Origin: Artocarpus heterophyllus
Taxonomy: Eukaryota; Streptophyta; Magnoliopsida; Rosales; Moraceae
Direction: 5' to 3'
NCBI GenBank assembly: GCA_025403435.1
Contig: CM046340.1
Coordinates: forward strand, 15,630,091-15,694,090
Length of the DNA: 64,000 nt
Part shown: piece by piece, positions 1 through 64,000 of the stretch
Numbering within the stretch: position 1 is the first letter of the stretch
Layout: each line of letters opens with the position of its first letter
Notes under the pieces: generated by a model
Told to the model about the DNA's origin: nothing
The model's database searches: none
Seen by the model: the letters and a program-made list of their open reading frames with translations, nothing else
Translations under genes and position numbers: made by a program

Positions 1-2
1 TT

Positions 3-459
3 ATAGACTCAGGAGCGACGGATCATATGACTAGGTATGAGAAGATATTTACTTCCTATGTTCCTACCCCTGGTAATCATAAAGTCAAGGTTGCTGATGG
101 GTCATTTTCTGTTGTTGCGAGAATGGGAACTGTTACTCTAAACTCAAAATTTACTCTTAAAAATGTTCTCCATGTGCCTAGGCTCTCCTGTAATTTGTTG
201 TCAATCAACAACATTACTAAGGACTTGTATTGTGTAGTTAACTTCTTTCCCTCTGTGTGTGCTTCCAGGATCAGATCTCGGAGAGGAGGATTGGCAGTGC
301 TAAAGAAGTTGAAGGACTGTACTATTTTGAGGATTATGCCTCTATGAGTGGGCATGTTCAATGGGCTGTAGGAAACCTTTCCTTGTCTAGAAGACAAAAT
401 AATGTTTCTACATTATAGGCTAGGGCATCCAAGCTTTGTTTATTTGAGACATTTATTTC
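3..459 (+). pseudogene. Copia A protease and start of GAG-pre-integrase (broken)
   Basis: The aspartic protease motif IDSGATDHMT is read at 3-32, and its DSGAT catalytic core covers 6-20. The usual protease continuation LHVPRLSCNLLSI follows near 169-207. The frame then breaks near 260. The GAG-pre-integrase signature YRLGHPSFVYLRHLF is read up to 459, where Copia B begins. It once encoded the polyprotein segment that matures viral-like particles and opens the integrase zinc-binding domain. It cannot make a product now. Confidence 0.85.
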
Positions 460-738
460 TGTAGAAATCCAGGTCATTACAACTAGGATATGCAGAATAT
501 TTTGTACAGCTATGATATATTGTACAGCTATGCATAATATATTTTGTACAGCCAAGTAGGCTTGTTTTAGGGGATACGTTTATTCACCAAATTCCATAGA
601 GATATACTCTCCTTTAATTAGGATATTTCTTATTTATTGCTGAATATTTTTCTCAGCCATCTTGTATTATATATATCTGTTTGTATTCTCAATCAAGAAT
701 CAATGAAAAACAGTATTTCTCATTCAAACAAAACTTCA
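460..738 (+). repeat. 5' LTR of Copia B
   Basis: It begins TGTAGAAATCC and ends AACTTCA. It contains the repeated motif TTTTGTACAGC and a TATA-like stretch TATTATATATATC near 664-676, probably the promoter. The matching 3' copy is at 5228-5506. Confidence 0.93.
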
Positions 739-750
739 TGGCATCAGAGC
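739..750 (+). other. Primer-binding site of Copia B
   Basis: TGGCATCAGAGC directly follows the 5' LTR. It differs by one base from TGGTATCAGAGC, the usual plant site pairing with the 3' end of initiator tRNA-Met. Confidence 0.9.
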
Positions 751-779
751 ATTTCTGATTACAGTTCCAGAGTGATTCA

Positions 780-1866
780 ATGGCATCTCCCACCTCAGAA
801 AATTGTCCTCCTCTTCCCAAGTTCCCACGGTTACTAGTTCTAATGGAGGAGCAGAGTCTGGCGCTCTTCTTATTACTGGACACAAACTGAATGGCCAGAA
901 TTACCTGCAATGGTCCCACTCAGTTATGGTGTTCATTTGTGGTCGAGGGAAAGACGATTACATCACAGGTGCAGCCAAGAAACCAAAGTTTGATGATCCA
1001 TCCTTCAAGACATGGAAGGCTGAAAACAACCTTGTCATGTCATGGCTTATAAATTCCATGACAAATGAAGTTGGAGAAAATTTCATTCTCTATAAAACAG
1101 CACAAGAAATCTAGGATGCAGCTCGGGAAACCTTTTCAGATAAAGAAGATACAGCGGAGGCGTTTGAGATTGAAGGGATTCTTCATGATCTTCGTCAAGG
1201 GGATCTCACGGTCACCCAATATTTCAGTCGTTTGACTAAGTATTGGCAGCAACTTGATATGTATGAGACTACTCAATGGGATTGTCCAACTGATGCTATA
1301 AAATATAAGACAGTTGTTGAAAAGAAAAGAATTTACAAGTTTCTTTTAGGGCTCAACAAGAATCTCGATGAAGTTCGTGGTCGAATTCTTGCCATTAAGC
1401 CACTGCCTAACCTACGTGAAGTCGCCGCCGAAGTTAGACGTGAAGAGAGCCATAAGAAAGTGATGATGGGCACTGGAAATCAGCCAACAAACAATGATGC
1501 CTCTGCCTTAGTATCCCGAAAGCTGATGACAACCGAATCAAGAAAGGAAGACCGTTTTGTGATCACTGTAAGACAGGACATACCCATGACACTTGCTAGG
1601 ACATACATGGAAAGCCACATGATCCATTTTGTGATCACTGTAAGAAGACAGGGCATACCCGTGACACTTGCTGGGACATACATGGAAAGCCACATGATTG
1701 GAAGCAAAAAAACAGGAGAGAAGGTCGTGGCAACCATGTTGTACCCGAGGAGCTTCCAAGCCAATTCAGTAAGGAGCAACTAGAAATCCTCCAAAAATTG
1801 ATTTTTGATGCTCAACAAATGTCTTCCTCAAACAATAATCCTTCAGCAACTGCAATAGTGGCCTAA
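780..1866 (+). pseudogene. Copia B gag (capsid/nucleocapsid), broken
   Basis: A start at 780 (MASPTSEN) shifts frame near 800 into a typical copia Gag reading (LNGQNYLQWSHSVMVFICG). An in-frame TAG at 1112-1114 stands where a Trp codon is expected (I-W-D-A). The reading continues with the Gag helical part (LLGLNKNLDEVRGRIL) and shifts frame again near 1515 before the nucleocapsid zinc knuckle. The knuckle is duplicated (see 1552-1698). A TAA at 1864-1866 ends this part before the protease. Gag would form the virus-like particle in the cytosol. This copy is not functional. Confidence 0.85.
1552..1698 (+). repeat. Tandem duplication of the Gag CCHC zinc-knuckle segment
   Basis: Two adjacent copies, 1552-1623 (72 bp) and 1624-1698 (75 bp), each encode PFCDHC...GHT.DTC.DIHGKPHD. 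The second copy has canonical CX2CX4HX4C spacing. The first has lost one codon (CX2CX3HX4C), and its Trp codon after the last Cys has become TAG. This frame is offset from the upstream gag frame. Confidence 0.85.
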
Positions 1867-4800
1867 AAAGGTAACTCTTTAGCAGCCCTTAATGTTAAAA
1901 AGGTGGACAAAAAGTTTTTATGGATAGTCGATTCTGGGGCTTCCAATCATATGACTGGTGATGCATCTCTTATCCAAAATCTTAAGCCTTGTTCTGAAAA
2001 CTATAATGTTTGAATAGCTGATGGATCGGTCTCAAAGGTGACTGGCATAGATTCTGTTGCTGTCTCAGAGAACCTAACTCTTAATTCTGTGTTGTTGGTA
2101 CCTAATTTGGATTGCAACCTTTTATCTATAAGGCAACTCACTCAAGAAAAGAACTGTGTTGCTAAATTCTCATCTAAATGTTGCGTTTTTCAGGATTTGA
2201 CTTCGGGACAGATGATTGGCAGTGCTGACTTGCACTCAGGACTCTACATGTTCTTAGCAGCCGAATACTGGGGACAACAATCAATTGAAGAAAGTCGGTC
2301 TTTTTCTGCCTTTAGAAATAATAAAGATAGTGAAGTTATGCTATGGCACTATCGTTTGGGTCATCCAAATCATATGTATCTCAAAAAACTTTCCTTCATT
2401 GTTTAATAAAAACTCTGTGGAATTTCAATGTGAAACTTGTCACTTGTCTAAACATGTTCGAAATTCTTATCCTGTCCAAGAATATAAAGAATCACGTCCT
2501 TTTTCAATAATCCATAGTGATCTTTGGGGACCATACAGAACAAATAATGTTACAGGGGCTCGTTGGTTCGTCACATTCATAGATGATCACTCACGGCTGT
2601 CTTGGGTATTCCTCATGAAAGAAAAATCTGAGGTAGGTCATTTGTTCAAATCCTTCAATAATATGGTTCATACCCAATTCAACACAAAAATCCAAATTCT
2701 TCATACTGATAATGCCAAAGATTATTTCAACTCTATTCTTGGGGAATATTTAACACGAGGGAATTATTCATAAAAGTTCTTGCACTGACACTCCAAAACA
2801 AAACGGAATTGCTGAAAGAAAAAATAGACATTTGTTAGATGTTGCACGCGCAATGATGATTCAATCTCATGTTCCAAAAATTTTTTGGGGTGAAGTTGTT
2901 CTTACTGCAACATATTTAATCAACCGAATGCCCTCCCGTGTCCTTAAATTCCAAACTCCGTGTCAAGTCTTCAAAAATTCTTATCCATCTACACGTCTCA
3001 TTTCATCCATTCCTCTCAAAGTCTTCGGGTGTACATCATTTGTTCATATTCCTCAACAATCGAGAAGTAAACTTGATCCCAAGGCCATAAAATCTATATT
3101 TCTCGGGTATGCACCAAATCAAAAGGGTATAAGTGTTATTCACCTCTCACAAAGAAATTTTATCACTCCATGGATGTGACATTCTTCGAAAATCAACCTT
3201 TTTACTCCAAAAACGATATTCAAGGTGAGAGTGAGATTTTTTGACATTTTTTTTGGGAATTCGAGAGTAACACCCAAGCATCCCAACAATTAGAACCACT
3301 CAAACTTGTCGAGTCAGTTGCAATTCCTCCTATTACCTCTCCGATCACAGAAAACCAGTCCCAAACACAATCCATGCGTGTTCCCGCAACAAACAATGAT
3401 CTCTTGGTGTACTCCAGAAGGAAGAAAAGTCAAGAACATGTAGAGGAACAAATGCAAGAAGGGACTCGTCATGAAGCTGAACCGAAGCCAATCCTAGAAG
3501 AAACACAACCAGGTAACACTGTTTCGGATTCTAATAATATAATTCCACTAGATCTTGATTTGCTGATTGCTCAGAGAAAAGGTGTCAGGACATGTACTCA
3601 TTATCCTATTTACAACTTCATTTCTTACAAGTTGTCTCTAGATTACAGGGCCTTTGCTACTAAACTCACGAAAATTCAAATTCCTAATAGCATTCAAGAA
3701 GCTATGCAGGTTCGTGAATGAAAGCAAACCGTTATAGAAGAACTCAGGGCTCTTGAAAAGAATGATACATGGGAAATAGTCAATCGGCCTCCAGGAAAGA
3801 ATCCAGTGGGATGCAAGTGGATCTTTACTGTCAAACACAATGCAGATGGCAATATAGACAGGTTCAAGGCTCGGTTGGTTGCTAAAGGTTTCACACAAAC
3901 CTATGGTATTGACTACCAGGAGACCTTTGCTCCTGTTGCAAAACTTAACACTATTCGAGTACTTTTGACTCTTGCAATGAACTGTGACTGGAATCTTCAT
4001 CAATTAGATATCAAGAATGCCTTTCTTAATGGAGACTTGGAGGAAGAAGTGTACATGGAAATTCCTACAGGACTCAAAACTCAGGCAAACTCGGACAAGG
4101 TTTGTAAATTGAAGAAATCTCTTTATGGCCTAAAACAATCTCCTAGAGCATGGTTTGATCGGTTTACCAAAGTGGTAAAGAAGTCCGGTTAGTCTCAATG
4201 ACAGTCTGATCATACTTTGTTTGTTAAACATTCTCCTGTTGGAAGGATATCTATCATTATTGTGTACGTGGATGATATAATCCTGACATGAAATCATGAT
4301 GAGGAGATTAAAGAACTCAAGAGGCTTCTAGCTCTTGAATTTGAGGTCAAGGACCTTGGAAACCTAAAATATTTCCTCGGGATGGAAATTGCAAGATCCA
4401 AAACAGGAATTGTGGTCTCTCAACATAAGTATGTCCTTGATTTACTCAAGAAAACCAGGATGCTTGGTTGCAAACCTGCAGACACACCAATGGAAGCAAT
4501 CACCAAAGGCAAAGGAGAAGAAGACAATGTTCCTGTTGACAAAGGAAGGTACCAAAGATTGGTAGGAAGACTTATCTACCTCTCACACACCAGACCCGAC
4601 ATTGGTTTCGCTGTTAGTGTTGCCAGTCAATTCATGAATAATCCCACTGAAGAACATATGGACCGGGCATACCATATTCTGAGGTATTTGAAGAAGACTC
4701 CAGGAGAAGGCCTTCATTTTAAGAAGACTGTGAGAAGGAACATTGAAGTATTCACTGATGCTGATTGGGCTGGTTCTATCACTGACCGAAGATCCACATC

Positions 4801-5221
4801 AGGGTATTGTACTTATGTGTGGGGGAATCTGGTTACGTGGCGAAGTAAAAAGCAAACTGTTGTTGCTCGGAGTAGTGCAGAAGCAGAATTTCGAGCTATG
4901 GCTCACGGGATATGTGAAGGAATGTGGTTAAAACGTCTACTCCTTGAGCTTAAAGTTCCAGTAAACGATCCCATCAACATGATGTGTGACAATCAAGCCG
5001 CTATAAGTATAGCCAAGAATCCTGTTCATCACGATCGAACTAAACATGTAGAGATAGATAGACATTTCATCAAAGAAAAACTCAAAGGTGGCGCAATCAA
5101 TCTCTCCTACATTCCAAGCGCTCAACAAACAGCAAACATTCTTACTAAGGCATTGTCAAAGACAAAGTTCGAAGAGATGAAGTCCAAGCTAGGCTTACTC
5201 AACATTTACAGCCCAGCGTGA
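1867..5221 (+). pseudogene. Copia B pol: protease, integrase, reverse transcriptase, RNase H (broken)
   Basis: Protease core DSGAS is at 1930-1944. GAG-pre-integrase WHYRLGHPNHMYL is near 2344-2382, and the zinc-binding CETC follows. The integrase catalytic acidic residues are visible in HSDLWGP, HTDNAKDYF and NGIAERKNRH. The integrase C-terminal part (KVFGCTSFVHIP, KSIFLGYAP) precedes a linker. The reverse transcriptase has GCKWIFTVKHNADG, LDIKNAFLNGDLEEEVYM and an intact YVDD at 4265-4276. RNase H covers about 4740-5130 (TDADWAGSITDRRSTSGYC, SSAEAEFRAM). Stops or shifts occur at 2011, near 2400, near 2770, near 3180 and 3240, at 3719 and 4190, and near 4290. The final 279 codons, 4382-5221, are uninterrupted. 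Confidence 0.92.
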
Positions 5222-5227
5222 GGGGGG
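5221..5227 (+). other. Polypurine tract of Copia B
   Basis: AGGGGGG immediately precedes the 3' LTR, the place and composition expected for the plus-strand primer of reverse transcription. Confidence 0.8.
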
Positions 5228-5506
5228 TGTAGAAATCCAGGTCATTACAACTAGGATATGCAGAATATTTTGTACAGCTATGATATTTTGTACAGCTATG
5301 CATAATATATTTTGTACAGCCAAGTAGGCTTGTTTTAGGGGATACGTTTATTCACCAAATTCCATAGAGATATACTCTCCTTTAATTAGGATATTTCTTA
5401 TTTATTGCTAAATATTTTTCTCAGCCATGTTGTATTATATATATCTGTTTGTATTCTCAATCAAGAATCAGTGAAAAACAGTATTTCTCATTCAAACAAA
5501 ACTTCT
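5228..5506 (+). repeat. 3' LTR of Copia B
   Basis: It is the same length as the 5' LTR (279 bp), with few differences. It is followed at once by the ATTTC duplication at 5507-5511. Confidence 0.93.
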
Positions 5507-5511
5507 ATTTC

Positions 5512-7113
5512 CCATGTTATTCCATAAAGATGATTCATTTCAGTGTAAAATTTGCCAATTAGCAAAACACAAACGTGTTCCTTTTCCTCCTCAACCTTAT
5601 CGTGCTTCCAAGCCTTTTACGTTAATCCATAGTGATATTTGGGGTCCATCACGTGTCTTAAGTGTTGCCAATAAAAGATGGTTTATTACTTTTACAGGCG
5701 ACCACACTCGTGTTTGTTGGGTTTATTTTTTAAAAGAAAAATCTGAAGCAGAAAGTGTGTTCCAAGGTTTTCACACAATGATCAAAACCCAATATAATGA
5801 AAATATTAAAATACTCCATATCGATAATGGTATAGAATATTTTAATTCCATTCTTGGGAATTTTCCTATAAAATATGGAATTATACATCACAGTTCTTGC
5901 GTAAATACACCACAGCAAAATGGTATTTCTAAAAGAAAAAATCGCCATCTTTTAGAGGTAGCACGTTCTTTGTTGTTCACAACAAATGTCCCTAAGCGTT
6001 TTTGGGGAGATGCTACTTTAACGGCTTGTTACTTGATCAATCGGATGCCATCTCGCGTCTTAAAATTCCAAACTCCTTTCTATTGCCTTTCAAGATCTTA
6101 TCCAGACTTATGTTTCCTTTCAAACTTAGATTTAAAAATATTTGGGTGCACAGCTTTCGTTCACAATCTTGATCCAATTTGTACTAAACTTGATCCTCGT
6201 TCTCATAAGTGTATATTCCTTGGCTATTCATCGACTCAAAAAGGATATCATTGTTACTCTCCGGAAAAGCAAACATATTTTGTCTCTAAGGGGGTCACAT
6301 TTTTTAAATCTCAACCATTTTTTGGTAAATATTCGGTTCAGGGGGAGACCTGTCCTGATTTCCTCTCTGAATCAGGGACCAAATCTCGACCAAACCTTTT
6401 GGGAATATTTTTGGAATTCTTCCCCTGATTCTCTCCCATCTTCTCCTAATTCTCTCCCATCCGTTTCCCTCCAAGATTCAAGAAATCTTCCTCCTGATTT
6501 TCCTAATTCTCCTGATTCTCTCCCATCCGTTTTCCTCCAAGATTCGGGAAATCCTCCATCTGATTTTGTCAATTTGTCATCCCCTACACTTCCGCATTCC
6601 ACCAATCCCACTCCTTTTGATTTTGATAATTCAAAAATTGCCTTTATCCCAACCAAATTGACAAAATCAGATGGAAAAATTGCCTTTATCCCAACCAAAT
6701 CTCACTCGAATCCTAAGGCTAGTTTTCAGGATAATTTAATGACAGGGGGAGACAGATTATGGCAGTTTGACATTACCTACTCACGGAGGCAACGTCCAAC
6801 AAATCAAAAGGGACCTGATATCTCCCATAACCACAGCCAAGAATCCAATCTGGAATCTGGTTTGGAACCGAATATTTCTCAACCAAATGATGATCCAGTG
6901 CAACCACCAGAACCAAAATTTCCTTATAAGCCAAATCCGGGTATCTCCAATAAACCTAATCCTCAATTTACAGATCCAATTGCAATCAAAAAGGAGGTTC
7001 AGTCTTGTACAAAACATCCTTTATCAAATTTTGTCACCTACTCTCATCTATCAAGACCGGTTCAGACTCTTGTGTCTAGTCTTACAAGTGAAGAAATTCC
7101 AAAGAATATATAG
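5512..7113 (+). pseudogene. Copia A integrase and integrase-RT linker (frameshifted)
   Basis: From 5514 a 304-codon reading gives the zinc-binding pair CKIC, then the integrase core with HSDIWGPSRV, HIDNGIEYF and NGISKRKNRH, where the last acidic residue of the triad, normally E in AERKNRH, reads K. Then come the C-terminal blocks KIFGCTAFVHN and KCIFLGYSS. The frame shifts near 6400 and continues to 7113 as a Ser/Pro-rich linker with internal direct repeats (DSLPSV-LQDS-N-P-DF twice near 6430-6560, and KIAFIPTK twice at about 6636-6700). It is not functional. Confidence 0.85.
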
Positions 7114-7821
7114 GAAGCATGGGAGAACCCTAAATGGAGAAAAGCTATCGAAGAAGAGATGGAAGCACTTGAAACAAAATAAAACGTGGGAAATCGTGAA
7201 GAAGCCAAAACAGAAGGTTCCTGTGGGCTGCAAATGGGTTTTCTCCATCAAGTATAGGGAGGACGGTTTAATTGAGAGGTATAAGGCGCGATTAGTGGCA
7301 AAAGGGTACACTCAAACGTATGGAATAGACTATCAAGAAACCTTTGCACCAGTGGCAAAGTTGAATACAATACGAGTGCTACTATCCCTTGCTACAAACC
7401 TAGATTGGCCCCTACAACAACTGGACGTAAAGAATGCTTTCTTAAACGAAGACTTGGAAGAACAGGTCTATATGGAGTTGCCCCCGGGATTCAATAAGAA
7501 AGGAGAAAATGAGATGGTTTGCCGACTGAAGAAATCTTTGTATGGTTTAAAACACTCCAAGAGCCTGGTTTGACCGATTTACTAAGGTAATCCGAAGTCA
7601 CAAGTATAAACAAGCCCAAGCAGATCATCCCCTATTCTCTAAGCACCAAGATGGCAAAGTTACCATCCTCATAGTTTATGTTAATGACATAATATTAACA
7701 GGGGATGACACGGTGGAGATGGAAAACTTAAAAAGAAGACTTCCAACTGAATTGCTCTTATTTGAAAAATTTGTAGACAAGTTGGGCATGTTCAATTTGT
7801 ACAGCCCAACTTCAGGGGAAG
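7114..7821 (+). pseudogene. Copia A reverse transcriptase, truncated; RNase H deleted
   Basis: The reading gives [40 protein letters not shown] and [20 protein letters not shown]. The frame breaks at about 7550 (SLYGLKHS, then [11 protein letters not shown]). The polymerase motif is YVND at 7677-7688 instead of YVDD, so a catalytic Asp is lost. After a segment ending near 7755 the sequence jumps to the extreme polyprotein C-terminus (KLGMFNLYSPT), comparable to KLGLLNIYSPA in Copia B. The rest of RT and all of RNase H are therefore deleted. Confidence 0.85.
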
Positions 7822-8095
7822 TGTTAGCAAGTCTAATTCAGTCTTTTTACCATTAGTTTAAATTTTTCAGTTAGTTGGTTGGATAGATAAGCAGGTTAGT
7901 TTCCTAATATCTAGGTTAGTTAGATAAGATTTATTCCCCTCTGCCGAGGAAGCAATATAAAAGGCAGACGCTAGACTTGTAGTTAAGTTTTTCCTGAGTT
8001 TAATAAAAGGAAGTGCAATGCAATTAATTTGACTCTCTCCTCTAGTTTGTTCTTCATTTTCCTATAACGAGAACCTTCTGTATAGTTTTGCAACA
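7822..8095 (+). repeat. Probable 3' LTR of Copia A
   Basis: It begins TGTTAGCAAG directly after a purine-rich AGGGGAAG tract and the pol C-terminus. It includes a TATA-like AATATAAAAGG near 7951. The right end is set at the first plausible CAACA (8091-8095). Without the partner LTR in the window this end is a guess. Confidence 0.6.
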
Positions 8096-10066
8096 TGCAT
8101 ATACACAGAAAAATATGCAAATACAACAAGCAATTTAATGCCCATTATGGAACACATAAGTAAACAAATAGTCCTCTCACAATAGACTTCATCAACAATG
8201 AAATCTACAAAGAACATTCTTACACAATCAAATAAGGCCCTAAACTAAATATAAGTAAAATAAGTTTTTTTAAAACCGAAAAAAATAAATGAGAACCAAA
8301 GGTAATAAAATGAACATCATCTCAGATATCTAATTAAGGCCTCAACTAAAAGAAAACATAACTCTCAACACAGCCCCCCCCCCCCCCCCCCCCCAACACA
8401 AAACAAAAAACAAAAAAAAACAAAAAAAAAAACCAAAAAGAGAGAAAGAAAGAAAGAAATCGAACTCCAATAGATAAATCATTAAGAACAAAAAACACTA
8501 ACAAGAAGAACGGGGAGCCCTCCAACAAAAGCAAAAAAGAGAACACTACATCAGAGGATTCCAATCCCTAAGCAAATCTAACAAAATGAAGTTACAAAAA
8601 TCTGTCTTCAGACAACCATATGGCAACTTGCTCTTAACATTCACTTTCCAAAAACAAAGATGTTTGAACATCCTCGTATTTCTTTCTAACCAGATTGCTC
8701 AATAAAGTTCTTAGCTTTCAATCAGTGAAAATCGAAAAGGAAACAGGCAGTTCAATTATTTATTTCTGAATAAGACTGGTCAATGTTTTTTTTGCTAGCA
8801 ACAAGACAAGGCAACTTAGTCAGCGAGCATTTAAACAGTTACTTTTAAAAATAATAATAATAATAATAATAAACCTTAAGCCAGTTAACCTCTTTTTTTA
8901 ATAGAAATAAAGCTGACCAACTTGAGTAAAAAAAAAAGCAGCTTATTGAATCCTACTACAATGTTCTGTAATGTGTTCATGGTCGGTTTAGTCAGTTTGA
9001 AGGGGAAAACACCAATCACATGAATAATGTTAAATTATTTTTGGTCGGTTTCTTCAATTTGAAATTCTAGTAAGAAATCAAATCATTTAGAATTGGTTTC
9101 GTCAGTATAGACATAATTAAAATAAATCTTGACATGTGAAAATTTTGATTCAATCTAGTAAAGTCAACTACTAATGTATTTGTAGAACTTTTCACCAGTT
9201 AAGATTTTCACTTAAATCATAAAACATATATAGTATTAAGCTATAAGAAAGATAACAAGTACAAAAATAGAGATAAATGTGACGTGCACGAGAAACATTT
9301 TTTGAAAAAGGTTATGAGAGAATTGTGATAGGTTTGGTTCGTTTCCATGGTTTAAAGTATTTAAAGCCAGTAACCAAAGTAATAAGAACAAAAAAATATT
9401 TCAAACTGAGCAAACCAAACCAATCGGTTCGGTTCAGTTTGTTCTGGCTGGTCAAACGCCCCAACGTTCTATATAGTATATCATTACATAACATATAATT
9501 TATATTAGATTTTAGTTTGCCATTGACGGAGTTTTTAAAATGGAAAGGTGTATTCAATCATTCATGCTATGAAAACTTGATTATGTTAAATTGAAAAGGT
9601 TATAGTTCATTAATACAATGAGACCTTTTTTTTTTCTCTCTTGAGGACACCTTGTTCTCGATTGTTCTAATTAAATTTCTTGTATTCAATAGTATTTTCC
9701 AGCTCATTAAAAAAAATGGCTTCCATTTCAAATCAAGCAACTAGTTCTAGATTTATAGTACAGATCGCTTAATAATGAGGAACTTAAATCAATTGTTCGA
9801 CCCTCTTTTCATGCCAGGAAATTGCAAGCCTCATAGCAGATAAATTTCTATCCAAACTCCATGTGCTTTACAACTAGGGACATGTGCCACTGTGATTATA
9901 ATCGTGTCAAAAACTACTTTTGTACTCTCCACTTTTTGCACTCACTAGAACTTTCTAGAGGCCTGTTGATTCACCTTGTCAGCCTTCATACTTGGCCAAA
10001 CATAAACTAAGCAAAAGATTCCTTACTCATTTGATAAGATACCAAAAATAGAACCAAAACACTCAC
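8096..10066. other. Non-coding AT-rich stretch, presumably inside NUP155 intron 2
   Basis: No convincing coding sequence is seen on either strand. It lies between NUP155 exon 2 and Copia A. If the gene is intact, this and the whole left end of the window form its second intron. Two simple repeats stand out: a run of 21 C at 8374-8394 followed by an A-rich CAAA-type tract to about 8460, and an (AAT)n microsatellite at 8851-8872. A short GGTTCGGTTCAGTTTG-like segment near 9424 may be an old transposon scrap. Confidence 0.6.
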
Positions 10067-10236
10067 CACTTGTCAAAACGCCAGAGAAACAAGGAATTAT
10101 CCACAGACGCCCATGCTCTACGTATTTCTGGAAATATTCCACATAATGCAGTTCCTTCCCCACCCGCTGCATTGTATCTTTCAATAAGTACTGGAGGTAA
10201 CTCCCAAGTATCAACCACCTCAACCAAAGGAGGCCA
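10067..10236 (-). CDS. NUP155: Nuclear pore protein NUP155, coding exon 2
   Basis: The exon starts with TGG directly after a CAG acceptor and ends at TG before GTGAGT, splitting a Trp codon (phase 2). It encodes 56 residues beginning WPPLVEVVDTWELPPVLIER and including FPEIRRAWASVDNSLFLW, the highly conserved N-terminal part of plant NUP155 before its beta-propeller. The family is a scaffold nucleoporin of the inner ring (Nup155/Nup170). The exon joins exon 1 in frame (phase 0). Exon 3, which in plant NUP155 should open around DGQCPEY, was not found between this point and position 1. Either intron 2 exceeds 10 kb and contains Copia A and B, or the gene is truncated. Confidence 0.9.
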
Positions 10237-11535
10237 CTGCAATATTTTAAAGTACATTGTAATGACGACAAAATTCATTCTTAATAATTAGGGCGTCTAA
10301 AGAGACGTACTTTACAATTTAAAAATTAGTTCTAAAATAGAAAAAGGATGAAATGAACTCTAGGAATGAACAAAGGTTAAAACTGAGTTAAATGTATAAG
10401 TCCCTATATCATCTTGTCATCAGCAATAGGTAGATGAAAAAGCAACTTTCAACTTTCTCTTTCATGACAGAGCAAAATCCGTGTTGAATTTTTTAGGCAT
10501 GGATTATTCCAATGAGAAATAAAATGGGGTAGAGAATAATTAGTCAAGTGTTTTAAGACGCGACAACTTGCACTGGAATCATTTTGCAACACCAAAGATT
10601 TATTAAATAAAAACAACTTGTTACAAGTAGGACAAGTGCACTTGCATGATCACTTAGTTGCTTAGAGAGCTCCAGACATGCCCAATAACAAACCAAATTG
10701 TAGATTTTCAAAAAGAGATGATGAAGATATTACCTCACCAAGAAAAGATTAAATATAAATTATTTGTTTTTCGTTGCTTGTAAAAAAAACATAATAAGTT
10801 TATTCTAAAAAGAACTGAAGTTAATTGTTAACTCAGAAACTACATGATTCATTTCCTGCGACATAATCATCATTCAGATTAACAATCAGATGAACTTTAG
10901 CAAGTCCACAACAGGTGTGTTCTATGCGTTATTCTAACCCCTTTCATTCCCTGCTACATAACTTACATACGGAGTCAAACTTTCCAATTAAATCTTTAGT
11001 ACTGACAATACACCAACCTGTTTTCTAGAAAATCGCTCAACTCCCTTCTTTTATTCATTGTTTCAAGTTCAATTTGTATAACAAACAATCAATACTTCTT
11101 TCTAATGAAATTCTAACACAAATCAGAAAGTTCCCCAACTAGATTTCTAAATCAAGACATACTATCCCCTCATTCCAAAAGGACAGAAAAGCCCTAATTT
11201 GTACAAGATAATTATAAGATTCTTCATCTCCATAATTCAGGTCAAGGTGAAAAATACTACTTAAAACAACTTCATCTACAATAATCTTAACAGAGATACA
11301 TTAGAGTCATACATACATATGTATATGTTTGTATGAGTATATTAGCACAAGAAATTTTTTCACCCAACTTAACAAAGGAACATCACGGTATTAGTAAGAA
11401 TCAACAATACAATTTGACCAAAAACTTCAGTAAGTTACTCGATTGGGAAAATTTTCCACTCTCGATGGCCAAGCATGTGGCTTTTGACAATCGTTCCCCT
11501 AGCAAGAAAAACTAAAAAAAGAAGAAAAATTTCAC

Positions 11536-11694
11536 CTCTTTGGGATGAGAAGAATAGGGATGACTGGCGTATCTGGAAGCTTCAAGAGCCTCTTCAAGAT
11601 CGAGCTGAGACGCCATTTCTCGGCCAATGCGGTCGCTCACAGCGAGGCCCGCGCTGGTGACATCCCGCAAAACGACGTCGTCCTCTCGCGACAT
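11536..11694 (-). CDS. NUP155: Nuclear pore protein NUP155, coding exon 1 (start codon)
   Basis: The ATG is at 11694-11692. The exon encodes 53 residues (MSREDDVVLRDVTSAG at the start, then LDLEEALEASRYASHPYS, ending SSHPKE), followed by donor GTGAAA. This is the conserved N-terminus of plant NUP155. The full protein is about 1,460 residues in known plants, so only about 110 residues are encoded here. Intron 1 spans 10237-11535 (1299 bp) and is AT-rich with no visible genes. The upstream sequence is pyrimidine-rich on the coding strand, fitting a 5' UTR. An upstream in-frame extension is possible, but this ATG fits the family start. Confidence 0.92.
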
Positions 11695-12000
11695 GTCGTC
11701 CCGACCCAAAACCCTAGATTTTCAGGCGGCGGTTGATTCGGAATCCAGGAACGTCTAATAAAAAACTTCCTTCGGGTATGCTTTCCCTCGGTTTCTCGGG
11801 AACCAAACAAGGGGCAATGTAATTGTAATTGTAGAGAGAGAAACTTTTTGAATAGGAGAGAGGGAAAGGGAAAGTGAGGAAGTAGTGAAGTTTGGGGGGA
11901 AAGTACAGTTGTATAGGGTTTTGGGGAGAGTTTGTCAGTGGCGGGCAAATTTCGCTGTTTATTAACAAAAAAAACACTTGTGAAAAAAAAAAAAAGCAAA
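11695..12000 (-). promoter_or_regulatory. Probable 5' UTR and proximal promoter of NUP155
   Basis: Read on the minus strand, the sequence before the ATG is rich in CT runs (TTTCTCTCTCTAC, TTTCCCTTTCCCTCTCTCC), typical of plant 5' UTRs. A telo-box AAACCCTA is present on the plus strand at 11709-11716, a motif common in 5' regions of plant housekeeping genes. No clear TATA box was placed. Confidence 0.5.
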
Positions 12001-12720
12001 AAAAAAGGAATGGGGAGGGGGATTCAATTAAAGAAGATTTTGATGAAATGGCAAAAAAAAAAAAAAACCCTAATTGGATAGATGGTTTTTTTATTTAAAA
12101 TTAAAAACATGTTTTTTTATATAGGTAAATTGTTTTAGTTTTTTTTAAAAAAAAATTACTATAGCAAGATAAAGAAACTCAATATAATAAAAAAAAAAAC
12201 TGAAACCATTTTAATATCTAAAAAACTTTTTTTTTGTCAAAAATTGTCTAAAAAAATTTGGACCATTTGTCCAAAAAAAATTTCCCATAATTCTACTTTT
12301 AAAAATCTCTCATTGATTAAGCGAAAGGCTTTGTCGTCATTTAGTTTTTTTATTCTTTATATTTCTGTATGCAAATGATAGTTGCGTGGTTGTTAATTTT
12401 TGTTTTTCCTTTCGACTATACCCCGGAGTTGTCGATTGAAATTTGGAAGTGCCAAGTTTTGTTGGTGCTCTATAAAAGGGAGAGAGAGATGACTAAAGCG
12501 AAATGGCAAGGAAAAGATCACATTTAAATATGCTTTAGTTTTATACCTTTAAACTTTAGAATTTTTACTCCATATCTTTAGTTTAATGAATCTTATTTAA
12601 GTATCCAAAATTACCGTTCTCTTAAATAATGAACACTAAAATGAAAATCTCTAATAAAAATTAAAAACAAAAAAAAAAGAAACAAAAAAGGCAGAACGTG
12701 AATGTGTGAGGGGTGGGCAG
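12001..12720. other. AT-rich intergenic sequence with an isolated TATA box
   Basis: It is mostly A and T runs without coding sequence. A TATAAAAGGG element on the plus strand at 12471-12480 is followed by a GA-rich segment, which could be a remnant promoter, but no gene follows it before the LTR-like block. Confidence 0.4.
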
Positions 12721-13569
12721 AGTTTTTATTTTTGGCTTATAATTTTGTATAGTTGTTTTAGGTTTTTTTCACTCTTCATAGCTTATTTCAAGGAATTTGA
12801 GCCATCTTTGCATTTTAGGGATCAACTTTGCATTTTTCGAGCTTCAAATGAGAGGTTGAAGATGATGTTGTGATCTCTACTGCTAGAGGTAGAGGGGCTG
12901 TAGGTAGAGTTTTTTGCTTAAATTTTGTTTAAAAAACATAGTTGTTTTAGGTTTACTTCACTCTTCCTAGTTTATTTCAAAGAAATTGAGCGATTTTTGC
13001 ATTTTAGAGGTCAAATTTACGTTTTCCAAGCTTCAAATTGGAGGCTGATGATGATTTTGTGATCTCTACTGTTAGCAGTAGAGATCACTACTATAGAGTA
13101 GAGATACAATACAGTAAAGATCTACTACTTCCAGTAGAGATAGATTATGGAAAGAAAAAGTAGATATTCATAACCAATACTACCATTTGGTTACACATGT
13201 ATATTCAAATGGTTAAACGCTCTAGTTCTTTAATTCCAAGATAATGCATAAAGGAAGATATCATTAACTCTACAAAAGAACTATAGATTTCATATTTATG
13301 AATAACGAGTCGATGTCAATCAAGACTTGTGCTCCAACGTACAGACGTACGTACCTTTATTTAATTCAAGATGTCACCTTTTGATACATCAGAGATACAA
13401 ATCAAAAATACAGATTCATTAATTCACTTCAAGATTAAGATATAACACATTATTGTCTAAAATAAATTGATTTATTCAAACGAAATTATTAATCAAATCA
13501 ATTCATTATTGTCACCAATGATAATATATATGTGTCTCTACTCGTGGAGTCTAACTCCAATGATCAAGA
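12721..13569 (-). repeat. First copy of a duplicated block: paired A repeats plus old LTR-like sequence
   Basis: 12721-13080 holds two imperfect copies of a roughly 185-bp unit (GTTGTTTTAGGTTT...TTATTTCAA...GAGC.ATTTTTGCATTTTAG, ending TGTGATCTCTACTG). From about 13150 the sequence resembles the start-proximal half of the Copia C LTR family in reverse orientation. The block is interrupted by the solo LTR at 13570 and resumes at 15563-15618. The whole arrangement recurs at 15619-16771. Confidence 0.7.
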
Positions 13570-15562
13570 TGTTGGAAACAAAGTGCGCAGCGGAATTTTA
13601 AAAATTTTTCATCAGAGTATTTTCCAAAACACAAGTTTGACATGTTATATGTATAAATTAAACAGATCTTACTAACCTCAGTGTGCCGAAGAACCTCTGC
13701 GACCTGTGTAGAGAAGTAACGTTCCAGAAGAGCCTCAACCAACTGGTCTTCTTTGCTATTCTCTATCCACAACCGGAGTGAGTGTGGGCTCACACGTACA
13801 GCTCTTCCACCGGTGACTCTCCTTCCAACCAATAGAGAGAACCCAAAGCTAGTGTTCGTGATTTTTGAACAAAAGCTCTCAGGGAGTTTTCAGATGCTCA
13901 CTAGAAGAGTATCACTCTTAATCTCTCAAATTGTTCTGAGTAAATCATTAGACTCACTCCCTTTTTATACCTATTGGTCCTTGGGGTCAGTCCATATCAG
14001 ATTAGGTCTCAAAAATCGAAACAAAATCAAGATCGGATCAATATCTGATAAGATACGCGTGAAAAACGCGTAATCTTATGTGCGCTGATAGGCAGGCCGA
14101 ACACGTCATCCGGCAGGCCGAACTGCCGAGAAAAAATCTCCGCGAATCTTTTATTTTCCACCCGAGATTCTAAAGGATAAAGTCTCAGTTTTGATTCAAA
14201 TAGCCCAATAGAAAAGATATCTGATCAAAACAAACTTTATCAAGATAATCTCTAAGAAAATAAATCAATTCATAATAATTCTACAAGTTTATCTTGATCT
14301 AATTTATCCAAAATTAAATCAACCGATAAACAGACAAGAATTATCTAATCACAATAATTCAACAAGTTTATCTTGAACTAATTTCTTACAAAATTAATTC
14401 AACCAATAAACAGACATGAATTATTTGATTCTTACAAATTTTAAACCAATCTGATAAATCCGACATAAGTCACCAATTATTGGAAAAGCACGCCGTGTCG
14501 TTACAGGATTTTGTGAGCTAGCAAAGGGGACCAAAATGGACCTATAAAGTTCAAGCTCATGATAATTATGAAACCCAATATCCCAGATATACATTTCACA
14601 ATTATCAACTCCAACGCTACTCCACTAAAAGCTTGGAGCTGCACTCTCGAACTTTATAGAATTACGAAGCTCGTGTAGCTAAGTCTCCATGACATATCAT
14701 AGTGTATCGCATCCCCATATGATCATCCATAATCGGCTTACGGACAAGTTCTGTCTTACCTTCCCGATTATTTTTATCTTACGTTCCATTGTCTCACCAT
14801 TAGAAAACTTACCATCCAAAGATAGTATACCATTCGGTTACACTTATGTATCCAAATGGTTGAGCGCTCCATTTTTCCAATTACAGGACAACGCATATAA
14901 GAGGATATCATTACTCCTAAAGAGGAGCTATGGATTCCATATCTATGAATAACAAGTCTACGCTACCAAGAGTCATGCCTCCAACGTACCGGCATGCATG
15001 CCACTATAGAGATGTGGGAGTCACCCATTGGTACATCAAAAGACACAAGTCGAGACAACGGGCCCATTATTCATCTTAGGATTTAGATACAATACAAATG
15101 ATTGTCTAAAGTGAATCGATTTGCCAAGACAGAATTATTAATCCAAATCAATTCACTTTATGTCCCGATCCAACACATCGTCACCTATGACAACGTGCCA
15201 ATGTTTCTATTCATGGAGTCCAACTCCGATGGCCAAGACAAACCATCTCCTAAAAGGGATATAGACAACATAACAATCTTTACATGAATAAAGCGCCCAA
15301 CTTTATTCCCTTGATTGCGGATCATATGTTTTAGACCATCACCTTAAGAATCGTGTCTACCGCATAATCATCCCATCATATGCCCAACTCTTAAGGTTTA
15401 GACTGATAGTCTCAGACTACTGTTTGCTTATCATACATTCAACGAATATGAATGTAAAGTGGACAATATTTGGTATATTTATAAATGAATAAATTCTTTA
15501 TTGATAAAAATGTCTCAAAAAACGTATTACATTTTTACTCCTTAGAGCATACATGTCTAACA
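13570..15562 (-). mobile_element. Complete solo LTR of the Copia C family, reverse orientation
   Basis: The left end TGTTGGAAACAAAGTGCGCAGC is the reverse complement of the LTR end, and the right end CATACATGTCTAACA is the reverse complement of the LTR start of Copia C (30762). Length is 1993 bp against 1990 and 2003 bp for the Copia C LTRs. A perfect 5-bp duplication CAAGA sits at 13565-13569 and 15563-15567. It contains no coding sequence. It probably arose by LTR-LTR recombination. Confidence 0.9.
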
Positions 15563-16771
15563 CAAGACAAGTCATCTCTCGTTACGGATATAGATAACAT
15601 AACAATATTAACATAAGTTTTTTTGCTTAAAAATTTTGCTTAAAAAGCATAGTTGTTTTAGGTTTTTTTCACTCTTTATAGTTTATTTCAAAGAATTTGA
15701 GCGATTTTTGTATTTTAGAGATCAAATTAGCATTTTTTTAGCTTCAAATGGGAGGTTAAAGATGATGTTGTGATCTCTACTGCTAGCAATAGAAGAGGGT
15801 GTAGGCAGAGTTTTTTGATTAATTTTTGTTTAAAAACATTATTGTTTTAGGTTTTATTCACTCGTCGTAGTTTATTTCAAAGAAATTGAGCGATTTTTGC
15901 ATTTTAAAGATCAAATTTCCATTTTTCAAGCTTCAAATTGAAGGTTGAAGATGATGTTGTGATCTCTACTGCTAGGTATTAATATCACTACTACATAGTA
16001 TAGATAAGATACAGTAGAGATTTATTATTTCCAGTAGATATAAATTGTAGAAAGAAAAAGTAGATATTTGGAACCAATAAAAATAATTGAATGCTCAAGT
16101 TTTTCAATTCTTAGATAATGCCTATAAGAGGATATCATTAGCTTTACCTAAAAACTATAGATTTTATATCTATGAAAAATGAGTCTATATTAATCAAGAC
16201 TCATGTCTCCAACATACCGACATGCATACCTTTATTTAATTCAAGATGTTACCCTTTGATACACTAAAAGACGTAAATCAATACAAATTTATTAATTCAT
16301 TTCAAGAGTAAGACGTAGCATATATGATTATCTAAATTGATTTATGTAAACGGAATTATTAATTAAATTAATTCATCTTTGGTCCCGACCTAATATATTG
16401 CCACTAATGATAACATACCTATGTCTCTATTTGCGGAGTCTAACTCCGATGATCAAGACAAGTTATCTTTCGTTAGGGATATAGATAATATAATAATTTT
16501 AATATGAATAAAGTGCTCAACTTTATCCCCTTGATTTCGTACCTTTTATATTTAGACCATTACCTTAAAATTCTTGCTTTCTGCGTAATTTGTCCATCAT
16601 ATGCGCAATCTTAAAAGTTTAGATTGACAATTTCAAATTTTTGTTTGCTTATCATACATTCAATATAAATGAACATAAAGAGGACAATGATGATATATGA
16701 CATAAATAATTCTTTATTGATTAAATTTTTTAAGAACAATTACATCATATAATCATTAGAGCATCTAGTCC
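15563..16771 (-). repeat. Rest of first block and second copy of the A repeat plus LTR-like block
   Basis: 15563-15618 completes the first block. 15619-15985 repeats the paired A units, and about 16070-16771 repeats the LTR-like part, now extending to the family start (reverse of TGTT at about 16771). The two blocks differ by many substitutions and look older than the solo LTR between them. Confidence 0.7.
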
Positions 16772-16999
16772 AACAGAAAAGGGGTTGCTAAACGCACTCT
16801 TGATGAGATAAAAAAAAAAAAAAAAAACTTAAGATATAGTTTCAAATAAACTTAAAAAAAATATATATAAAAGGTAAATATAAAAAAATAGTGTTAGATA
16901 ACTACCCTAGGTGATTTGCAAATATGGGATTAAAGTGGGTATGACATTGCATAAGTAACTTTCAAAATGGGAATGTTTCACCAATAACCTCACTCATTA
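16772..16999. other. Short AT-rich spacer
   Basis: Poly-A and TATATA stretches only. No gene is seen. The exact outer end of the left MULE arm may fall in this interval. Confidence 0.4.
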
Positions 17000-17635
17000 A
17001 TGAAAATTTTGTTTTCTTCAAAATGCCTTTTAGAAATAAAAATAAAATGACATCTAAAAATCTAAAAATAAAAAGAAAACTAAACAAAAATATCATCTTT
17101 TTCCTCCGATAAATCTGCCCTTTACAAAAACCCTCCAAAAAAGGTCATCTATCTCTACCTTTATTTCCCACCACCACCATCCTCCCAACACTGCCATCCA
17201 TATGCTCCTGTGACGTCCTCCACCACTATTAAGTCTCTAGGTGTCAATTTTCGACCACAAGGAAAGAGGAGAGTTCAAGATATTGTCAAATCCCTAAGAT
17301 TTTGGTAAGTTAATCTTAAAATCTCTTATATTTGCTTTACATTATTGTTCAAAGATTAGGTATTCATGTTTAGGAGTTTAATTTAGAAAAACAACTATGG
17401 TTTATCTTTTTTTGCTCCATTTTTGACCTAAAAAATATAAATTTAAGGAAAATTGTTGTATGGAAAATACTTACAGACCAATAGATGAATAGTAAGACTA
17501 GTAAGAGTAGTCAGATACAACTAGGTCCGGTCTAACCATAAAGACTTCTGATCTTCTAGTCTTACCTTTTTTCATTTTTTATCAATTTAAATATTTTTTT
17601 AATAACAATTTTTTTTTATTATTTTTATAGGAAAA

Positions 17636-19030
17636 TGGCTATTCTTGTCATATATTATCAATATGATAGGGAACGGATAAAGAAAGAGGATGGAACATAC
17701 AAATGATAAAATAGTTAAGAGAATAATATTATTTGATGATTCGGCTAAGATTAGGGGTGGCAATTTGTGTCGACGGGTCGGGTTCGGACTAGGTTAAAGG
17801 TCAATTTTTACATAAACTAGCTGGACACTAACCCGACCTGTGGCACATGGGTTGAGAAATCTCAATATTAACACGACCTGTTCTGACATGAGATGACATA
17901 AACACGACTCGTACTGACATGTTCTTTATGCAACCTATAAAACACTAATGGCCAACAACCTGCCAATAACCCGTAATTCTTCAATGACTTATAGTAACTC
18001 GCACTAACCTGTGACCTTTTTTAGCTTTAAATTTACACTAATATAATATAAAAGCAAATTTTTTTCAAAATCAAATGAGTTCCATACTATAACAACAAAA
18101 ACGTAAGTCCTAAAATTTCTAAAAACATCCAACAAAAAAAAAAGTCCAACAAAATAAAATGTCTTAAGTCATTAAGCTAAAATCATCTTCTTATTATTCA
18201 AGAGTTAAAATCAATTTAGTTTAAAGCTTGGTATGGGATTAAGTGAGCTAGAGTTTTGTCTTATGCGTATTTTTGATAACAAGGGAAAATATTTTTAAAA
18301 ATATTTAAATAATTAATTGTGGATTAGATGGGATATTTGAGTGTCATGTTGGTTAACTCAAACATGACCTATTTTTGGACAAGTTGGTTTTGAGTTGTCG
18401 CTAAAAGGAATAAAGGTTAATTTTTTTTACCTTAACTTATAAAAAAGTATGTTGGGTTCGTGTCGTGTCATCGTGTTATAACTCATATTGCAGGCCCTGG
18501 CTAAGAGGAAACTTTTTGTGATCATTAATTGCTTATTTGAAAGGCTTCATGTGAATCAAAGCTATATAGAATTGACAATAAGTTACATTCCTATATGTGC
18601 AACATGGCCTAGACCTAAATTCATTTTGGATGATTTTTATGCCAAATGTTATCTTTTGGGCTTTTTTAAAATATCACAACATAGAAGCACTCTATACTTC
18701 AAGCTTACAAATAAGGTTGAAAGTTATAAAGGTAATGACTAAAAGGCACTTAAAGTTGAAGTATATAAAGGTTTAACTTTAAAAATGATGAAGTTATTTT
18801 AGATAAGTACTCTAACGTTGACATAGAGACATCGAGGGCATATGATGTTGCTTCTATACCATGCTGCAAAGAAGATGTTCTAGATGAGCCTCCCTCAGAG
18901 GAACAACCCTACTAGAAGACAATGCGAGGGAGATTCAAGAGACTAGAATTCCTTTAGTTGGAGAATGACGAAGAACCAAAAACAAGTGACCTTGTTTACA
19001 AACAACCTTTCATGAGAACTCAAAAATGAA
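17636..19030 (+). pseudogene. N-terminal remnant of MULE transposase, split by a hAT-type insertion
   Basis: A start MAILVIYYQYDRERIKKEDG is read at about 17636, typical of MULE N-termini. The frame is soon lost. After the hAT insertion the reading continues AKRKLFVIINCLFERLH...SYIPICATWPRPKFILDDF (about 18500-18640), which has a close counterpart on the minus strand at 59380-59200 (AKVKLFMIVDCLFKRL...SYIPMCTTWARPKFILENF). No catalytic domain is present, so it makes no active transposase. Confidence 0.75.
17751..18498. mobile_element. Non-autonomous hAT-type DNA transposon inside the left MULE
   Basis: A perfect 8-bp duplication GGCTAAGA flanks the segment (17743-17750 and 18499-18506). The ends are imperfect inverted repeats, AGGGGTGGCAATTTGTGT at the left and, in reverse complement, AGGGCCTGCAATATGAGT at the right. 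8-bp duplications and this terminus style are typical of hAT elements. Ignoring the insertion gives a continuous MULE reading that matches the intact site in the right MULE copy. No transposase of its own is encoded. Confidence 0.85.
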
Positions 19031-19410
19031 AACCCCTTTTAAAAAATTTTACTCGATTAGATTTTTATTGTATTAGTAGCTTGCAAAAGTTTATAGTGAT
19101 GTACCATTTTGGATGTTTAGAGTAGATATGCTATTTTAAGAATTTATTAAGTAAAACATTATCTTGTATTTTTTTGACTTCATTCATTATTAATGTTTAT
19201 ATTTCTTTCAAGGAACTGATCATACAACTCCTTTAAGTCTGCTAAAAATTTGCCAAATAATTTTTATCGACTAGTAATTAGTTTAACCAGTCTCACTAAT
19301 CTGAAATAGTCTACTTGCCATGAATTTTAGACTAGATTTCTTGACTGTATAGACTGGTCAGACTGATTATCACTCTTCTTGGTAGGACTGGGCAAGAAGG
19401 GTTTCAGTCA

Positions 19411-20930
19411 TATCAGTCTTATCAATCTTCTCAAAATTTTGAAACCGGTCTTCTCAATTGTTTAGAGCAATAGTAATGTCTTCTTGTTCAAATCATAATA
19501 TTTATGACTCATCCCCTTTATCTCAAGATTGCAGGCAATCTTCTTAGTCGCCTAAAAGACCTATGTTAATTACTTAGATTGCACTAAAGTTCTTATTATA
19601 ATTTTACATACAAAGTTTATTTTGATAATTATTTTCATACTAATAGTATTGCAATATTAATAATAAAAACTCATGAATTCAGATTTAAAAGACTTAAGAT
19701 TGGAGTCGTGTTCTTAGTTACCTCAAAGAACTTAAGTTAATTGTTGAAATTCCGTAAAAAGTTTGACTTGTAAACAATATGCTTCTATTACTTGTGTTAC
19801 ACTAATATCATAATTACAATATAAAATTAACATTCGTTGAAAGTTATTTACGAAATTATGAAATTTATTTCATTTTAAAGTGATGAGACTACACTTGAAG
19901 GATATCAGTCTTACCGGTCTTATCAGTCTTCTCAAAATCTTAGAACCGGTCTACTCAATTATTTAGACAATGTTGATGGTCTTCTTACTTAAAGTGTAAT
20001 ATTTGTGACTCATCCTTCTTATTTATCTCAAAATTAGGGGGCAGTTTTCACACTCAACTTAAAAGACCCGTGATAACTAATTAGATTGTACTTAAATTAC
20101 TATTGTAATTTCATATATGGCATGTTTTTTTTTTTGTTAATTGTTGTCATACTAATATTATTGTAATAATAATAAAAATTCATCGTCATATTTAAAAGAA
20201 TTAAGATCGAAGTCGTGTTCTTAGTTATCTTAGATGGCTTAAGTTAACTGTTGAGTTTCCATAAAAGTTTGCTTGTTGATAATAACTTAAAGTAGAAAAT
20301 GTGTTTTTATTATTTTGTCACACTATTTATATAATTACAATACTCAAATAAGCATTCATCGAATGTTATTTAGAAAATCGTGCAATATATTTCATTTTAA
20401 TATAGTAAGACTACACTTGAAGGGTACCAGTCTTACTGGTCATATTGGTCTTCTCGAAATTGCAGAACCGATCTACTCAATTCTTTTGACCAATGGTGAC
20501 AGTCTTCTCACTTGAATTGTAATATTTGTGACTAATCATTATTATTTAGCTCAAGATTGGGGCGTTCTTCCCTGTCACCCAAAAAACCTGTGTTAATTTA
20601 AGTTACTCATCCTTCTTGTTTTCACGTAAAAAGTGTGTTTTGGTTTATTATTGTCATACTAATTCAAATTATAATACTTGTGACTCATCTTCCTTGTTTA
20701 GTTTTAGAATCGGATGGTCTTCACAGTCACCTATAAGACTTATGTTAATTAATGTCTTTACTTAAATTAGACTTACTTATCATAACTTCATATACAAAGT
20801 ATATTGCCCTCATGATTGTCACATTAATATCATTATAAATTTGACAAAATCAAGAATGACCTAATCAAATTTAGAAAATTCCACTATCTACTTGATTTTA
20901 TTATGATAAGACTGGACTTAAAAGGTATCG
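19411..20930 (+). repeat. Tandem array of about 500-bp units in the left MULE arm
   Basis: Units start at about 19411, 19903, 20425 and 20926 with variants of TATCAGTCTTACCGGTCTTAT. Each then runs through a segment on the AATATTTGTGACTCATCCTTCTTATTTA theme (here abbreviated to the parts TTTGTGACTCATCC and TCTTATTTA), and then TTGTCATACTAATA. Spacing is 492-522 bp. The same units occur in reverse at 26210-28600 and 22000-22313. Confidence 0.8.
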
Positions 20931-22313
20931 ATCTGACCAGTTTTACTAGTTTGTTGTCTTTGTGTGGTTTCGACTAACTATCGGTTTGACCAACCTTTTC
21001 GATCAAGAAAACCAGTAAGGTTCACTAGATATTATGATTGGTAAGACCAATACGATCGAAAGTCGGTCTTTCTAGTCCTTTGATGATGAATGTTACTAGT
21101 CTTTCTAGTCCTCTTGGTCTTCACAACGTTTATTTGCTCATTGAAAAGAATATAATAAAAAAATAATCAAAATTTCAGCAACATGATAGCATAACAAGTA
21201 TCAGCCAATAACAATTTTAATCAAATTTTTAAGGTCATCAAACATCAAAAGATAAATATTATAGGTGGCTATGAGACCCAATCATAGTCATTTATTAACC
21301 CAACATTGAGCCTTTGCACAAACTGGATAAAATTGTTACCACCGCTCAACAATGTAACATCCAAAATAGGGTTAAACTCATGTTAACGTGTTCTACAATA
21401 TCAAAAAGGCCAAATTGAGAGCCCTTAAACCACTCTATACCATGAAAGTGGTCTTTTAAGGGCTGATCACCATGCTAACTGTATCTTTTAATAAAACTAT
21501 GTCGTGAATTTGCACTAAAATTGAACTGATTTGGGCTCAATCTTAAATGAGGCCAACGCATATCCACAACCTGCATTTACCTTAAATTGCATATTAATAA
21601 AACAAGTTGTATGACCAAGCATAATCAAAAGCATTAAGCGTCTTAAATTGGGCCAAGGCTTGATTTTCGATTGACAAATGACGATGTCATTAAGTTTTAT
21701 AGAGAGAAAATGGCAATCAATGTTTTCCATTACGATTGTGTCCTATGGCCACCTTTTCATACTTATTTTTTTAATGTTGATGACCTTGAAAGCTTAAATG
21801 AAATTGTTAGCAAGGCTCTAAATTTTAGACTTAGATTAGAAATAAGTTGTCATGCTATTGAAATTTTGATTTTTCTTTAACTATTTTCTTTTGAAAAATG
21901 AAGAAATAAACTTTGCGAAGATCGAGAGAACTGAAAAGACTGATACTATTCCTTCTTTTATGACTAAAAAGACTAATTTCTTGACTTACTAGTCAGAATA
22001 TCTAGTGAATGTCACTACTTTTCCTAACCGGTCAGATTGATAGCTAGTCAAAACCACACAAAACCAACAGACCAGTAAGATCGATTAGACCAATAACTTT
22101 TAGGTCTGGTCTTACCATAACTCTGTACGTAAAGTTATGATTAATAAGTCCAACTTTAGTAAAGACATTAATTAACATAAGTTTATAGGATGACCTTGAA
22201 GAACATCTCGTTCTAGAACTAAAGAAGGAGGATAGGTCACAAGTATTATAATTTGAATCCATATGACAACAATTAACCAAACACGCTTTGTACATGAAAA
22301 TAAGAATGATGAG
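20600..22313. repeat. Centre of a giant inverted repeat (palindrome)
   Basis: 20600-21145 and 21885-22313 are imperfect reverse complements: for instance AAAGACATTAATTAACATAA at about 22163 reads in reverse near 20745. The spacer 21146-21884 is unique and has no convincing gene. The arms continue outward as the left and right MULE copies. Confidence 0.8.
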
Positions 22314-25300
22314 TGTTGGGGCTCTTTTGTCACGAGTCTTCATAGTGGAGGGTGCAAACTTTGTGGCCTTCTTCTATTGGCTCGGGTGCTATTTGACAGG
22401 AGTTGACGTGGCAGCATGATGGGGTGATGGAGTTGATTAAGTTTGCAGCAGTTGTTTTGGTGTTACGAGTGGCTGAAATGGGTTGTTTAGGCTCACTTTG
22501 TGGTGTCTTTGACTGGGTTACTACTAGACCCAAATAGCCCCAAGGACGATCAAGTCCAAGAGTGAGGCCCATTGCATTGCCAAATCTATTGGAGATGAGG
22601 ACTTCACCAAAAAATGCCTCCGAACGTACAAGTAATGTGAGGGAGGAACGCGAATAGTTGTAGAGAAATTCCATACACACTTGTTGGTGGTAATATGCCT
22701 ATTTGGTTATGACACTTTGGTGGAATAGTGAAATTTTTAAGTCCCAAGGGTGAAACAGTCCTACAGAAGAGTGACTCTGATTGGTGGGGTAGTTTAAAGC
22801 CTAAAGAGAGAAAATGTGGCAGTCCATTGATGATGGTTTCAATCCTCTTCATGCATGGGGGTTATTTAGGTTGTGAAGAGGGACAGTTTTAGGAGGATTT
22901 GATGATATATTCAAGTTCAAAAGAGGTAGAGCATGGATCCTTGTCGTTCTTGGAGTTTGCCAAAAAATATGAAACTTGAAGTGTTAAACGAATAGAGGTG
23001 ATGAACTTGGGTCATATTAGTGTCCTTCCTAGATGGTTTTGAAGTGGGAGATGATGTTTATGGGTGTTTTAAGGTGGTTTTAGGGAGGTTGAAGTAGTTG
23101 TGTGGATCTTAGACTTCTTTGGGACTTGTTGGAAAATATAGACGCTTGAGTTTTTTGGCAAGTAGGAATGGCCGAGTTGGGTCTTAGAACTGTCTTTCCT
23201 AATGAAGTTTATGGAAGTTTTGAGGTGGTTTGGTAGCAATTTAAGATAGTGGTATGGTGGTTTTAGGTTAGGAAAAATGGTGGCTATAAAGGTTTTTGGA
23301 TGGAGATAATGATGAAAGAGATAGTAATTATGGTAAGTATAGAGGCTTTTTCTTGGTGTTCTGAATAGAGTGAGGTTCATTAGTCTTTTTTTAAAGGTGC
23401 TATGTGTTGAAATTAAATAGAAAAGCAGCAAAAGGAACAGGTCATTGAGAAACAAATTTTTTTTTAAACTTTGTTAATCGGGAATAACTATATAATTTTA
23501 ATTAATAATAAAAAGCTTTGAGAATTTTTACCAACCATTTAAAAACCTATCAGGGTATCTTAGCTTTCCTCTTTAACACTATGATCTTTCAAGCTAGGCC
23601 TCCACACCAATAGAAAGACGAGTAGGCGTCAAACTGCAAGAATGAATTAACCTCACACTTTTCTAGATTTACTATGTACTCAACGCATAAGATAGCAGAC
23701 CTTTTTCAGAGAAAGAACTCAGTTTTTCTTTGCAAAAGTTACATGAAAAATAGATCTATGGAGATAACTGTTATCTCTATATTCTTATATATGAGCAATT
23801 AGTTATTTTTTAATTAATTTTAAATTTAAAACAACGACCATATCAAATATGTGGAGAAGTGATATACTCGGCATGATCCTTCTCTCTTTTTTTAGTTATT
23901 ATTTTATTTTCATTAAAAAAAATCACATGTTTCTCTCTCTCTCTATATATAATATTAGTTAAAAAGAATCACGTAATGTGATTCTGTTTTTACTTTTTTT
24001 ATATAAAAAAGTTAAAGTTAACCTTTTAAATATATATAATTTATATATATAAAAGTTTATAAGTTTAAAAACGTAAACGATTTCGAAATCGTTTACATAA
24101 TATATATCTATTAATATATAATAAAATTATATATATATTAAAATTAAAAAATAAATCAAATTTATTTAAGAATAGATTTTAAATCAAAATTATATTTAAA
24201 TAATCACATTATTCAAATATTATCAATTAATTAATTTAAAAACATGTTTAACTAATGTCATTAGTTAAATATAATCAATCAATTAATTAATTAATGCTCA
24301 GTTAAATGTGATAACATTTATCTCATTATATTACAAATATTTTTTTGTGTCACATTAATAACTCAAGTGTGAAATAATTAATTTAAAATTCAATAATTTC
24401 AAATTAAATATGTATAATTCATTTTATTCATTAAATCTAATATAGTGTTATAGATGTAGCATTGGGGACCTAAGAACCTATAACTCAAGCTCCAATACAT
24501 TTGACAATTAATTAAACTCTTTAATTAATGTGCCAAATTTATTAGTTTCAGTGTTACTCCACTGAAAACCTGAAAATAAACTCTTGAGATTATAGTGAAA
24601 ATTACTCAAAGAAAATTAACAGGTAGTGCATTGATATAATCATTACATATAAGTCTGTCATCTATAAATAGTTCATAATAAAAGCTAGGTTCAATTTCCG
24701 TTTACCTCTCTTATTACATCTTTATTCTTGAGTTCTAATAATTCTTCAATGAATAGTTAACTCATAATCTTATTATGAGCGAGCGCTTTATTGTTTAAAC
24801 CTTGAATTATTACTTAAGAGAACTATTTTTCTAACTTCTATAAGTAGGGAATGGATTTTGTATTTGTATAATATTATTCCTAGCAATTTATCGCATTATG
24901 TTTCCAAGATGCTAAGTTATGATATGTGACTAGACAAATCTTACCATGCAAATCAAAAAACATAAGTCATAAATAAGAGTCTAATAAATACTCAAGATTA
25001 AGACAGTCAAATATATGACCATCATAGTGATAAATTTGAATACTCTATTTGTAACAAATAATTATTAAAGATTCATAATTTATTTAGTCTAGTCCTATAT
25101 AATCTCATTATATAAAGTACCACTAATCTAATGTCTCTATATTAATAGCCCGGATAAGACTATTTCATTCCAAATGAGATTGGACCATACTTGTGATATT
25201 TAATTAGAGATCTCAAACTTTAATTAATTATTATGGACTATTTATGTTATTATCTATAAATCTTATCCCTAAGCATATAATACTTATATACGAAATTTAT

Positions 25301-26209
25301 AGTTATATAAATAATTATGGAATTTTCTTCATGTTCATAAATGTATTCATAATACATATGAGCAACCAAAATAATTATAAATATCACTTTATTTATTTAT
25401 TAACAATATGTACAACATTAATGCTTATAGGGCACCAATCCCAACACTAAGAGAGTATTTATAGCGAAAAATGGAGATCTGTTTTAATTGAGGTCCTTCT
25501 ATTTGGGACATTTGGTTATGGGTAGCTCCAGGTCTGGTTCTATAAGAACATCCATAGATGGCAACTTCCCACGACAAAAGGTTTCCCTCCCAAATTTGAA
25601 TTTGGTCTTCAGCATAGGACTGAGCGTGTCAGGAGTATTGATGGACAACAAACTTAAGAGTGTTATTCTGGGCGACCTACTACGGGAGTATCCAAAGAAG
25701 GAAGCTCTACCTTGCCATTTTGGGTAAGGTCAAGCTTTGGGTTAGGTTCCCCTTTGATTCACCTTGATTGAGGAGAAATTTGTCCCCTGTTGTAGGAGTC
25801 ACATGACTCTACAACAAGGTTCCCTCAAGTGAGCTGCTAAGGTTGGTGTGTCGAGTAAGCTGGCTTAACTGGTGAGCTAGCACGACAGGTGGGCTACAGA
25901 GGTTGACATCTCAGATGGGCCAAAAAGTGAGCTTTTTCTAGTGCCGTGTATGGGCTTCTAAGAGAGTCTTTTTAGCTCCTTTTTTTCCTTCTAATATCCC
26001 CATAGCCAAGTTATTCCAATTCTAATTAGACTCAAAACTTCCCAAATAAGTTAAAAATCTAATTAGACAAAAGAAAATGGGCTCATTTACGTTCCTTAGC
26101 CTTCCAAACCACTGCTTAATTTCGTGCCTTAGGCTGACGCACCTTACCTTAGACCATGTTACAGGATATGGGCTAGGCTTGCACCTTATGGAAAAAACTT
26201 GTATCAACA
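22314..26209 (-). mobile_element. LTR-type insertion in the right MULE arm, itself interrupted
   Basis: The ends are TGTTGGGGCTC at 22314 and TATCAACA ending at 26209, flanked by ATGAG (22309-22313) and ACGAG (26210-26214), a 4-of-5 target duplication. The left MULE arm supplies the empty site: its reverse complement near 20610 runs through without this segment. After removal of the nested piece at about 23470-25446, about 1.9 kb remains, fitting an unrelated solo LTR. No gag or pol coding is seen, and short open stretches at 22044-23455 and 25488-25727 resemble nothing I recognise. Confidence 0.65.
23470..25446 (-). mobile_element. Probable copia-type solo LTR nested in the 22314-26209 insertion
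   Basis: The right end CCAATCCCAACA is the reverse complement of TGTTGGGATTGG, a start common in plant copia LTRs. The segment is very AT-rich, has no coding sequence, and a TATATAAGAATATAG-like promoter is read on the minus strand near 23795-23780. The left end (TGTTAATCGGG at about 23470) is uncertain because no matching target duplication was found (CTAAG follows the right end). Confidence 0.5.
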
Positions 26210-28600
26210 ACGAGCAAGTTAAAATTAGTAAAGGTCTTTTAGTGTGACTAGGAAGACCGCCCTAATCTAGAGCTAAATAAAAAGGATAAGTCACAAAGAT
26301 TATAATTTGAGTATGAAGACTGTCACCATTGGTCTAAACAATTGAGATGATCAGTTTTGTAATTTTAAGAAGACCAATAGGACCGGTACCCATTAAGTGT
26401 GGTCTTACCACTTTAAAACAAAATAAATTACATGATTTCTTGAACATCATTTGGTGAATTTTGATTTCAACATTGGTATTATTATATTATTGTGATACAA
26501 GCAATAGAAGCACATTTTCTACTTTAAGTTATTATCAACAAGTCAAATTGTTATGGAATCTCACCAATTAGCTTTACATCTTCTAAGGTAACTAAGAACA
26601 CGACCTCAATCTTAAGTCTTTAAAATATGAATCAATAAGTTTTTGTTATTAATATCATAATACTATTAGTATGAATGCACTTAACAAAAACACACTTTAT
26701 ATATGAAATTTTATAAGTAACTTGAGTAAAATTTAATTAATTAATGCAGGTCTTTTATGGTGACCAATAAGACCACCCTCAATATTGAGATAAATAAGGA
26801 AGATGAGTTAAAAATGTTACAATTTGAGAAAGAAGACCATTACCATTACTCTAAACAATTGAGTAGGTCGGTTATGCAATTTTGAGAGCACAAATGCGAC
26901 TGGGATTACCTATATCTTTTATGTTGGGTTTTATTGGATTTTGTGATTCAAATAAGCAGTGAAAAATCAAAATTAATTCCCACAAAACCCTCGTAGGATC
27001 CATGCAATTTGATTAGATTAATAAGAAAGTCATAGAATCTTACTGGGATGATAAAAAAAGGGCAAGATTGCTAAAAGAAAACAAGCGGGTTCACTCCGGT
27101 GGCACCCTAACTCGAGCTTTTCGCATTTGGGATTAGATTCAGATGTTGTTACTTAGAGTAACGCCCTCTGCAGGTATCCATACGAATAGAATCTCTCAAA
27201 AACAAATTGGTGTGCTAGCACCATTTCCTTGCGTTAAATGACTATCTAATTTTTAGGGTTTTTAATGTTTTTGCCTTTTTGAATAAGAAAACGCCTCTTC
27301 TCTTCTAATTCTGCCAGAAACCCTAAAACAGATATATATATATTGAGTTCGAGAAAGAGTCAGATTTTAATTAGGATAAACTGTAATTCAAATATGATTC
27401 GTAGAACCTAGACAATGTCAGATTTAATGAACCTAGACATATCAAGCATCAAATTTAGACATTATCAGGTTCATCGAACCTAGATACAATAAACCCAAAA
27501 TTTGTTTTTGGTCTGTTCTAAGTGTGCGACCCTATAGGTTCACATAACGTTGGTAGTGGGCTTGAAATTCTGTTTCTAGTCCACAAATCATAAGCGGCCT
27601 CTAGCAAGGCATTATGATTACCTAAGTTATGCGAATGTCAATAATCCGACATAACCTAATATACAGTAAGTATTAAATTCCTTTTGTCACTAGATACATT
27701 GATTGAACATAAGGCATGGTTTATGTCATCCTTATACTATTCAATCATATTATTTCTCGATCTTAAGTAGACTGATATTGATAACCCTTTTTAATACATT
27801 CCAATATGGCCATACATTTTTCTTCAGTCTAACTTATCGAGGGGCCCATAGAATCTTTCTCATGATAAATGAGGGACAAATTCCTTCTTAATCACTCACA
27901 TTCCTCACATGAATCACTCTATATCCAACAACAATCCATTCTATCATCCTGTTAAAGATAATATTAGAATGTGTCAAAATATAGAGCTTGTCATGTAGGA
28001 AACAATGATGATTTTAGGTCAGATGACTAGGATAATACTATTGTGATGATAATCACTCATGACAATTATCCATGCAGTATTCTCATAGCGGGTTAATCCA
28101 ATACATCATTTTTCAAATATGTATTTATGAGTTGACTTAGTATCTCATACACATGATTAGTAAAACATAATCGTCAGTCAAACTTCATACTAGTCTTCAT
28201 TCATTAATATCCATTGAATACTATTATAATATTAGTGTGATACAGGTAATAAATTCACATTTTTCTATTTTATGTTATCATTAACAAGTCAAACTTTTGT
28301 GGAGTCTCAACAATTTAACTCCTCTAAGGTAATTAAGAACACAATCTTGATTTTAAGTCTTTTAAGCATTAATAGATGATTTTTATTATTAAAATCACAA
28401 TATTATCAGTATGACAACAATTAACAAAAGCACACTTTGTACATGAAATTATAATAAGTAGCTTAAGTAAAATCTAATTAATTAACACAAGTAACTGTCA
28501 CAAATATTACAATTCAAAAAAAAGATTGTCATTATTGGTTTAAACAATTAGAAGACCGATAGGACCGATTTTATCGGTACCCTTTATACGTCCTACTAGC
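26210..28600 (-). repeat. Inverted counterparts of the 500-bp MULE tandem units
   Basis: Segments beginning near 26219, 26750 and 28500 repeat AGACCG.CC..AAT.T.GAG.TAAATAA, TCACAAA.ATTATAATTTGA and the GGACCGGTACC-type junctions in reverse relative to 19411-20930. The second unit is broken by the LTR-like insertion at 26922. Confidence 0.75.
26922..28190 (-). mobile_element. Probable solo LTR in a MULE tandem unit
   Basis: The segment TGTTGGGTTTTATTGG onward is absent from the corresponding units of both arms. It contains a copia-LTR-like stretch near 27700-27900 and nothing coding. The right boundary is approximate and no clean target duplication was identified. Confidence 0.5.
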
Positions 28601-28989
28601 AAGACCAATAATTGGTTTAACAGTCTATACGATCGAGATGTCTAGTTTAAAATTCATGGCCAATAGACTATCAGACCGGTAAAGCCGATAAAATCAAATA
28701 CTAGTCGATAAAAAGTATTTGGCTAGTTTTTAGCAAACCGAGAGGATTGGTACAATTAGTCCCTTCAAAATTCAATTCTCCTAATTTAATTTATGCATTT
28801 TAATAATAAATAAAGAAAAAGAAATATAGACATTAACAATGAATTAAGTTGAAAATAGATACAAGATAATATTTTATTTAATAAATACTTAAAATAGAAA
28901 ATCTACTCCAAACCTTTGAAATGGTTTACCTATACAAAGTTTTACAAGCTATCAATATAATAAAAATCTAATTTGGGTTAAATTTATTA

Positions 28990-30761
28990 AAAGGGAATGT
29001 CATTTCCAAATTCTCATATAAGGTTGTTTGTTAACGAGGTCTAGTCTCTTAAAGTCTCCCTCGCTTTGTTGTGAAATTAGGAGATAACACTTTCATAGTA
29101 TTCATGTCTTCAGGGATGATCCACTTAGATGAGCTAGGTATGGGTTAAATGGTTTGGACATAGGCCAAAACCCATAACTCCTTCATATAATATTATGAGC
29201 TCAAGTCATGGAATTCATCTACACAGCCTTCGAACGTTGCAATAACATGGGTACACGAGATCTTGTCGATGTCACAACTTTACAAGAATAGGTTCTCCTT
29301 CCTATATCAACTACGAAACTTCCATTCAACCCTGTGACATAATAGTCAAGTGTGGTCCTATTTAATTCCCTCGCGTTTAAGATGGTGGACTCTTTGTGTC
29401 TTGTATGTAACGCTTTTTCCAATATCATAGTTAAAGAATTATGAGGAAGACCAAGACTAGACTCTTTACGGTGATTGTTGAACCATTTGACGATTTTATC
29501 TACGATCGTATCAATAAAGGGTCAAGGGATATGCTCTAACCTTTTGCAACATGCCATTAATGCTCTCAACACCATTGGCAGTCATGATGCTGTAGCACAA
29601 ACATGTAAAGTAGCACTTAGCCCATTTTTTAAGATCTATAGTGTTCTCAAGATAGCTTACATCAGCAGGATACCTATTCTTTAGGTCATCATAGGGTTGG
29701 TTGAACTTATGCAAAGTATATGTCGTTGTAACTTTCTTGAACTTAGTTGTAATGATGTTATTTTTTCTTACCGCCTCTAACACGAGATCCTTGGTGAGCC
29801 CCTAATTTGATTTTTTGAGAGATGTAAACAAAATCCATGTTGTCACTTCTTATATACCCCTGACATCGTATTACAAGTGCTTTGGTGCCTATTTATAATT
29901 ATGACTAAGTCCTCGATGTTGGGTATGAGTTCCTCAAGTTTCTTCAATAACCATTTCCATTCATCATCACTCCTTGAGTCAACCACACCCTAAGTAAGAG
30001 TGTTTTGATGGCTGTTACCATCTTGGGTGGCAGCGAAGATCATTACTCCCTTATACTTAGTCTTCAAAAAGGTTCCATTAATCGCAATTACCTTTCTTAT
30101 TGCTTGAATCCCACGATACATGCCTCCATTGCAATGAAAAGACACATAAATTTTTTTGATCACTGTGCACAACATATCTATAACTGTACCTCGAATCATA
30201 ATTTTTATCATGTGCAAATAACTAGGAGGCATCTGAAATCTAACCTCTAGAGAACCTCTAACATCACTTGCGGCCTTTCTTTGTGCCTCCAAGCTTTGAG
30301 TAGGATATTGAAATGTTGCAATTTTTCATCATCTCCATTACTCTCTTTGGGGTAGGTGTCTTAAGCTGGCTTGGGTACTCCTTCAAAATATCTTAAACTA
30401 ACTTTGCAGTTGCTTGTCGGTTTCTTTTATCCACCAAACCAGCAGAGCATGCATGGGTGTTGTAATATGTTTAGAGGGCGAAATGATTCAAGCTTATGAT
30501 CCTTGTAGCTCGCAAAGCCCACTTGCAATCTGGGACTGTATATTTCACTACAAACAACTTTGTTGTTGACTTGACAATTTTATATTCGAAACAAGGTTCC
30601 AAAAAACATCAATCATCAAGTTCTTGACCCATATTGGTTGCAAATTCCTAACCAATTGTAATATCCATACCATCATCAAAGTTGAAAAACACACCACTAT
30701 CAACTTTCACTAATGGTTCACAATGATCCATAACAATATCCGGTTCTACACATGAATGTCG
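28990..30761 (-). pseudogene. MULE transposase, middle and C-terminal parts (broken)
   Basis: Minus-strand readings give the region before the catalytic domain (YTVPDCKWALRATRI, then KRVMEMMK), then 30292-29990 with QMPPSYLHMIK and IRKVIAINGTFLKTKYKGVM. This matches the MULE DDE domain, whose first Asp (normally IDGTFLK) reads Asn here. AATQDGNSH follows. 29783-29511 gives WAKCYFTCLCYSIMTANGVE and SINGMLQKVR, as in the MULE C-terminal half. A SWIM zinc finger is read across a frameshift near 29290-29238 (SCK, then CDIDKISCTHVIA). Multiple stops rule out activity. Confidence 0.85.
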
Positions 30762-32751
30762 TGTTAGACATGTATACCATAAGGAGTAAAAATATAATAT
30801 ATTTTTGGAAACATTTTTATCAATAAAGAATGTATTTATTATTTATACACCAAATCTTGTCCTCTTTATGTTCATATTTGTTGAATGTATGATAAGCAAA
30901 CAAAAGTCAAAGACTGTCGGTCTAAACCTTTTAAGAATCAGGCATATGATGGACATATTATGCAGAAGACATGATTTTAAATGTGATGGTCTAAATCATA
31001 AGATCTGCAATTGACAGAATAAAGTTGGGCGTTTTATTCATGCAGAGATTGTTATGTTGTCTATATCCTTAATGGGAGATGGTTTGTCTTGGCCATTGAA
31101 GGTGGACTCCGCGAATAGAAACATTGGTGCATTGTCATAAGTGACGATGCAATGGATCGGGACATAAAGTGAATTGATTTAGATAAATAATTTTATCTTA
31201 GCAAATCGATTCACTTTAGACAATCATATGTGTTGTGCCTTAATCTTGAGATAAATAGTTGGTTCATTGTCTTACTTATGTCTTTTGATGTACCAAAGGG
31301 TGACATCCACATTTTATGTTGGTACATATGCCAGTACGTTGGAGGCATGACTCTTGATAACGAAGACTTGTTATTCATAGATACGGAATCCATAGCTCCT
31401 CTTTAGTAGTCGTTGACATCCTCTTATATGTCTTATTCTGTAATTAAAAAACTAGAGCGCTCAACCATTTGGATACATAGGTGTAACCGAATGGTATACT
31501 ATCTTTGGATGGTAAGTTTTCCAATGGTAAGATAATAGAACATAAGAACAAAATAATTGAGAAGGTAAGACAGAATTTATCCTTAAGCCGATTATGGATA
31601 ATCCTATGAGAATACAACATATCATGATATGTCATGGAGACTAGCTATTCGGGCTTTATAATTCTATGTAGTTTGAGAATGCAGCTCTAAGCTTTTAGTA
31701 AAGTAGCGTTAGAGCTGATAATTATGAAATGTACACATAAGATATTGGGTTTCATAATTATCAGGAGCTTAACTATATAGGTCCATATGGTCTCCTTTGC
31801 TAGCTCATAAAAATCCTATAACGATACAGCAAGCTTTTCCAATAAATTGGTGACTTATGTCAAATTATTAGATTGGCTAAAATTCGAGTTAATTGTATTT
31901 AATAATTCATGTTATTTTATCGGTTGAATTAATTCTGTAATTAATTTAAGATAAGCATTTTGGTTTATTGGTTAAATTAATTCAAGATAAATATGTTGAA
32001 TTATTGTGGATAAAATCTTATTTGTATGGATTTATCAGGATATGATTACTTTAATCAAATAACTTTTCTATTGGGTTATTTGAATTAAGATTGAGACTCT
32101 ATCAAAGATACCCGAAACTAATAAGATAGGAATTATCCAATAGGTTACGATAGCATCTATCGGATCAACCTTAGATTCGAATCAAATTCAAATCGAGTAT
32201 CTGCGATGGCACGATTGACCTCGCTTTGCATCGTGGTCAACCATGGCTATGAGACTTCGAGTTTGATTACATGGATTCAAATTTAAAATTGATTCCAACA
32301 CAAATTTTGAGGCCTTATCTGATAATGATTAACTTCAAATCTTACCTCTATAAATAAAGAATGAGTTCTCTTTCTTATTTAGATCAGTTGAGAAATCTAA
32401 AGTGAGTACTCTGCCAGCGAGACTCTAAAACTCTCCGAAGAGCTGTTGGTTTACAAATCACGAACTATAACTTTGGGGTATTTTTCAATTGGTTGGAAGG
32501 AGAGCCACCTTTGGAAGAGTTATACGAGTGTCCCTACACACACACCGGTCGTGGTAGAGAATAGTAAAGAAAGCCAATTGGTTGAGGTCTTTTTATAACG
32601 TCATTTCTCTTCATTGATTGTAGGAGCTTTTTCAGCAAACAAGGTTAGTAAGATCTAGTTAATTTATGCATATAGCGTGTCAAACTTATGTTTTGGAAAA
32701 TACTCTACCATAAAAAATTTTAAAATTCTGCTGCGTACTATTTTTCCAACA
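30762..32751 (+). repeat. 5' LTR of Copia C
   Basis: It begins TGTTAGACATGTAT and ends TTTTTCCAACA. It matches the 3' LTR throughout and the reverse solo LTR at 13570-15562. Confidence 0.9.
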
Positions 32752-32753
32752 AT

Positions 32754-32765
32754 TGGTATCAAGCC
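32754..32765 (+). other. Primer-binding site of Copia C
   Basis: TGGTATCAAGCC lies two bases after the LTR. It resembles the initiator tRNA-Met site TGGTATCAGAGCC with a small deletion. Confidence 0.75.
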
Positions 32766-34372
32766 ATGGTTTTTACATAAATTTATGAGTTTGTGATCAT
32801 ATTACATATATAAATTATGTGATCTTGATCTCCCCTATGCTTGAATTTAATTTTTAGAGAATTGGCACTCTAGGTTTCTATATATTTTTATGTTGTTATG
32901 GATTATATGGTGAATGTCTATTAATTAATTATGGCTGATTAAATTATTATTTAATTATTAATTAATTAATTTATGTCATTTATGGTTCCTTAGAGGTTAG
33001 AATATGGATCTAGGTTTTTCATATAATTAGACGACGGACTATCATCTCTATCTAGGATTTATTATTTAATTTTAAATTTGTAAGAATTTTGTAATTAAAT
33101 AATTATTTGGAGAAGACGGATCTAGAAGACGGATGATTGTGTTCCACAGGTATTTCCTGAGCCTTTAATTTTATGTTTTTGAATTCTTAAAGATAAAATT
33201 GGAAAACTGCCCTTCAATTTATTTTCTAAAAAGGCACGATCAACTGTGATACACATAATGCAGTTGACCGCGGCTGCACGAGGCAAAATGGTGGCTTTAG
33301 AGGCAAGCCGAACTTTTGAATTCGACAGGCCAACTGTGGACAGACGGTCGACCGCAACATACATACCATGGTCGACCGCGTCATCGACAGGTCAAATTTA
33401 AAAATTTGACAGGCTAGTAGAGAGCTATTTTTTTAGTAAAAAGTGGATTTTTTGATGCAATTTTGATTTTATTTTGGGACAATTTTGAGAAACATTAAAT
33501 TTAGATATGACCAAAAATATGGAGTATTCAATCTATGTGGGATTGAAGACTTGGGGATAGACATTACATGAAAAAGGATACAATTTGAAGATTCAAGAAT
33601 GAAAAATTGATAATATGTTTTCATTAATCTCTTGTAATCTTTATTTTTTATTCTCTATGGTAGAACCATAATATTACGATTATTTATTATTATTTTGCTT
33701 GTGGCTTTGCATGATTGCTTTGCTTGTCTGAATTATAATATGATTTGCATGTATATTGATAACATGTCATATAGAATAGGGAGAGCCGCTCTTTTAAAAT
33801 TGTTCATGCATATTCTTAAAATAAGACCTTGATTTTAAAAGATTGAGTGGGAGAAGGTTTTTGAAAAGAGGACCTATGGCCTCCATCGTTGGTCCATAGG
33901 TAGCACATGGTGGTTCCAACCCCTAGGAAGGGACTTCATCATGTGCCGGGTTAGATTTTCGAGACGATAAGGTATTTTAGCATGATTTATGGTTGCATAC
34001 TCCTAGGTGGTGATTGTAAATCATAGATAAAATATTAAAACAATGATTATACACACATGTTAATTTTATTATTAATCTCCCCTAAGAGCTCTGTTAATAA
34101 AATTAATGGCTAAAGAAATGATTCTTAATATATGCTGGATCATACGGGTCTTGGATGACATATATTAATCAGGAGGGGATTCGTGTTCCTAATTGAACTT
34201 TGGCATGGCTCTCCTAGGAGCTTGTTGAATTCTGAGTTGGGAATTATCGTTGTAAGATTGTGATATTTTCAAGGTTTTGACTCATAAACACATTTGTATA
34301 TTTTACATGATTGTGTTATCTTACTAAAATATTATGTATGTTTGGTATATGATTCTTTGTTGTAGATTAAAA
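32766..34372 (+). other. Untranslated leader of Copia C
   Basis: About 1.6 kb without a credible ORF between the primer-binding site and gag. It includes a segment at 33230-33410 rich in GTCGACCGC and CAGTTGACCGCGG repeats, unlike the AT-rich surroundings. Confidence 0.6.
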
Positions 34373-35236
34373 ATGTCTAAAAATGCTTTATCATCGACAC
34401 TTGACAAGAACCAATTAACCGGTGTGAACTATAATGATTGGAAACAGAACCTGAATATCATCCTATCCTTTGCGAAACTAAAATTTATGTTGACGACACC
34501 ATGTCTTCCCGAGCCTACAAAAGATTCCACTAATGAGCAAATCCAAGCGTATGATAGTTAGAAATATGCTAATAATCAAGCCCGTTGCTATGTTATGGCC
34601 AGCATGAATAACGTGCTATAGGCTCAACATGAAGATTATGAGATTGCGAAGTAAATCTTGAATAATCTTGAAGACATGTTTGGAGGCCAGGCCCTAACAA
34701 ATTTTAAAGTAAAGTGGTTCAGAAACTCTTAAACTGCAAACAGAGACTGGGGATGTTTGTGAAAGAGCATATGATGTTTGTCAAGGGTTACCTCATTGAG
34801 GCTAAAACTACTAGAGCTGACATCGATGCTCAAACTCAGATGACTATGGTCTTTGAGACTCTATCTAAGGAATTTACTTTGTTTAGAGCTACATTTAATT
34901 TAAGCAATATATGAGATATGATCTTAATAGAGTTGATGAAGCAATTGTAGGAGTTTGAACAGCTGATCAGGGAGTCTCTTGTTGGCAGCGAGGCCAACTT
35001 GGCAGCTGCATCCGGTTCCAATCCCAACCCTGGGAATGGCAAGAAGCAACTAGCCAAGAACGAGAAGTCTTCTCTTCTTGCAAACAGCAAGAATAAGAAG
35101 AACCTGAAGAAGCTCAAGTGCTTTTTCTGCAGGAAGTCGGGCACATTAGGAAGAATTGCAAGAACTTCCTTTCCCGAGGAGGTAGGTGTGATCTTCTGGT
35201 TATTGAAACTTGTTTGGTTCAGGAATCCAATGACAC
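34373..35236 (+). pseudogene. Copia C gag (broken)
   Basis: The start MSKNALSSTLDKNQLTGVN is followed by YNDWKQNLNIILSFAKLKFM, typical of copia Gag. An in-frame TAG at 34559-34561 and further stops at about 34618 and 34651 interrupt it. Later parts read LEDMFGGQALTNFK and a Lys-rich region. The zinc knuckle (CFFCRKSG, then HIRKNCKNF, CX2CX4HX4C) is split by a one-base shift near 35137. Confidence 0.85.
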
Positions 35237-35944
35237 TTAGGTCAAAGATTCCGGTGCAACTAGCATGTTTGGGTTTCTCTACAGAGGTTCAAAGAAACGA
35301 TAAGTCTATTACGTGAAGACTTCACACTTTGGATGGGCGATGGATCCTTGGTCTTAGCTGAAGCAGTGGGAGACGTCCATCTGTATTTTGCTAATTATAG
35401 GATTTTAATTTTGGGAGATTATTTTTATGTTTCTAAATTTAAAAGGAATTTAATTTATGTAGCTTGTTTATTAAAAGACTCCTATTTGGTTTCTTTTAAT
35501 AATAAAGTGGTGATTCATAAAAACAAATTTTTTATCTGTTTGAATGGATGCAAAATAATCTCTATTTTATCAAACCTAAGATGGACTTACTGCTTAATAC
35601 TGAGATAAATAATAACAACTCTAAAAGAATTGAAACTTCTTACTCTAATAAGACTTATCTTTGATATTTACGACTTGGTCATATTAACCTGATAGGATTC
35701 AAAAGTTGATAAAGGATGGACCTTTAAGTCACTTAAAGGTGAAATCGATACCACAATGTGAATCTTGTTTGGAGGGTAAAATGACCAAAAGATCATTCGG
35801 GTCTAAAGGCAATAGGGCCAAAAGGGTTCTAGAACTTGTGCATAGTGAGATTTGCGGACCGATGAACATCCGGGCACGAAGAGGGTATGAGTATTTCATC
35901 ACTTTTATTGACGATTACTCAAGGTATGGGTATGTGTACCTAAT
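35237..35944 (+). pseudogene. Copia C protease, GAG-pre-integrase and N-terminal integrase
   Basis: The protease core DSGAT is at 35247-35261, preceded by TAG where Trp is expected. 35333-35608 continues the protease. GAG-pre-integrase YLRLGHINLIG is near 35665-35700. Then comes zinc-binding CESC, and the integrase core begins with VHSEICGPMN (E replaces the usual D) and YFITFIDDYSRYGYVYL, which ends where the next element is inserted at 35945. Confidence 0.85.
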
Positions 35945-38137
35945 TGTAATACCCCTAAATTTTAAAGTAAAATTAATTATGTTAAGTTTAATTATTAAAT
36001 GTGCCAATGTGATTTTTGATGTTAGTTTTCATTATTTAAAATTTTGTTGCATTGTTATATTTGAAAATTTGATTTTTGGCTTTAAAATAGCAAATGATAT
36101 TTTTACGCCATATTTTTCTACATTTATGAAAATACCATTGGACCCTTTTTATTTCTCTCATTTTTCTCTCTTTCCCATTTTTTCTTTTCTTTCCTTTTTC
36201 TTTCCCGTTTTCTCTTGGCTCTCTTTCTCGTCTTTCTCTCTTCTTTGCAAAATTTCATTCCCAAGCCTTAAACCCGTTGGTTTAAAGCTAAGAGACGGAG
36301 ATTCAAGCCAAAAATCCTCTTCAAAAACGCTGATTTGAGGTTAGCCCTTTTTCTCTCCAAAATTTTGATTTTTGTTTTGAATTTTATGTATTTTGCAATC
36401 CGAACTTTGATGAGCTTAAATAATATTTAATCTAAGTTTGTAGTACTTGTTTTGCAATGAATCTAAGCTTTATTTGAGCTAAAATCGATTTAAACAAGTT
36501 TTGACATTTTTCTTTGATTTTTAAATTAATTGTGAAATTATGTTTAAATTTAGGAAAAATGGTTTAAATTTGTTATATTATGATTTTCTATGCTTTCTAT
36601 GTGATTTTCATGCTCTAGGATTGAGAAAACAGGTTTAAAATTGGATTTTTGAGCTTAGGGAGGTCGAAACTCGAAGTCTCAGGTCCCAAGATTTTTCTAG
36701 TTTGGCATACCAGATTCAAAAAGTTCGTTAGGCTGGATTCATATCTTCAGTAGGCCGAACTATAACAGCTCGGTAGGCTGAACCAAGATGTTCAGTATGT
36801 AATGATCGAAAAAATTTCATTAATAAAACTTAATATTTAATTAGGTTTAATTAATGAATTTACTCTTAAAAATGTAAATTTTTGTAAAAAAAATTATGAT
36901 AAAGTATAAATGAGCGGTATTGATTGCAAATTTTATGGCAAATGTGATGCAATGTTAGATATGGTAAAATACAGATTTTATGAGTTTAATTACTCAAAAA
37001 TTTATAAATAATATCTATAAAATGAATTTTATATCAAGATTAATTGTAAAATTGTGATATAAGCGAATGGGAAATTAGAATGTCAATAGGACGTAGAAGT
37101 TGTCCAAACCCTAACCCGGGGTAAAAAGAAGATCGAAGCAGTATAAGTATACTGCCAAGTGAAAACACGAATACAAAAAATGTCATATTTGGCATTCAAA
37201 AGTGAACGAAAGGTAAGTCAAATATTTTTATACAATCTAAGGATAGGATATACATTGATTTGACCACGGCTGTGTAAGAAAAATACTGTATGATAAAAAA
37301 TTACACTGTGTAAATTTTTGGACCCACAAAGTGGACACCCAAGCGAATTTGATTGGGCCACCAAGCTAAGAAATGTGGCCCAATAGCATGTCACCACCTA
37401 GAGTAATCAAATAGATGACCATGAGTCATCAAAAGAGATAAACAAGCATTTAATGCAAGTTTATCAAAAAATTTCATTTCCTTCTCTTCCTCCCATATTG
37501 GGCAGCCATAGTAGCAGCTCTCAAAAAAATTTATCAACCCCACACTTTGCAAAAATAACCCCAAACAAGTTTTAGAAGCAAAGGTCAAGGACTTTTCACA
37601 AGTTCTAAGGTAAAATTCTAAACTTTTTAGCAAGTTTTCAACGGATTTTTAGTGGGTTAAGGGGGAAATTAATTCATGATGTTTTTGCATGAAAATGAAG
37701 CCTAGGAAGGAGTTCAAGGAGCCTTGGAAGGTTAGAAATCAAAAGAGTGTTATTTGGGTAAGTTTTGAATTTCAAAGTTTTAAAATTTTGTAATTTTTGT
37801 TTTGATTTTTATTCCTTTGAACCTATATGGGTTCTAGAGCATGTATTTGATGAAATTTCATGGATATGTGATATATGGCATGTTGAAGTTGTGAAATTTT
37901 GGTTTATGGTGCAAAATAGTAGTTTTTGCAAAAACTTTTATTTTTGTAATTTTGATGTTAGTCTTAGTAAAAGTGATGTTTGAGCATGAAAATAATTTAA
38001 ACAAAGGATGAAACGGTTTCTGCAGGGGTAGACATGCAATTTTGAAATGTTTTTTTACAAAACCGCCTTAAGGACTAAATTGTAATAAAAAGTTCTTTCC
38101 TTGCAGAATTGAAAATGGCCAAAAACACCCCTGTACA

Positions 38138-40671
38138 TGTAACGCCCCTATATGGGGGTTAACAGTTTTTAATGAGATAAAATAAAAATAAATAATAAAA
38201 GTAAAACCTTAAAAATAAAATTTACCCGGGACTTAAATGAAAACTCTCAACTCAAAAATAAAAATATAAACGACAAATAAACCACAGTTTTAAATGTAGC
38301 ACCTTAAATTTAATAATATAAACTGTTGTCATCATCATTTTAACCCTCAACACATTATAATACAGTCACAGAAAGTAACAATTGATGCTTACATTATCAT
38401 GAAGAACATTCTCAACGATTGAAGCAGTCCCAATGTAATATAGTTACATCACTTCCTCAACTATATTTCTCGTAGCCACCTCACACTTAGTGAGTCCTGA
38501 AAAGATATAAACAAAAGGGAATGAGCAACACTATGCTCAGTAGAGAAAGCCATTACTCACCTTTAGGTTTTTATCATTACCACATTAAAATCTGCATGGT
38601 TAGTAGGTTACATCATATTCCAGATTATGAGGTTTATTATGATCACATCTTATGGATACCGTAGTTAATCATTACCAAGTGTCATAATTACACATTTATA
38701 CAAATATTACCAATCATCATTGTTCCTAGGTATCCATGTTAAATAGAGTATCACTCAACTCATCGAAACCCAAATGGGCGCACTTGATCACCCTATAAAC
38801 ATTCCAAGGGTGTTCCGGTGAGGGGACATCAAGCCCCGAGTCCTCACCAAATCGATTCCTGTACAGTGTGTTCTGGGACTTTCAACCCAAGGAAGCGTCA
38901 TCGCCTTCCCCTTATTTTACCTTTTAGGGTATTCATGCCCAAGGACGTAACCGTCGCCCTCTTCATGTCTCACAATTTCTCTATATTGAATCATTATCAA
39001 TAGAGTTAGTTTTCCTAACCATGCTTCTCAATTTATAACATGTGTCAATTCATTATGTTCCTCGCCGTACAATACAAGACGAGTCCATGTCATAATTTCA
39101 TATGTGATAATCATATAATATAAGTTCAACATAGATATATATATATATTGCGGCAAAACAATCAATTTTAATTCTATAAAAACCTCACAAAAGATGAGTA
39201 ATAGAATCCCTACCTTTCAAGCTTATCAGCAGTCTCTTAATCCTGGAATCAATTAACGTTAGCTCCATACTCCCTTGATCTTGAACTCTAAGCAAAACAG
39301 ATCCAGTTGTATCTCGCTGTATCTACGAAGCATCCTCTGTAGTGCTCCTCGAGCGACTACGAATGGCTAGGAATGCTTCCTGGAGATCATACATTCTTGA
39401 AAACGTCATTCTGGACTCCGATACTGCTGTTTGAATCGCCTCGATTCGCGTACAGTCGGTACCGGATGATTTTCATCGGAGTGGAATTTGTTCGAACGGA
39501 GGTCACCATTGCATCCAGAGCATCGAAACGAGTCAGGAGGCGGTCTCGGATCTTCGATCGGAGGTCCGGATCACAAAATCCCATTTTGGCCTTTGACCGG
39601 CCGTTGATCGGCGTTGACCACCGTTGACCGGCCGTTGACCGGTGGCGGTTGGCTCCGTTGAGGGCTGAGCTCGAGCCTACCCCCCCTAATTTGACCCTCC
39701 TGAGTCGATTGGTGGGGTCAATTTCATCCAATTCGGCCTCTAACATAGCAAATCGAAGACGGGTTTCACGGCCAAAACCGGCGGCTCCGATTTCGGTCCT
39801 CCGGCGACGGTAGCCCAAAATTGACTTGGGTGTTTTCTTCCCCGTGACCCTCTGAGCATTTCCCCTATGGTGGGGCAGCTCAACATCACGTGGAACGGCG
39901 GCTCCACCTCCTCACGGCGGCGCTCCACGGTGGATCTTGGTTCTCCGCCTTCTCGTGGTGTTTCCCCAAAATTGAGGTGTTGGAAAGCTTCCTCTCGGTC
40001 CTCTGAAGGTGTTTGTGCCTTCAATTTGGCACAAAACGGCCTAAAATGACCAACCCAACCTCACCCACGGCGACGGTGGCGGGCGTCTTCGTTCTCCGGC
40101 GAGGGGCGGGGGAATGGAGCAATTGACCGAGGGGTCTTGCTCGCCGTCGCCCTCTGATCATTTTGGCACCGGCGGTGTGCCACACCGCTGCCATATGCGG
40201 CGGCTCCGACGGCGGCTCCACGGCGGCGACGGGGCAGCTCCGGCGAAGCTGTTCCAGCCAAAATTGAGCTGGGAAATTGGTACCATCTTGTTCCTCTCCT
40301 CACACTGAGTCCATAGACACCAAAATCACGTCAATTGGTGGTCGGACGGCGGAGAAACGACGTCGGGAAAATATGGGTTTCACCGCCACTTTGGGCGGCG
40401 CGTGAGCCCTCCTCCGGCGGTGTTTTGGGTGGCACGACACCTCGTTGGACTCAGCTCAACGAGAGCTTCCCACTGGTATGGGAGGTGTCGAAAAATAACG
40501 CCGGAATCTCAAACGAGATTTGAGGAGAAAGAGAGAAAATTCTAGAGAGAGAATGAGGAGAGAGAAAGTGTCGAGTTTCTCTCAATTTTCTGATTTTTTT
40601 TATATATATATATATATACTAAAAATTAATCTAATTACCTTAATACCCTTAGGGGAATAACGGGTGTCACA
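38138..40671 (-). mobile_element. Solo LTR related to the LOG-carrying element, reverse orientation
   Basis: It begins TGTAACGCCCCTATATGGGG and ends AACGGGTGTCACA. A perfect duplication GTACA lies at 38133-38137 and 40672-40676. In reverse, its 3' half (39284 down to 38138) is closely similar to 48985-50138, and its first roughly 70 bases match 47777-47845. The middle (about 39285-40600) is unrelated: GC-rich, with several open stretches but no recognisable domain. Confidence 0.85.
39593..39640 (+). promoter_or_regulatory. Cluster of four TTGACC W-box-like motifs
   Basis: TTGACC occurs at 39593, 39614, 39624 and 39635, within the GC-rich middle of the reverse solo LTR. TTGAC(C/T) is the core bound by WRKY transcription factors. 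Function is not shown by the sequence. Confidence 0.35.
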
Positions 40672-41530
40672 GTACAGTGAGATTTTCACAAAAGTTAAAA
40701 CACAACAGTTGTAGATCTCGACGAAACTATTAAGCATTGTAGACAGTTCGTCAAAAATCTCAATCGATTGTGAGATTTTGATTTTTCAAAGAAATTGTGA
40801 AAATTGTGAAAAAAATTTAAAAAGGGCAAAAATGTCATTTCTCAAAGGATTTTGAATATGGTACTTTGAGCAAAAATGATCCTTGTGAAAAATAGAAAAA
40901 TTTGGTTTAAAAAGGACAATTTTACCCTCGGGGGTAAAATTGTCAAAGTTTTCAGTTAAGGGGCTAAACTGTAAAATTTTACAGAAATAGGGTACCGTGA
41001 GGAATTAAGGTAATCTGACCCATTAGGATATTATTTTGAAATGAATACGAGATTATTTCCATTAGAAGAGCAGAAACGAGCTCGAGAGGTTAGTCGGCCA
41101 GCTAGGGGCAAAGTCGTCATTTTTTCCCTAAGAAAAACCGAATTGTTTGAAAACAACCCCAAGAGGGAAAAAGAGTGATTAGAAAGAATTTCGCTTTTCG
41201 TTAAGGGTACTGGTATGGAATAAGATAAGAATAAGGAAACAAGTAATTTTAAAGTTATATACGATTATGCAACGTGACTAATTAAGTAACGAATGTTTTG
41301 TAACAAAATGTAGTGGAATTGGCTAATAGTTTTGCAATTGGCCAATAGGATCCTAGGAGTCTAGGAGAAAGAAAACCGAAGTTGATTTTTCAGTACTAAA
41401 AAACAAGTAAGTACCCTTCACACCTATAGTATAAAAATGTAAGTATTGAGTGAGATGTATGCTTGTGTGTATAATAATGTGTAAACTTGTGTGTTTGTTA
41501 TGATATGAAAACTTAGGGGTATAGTATTCA

Positions 41531-41700
41531 TATGAATACCTGTGAGTATAGAATGAATACCTGTGTGTATAGAATGAATACCTGTGTGTATGAAAGGTCA
41601 TGTATATGTATGTATTATGATGAGTACTTGTGTGTAGGAAATGTTATGTACCTGTGTGTACTATGATGAATACCTGTGTGTATATAAGTAGGTACTTGTA
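41531..41700 (+). repeat. Minisatellite on the theme GAATACCTGTGTGTATA
   Basis: Several imperfect direct copies of a 20-bp unit (GAATGAATACCTGTGTGTAT) lie within the 3.1-kb solo LTR. Degenerate versions extend to about 41460 and 41710. Confidence 0.75.
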
Positions 41701-43476
41701 TGTATTATGCTATACTAAAGAATTTATGTTTTGAGTACAACATGTGATTGTCACTTCATGCATGGTATATCAACTATAATAAATTGACTGGTAAATATAT
41801 CACAAGGAATTAAGAAAAGTGTCATACTGACACCTAACTTAAGAGGAGTTTAAAGGATATAGTATAGTCACGGAGTTACGTAGACCTAAATGAAAATGCG
41901 CAATTATACGAACACTTGGGCCCTAGTAAAAGATATGAAATGTTGATGATAAAGAGAGTTTATAAGAAAGCATAATCGAATCATGCATTTATTTGTATGT
42001 TCATGTGGCATTTATTTGTATGTTCATGTGGGATTTATAGGACTTACTAGGCATTAGCTCATTAAGTATTTCATGTTGTAGGTATTCCGATGAGAAGGTC
42101 AGAATAAATTTAAATGGTGAGCTGGCTGAGGGGTGGATGGTGTGCAGATTGGGTATGAAATCCGCTATTGTGATGTTTTCGCTGTAAGATATTTTATGAT
42201 GTTTTGAAATGTAAGTCTTAGAAAATGGTATTGTACAAGAAAGACTGTTTATGTAAGTACAAGTATATTTATTTTTGAGTATATTTTATGTTATTTTGGA
42301 ACAATATGTTTAACAAAAAATTTCATAAACACAAGGATGTTTATGTAAATTATTGATTTGAGTTAGGAAAAAAAATTTCTTAAATTTTTACATATAAGTA
42401 AGTAAGAAAAGTGATTCATCACAGCCTGAAAAGGCAGGTTGTGACACAGTAGGCCGACTGTGATCTTTGAAAATTGTATTTTTCTTTCGGTTTTCAATGT
42501 TCAATGATTTTAAAATGTTTCAAAAAAGATTATGAATTTGTATTAAGATTATTTTGAGTCAAAAGGCACATTGATAATTAAATTAACATAATAATATTTG
42601 TTGAAAGTAATTTCTGATTTTAAATGCATTTTTAAGCTCTTGAATATTGATTGGAGCTTATGTTGAGTTTTGTTTAGGGCTTAAGTATTGGATTTAAAAT
42701 GAGGTAGAATATTCCTATTCCTTTCTTTGGCAGCCCTTTTTAAATTGCTGTGACTGAAGTTTATGCCTTAAATGTTTCCTTTTAAGAATGATTTTTGTCT
42801 TGATTTTGAAAAATTGTATTTTGATATTCCTTTTGGATTTCCAAAACCTATACGGTGATGTTTTATTAAGTTGCTTTCAAGTAAGTGTTTTTATTGATTT
42901 GTTAAGACTTTGAGATTCATTTCAAATAAAATGGCTTGTGAACAATTCTCTGCTTTTTTATTACTATTTTAAAATAACTTGTTTTTAACAAATTATCCTA
43001 CTGAGCTTTTTGCTCACATTTTATTGTTTTTAAAACTCCCCTTTCAGGTTTGAGAAGAAAGGATGGGCCCAAGATCGAAACCTGACTCTTTGGGTAGAAA
43101 TGGTATTTTCTATGAAACTATGGTATGATGCGTGTACTTACGACTTGTCCCGATTTGACGTTGATGTCGTGTTGTCTTTGTGAGTTCCTGTATTTTTAAT
43201 TTATTTCAAAGACGATGTTTTACAGTGGTTTTTAGTAGTCTTGTATTACTGCTATTATTATATGTATTTTATTTACTTACCCACCTTCATGGTATACATT
43301 CACGTGATGGTGAATGAGGATAAGATCTCTGCCCCACCATTATGGCATTCACGTCACGGTGACGACCGATGATATTTGTTTCCTTTTTACATATATTTAT
43401 CAACTTTTCCTCTTGTTTTCTTTAATTTTCATCTTCTTTATCCAAAACTTACTGACCACCTCCCAGGGGCATCATA

Positions 43477-43672
43477 GAATGGTATTAGCGCATAGGCTTC
43501 AGATCTTTCGGGAATTGAACCTATGAGATTCTCACTATTTTGTTTTGGTTTTTCAAGTTTTATGTCAGAACAGTTGTCGTTACAGTTACGTTGGAGTACA
43601 CAGTGTTTTTTTATTTTAAACTTTGGATATTTAAAAATTTTGAGGACAAAATTTCTTTTAAGGAGGGTGGAT
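43477..43672 (+). other. Internal region of the 35945-45560 element: primer site and purine tract only
   Basis: TGGTATTAGCGC at 43480 is a decayed initiator tRNA-Met primer site. TTTTAAGGAGGGTGGA (43657-43671) is the polypurine tract. No coding capacity is present. Confidence 0.8.
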
Positions 43673-45560
43673 TGTAACACCCATGAATTTTAAAGTAGGA
43701 TTAATTACATTAAGTTTAATTATTAAGTATGCCAATATGATTTTTGATGTTAGTTTTAGTTATTTAAAATTTTGTTGCCTTTTTTATATTTGAAAATTTG
43801 AATTTTGGCTTTAAAATACCAAATGATATTTTTACACCATATTTTTCCTATGTTTACGAAAATGCCATTTTTATTTCTCTCATTTTTCTCTCTCTTTCTC
43901 ATTTTTTTTCTTTTCTTTCCTTTTTCTTTCTCGTTTTCTTTCAAGTCTCCTCTACAAATCTCTCTCTCTCTTCTTTGCAAAATTTCATTCCCAAGCTTTA
44001 AACCCACTGATTTGAAGCTAAAAGAAGGAGATTTAAGCCAAAAATCCTCTTCAAAAACGTTGATTTGAGGTTAGGCCCCTTTCTCTCCAAAATTTTGATT
44101 TTTGTTTTGAATTTTATGTATTTTGCAATCTGAACTTTGATGATCTTGAATAATATTTAATCTAAGTTTGTAGTACTTGTCTTATAATGAATCTAAGCTT
44201 TATTTGAGCCAAAATCAATTTAAATAAGTTTTGATATTTTTCTTTGATTTTCAAATTAATTGTGAAATTGTGTTTAAATTTGGAAAAAATGGTTTAAATT
44301 TGGAAAAAATGGTTTAAATTTGTTCTATTATGATTTTTTAAATGCTTTCTATGTCATTTTGATGCTTTGAGATTGAAAAAACAGGTTTAAAATTGAATTT
44401 TTGAGCTTGGGGAGGCTGAGACTCGAAGTCTCGGGTCCCTAAATTTTTCCAGTTTGGCATGTCAGATTCAAAAAGTTTGGCAGGCCAGATTCCTATCTTC
44501 GGCAGGCCGAACTACTGAACTAGGATGTTCGGTAGGCCGATTATGACTTTTGAAAATTGTATTTTTCTTTTAGTTTTTAATGTTTAATGATTCCAAAATG
44601 TTTCAAAAAGGATTATGGTTTTGTGTTAGGATTATTTTGAGTCAAAAGGCACACTGATAATTAAATTAACATAATGATATTTGTTGAAAGTAATTTCTGA
44701 TTTTAAATGCACTTTTTTAAGCTCTTGAATGTTGATTGGAGCTTATGTTGAGTTTTGTTTGGGGCTTACGTATTGGATTTAAAATGAGGTAGGATATTCC
44801 TATTCCTTTCTTTGGTAGCCCTTTTTAAATTATTTTGGCCGAAGTTTATTTCTTAAAATGTTTCCTTTTAAGAATGATTTCTATCTTGATTTTGAAGAAT
44901 TGTATTTCGATATTCCTTTCGGATTTTCAAAACTTGTACAGTGATGTTTTATCAAGTTGCTCTCAAGTAAGTGTTTTTATTGATTTGTTAAGAATTTGAG
45001 ATTCATTTCAAATAAAACAATTTGTGAGCAATTCTCTATTTTGATTACTATTTTAAAATAACTTATTTTGAACAAATTATCCTACTGAGCATTCTGTTTA
45101 TGTTTTATTGTTTTTAAAACTCCCCTTCTAGCTTTGAGGAGGAAGCATAGGCCCAAGATTGAAACCTAGCTCTTTCGGTAGAAATGATATTTTCTATGGA
45201 ACTATGGTACGATGCGTGTACTGTACAACTTGTTCCGATTCGACATTGATGTCGTGTTGTCTTATGAGTTCCTGTATTTTTAATTTATTTTAAAGACGAC
45301 GTTTTATGATGATTTTTAATAGTTTTGTATTACTACTATTATTATTTGTATTTTATTTACTTACCCACCTTTGTGGTAAACATCCACGTGATGGTAAATG
45401 AGGATAAGATCTCGGCCCCACCTTCGTGGCATTCACGTGACGGTGACTGCCGATAATATTTATTTACTTTCTTCATATATTTATTCACTTTTCCTTTTAT
45501 TTTCTTCAATTTTCATCTTCTTTAACTAAAACTTAATGACCCCCTCCCTGGGGCGTCACA
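43673..45560 (+). repeat. 3' LTR of the 35945-45560 element
   Basis: TGTAACACCC to GGCGTCACA. It is collinear with 35945-36797 plus 42452-43476, including a pyrimidine-rich stretch (TTTCTCTCATTTTTCTCTC) near 43870 that likely lies by the transcription start. Confidence 0.88.
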
Positions 45561-45565
45561 CTAAT

Positions 45566-47776
45566 TCATGACAAAAGCTAAACTTTTGACAAGTTTAAGG
45601 GGTTTTGGGCTGAAGTGGAAAAGTAATTGGGTATACTCATAAAGGCACTTCGATCCGATCGAGGTGGTAAATACCTTTTTGATGAGTTTTCAAGACACTT
45701 ATTAGAGAATAGGATTTTATTCCATTTGACCGAGTGGGGCACTCTGCAGCAGAATGGCGTAGTTGAAAGAAGGAACAGGACTTTGTTGGACATGGTTACG
45801 TCCATGATAAGTTATTCATAATTGCCTTTGTCCTTTTAGGGATATGCATTACAAACGGCATGTTATCTTTTAAACAATGTGCCTTTAAAATTGGTTCCTA
45901 AAACTCATCACGAGTTGTGAACAGGCAAGAAGACATCCTTAAACCATATTCGTATATGGGGATGTCCAACTCATGTCCTGTTTAGGGATACGAATAAGTT
46001 GAAAGCACATTCGGAGGTTTGTGTGTTTGTTTGATACCAAAAGGGACTAAAGGGGGTTATTTTAAAGTTATGGTTTCAAATAATGCAACGTTCCTTGAGG
46101 AAAGTTACATGGACGACTTTAAGCCTCGAAGCAAAGTGGTGCTTGAGGAGTTGGCTGGTGATTCGATCACTCTAGAGGTTCCGAATGAAACCGTTTCGAT
46201 CAGTGTCAAAAAACCAACCGAACCCTAACAACAACCTAAGGGGCTCGTCGTAATGAGAGGATCGGGTGTCAACCCGAGCGATATATGTTCAATGGTAAGG
46301 CCTTCTTGGCTGAACTGAAAGAACATGATAGGGATCCTTACACTTACGAAGAGGCTATGGCGGATGTTGATTTGAAACTTAGGACATAGGCTATGAACAC
46401 AGAGATGAAGTCTATGGAGACTAATTAGGTCTGAGAGCTTGTGGATAAAACCTATAGGGTGTAAGTGGATCTACAAGAGGAAAAAAGGAGTGGATGGAAA
46501 GGTTGAAACCTCTAAGACTAGACCGGTAGCTAGAGGATACACAGAAAAGGAAGGAATCGATTATGAGGAAACCTTTTCGCCTGTAGCCATGCCTGAGTCC
46601 ATCCGGATTCTCTTGTCCATAGCTGCTGCTCTCGATTACGAGATTTAGAAAATGAATGTCAAGACAGCCTTTTTGAATGGCTTTCTTGATGAGTCCATAT
46701 ATATGAAGCAACCAGATAGGTTCAAGGTTAAGGGTCAGAAGGTTAAGGTTTGTAAACTGCTAAAGTCAATTTATGGGATTAAGCAGGCTTCCCGTTCTTG
46801 GAACATATGATTTGATCAAGTGATCAAGACTTATAGGTTTGTACAAAATGTGGAAGAACCATGTGTTCACAAACACATTGAGGATGAGAATGTGGTTTTT
46901 TTACTGCTCTACGTAAATGACATTCTGCTAATTGGCAATGATGTTGGGGCTTTGTCATCTGTCAAATTATGGTTGACCAAGTAGTTTGGCACGAAAGACT
47001 TGGGTGAGGATGATTTTGTTCTTAGTATCTAGATCTTTCGGGATAGGAAGAACATAATGATAGCTTTATCCTAGGTGGGCTACATAAATAAAGTTCTTAG
47101 AAGGTTTGCAATACGGAATTCCAAGAAAGGGGGCAACCATCTAGGTCTGGAATTACTCTTTCTAAGAAAGACTCTCCAAAGTCTGAGGAAGAAAAAGAAT
47201 ACATGAAGAAGGTGCCTTATGCTTCGACAGTGGGTACTCTCATGTATACCATGCTTTGCACGCCATCAGATATTTACTATGCACTTAGGATTATAAGTCG
47301 ATTTCAAGTAGATCCGGGACCGAACCATTGGGTTGCGGTCAAGCATATTTTCAAGTACCTGAGAAGGACGCGACAGTATATGCTTGTATATTTGGGTGAG
47401 GATTTAACTCCTCTAGGATATACTGACTCGGATTTCTAATCCTGCCTAGATTTGAAGAGATCGATTTCGGGTTTTGTGTTTACTGTGGGCGGTAGTGCCA
47501 TCAGTTGGAGAAGTGTGAAGTAAGATTGCACTTTGGATTCAACGATGGAGGCCGAGTATGTGGCAGCTAGTGATGCTTTGAAAGAAGCAGTATGGCTCCG
47601 TAAGTTCCTTGGGGATCTTGAGGTAATTCTTGGTATGGATAAGGTGGTATCGCTGTATTTGGATAATAGTGTGGCGGTAGCTAATGCTAAGCAACTAAGA
47701 TTTCATAAGAATAGTAAACATATTGATTGAAAGTATCATTTGATAAAGGATTTTGAAGAGGGCGGGCATGTTGCTG
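45566..47776 (+). pseudogene. Copia C integrase end, reverse transcriptase and most of RNase H (broken)
   Basis: The integrase resumes after the insertion with IKALRSDRGGKYLFDEF and QQNGVVERRNRTLLDM (catalytic D and E visible), then IWGCPTHVL. RT follows from about 46440: PIGCKWIYKRKKGVDGK and EGIDYEETFSPVAMPESI. The polymerase motif is YVND at 46910-46921 instead of YVDD. RNase H covers 47203-47776 (STMEAEYVAASDALKEAVWL, LYLDNSVAVANA). Stops are frequent. The LOG-carrying element enters at 47777. Confidence 0.88.
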
Positions 47777-50138
47777 TGTGACACCCGTTATTCTCCTAAC
47801 GGGTATTGAGGTAATTAAATTAATTTTTAGTGTATAAAAAAAAAATTGCTTCATTTAAATTTATTTTATAATATTTATTTTTATCTATTTTTAAATTTTC
47901 TAAAATTCTCCTATATTTATTTAGTATGATTACTAAAAAGCCTTAGAACTTCTAAAAAATCTCAAAAATGTCATATTGGCATTATGTGTGTTAAAGTCTT
48001 TAGATGAGACATAAGGATATCTTTTCCAACTACTCTTGACCCTCATTTTCTTTATTTCCTCCGTGACATGCTTCAACATGTCTCCTCTATAATTGTTTCT
48101 ATCACTTCTCTTCAAAGACTTCATTTTTTCTTCCTTTCTCTTCCACGGTTCCCACACTCTTCTTCTCATTTCTTTGCTGAAGCAAAATACTTAGAGAACT
48201 TCTTCAAGGCAGCCATAAAAATCAGCTACCATCACCTCCATTTGAGCAAGAATTTCAGTCATACCGAAGTAAAGGAACCTGTTTTGAAGCCATTTCAAGC
48301 TTCCAACTAACCATAATCCGAGGTTAGAATCTTATGAACAAATTTAGTCTTTCATTTATAAATTTTCTTTTATACTAAAGGATTATTCAAATTTGCGTTC
48401 TTAAACCTAAGTATATGTTTGTTACTATTTTGGAGCATATGTATGAAGTCTAAGTGTATATGCCCTAGACAGAAAATTTATATTGTTAAACTTTGTAATA
48501 CCTCTATGGGCAGTGGTTATTTCTTGAAATTCTAAGATTAAATTAAAATGAATTTTATGAATTGGTTTGCATATTTGAAAAGTAGCATCCTAGGCTTTCT
48601 AACGAGCTATCATAAACCTAAATCGGAGTTGTATTTTATTTTCTAAGAATTATTCAATTTTTGTATTGGAAACTAGTAAATCTGCCAGTTTGTTATGGTA
48701 TACCAGCTGCTAACCTGAACCAAGAACCCATCTTTGCTCACCACCTAATTCTTTAATGTCTTGCAACCTTTCCAATATTATCCTAAGTGATTGATGAATC
48801 TTATTAGGGACTAAAACATATAGATTACTTGTTCACATTTTTTATTGTGTTAAGACAAAAATTGTTTACTGTGGTATTCAAAAGAGATTTATATAAAAGC
48901 TTTAATGGCATACTAGTAAGATAGGTTTACACATGATTTATTTATGAATGTAGTTGTATGTTGTGCTTTAGTTTTAATTGTCCTTATGCACGCCTTAGGA
49001 TCAAGGGAGTATGGAGCTAACGTTAACTGATTCCAGGATTAAAAGATTGTTGATAAGCTTGAAAGGTAGGGATTCTATTACTCATCTTTTGTGAGGTTTT
49101 TATAGAATTAAAATTGATTGTTTTGCCGCAATATATATATATCTATGTTGAACTGATATTATATGATTATCACATATGAAACTATGACATGGACTCGTCT
49201 TGTATTGTACGGCGAGGAACATAATGAATTGACACATGTTATAAATTGAGAAGCATGGTTAGGAAAACTGACTCTATTAATAATGATTTAATATAGAGAA
49301 ATGATGAGACATGAAGAGGGCGGCGATTACGTCCTTGGGCATGAATACCCTAAAAGGTAAAATAGGGGGAAGGTGATGACGCTTCCTTGGGTTGAAAGTC
49401 CCAGAACACACTGTACAGGAATCGATTTGGTGAGGACTCGGGGCTTGATGTCCCCTCACCGGAACACCCTTGGAATGTTTATAGGGTGATCAAGTGCGCC
49501 CATTTGGGTCTCGATGAGTTGAGTGATACTCAATTTAACATGGATACCTAGGAACAATGATGATTGGTAATATTTGTATAAATGTGTAATTATGACACTT
49601 GGTAATGATTAACTACGGTATCCATAAGATGTGATCATAATAAACCTCATAATCTGGAATATGATGTGACTTACTAACCATGCAGGTTTTAATGTGGTAA
49701 TGATAAAAACCTAAAGGTGAGTAATGGCTTTCTCTACTGAGCATAGTGTTGCTCATTCCCTTATGTTTATATCTTTTCAGGACTCACTAAGTGTGAGGTG
49801 GCTACGAGAAATATAGTTGAGGAAGTGATGTAACTATATTACATTGGGACTGCTTCAATCGTTGAGAATGTTCTTCATGATAATGTAAGCATCAATTGTT
49901 ACTTCTGTGACTGTATTATAATGTGTTGAGGGTTAAAATGATGATGACAACAGTTTATATTATTAAATTTAAGGTGCTACATTAAAACTGTGGTTTATTT
50001 GTCGTTTATATTTTTATTTTTGAGTTGAGAGTTTTCATTTAAGTCCCGGGCAAATTTTAATTTTTAAGGTTTTACTTTTATTATTTATTTTTATTTTATC
50101 TCATTAAAAACTGTTAACCCCCATATAGGGGCGTTACA
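47777..50138 (+). repeat. 5' LTR of the LOG-carrying element
   Basis: 2362 bp, nearly identical to 54408-56768. A pyrimidine-rich block near 48100-48170 (TCTCTTCAAAGACTTC, CTTCCTTTCTCTTCC) probably marks the region around the transcription start. Short open stretches inside it (for example 48068-48310) recur in both LTRs and have no recognisable domain. Confidence 0.93.
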
Positions 50139-50145
50139 GAATTTT

Positions 50146-50157
50146 TGGTATCAGAGC
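50146..50157 (+). other. Primer-binding site of the LOG-carrying element
   Basis: TGGTATCAGAGC, an exact match to the common plant initiator tRNA-Met primer site, seven bases after the 5' LTR. Confidence 0.92.
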
Positions 50158-51628
50158 GTAGGTTCGGTTAACCTAGGGAGTGTAGCACCACTTTAAAAAA
50201 ATATATTTTTGAGATGGTTTTGAAGCTGAATTTTCATTGTCATCATCAAAATGAACCTTCACATTGATTTATACAGTCTAGAAGGATGTAACATGGAAAG
50301 GCCATAGAATGAAAATATTAATAGTTATATGAGTACAATAATTATATAGAAGGAAAGTATTAATAGTTATAAGGGAATGATAATTATATGAAATGAGTTT
50401 ATAAGTAGAATGCTTATGAGAGATTCGTATAATATTTGGATCTCTAAGCATATTTAATTCGTATAAACGATGAGAAATTCGTATAGATACGAGGATTTAA
50501 TAGCCTTTTGTCTCGTGAAAAACAATAAGAAATATAAGGCTTGATTTATTGATTTTAAAGTTTGACATAGATATGCCAAATTTTTCGTAATTGATTCAAA
50601 CCTAAGTAATGATTATGTGTGGATTCGATGGAGCACATAAGTGTCAATATCTTTTCTTGAAAGTTCTATTTATTTGAGGAATATGATATAAGTTGGGAAT
50701 CATGGTATTGAATCTTGAGAGAGATAAATGTTAGACTTTTGGTCTGTTGAGACTGTGTAAAGTCTAGAATGCATGAATCTCAAAATTGGAATATTTCGTT
50801 ACGTACATTGTATTTAAGTGTATCAGTGAATCTTTTGGTTACCTAAGGTTTTGTTATATGAGGAAATTATATATTGTATGAGTAGAATTGTGGGGATTAT
50901 AGATGTTCTTAAGTAGTAACATCAAGTGTCTTTGTTCATTGATATGGTCTACGTTGAAAGACGTAAATCGTATTGATTTCAAGGTTAGTCGCATTCTAAA
51001 CCCTTGGTAGTAATGATGATGAATCCATTGATAGATGTTGAGTATTAGGAATAACATATGGGTGTATGCATTGTTCAATAAGGTTTTGATTAAAACAAAA
51101 TTATTTGAGTTGCTGGAAGATTATGTTGTTATGAAATGATTTTAAATATCATTCAGGAAGATCCTTGTTGTCGTTAAATTAGATTTGTTGTTCATAGTTA
51201 ACTTTATCTATAGTGGGCTTTAAATTGGGTTTAAGATTTATACAAATTGGTTTTCAATTTTATGTTTGTTATTTAACTTGTTCTAAATGTGTTAAGGCCC
51301 GAAACAACCTGACCATTTTCAACTAAGAACATTTGGGCCTAGTTTAAATCTTAAATCAGTTTGATTCACACTGTCTCTCCCACGTGGTCTCTATACGTGT
51401 CATATACAGTGGTTTAATTATTGTTTACATATACGTTTACTGTGCGTAAGAGCTTATTTCTCCGAGTTCACTTTTTCTCTCTTAATTTGTTTTTTTTTTC
51501 TCTAAATCGCAAATCCTCTTCTTTTTCATTAGAAATTCTTCTTTTCCTCTAAAAGAAGAAGGAATTCTAGGATTCTGCAATTTACTATCTTAATTTTTCC
51601 TTTCTATTTACTCTTCTTTCATCTCATC
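50158..51628 (+). other. Leader of the LOG-carrying element, with a promoter/UTR-like end
   Basis: There is no credible ORF over 1.47 kb. The last 330 bases change character: a CACGTGG core at 51381, then long CT-rich runs (TTTTTCTCTCTTAATTTG, CTTCTTTTCCTCT) leading to the ORF1 start. This resembles a plant 5' UTR with upstream promoter, which would fit capture of a transcript leader or a private promoter for the cargo. Confidence 0.5.
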
Positions 51629-52150
51629 ATGGACCCAAAGTACCAACACCTGAGAAAGTATTTCCCATCACTCTCCCAAAAGATTCTCAGAAAGAAATAC
51701 AAGGTTAGAATTACTCGGTTGTGGATTCTTATGCGTTTTGGTATCCCTTGTGATGTGAGAATGTTAATAGAGGGAAAAATCCGTCCGAGTGACTTTAGTC
51801 AAGATGTCGGTTTGCCAGGAACAGGTACCAGTCGTAGTGCAATGAAAAGAAGAGCTCGTGCCATCGTGGTCACTTGTAACAAATGTGGAAGACAAAATTG
51901 TAACGGTAAATGTACTTCACCTGGTTATATGTCTACGAATAGAGAGGATAAAATAAGGTTTTGTAGGGATGGACTTTCAAAGGAGAACTTGGATAGCATT
52001 CATCCTCCTCTCCACGGTCACCCTAGTGGATATGTTCAAGGAGCTATTTTTAAACTCTGGCCTAAATTTTATACAGAAAGACAACGCCTCAGGAATATGG
52101 TATTTCTAGATCCTGTTTGTCAAGCCATAAGAAAACTGGATGGGGAATAA
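51629..52150 (+). CDS. Cargo ORF1: 173-aa basic cysteine-rich protein, resembling viral nucleic-acid-binding CRPs
   Basis: The ORF is intact, in strong start context (A at -3, G at +4). In order: a basic N-terminus (residues 1-36), a hydrophobic IPCDVRMLI segment (39-47), a Gly/Ser turn GTGTSRS (64-70), a basic block KRRARA (73-78), then CNKCGRQNCNGKC with Cys at 83, 86, 91 and 95, a likely zinc-binding site without the His of a Gag knuckle. The C-terminal 70 residues (WPKFYTERQRLRNMVF) have no known counterpart. The layout hydrophobic IP.D...I, G.G.S, RRA basic block, CxxC is that of the cysteine-rich nucleic-acid-binding proteins of carla-, viti- and allexiviruses, some of which suppress RNA silencing. 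These are usually shorter (about 90-140 aa). Similarity was judged by eye, so origin and function are inferences. It lies 645 bp before the LOG ORF on the same strand. Confidence 0.7.
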   Translation: MDPKYQHLRKYFPSLSQKILRKKYKVRITRLWILMRFGIPCDVRMLIEGKIRPSDFSQDVGLPGTGTSRSAMKRRARAIVVTCNKCGRQNCNGKCTSPGYMSTNREDKIRFCRDGLSKENLDSIHPPLHGHPSGYVQGAIFKLWPKFYTERQRLRNMVFLDPVCQAIRKLDGE

Positions 52151-52795
52151 GTCATCGCTCTATAAAGGTTATTTAGTCTTTACTTATTTGAAGCAGTTTT
52201 AGCTGATGTTCAACAGTTTGTGTTTTTCTTTTACTCAGAATATTTGCTTTTGTGTTTGAAATAATTGTGATTATTAGATTGATACAGTAAGTGTTAATAT
52301 CTTATTTAATTTATGATTTTCTTAAATATATATATATAATAAAATATATTATCTTATCAGACACGTCACATACGGTACAGTAATATGTTTGAATTTTGAA
52401 AAGCTTATCCAGATATTTCAAGATTTGTGTCTCAAATTTCAAAAGTTCTACAGTATTTGTCGTTTATATTAAATTTCTAGACTTGGTGTATATTTGTCAA
52501 AAAGTCTACAGTTGTGTCAAGAGGGTCTTCTGTCGAATTGTTCTCAATTGTCAAAAGTTATACAATTAGAGTCTAATCTTTTTCAAAAAGTGAATCAGAT
52601 TTTCTGTAAACTATCAATCACCTTATCTTACTTTCTTATCCGCACAAGATTTTGTTTAAATCTTTGGATTACCTTTTCATTTCCTACTCGTCTATCTCTT
52701 TAGCCCTTTTTGTATATTTCTCATCTTTAAAAACTCATGTAGAACCCGAAGTCTAAGTGGAGCAGACATTAAGCAACCACTTCTATAAACCAAAT
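52151..52795 (+). other. Spacer between the two cargo ORFs
   Basis: AT-rich, with no recognisable gene. It includes a TATATATATA stretch near 52328-52339, which could act as a promoter for the second ORF or simply be low-complexity sequence. Confidence 0.45.
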
Positions 52796-53446
52796 ATGTC
52801 TACCTCCCAGTCCACGAAGAAAATAAAGAATGTCTGTGTCTTTTGTGGTTCCAGCCTTGGAAAAGATAAAGCTTATTTAGAAGCTGCAAATCACTTAGGG
52901 CAAGTCCTAGCACGCAAGAAGATTAACTTAATCTATGGGGGTGGTAGTATAAAAATGATGGTAAATATGGCACTAGCAGTTAGGTCTAGCGACGCTACTG
53001 ATGTAAGAATTTGGCCTCATATTCCAGTTGAAGGAAACCTTTGTAAGGAAGCCATAGGTAAGGGAGAAGGAGTCAGGAGTATCCCTAAAAATTTTAAAGA
53101 CATAATCTATAATTCTGATGCTTTTATAGCATTACCTGGTGGTCTAGGTACTCTTGAGGAAATATTTATAGTTGCTTGTGGGCAATTGTTGGGCTTTTAT
53201 TCCAAACCTTTGGGACTACTGAACGTAAAGGGTTTTTATGACGGTCTTTTGAAATTTCTAGATTACGCTGTGGAAGAAAACATCACTACAGAATCGGAGA
53301 GACAAATCTTTGTCACTGCTTCAACAGCTGAGGAATTGATAGATAAAATGCAAATCATACATCCAGAATCCGACACTGCAACATCCAAGCTTGAATGGGA
53401 AAGGGAAAGCCGGGAGCGGCCAATTGATTTGAATCTCCATCTGTAA
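52796..53446 (+). CDS. Cargo ORF2: LONELY GUY (LOG)-like cytokinin riboside 5'-monophosphate phosphoribohydrolase
   Basis: 216 aa from ATG 52796, the usual LOG length, with no intron although plant LOG genes have several. Family blocks in order: VCVFCGSSLGK (13-23), LIYGGGS (45-51), SDAFIALPGGLGTLEEIF (107-124) holding the PGGxGTxxE signature, KPLGLLNVKGFYDGLLKFLD (137-156), and a C-terminal SKLEWE (197-202). LOG enzymes release active cytokinin bases from nucleotide precursors in the cytosol. Differences: the GLMG that normally follows GGGS reads KMMV, and the usual MHxRKAEM helix, which supplies a conserved Arg, reads IPKNFKDII, so classical activity is doubtful. A longer reading from a non-ATG codon at 52757 is unlikely. 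Codons are uninterrupted, in contrast to all neighbouring element genes. Confidence 0.9.
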   Translation: MSTSQSTKKIKNVCVFCGSSLGKDKAYLEAANHLGQVLARKKINLIYGGGSIKMMVNMALAVRSSDATDVRIWPHIPVEGNLCKEAIGKGEGVRSIPKNFKDIIYNSDAFIALPGGLGTLEEIFIVACGQLLGFYSKPLGLLNVKGFYDGLLKFLDYAVEENITTESERQIFVTASTAEELIDKMQIIHPESDTATSKLEWERESRERPIDLNLHL

Positions 53447-54393
53447 TCTTTTTGTTTTATCTTTGGCATGTAGGCATGTGTGTCCGTATTTCGTGTGTTA
53501 CGAATAACCGTTTGCCTTGTATTCTGTGTTTCTTGTGGTACGTCGTTGTTCAATCTTTTAGATTCATTGAGCCTAATGCCGGGATGGCTGGATACGGAGT
53601 ACTTGATGCTCTCGAAACGCATCCTTCTTAAGGTCCGATCTTTTGTTTATCGATGTTTTTGTATCCTCTAAGCATGCATGATATGGATAGCTGGTATACG
53701 GAGTGCCTTGTACTCTCGAAACGTATCCGTATTATGTTTGTAATGTGTAATATTCTGTTAATATTATGTGGAAGTACCAGAGTCAGTTATGGGGATATTC
53801 CATATGAAATATGAGTATATTATTTGGATTGAATGTTTGTGTCATGAGGATAGCTGTTTAATGAAAAATATGCCGGGTATGTTTGCAACTCTGAGATTCC
53901 GTTTAATATCTCTATGAGTAAGTTTAATGTATAGTTTTGAATAAAAGCGTTTGTGATATATGTTTTATGATTATGTTTTAGTTTATTAGTAGAGGTATGA
54001 AATCAAATATGTTTGACTTTTCCTTACTTAAAAAGGAAAAGGAACCTAAAGATGAAATATATAAAATTACTCTGGCAATCTCCTTAAATGTGATTGTAAA
54101 TCACAGTCCATGGACAATGAAGGACTGGAATCATGGTATGGTCAATATGTATGCCTGATCAGATTCTTAGACTATTATACGGTGTTACAAGTTGAAACTT
54201 GTCAGAAATACTCTCATTGAGGGATTTAGAATTTAGAGTAAGATTTATTATGCAAGTAAATAAGTGGAGTTACGATAACTTAAATTTGGAGGACAAAGAA
54301 CATTAACGGTTTAGACTCAGAATTGGAATCATAGTGGAATCATAATTTTTACTAGTATTACTAGAATTGAAATTTCGAGGACGAAATTTCTTT
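53447..54393 (+). other. 3' untranslated part of the LOG-carrying element
   Basis: No ORF of note. It contains the duplicated hairpin motif (53588-53732) and, near the end, GAGGACGAAATTTC just before the purine tract, a sequence typical of plant gypsy-type elements. Confidence 0.6.
53588..53732 (+). repeat. Duplicated hairpin-forming motif downstream of the LOG ORF
   Basis: Two copies of about 38 nt, GCTGG(A/TA)TACGGAGT...CTCTCGAAACG(C/T)ATCC, lie at 53588-53624 and 53691-53728. Each can fold: copy 1 pairs GGATACG (53590-53596) with CGCATCC (53618-53624) and GAGT with GCTC. Copy 2 pairs ATACG (53696-53700) with CGTAT (53722-53726) and GAGT with ACTC. Both leave the unpaired TCGAAA. Confidence 0.6.
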
Positions 54394-54401
54394 AAGGGGG
54401 G
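54394..54401 (+). other. Polypurine tract of the LOG-carrying element
   Basis: AAGGGGGG lies six bases before the 3' LTR. Confidence 0.85.
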
Positions 54402-54407
54402 TAGAGC

Positions 54408-56768
54408 TGTGACACCCGTTATTCTCCTAACGGGTATTGAGGTAATTAAATTAATTTTTAGTGTATAAAAAAAAATTGCTTCATTTAAATTTATTTTATA
54501 ATATTTATTTTTATCTATTTTTAAATTTTCTAAAATTCTCCTATATTTATTTAGTATGATTACTAAAAAGCCTTAGAACTTCTAAAAAATCTCAAAAATG
54601 TCATATTGGCATTATGTGTGTTAAAGTCTTTAGATGAGACATAAGGATATCTTTTCCAACTACTCTTGACCCTCATTTTCTTTATTTCCTCCGTGACATG
54701 CTTCAACATGTCTCCTCTATAATTGTTTCTATCACTTCTCTTCAAAGACTTCATTTTTTCTTCCTTTCTCTTCCACGGTTCCCACACTCTTCTTCTCATT
54801 TCTTTGCTGAAGCAAAATACTTAGAGAACTTCTTCAAGGCAGCCATAAAAATCAGCTACCATCACCTCCATTTGAGCAAGAATTTCAGTCATACCGAAGT
54901 AAAGGAACCTGTTTTGAAGCCATTTCAAGCTTCCAACTAACCATAATCCGAGGTTAGAATCTTATGAACAAATTTAGTCTTTCATTTATAAATTTTCTTT
55001 TATACTAAAGGATTATTCAAATTTGCGTTCTTAAACCTAAGTATATGTTTGTTACTATTTTGGAGCATATGTATGAAGTCTAAGTGTATATGCCCTAGAC
55101 AGAAAATTTATATTGTTAAACTTTGTAATACCTCTATGGGCAGTGGTTATTTCTTGAAATTCTAAGATTAAATTAAAATGAATTTTATGAATTGGTTTGC
55201 ATATTTGAAAAGTAGCATCCTAGGCTTTCTAACGAGCTATCATAAACCTAAATCGGAGTTGTATTTTATTTTCTAAGAATTATTCAATTTTTGTATTGGA
55301 AACTAGTAAATCTGCCAGTTTGTTATGGTATACCAGCTGCTAACCTGAACCAAGAACCCATCTTTGCTCACCACCTAATTCTTTAATGTCTTGCAACCTT
55401 TCCAATATTATCCTAAGTGATTGATGAATCTTATTAGGGACTAAAACATATAGATTACTTGTTCACATTTTATATTGTGTTAAGACAAAAATTGTTTACT
55501 GTGGTATTCAAAAGAGATTTATATAAAAGCTTTAATGGCATACTAGTAAGATAGGTTTACACATGATTTATTTATGAATGTAGTTGTATGTTGTGCTTTA
55601 GTTTTAATTGTCCTTATGCACGCCTTAGGATCAAGGGAGTATGGAGCTAACGTTAACTGATTCCAGGATTAAAAGATTGTTGATAAGCTTGAAAGGTAGG
55701 GATTCTATTACTCATCTTTTGTGAGGTTTTTATAGAATTAAAATTGATTGTTTTGCCGCAATATATATATATCTATGTTGAACTGATATTATATGATTAT
55801 CACATATGAAACTATGACATGGACTCGTCTTGTATTGTACGGCGAGGAACATAATGAATTGACACATGTTATAAATTGAGAAGCATGGTTAGGAAAACTG
55901 ACTCTATTAATAATGATTTAATATAGAGAAATGATGAGACATGAAGAGGGCGGCGATTACGTCCTTGGGCATGAATACCCTAAAAGGTAAAATAGGGGGA
56001 AGGTGATGACGCTTCCTTGGGTTGAAAGTCCCAGAACACACTGTACAGGAATCGATTTGGTGAGGACTCGGGGCTTGATGTCCCCTCACCGGAACACCCT
56101 TGGAATGTTTATAGGGTGATCAAGTGCGCCCATTTGGGTCTCGATGAGTTGAGTGATACTCAATTTAACATGGATACCTAGGAACAATGATGATTGGTAA
56201 TATTTGTATAAATGTGTAATTATGACACTTGGTAATGATTAACTACGGTATCCATAAGATGTGATCATAATAAACCTCATAATCTGGAATATGATGTGAC
56301 TTACTAACCATGCAGGTTTTAATGTGGTAATGATAAAAACCTAAAGGTGAGTAATGGCTTTCTCTACTGAGCATAGTGTTGCTCATTCCCTTATGTTTAT
56401 ATCTTTTCAGGACTCACTAAGTGTGAGGTGGCTACGAGAAATATAGTTGAGGAAGTGATGTAACTATATTACATTGGGACTGCTTCAATCGTTGAGAATG
56501 TTCTTCATGATAATGTAAGCATCAATTGTTACTTCTGTGACTGTATTATAATGTGTTGAGGGTTAAAATGATGATGACAACAGTTTATATTATTAAATTT
56601 AAGGTGCTACATTAAAACTGTGGTTTATTTGTCGTTTATATTTTTATTTTTGAGTTGAGAGTTTTCATTTAAGTCCCGGGCAAATTTTAATTTTTAAGGT
56701 TTTACTTTTATTATTTATTTTTATTTTATCTCATTAAAAACTGTTAACCCCCATATAGGGGCGTTACA
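54408..56768 (+). repeat. 3' LTR of the LOG-carrying element
   Basis: 2361 bp, nearly identical to the 5' LTR. It is followed by the TGCTG duplication at 56769-56773. Confidence 0.93.
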
Positions 56769-56773
56769 TGCTG

Positions 56774-56909
56774 TGTGCAAAATCGTGTCAGAGAACAATT
56801 TAGCTAATCCATTCACGAAGACACTTACTGGAATAGTCTTCGAGAGGCATGTGGAAGCTATGGGGATGCGAGATTTGTCATATTTACTCGCTTCGTGCAA
56901 GTAAGAGAT
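56774..56909 (+). pseudogene. C-terminal end of Copia C RNase H
   Basis: It continues the RNase H reading interrupted at 47776: CKIVSENNLANPFTKTL, then FERHVEAMGMRDLSYLLASC and a stop. The purine-rich GCAAGTAAGAGAT before the 3' LTR is the probable polypurine tract. Confidence 0.85.
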
Positions 56910-58912
56910 TGTTAGACATGTATGCCTTAAGAAGTAAAAATGTAATATATTTTTGAAGACATTTTTATTAATAAAGAATTTATTTATCATTTATATACCA
57001 AATCTTGTCTTCTTTACGTTCATATTTATTGACTGTATGATAAGCAAATAAAAGTGTGAGATTGTCTGTCTAAACCTTTTTAAGAATCAGGCATATGATG
57101 GACATATTATGCGAAAGACATGATTCTGAAGGTGATGGTCTAAATCATAAGATCTGCAATCGATAGAATAAAGTCAGACGCTTTATTTATGCAAAGATTG
57201 TTATATTGTCTATAGCCTTAATGGGAGATGGTTTGTCTTGGCCATCGAAGGTGGACTCCACGAATAGAAACATTGGTGCATTGGCATAGGTGACGATGCA
57301 TTAGATCGGGACATAAAGTGAAGTAATTTAGATAAATAATTCTATCTTAGCAAATCGATTCACTTTAGACAATCATATATGTTGTGTCTTAATCCTGAGA
57401 TGAATAGTGGGCCCGTTGTCTTGACTTATGCTTTTGATGTACCAAAATGTGACATTTACATTTTATGTTGGTACATATGCCGATATGTTGGAGGCTGACT
57501 CTTGATAACGTAGACTTGTTATTCATAGATACGGAATCCATAGCTCCTCTTTAGGAGTTGTTGATATCCTCTTATATGCGTTATCTTGTAATTGAAAAAC
57601 TGGAGCGCTCAACCATTTGGATACATAGGTGTAACCGAATCGTATACTATCTTTGGATGGCAAGTTTTCCAATAGTGAAATAATAGAATGTAAGAAAAAA
57701 ATAATCGGTAAGGTAAGATAGAATTTATCTTTAAGCCGATTGTGGATAATCCTATGGGGATACAATACATCATGATATGTCATGGAGACTTAGCTATTCG
57801 GGCTTCGTAATTCTATACAGTTTGAGAGTGCAGCTCTAAGCTTTTAGTGGAGTAGCATTGGAGCTGATAATTATGAAATGTATATCTGAGATATTGGGTT
57901 TCATAATTATTGAGAGCTTAAACTATATAGGTCTATATGGTCCCCTTTGCTAGCTCACAAAAATCCTATAACGATATGACAAGCTTTTCCAATAAATTGG
58001 TGACTTATGTCATATTATTATATTGGTTAAAAATTGAGTTAATTGGATTTAATAATTCATGTTAATTTATCGGTTGAATTAATTCTGTAATTAATTTAAG
58101 ATAAACATTTTGGTTTATCGGTTGAATTAATTTGGTGAATTAATTCAAGAAAAATATGTTGAATTATCGTGGATAATATCTTATTTGTATGAGTTTATCA
58201 AGATATGATTATTTTAATCAGATAACTTCTCTATTAGGTCATTTGAATTAAAATTGAGACTCTATTAAAGATACCCAGAACTAATAAGATAGGAATTATC
58301 CAATAGGTTGAGATAGCATCTATCGGATCAACCTTAGATTTGAATCAAATTCAAATCGGGTATCTTCGATGGCATAGTCAACCACGCCTTTGTATCGCGG
58401 TCAACTGTGGCTATCAGACTTCGAGTCTAATTACGTGGATTCAAATTTGAAACTAATTTAAACTTAAATTTTGAGGCCTTATCTAATAATGATTGGCCCT
58501 AAGTTTGACCTTTATAAATAGGGAATGAGTTCTCTTTGTTATTTAGATTAGTTGAGAAATCTAGAGTGAGTACTCTGCTAGTGAGACTCTAAAGCTCCTT
58601 GGAGAGCTGTTGTTCACAAATCACGAATTATAGCTTTGAGTATTTCTCAATTGGTTGGAAGGAGAGTCACCTGTGGAAGAGCTGTACGAGTGTGCCCACA
58701 TACACACCGGTCGTGAATAGAAAATAACAAAGAAGGCCAGTTGGTTGAGGTCCTTCTTCAACGTCCTTTCTCTTCATCGATTGCAGGAGTTTTTCGGCAA
58801 ACAAGTTTAGTAAGATCTGATTAATTTATGCATATAGCATATCAAACTTATGTTTAAGAAAATACTCTGGTATAAAATTTTTAAAATTTCACTGCGTACT
58901 ATTATTCTAACA
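56910..58912 (+). repeat. 3' LTR of Copia C
   Basis: TGTTAGACATGTATGCC to TATTCTAACA. It is collinear with 30762-32751, with many substitutions, so Copia C is much older than the LOG-carrying element. Confidence 0.9.
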
Positions 58913-58917
58913 TGTCC

Positions 58918-59500
58918 TCTATTCAGAGTTGGGGCAGATGCCTTTATCTCTTGATGAGGTTGTTCGTCCAAGGTAGGCTCATCTAAAACATCTTTGTCAT
59001 GGCCTGGTGCGGAAGCAGCATCATATTCTCTTTATGCCTCCTTGTTATTATTAAAGTACTCATTTCGCATAACTCCACCATTTTAAATGTTATAACCTTC
59101 ATTTCTTTCAACTTTGAGCATCTATTTGCCATTGTCTTCATCACTTTTGACCTTATTTATAAGCTCAACGTATAGCATGCTTCTACGTTAGCATCAAAAT
59201 TCTCCAAAATAAATTTAGGTCTTGCCCATGTTGTACACATAGGAATGTAACTTATTTTCAATTTTGTGCTGCTTCCCTTCACAAGAAGCCTTTTAAATAA
59301 GCAATCAACAATCATAAAAAGTTTCACCTTAGCCAGATCATCTAATAATATTTTGTTCTTAACTTCCCTATTCCTTAAGTACTATTTGTATGACCCATCA
59401 TTTTTCTCCATCCATTCCCATCTTATGATTATATGACAATATCTATCATTTTTCTATATAAATAACAATAAAAAGCATTTTTTTTTTAAAAAATAAAATT
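58918..59500 (-). pseudogene. N-terminal part of the right MULE transposase
   Basis: The minus-strand reading gives WEWMEKNDGSYK, AKVKLFMIVDCLFKRL and SYIPMCTTWARPKFILENF, collinear with the left copy at 17640-18640. Stops and shifts are present. The Copia C insertion at 58912 separates it from the catalytic region at 30761. Confidence 0.75.
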
Positions 59501-60050
59501 GATAAAAATATTTTCAAAAAGTAAAATTGATAAAAAAGGAAAAAAATATAAGACCGAAAGTCTTTACGGCTTGATTGGACGTAGTCATCTTCCAATCGCT
59601 CTGACCGGTCTTATTGGTCATTTACTGGTTTGTAAATATTTACCATACAACGTTTTCTTCGAATTTACATGTTTTTGGGGGTCAAAAATGGTACAAAATA
59701 GGATAAATCATTGTTGCCTTTTCTAAATTAAACTCCTAAATATGAATGCCCAATCTTTGAACAACAATAGAAAGCAAATATAAGAGATTTGAAGATTAAC
59801 TTATCAAAATCTTAGGAATTTGACAATATCTTGTACTCCCCTCTTTCCTTGTGGGTAGAAATTGACGCCTGGAGAGTTAATGGTGGTGGAAGACATCACC
59901 GGAGTATATGGATGGTGGTTTTGGGAGGATGGTGGTGGAGAGAGATGGGTTCTTCAATGAGGAGATTTTTTTTTTTTTTTTGGGAGGAAGAAGATGACAT
60001 TTTTATTTTAGTTTTCCTTTTATTTTTAGATTTTTATATTATAATTTATT

Positions 60051-61060
60051 TTTTAGAAACATACCCAAAACACCCTCTATGTTTTGTCTAATTACAGCTT
60101 TTGCCTCCTTTTGCCACCTTTTATTATTTAAATGCCTATAACACCTCTTGTATTTTTAAAATTATATTCAAAATACCCCCTAAAACAATTATTTTTTAAA
60201 AATTCTAAGATAATTCTTCCAATTATATATTAAATATTATTTTAAATATAATTTGCAATAGATGTAACAACAACACCTGCAACGGATGCAACAACAACTA
60301 CAACAACAACTGGGACTGTGACCGCAGCGACAAATGTTATTAGTTTTTTCTAATGAATTATCAATTTGTTATATTTAGTTGATGTTCATACCTATTATAA
60401 TATTATTATCATGTTATCTACACAACATACTTTTTTGTCTTCCTAAAAGATAATTGAAAGTTTATTTTGTAATTTTCTTCTTACAAGTTTTTTCATTTTT
60501 ATTAACCTTTTTAAAAAACTAAAAATATTCTTTAAGTTTTACTAAATTTAATTTAAATCATTATTAAACCAACATATTAAATAAAATCAATATTAAAAAG
60601 TTAAAAACTCTCAAAATAATTGAAGTATTTGCTTGATTAAAATATTTGTTTGAGTATTTTAAATTACCTTTTTCTTAATTTTTAAGTCAAATTATATTCA
60701 ATATAACATTTAACATATATTTAGAAGGATAATCTTGAAGTTTTTGAAAAAATAACTGTTTTAAGTGATATTTTGAGTATTATTTAAAAAATACAACAAG
60801 TGTTTTTAACATTTTTGTAATAAAAGAGGTAAATGTGTATTTAGGTAAAAAACAATAAATATTTTAGACATTTAATTAATTAGATAGAAAAAAAAAGATA
60901 TCACGCAAAACAGAAAGAATATTTTGAATATTTTTTATTTCTAGGGTTTTTTTTTTTATTTAAGAAAATGAAATTTTCATGGATAAACGAGGCTAAGGTT
61001 ATCACTTTAATTCCGTATATGTAAAAATAACCCTTTTTTTTTTATAAGTAAATTGACTGT
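60051..61060. other. AT-rich intergenic sequence
   Basis: No gene seen. A short CAACAACA-rich stretch at 60268-60312 is a simple repeat. The outer end of the right MULE lies at or slightly beyond 60050. Confidence 0.5.
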
Positions 61061-61953
61061 CAAGTGGGAGACTATACGTGCTAAAGATCCGCCGTGGGTC
61101 CAAGCCCCAACCCCACCTCCACCGTGCGAGCGCCGCTGCAATCATCGGAGACCGTCTCTCTCAATCTCTCCAACCATCGCGAGCATCTGGAGCCTCCCTC
61201 GAGCGCTCTGCCGACGTCACAGTCCCTCCCAGCGTTTTCCGTCGACAAGCCACTTCCCGTTTGTTCTTACGGTTTGTTTCAATTTTTCGGAGTATTACAA
61301 GGGTCTGGAGATTCATGGGTGTGTTTGTAGACTAGGCTTTAATTCGGATGTCTCTGTTGGGATCGTTTTGTAAACGTTTTAGTGGAATTGTGGGGGGTTT
61401 TGAGAGTGCGGGGGAGGTGTTCGACGAAATGCATGGGGAAGGTGAAATCTCTTATGGGTTCTGATTTGGGGATCTGTTTACTTGTTTGTTGAGGCAAATT
61501 GTTGGTGGAGATTTCACTGATAGCAATCTGTGGGTTTTTGAGGCGGAAGGGCGGTCTAGATTGAGCGATGAGGAGATGGTCGGTTGGCTAAACGATTTTC
61601 TTCCGGATGTACTTTTCAATTGGCTATATTTCTTTGTGCTTGTTCTTAGTAACCAAACCATACAAACTCAATTTACTTGGCTGGCTATTTGGGGTTCTAG
61701 GGTTTTTTATGGCTGTTTCTTCTTCTTGATGTTGGTTCTGTTCTGGGAAAAGTGGGAGAATTGTTTTAAGAATAGCGCAACTATTATGGCCTTGTAGAGG
61801 AAGTTGCTGTTGTTTTTGTTTTTTTTGTGTTTGTGTTTGTCTTTGTGTTTTTGTTTATTTGTCTATTTTTTTTTTTGTTTATTTTTTGGGTCTGAGACTG
61901 AAAGTGCTTGCTTTTGTTGTGGTTTGGTGTGGGATTTTATATTTTGTCTAGCC
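61061..61953 (+). promoter_or_regulatory. Upstream region and possible 5' UTR exon of the 61954 gene
   Basis: It is GC-richer than its surroundings at 61070-61260 (TCTCTCTCAATCTCTCC near 61156). It includes the PPR fragment and an open stretch 61486-61615 (GGDFTDSNLWVFEAEGRSRL) ending at a possible donor, GGATGTACTT. TTGTCTAG at 61944-61951 just before the ATG could be an intron acceptor, so a 5' UTR intron is plausible. Confidence 0.4.
61290..61460 (+). pseudogene. Fragment of a PPR (pentatricopeptide repeat) gene
   Basis: The reading gives GLEIHGCVCRLGFNSDVSVG, then after a shift VNVLVELWG, and after another shift GFESAGEVFDEMHG. These match the conserved plant PPR (PLS type) pattern of a repeat end followed by IHG...GF.SDV.V.N.L...Y...G....A..VFDEM. 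Only about one and a half repeats survive. Plant PPR proteins bind organellar RNA. This piece cannot be a working gene by itself. Confidence 0.6.
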
Positions 61954-62235
61954 ATGAACGGAGCTTGTCAAAGATTGTTGGTCTTGATTCAAGGGAAATG
62001 CCAATTGCGTAATCTATCCCAATCCCATCAACTTCATCTCCATCAGTGCCGCGATGGGCCCACTGAGACGTTGAAGCGGAAGATTGCAGAGCTGGAGAAA
62101 AAGAGGAAGACAAAGAAGAAGGACCAGGCAATAGTAGTGCCTGTTCCCGAGTCCCAAAAATACCTAGACACCCCTACTCTTCCCATGACTCTCACATTTG
62201 TCGGAATCGGCGTTGCCGCCAAGCTCCTTATGATG
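61954..62235 (+). CDS. Small membrane-anchored plant protein of unknown function, exon 1
   Basis: From ATG 61954, 94 codons end at ATGATG before donor GTAATC (phase 0). Residues 1-33 are free of acidic residues and rich in Arg, Gln, Ser and Leu, like a mitochondrial or plastid targeting sequence. Residues 39-56 form a very basic, helical KRKIAELEKKRKTKKK segment. Residues 75-93 (TLPMTLTFVGIGVAAKLLM) look like one membrane span. The complete three-exon product would be 186 aa. I do not recognise a named family. Exons keep frame and good splice sites, so the gene looks alive. The upstream start is less certain than the rest. Confidence 0.7.
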
Positions 62236-62843
62236 GTAATCTATCTCTTTGATTTGGCTTTCGAGCTGTCTAATTAATTTTCAATGAATGCTTTACAATT
62301 GTGTGCTTGTTCTTGGAATTTAGTTGTTTTAATTTGATATGTTTGCGTTTAAATGGAGACGTCAGTCAGGCTGTTTTTGTGAGAAAATCTCATGTAGTGC
62401 ATGTACTTGATGTGAAGGTTTCATTTGTTGCTTTCTTTTATGACGTTGCATTACATATTTATGATTCTTATTTTCCTATGATTAGTGCGAGAGAGAGTTT
62501 CGTTTCAGTTGAAATTCTTAGTGTTTGTTTCATAGTATTGTTAGAGTAGTCTCCTAGTGCAGTTTGTTTATTATGTTCTGCACAAGAAAGGGATAATATG
62601 GTTTTTCATGTTCTACATGGAAATTGTGTTTTGAGTGACTATGAGCACTGCAGTGCTACCTGGCTCCAGCCCCAGCACCTTTTATTTGTTCTGGTGCCCC
62701 ACTTTTTTTTTTTTTTTAAATTAGTTGTATGACTATAGGCAAGAACAACAATAAAAGGCCTTCTTCATGTTAGTATTATCGTGACTTGGGCATTTGGCCT
62801 ATGAACGTTTGATGATATTAATCCTTTTTTTTTTCTCTGGCAG

Positions 62844-63038
62844 TATGAATATGATGAGAAAAGAACACAAGAGAGGATTGAGAAACGGATAGAGAACGCT
62901 CCTGAGGGTCTAGGCACGGTCAGGATGCTCACTCCTGAGGAGTGGGAAGAAATTCGGGAAGTGAGGCCAAGGACTCCATTTGAATCTAAACTAGCCCGTC
63001 CAAATGCACGAATAAGAACAGGAGAACCTTTACGCAAG
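62844..63038 (+). CDS. Same gene, exon 2
   Basis: It follows a polypyrimidine tract and CAG acceptor, starts in phase 0 and ends at AAG before GTAAGC. The 65 codons (YEYDEKRTQERIEKRIENAP at the start, then MLTPEEWEEIREVRPRTPFE) encode a charged, soluble segment after the membrane span. Conservation-like sequence quality and good splice signals support a real exon. Confidence 0.8.
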
Positions 63039-63577
63039 GTAAGCTACAAATACAAGGCATTTCGAACACTCTTGCTTATTTGCTTTTCTAGATTTGCTAT
63101 ATATCTTTCCTTTGATACTATTAGCCCTGCTTAGAGAACTGCAATGTTTCCCAAATTCAATGGAAGATAACATGTTGAAAGCTTTAAGAGAGAGAATTCA
63201 TATATGTGCAGCCTTTGTCTTGTTGACTACACTGCTGATTTTGCTAAATGAAACATATTGTTGTTTGTTCTAGCGCTTACGAGGTGCTATAATAAAAGGA
63301 AATCAATAAAATGTTATGATTATTGCTAATCTAACTTGGAAACGATTGAATACTATTGTGAGATAAGTTGATACAACTTTTTTGAGAATATAAAAACCAA
63401 ATTACATTTTACTGTCTTAATTATTTAAGTTTTGATGTGTTCCTTACGTGTAACAGCAATATCTTTTTTTTATTTTTCTTTTTTTTTTTCATTCATATAA
63501 CCGTATTTACACATATCGTTAAAAAAGATATAGGTTTGCTTTTATGCTTAATATGCATGGTTATATGTTTTATACAG

Positions 63578-63661
63578 GAGGATCTCAAGGATTGGACAAT
63601 CGACGTGCTCACAGATGCACTTACCCGAGTTGAAGAAACTGTTGGACACAAATCACAATGA
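63578..63661 (+). CDS. Same gene, exon 3 with stop codon
   Basis: It starts after TATACAG in phase 0, encodes EDLKDWTIDVLTDALTRVEE plus seven residues, and ends at TGA 63659-63661. Introns are 608 bp (62236-62843) and 539 bp (63039-63577). Downstream sequence to 64000 is presumed 3' UTR and flank, and no other gene is seen. Confidence 0.8.
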   Translation, partial: EDLKDWTIDVLTDALTRVEETVGHKSQ

Positions 63662-64000
63662 ATTTCTCTACCTTCTTAAAGTACTCTCACTTGATTACCC
63701 TTTAGATATTGATGCCTGATATGTGGTACAGTATACATAACAATGGATAGCAGTTGCTTCGGAAACTGTCAAACAAGTTGCTAGAGAAGACATCTGTGGC
63801 AAGCTGTTGAAAGAGAAAACTGGTTTTTAGTCCTTCAATTATATGCTAAATCTCATTTTGACTTTTGACTTTTAAAACGTCTCGGAACGAGTATCGGATC
63901 TATGAAATTGTCCCAAAGTAGTCTTTTCATGATTCTATATATCCAAAGTCGTTCAGGAGGAAGGCTTACGCTATCTTCCTTACAATTCATTTCTTGTCAA

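Follow-up and report, generated by a model that had tools for sequence, protein, structure and literature searches.

The window analyzed here, a 64,000-nucleotide stretch of the jackfruit (Artocarpus heterophyllus) genome, contains an LTR retrotransposon that carries two open reading frames: ORF1, which encodes an NABP-like protein, and ORF2, which encodes a LOG-derived protein. The element is the reference copy of a group that we designate family A. Its features, together with those of a solo LTR elsewhere in the window, are as follows.

47777–56768, forward strand: LTR retrotransposon, family A reference copy, with LTR pair, target site duplication (TSD), primer binding site (PBS) and polypurine tract (PPT) all present
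47777–50138, forward strand: 5′ LTR, 2362 bp, TG...CA, directly flanked by the TSD TGCTG
50145–50157, forward strand: PBS with TGGTATCAGAGC, read after the 5′ LTR
51629–52150, forward strand: ORF1, 173 aa, NABP-like, a Carla_C4/Viral_NABP relative, basic and Cys-rich
52796–53446, forward strand: ORF2, 216 aa, LOG-derived and uninterrupted, with matches to PF03641 and 2a33 and the motif PGGLGTLEE
54394–54407, forward strand: PPT AAGGGGGGTAGAGC, G-rich and containing AAGGGGGG, directly before the 3′ LTR
54408–56768, forward strand: 3′ LTR, 2361 bp, directly flanked by the TSD TGCTG
38138–40671, reverse strand: solo LTR of family A with another 5′ (U3) part, TSD TGTAC

The paired LTRs, TSD, PBS and PPT, which are seen in other copies as well, identify this as an LTR retrotransposon and confirm a preliminary description of the locus, which had placed an element with near-identical LTRs, a target duplication, a primer site and a purine tract at 47777–56768. 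We take the TGGTATCAGAGC primer site to be of the tRNA-Met type, and the LTR ends, PBS and PPT presumably resemble those of a Tekay-type chromovirus, the window element itself having no pol. Between the 5′ and 3′ LTRs there are one substitution and one 1-base indel; a single substitution in ~2361 sites points to recent integration, roughly 16,000 years ago if 1.3e-8 substitutions per site and year are assumed. The solo LTR is 97.6% identical to the window LTR over its last 1.14 kb and 92% identical over its first 60 bases, and differs in the remainder. When the flanks of the element are joined, their translation reads, by eye, as a relic of a Ty1/copia RNase H.

The gag and pol of an autonomous element were not found. 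A Pfam scan (E≤1) of nine other frames of at least 60 aa returned no matches, so that no gag-pol remnant was detected, and an Rfam scan of 47000–57500 gave nothing reaching the gathering score. The earlier claim of an uninterrupted 216-codon LOG-like ORF in an element without gag-pol thus holds as well, ORF2 matching PF03641 with an E-value of 1e-21 (Pfam). Sequence comparison of ORF2 with the Arabidopsis LOG-type structure 2a33 gave 3e-44, and 2a33 is also the top fold match of the predicted ORF2 model (E 1.8e-16; pLDDT 76, pTM 0.74, with low confidence before residue 98 and in the tail). Chance origin of the two frames was considered and rejected, since the longest ATG-initiated ORF among 500 shuffles of the internal region is 131 aa, against 216 aa for ORF2 and 173 aa for ORF1.

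By sequence relationship, the 173-aa ORF1 appears to belong among plant Carla_C4/Viral_NABP proteins, a family akin to the carlavirus silencing suppressors; the preliminary description overlooked both this apparent kinship of the LOG frame's neighbor with carlavirus NABP and the fact that the two genes travel together. The protein is basic (34 K+R vs 14 D+E) and has the Cys cluster CX2CX4CX3C. A first search found 15 relatives, and a profile search reached 857 proteins at E≤1; named sources among the 120 of these that were listed are Xanthoceras, Populus, Acer, Hibiscus, Orobanche and Rhamnella. The Cys pattern is matched by 91 of 125 relatives and fails in 34. At E≤1, Carla_C4 is matched by 15 and Viral_NABP by 14 of 16 aligned members; at the Pfam cut-offs, each of the two domains is called in six of eight relatives scanned and at least one of them in seven. 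Taken alone, the window ORF1 stays under both cut-offs (13 of 20.9 bits for Carla_C4 and 16.4 of 23 bits for Viral_NABP). Its predicted model is middling (pLDDT 75, pTM 0.41) and drew nine matches from a viral fold library, none at E≤0.001; the top viral match, the Helleborus mosaic virus silencing suppressor, was discounted at E 5.7. Searches of IMG/VR viral contigs yielded 54 pattern matches with the NABP alignment and 14 with the LOG alignment, none of them relatives.

Many further copies of this arrangement are present in the 985-Mb genome, in which the window lies on contig C14. Genome searches were best-first samples, so candidate totals are not confirmed copy numbers. With PF03641 there were 4846 first-look candidates, and all of the best 150, which were scored, match; nearly all of these are full-domain and in a single frame, and 124 of the 150 have no internal stop by hand count. 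A DNA search with both ORFs gave 2338 first-look candidates, of which the best 40, the window included, were scored. All 40 match at 99–100% (~99% over both ORFs), and in all 30 copies fetched with their flanks the cassette adjoins a 3′ LTR. A single local insertion is rejected on this basis, and the additional copies with both LTR and LOG ORF that the preliminary description had called for do exist.

These 30 family A copies, chosen by likeness to the window and including it, form our detailed set. The LOG frame is open to residue 216 in all 30 (the stop is seen in 29) and the NABP frame in 27. The purine tract leads into an LTR start in 30/30, the exact AAGGGGGG tract is found in 27/30, and the primer-site core TATCAGAG lies within the fetched flank in 25/30. 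Outer ends were tested in six copies. L015 has both as expected, with flanks GTTCC and GTTTC (4/5 alike); in L017 the 3′ end matches at 113 of 120 bases and the LTR start at bases 25–69; in the other four, neither end was seen within 301-base windows. The window U3 (LTR bases 61–700) is matched in 26 of the 30 copies, among which L014 matches both the window and the solo-LTR versions, while L017 and L037 have the solo-LTR version and L027 and L029 match neither. LTR length accordingly varies.

The pair of genes is not confined to family A. From the high scorers among the 150 LOG matches, 12 were picked by LOG score and fetched as 10-kb stretches; in 12/12 the NABP gene lies upstream of LOG and has the same orientation. 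Two short loci, L001 (in pieces) and L006, add NABP matches, which brings the other LOG loci examined to 14, all 14 with the pair. Mutual alignments over kilobases, at 87–97% but for one 476-base stretch at 75%, unite 11 of the 12 as family B; L041 stands separate from them as family C. LOG frames of at least 200 aa are present in all 12, a count that selection by LOG score favors, and the NABP is full length in three of the 11 family B loci (L040, L043, L045) and broken or cut in eight. Among the relatives from the protein searches, a LOG protein (P0052) and an NABP (P0149) share 8723 bases as the length of their longest listed contig, and they probably lie on one and the same contig.

Family B retains part of the gag-pol complement: Retrotrans_gag is found in 3/3 gag frames scanned and an aspartyl protease in 4/4 protease frames scanned. 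One bounded element (L047 with L063) has LTRs 94.4% identical, the TSD GCAAC, and the order PBS, gag, protease, NABP (broken), LOG, purine tract. It has no frame longer than 100 aa between protease and NABP or from LOG to the 3′ LTR, and reverse transcriptase and integrase are therefore missing from these intervals as judged by frame length. This element is inserted in sequence that reads as family A. The PBS TGGCGCCGTTGCCGGGGA, present in the one family B copy with a fetched 5′ end, is presumably of the Athila/Tat type, there being no reverse transcriptase frame for an Athila classification. Steinbauerova, in 2011, is said to have called LOG-bearing Ty3/gypsy elements Athila-like.

Phylogenies of the two proteins (32 rows for LOG, 30 for NABP) are congruent. 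In both, the window groups with L041 (LOG 100/95, NABP 99/85) and family B comes next; in the NABP tree the relative P0122 is placed beside family B. The LOGs of the jackfruit genome cluster together, separate from the canonical ones (100/100). In a 51-row tree that left out families B and C, the window sequence sits on a long branch (1.26) and its placement is unsure. The NABP-LOG pair has stayed together while the element backbone around it differs, with a tRNA-Met-type primer site in one family and an Athila-type site in another. The preliminary description had envisaged capture of a spliced LOG transcript by reverse transcription; a recent capture by the window element is not supported, because the LOG lineage is shared with the Athila-primed family and with other plants, so that the acquisition is old.

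Several measures show purifying selection on both ORFs, acting across transposition. Between the window and L041, dN/dS (NG86) is about 0.16 for NABP (0.168/1.075) and about 0.25 for LOG (0.228/0.906), neither of them near 1, the value that the preliminary description had named as contrary to its reading. Within the 30 copies, which were picked by likeness to the window, pN/pS is 0.36 for NABP (p 0.0016) and 0.50 for LOG (p 0.045) under a fixed transition bias, and 0.33 (p 0.0005) and 0.47 (p 0.03) under a flank-derived mutation spectrum that takes in the variable U3. Variants shared among copies are mostly synonymous (synonymous vs not: NABP 12 vs 9, LOG 6 vs 2), and singletons are not (NABP 7 vs 11, LOG 7 vs 16). 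In neutral runs with substitutions only, ORF2 stayed open in 0/2000 at 47% identity and in 0.4% at 70%, and ORF1 in 0.25% at 60% and 3.35% at 78%.

These values bear on whether the two genes are passive passengers, captured gene pieces without function in a successful non-autonomous element. Gene capture is common among plant LTR elements according to the accessible text of PMC7264820, and the best-matching copies are near-identical, such that recent amplification alone would keep their frames open. Within family B, moreover, LOG dN/dS is 0.6–0.7 (0.041/0.068 and 0.050/0.076), so constraint is weak there, and the NABP, with values of 0.028/0.109 and 0.031/0.080, is often broken. Passengers, however, would not be expected to show the low ratios between families A and C, the synonymous excess among copy-shared variants, an ORF2 still open although neutral substitution to 47% identity left 0/2000 frames intact, or the same pair with congruent trees in element families with different primer sites. 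This explanation is already disfavored, and we consider it very improbable; that the cassette is useful to the element is the simplest account.

What the LOG protein does is a separate matter. ORF2 has the LOG fold, the PGGxGTxxE motif and the catalytic Glu, but the residue at the catalytic Arg position is Asn99, in the window and in 30/30 family A copies, and the Arg is described as conserved throughout all LOG subgroups in the accessible text of PMC5379747. Among 109 mappable sequences of the 120 matches listed, this column contains Arg in 101, Lys in four, and Asn, Ser, Pro and Gln in one each; Glu occupies its own catalytic column in 107 of the same 109. Because of this replacement, the family A enzyme is probably dead. 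Families B and C retain the Arg, and for that reason the enzyme may be active in them. The idea that the window element spreads hormone activation, advanced in the preliminary description, is not supported in view of the replacement, which that description had missed along with the retained LxLxL tail.

It could still be argued that the protein remains an active cytokinin-releasing enzyme through which the element works by hormone activation, as the fold, PGGLGTLEE and the catalytic Glu, together with the Arg of families B and C, would allow. Set against this are the Asn at a position described as conserved in every LOG subgroup and the faster dN evolution of the window branch (LOG branch dN/dS, by arithmetic with family B as outgroup, ~0.36 for the window vs 0.16 for L041), and we judge continued activity quite unlikely. 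The C-terminus offers another route: ORF2 ends in LxLxL, which is terminal in 86 of the 120 LOG matches listed and in 0/6 canonical plant LOG matches. We take this tail, which has low confidence in the predicted structure, to be EAR-like (TOPLESS-type co-repression).

For the NABP-like protein, the viral relatives offer a guide. According to the accessible text of PMC12172455, suppression of RNA silencing is a property of viral proteins of this type, and the Chrysanthemum virus B p12 is reported to be a transcription factor that induces hyperplasia. Alternatively, the retrotransposon protein might serve in packaging or as an RNA chaperone: in place of a nucleocapsid, it would tag the element RNA for helper particles and would not suppress silencing; a basic, Cys-rich ORF1 in an element without gag suits such a role, and dependence on helper packaging would reward it. 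Family B, however, carries the NABP despite having its own gag, and its closest named relatives are silencing suppressors of viruses, not nucleocapsids. We regard a packaging role as unlikely.

We therefore favor, as one possible synthesis, a family A that is a non-autonomous LTR retrotransposon moved by another element's Gag-Pol. Mobilization in trans, as the preliminary description had suggested, fits the anatomy, no helper element having been found. The element carries an accessory cassette of two genes, the first for an NABP-like zinc-finger protein and the second for a LOG-derived protein. The NABP-like protein would bind nucleic acid and blunt RNA silencing or alter nuclear transcription, like its viral relatives. 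The LOG-derived protein may at first have raised active cytokinin locally and, in family A, would now act non-catalytically through LOG dimers and/or the EAR-like LxLxL tail; the benefit to the element would be higher expression where cells divide. Both the anatomy and the NABP-LOG pairing are near certain. The proposal as a whole, a non-autonomous element with a functional accessory cassette, seems to us evenly poised between right and wrong, and the molecular roles are a best guess, held with distinctly less than even confidence. Movement of the cassette between lineages and exchange of LTRs around the cassette both fit. Possible, if rather doubtful, is the broadest form of this reading, in which plant LTR retrotransposons share a mobile cassette of suppressor and EAR-tailed LOG that passed between Athila-primed and tRNA-Met-primed lineages, has a common origin with carlavirus-type suppressors, and in one lineage now has a non-catalytic, repressor-recruiting LOG.

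Parts of this arrangement have counterparts elsewhere. The LARD and TR-GAG types are non-autonomous plant LTR elements without pol. The elements described here resemble them in having LTRs, a PBS and a PPT but no reverse transcriptase, with gag kept in family B as in TR-GAG, and differ in carrying two accessory ORFs that are under selection. ORF2 shares its fold and PGGxGTxxE motif with plant LOG (2a33, At2g37210; cytokinin riboside 5′-monophosphate phosphoribohydrolase), and is unlike it in the Asn for catalytic Arg, the LxLxL C-terminus and the single open frame within a transposon. As in the Carla_C4 (PF01623) and Viral_NABP (PF05515) proteins of carlaviruses, allexiviruses and mandariviruses, a KRRA-type basic stretch is followed by a Cys cluster; the retrotransposon NABPs differ from the viral cysteine-rich proteins in their length (173–184 aa), extra N- and C-terminal parts, CX2CX4CX3C spacing and retrotransposon encoding.

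The presence of LOG in Ty3/gypsy elements is already known, although the preliminary description knew of no element of this type: for LTR elements (Ty3/gypsy) of Citrus and Populus, the accessible text of PMC9289625 records a YgdH/LOG domain, citing Steinbauerova 2011. Those elements likewise have a LOG-derived ORF within an LTR retrotransposon, comparable to family B with its Athila-type primer site, whereas family A has a tRNA-Met-type primer site and no gag-pol, has lost the catalytic Arg, and has an NABP gene linked to its LOG, the last absent from that text's description of them. Orchid Ty3/gypsy elements are another case of LTR elements that have retained an extra gene, here an AlkB-type RNA demethylase ORF for which a role in countering RNA control by the host is proposed; the gene is different, and those elements are large and were identified via reverse transcriptase (PMC9289625, accessible text). 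A literature search, with most subscription journals outside its coverage, turned up neither a carlavirus-type NABP described from a retrotransposon nor the NABP-LOG pair. As far as these searches reach, a conserved virus-like/LOG pair common to differently primed element families is new.

Some single-frame ‘LOG’ entries in annotations, for example Populus matches named LOGL10, may be transposon genes. More broadly, the mobile elements that hold members of a silencing-suppressor family known from plant viruses hold a hormone-pathway gene as well, and they do so in many copies, with both genes under selection. The pairing opens to test the idea that retrotransposons use dedicated genes to counter host silencing and to steer cell proliferation, and it is relevant to the origin of the carlavirus cysteine-rich proteins.

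Downstream of the LOG-derived ORF lies a short repeat region:

53560-53745: a pair of imperfect repeats, each roughly 45 bases long, 3' of LOG

Each repeat contains short inverted arms, GGATACGGAGTA ... CTCTCGAAACG[C/T]ATCC, and the region folds as RNA slightly better than shuffled sequence does (z -1.53). Similar repeats likewise follow LOG at L041, a family C locus of the same genome that carries the NABP-LOG pair.

Among the LTRs of family A (the solo LTR at 38138-40671 (-) in the window and the copies L009-L038 of this genome), at least three distinct U3 parts sit on an otherwise conserved LTR, as if promoters had been swapped. Elsewhere in the window, reading frames at 1115-7573 encode putative pieces of a Ty1/copia polyprotein.

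For the protein matches P0052 (from the LOG search) and P0149 (from the NABP search) the longest contig on record has the same length, 8723 bases, which suggests that NABP and LOG also occur together in another plant.
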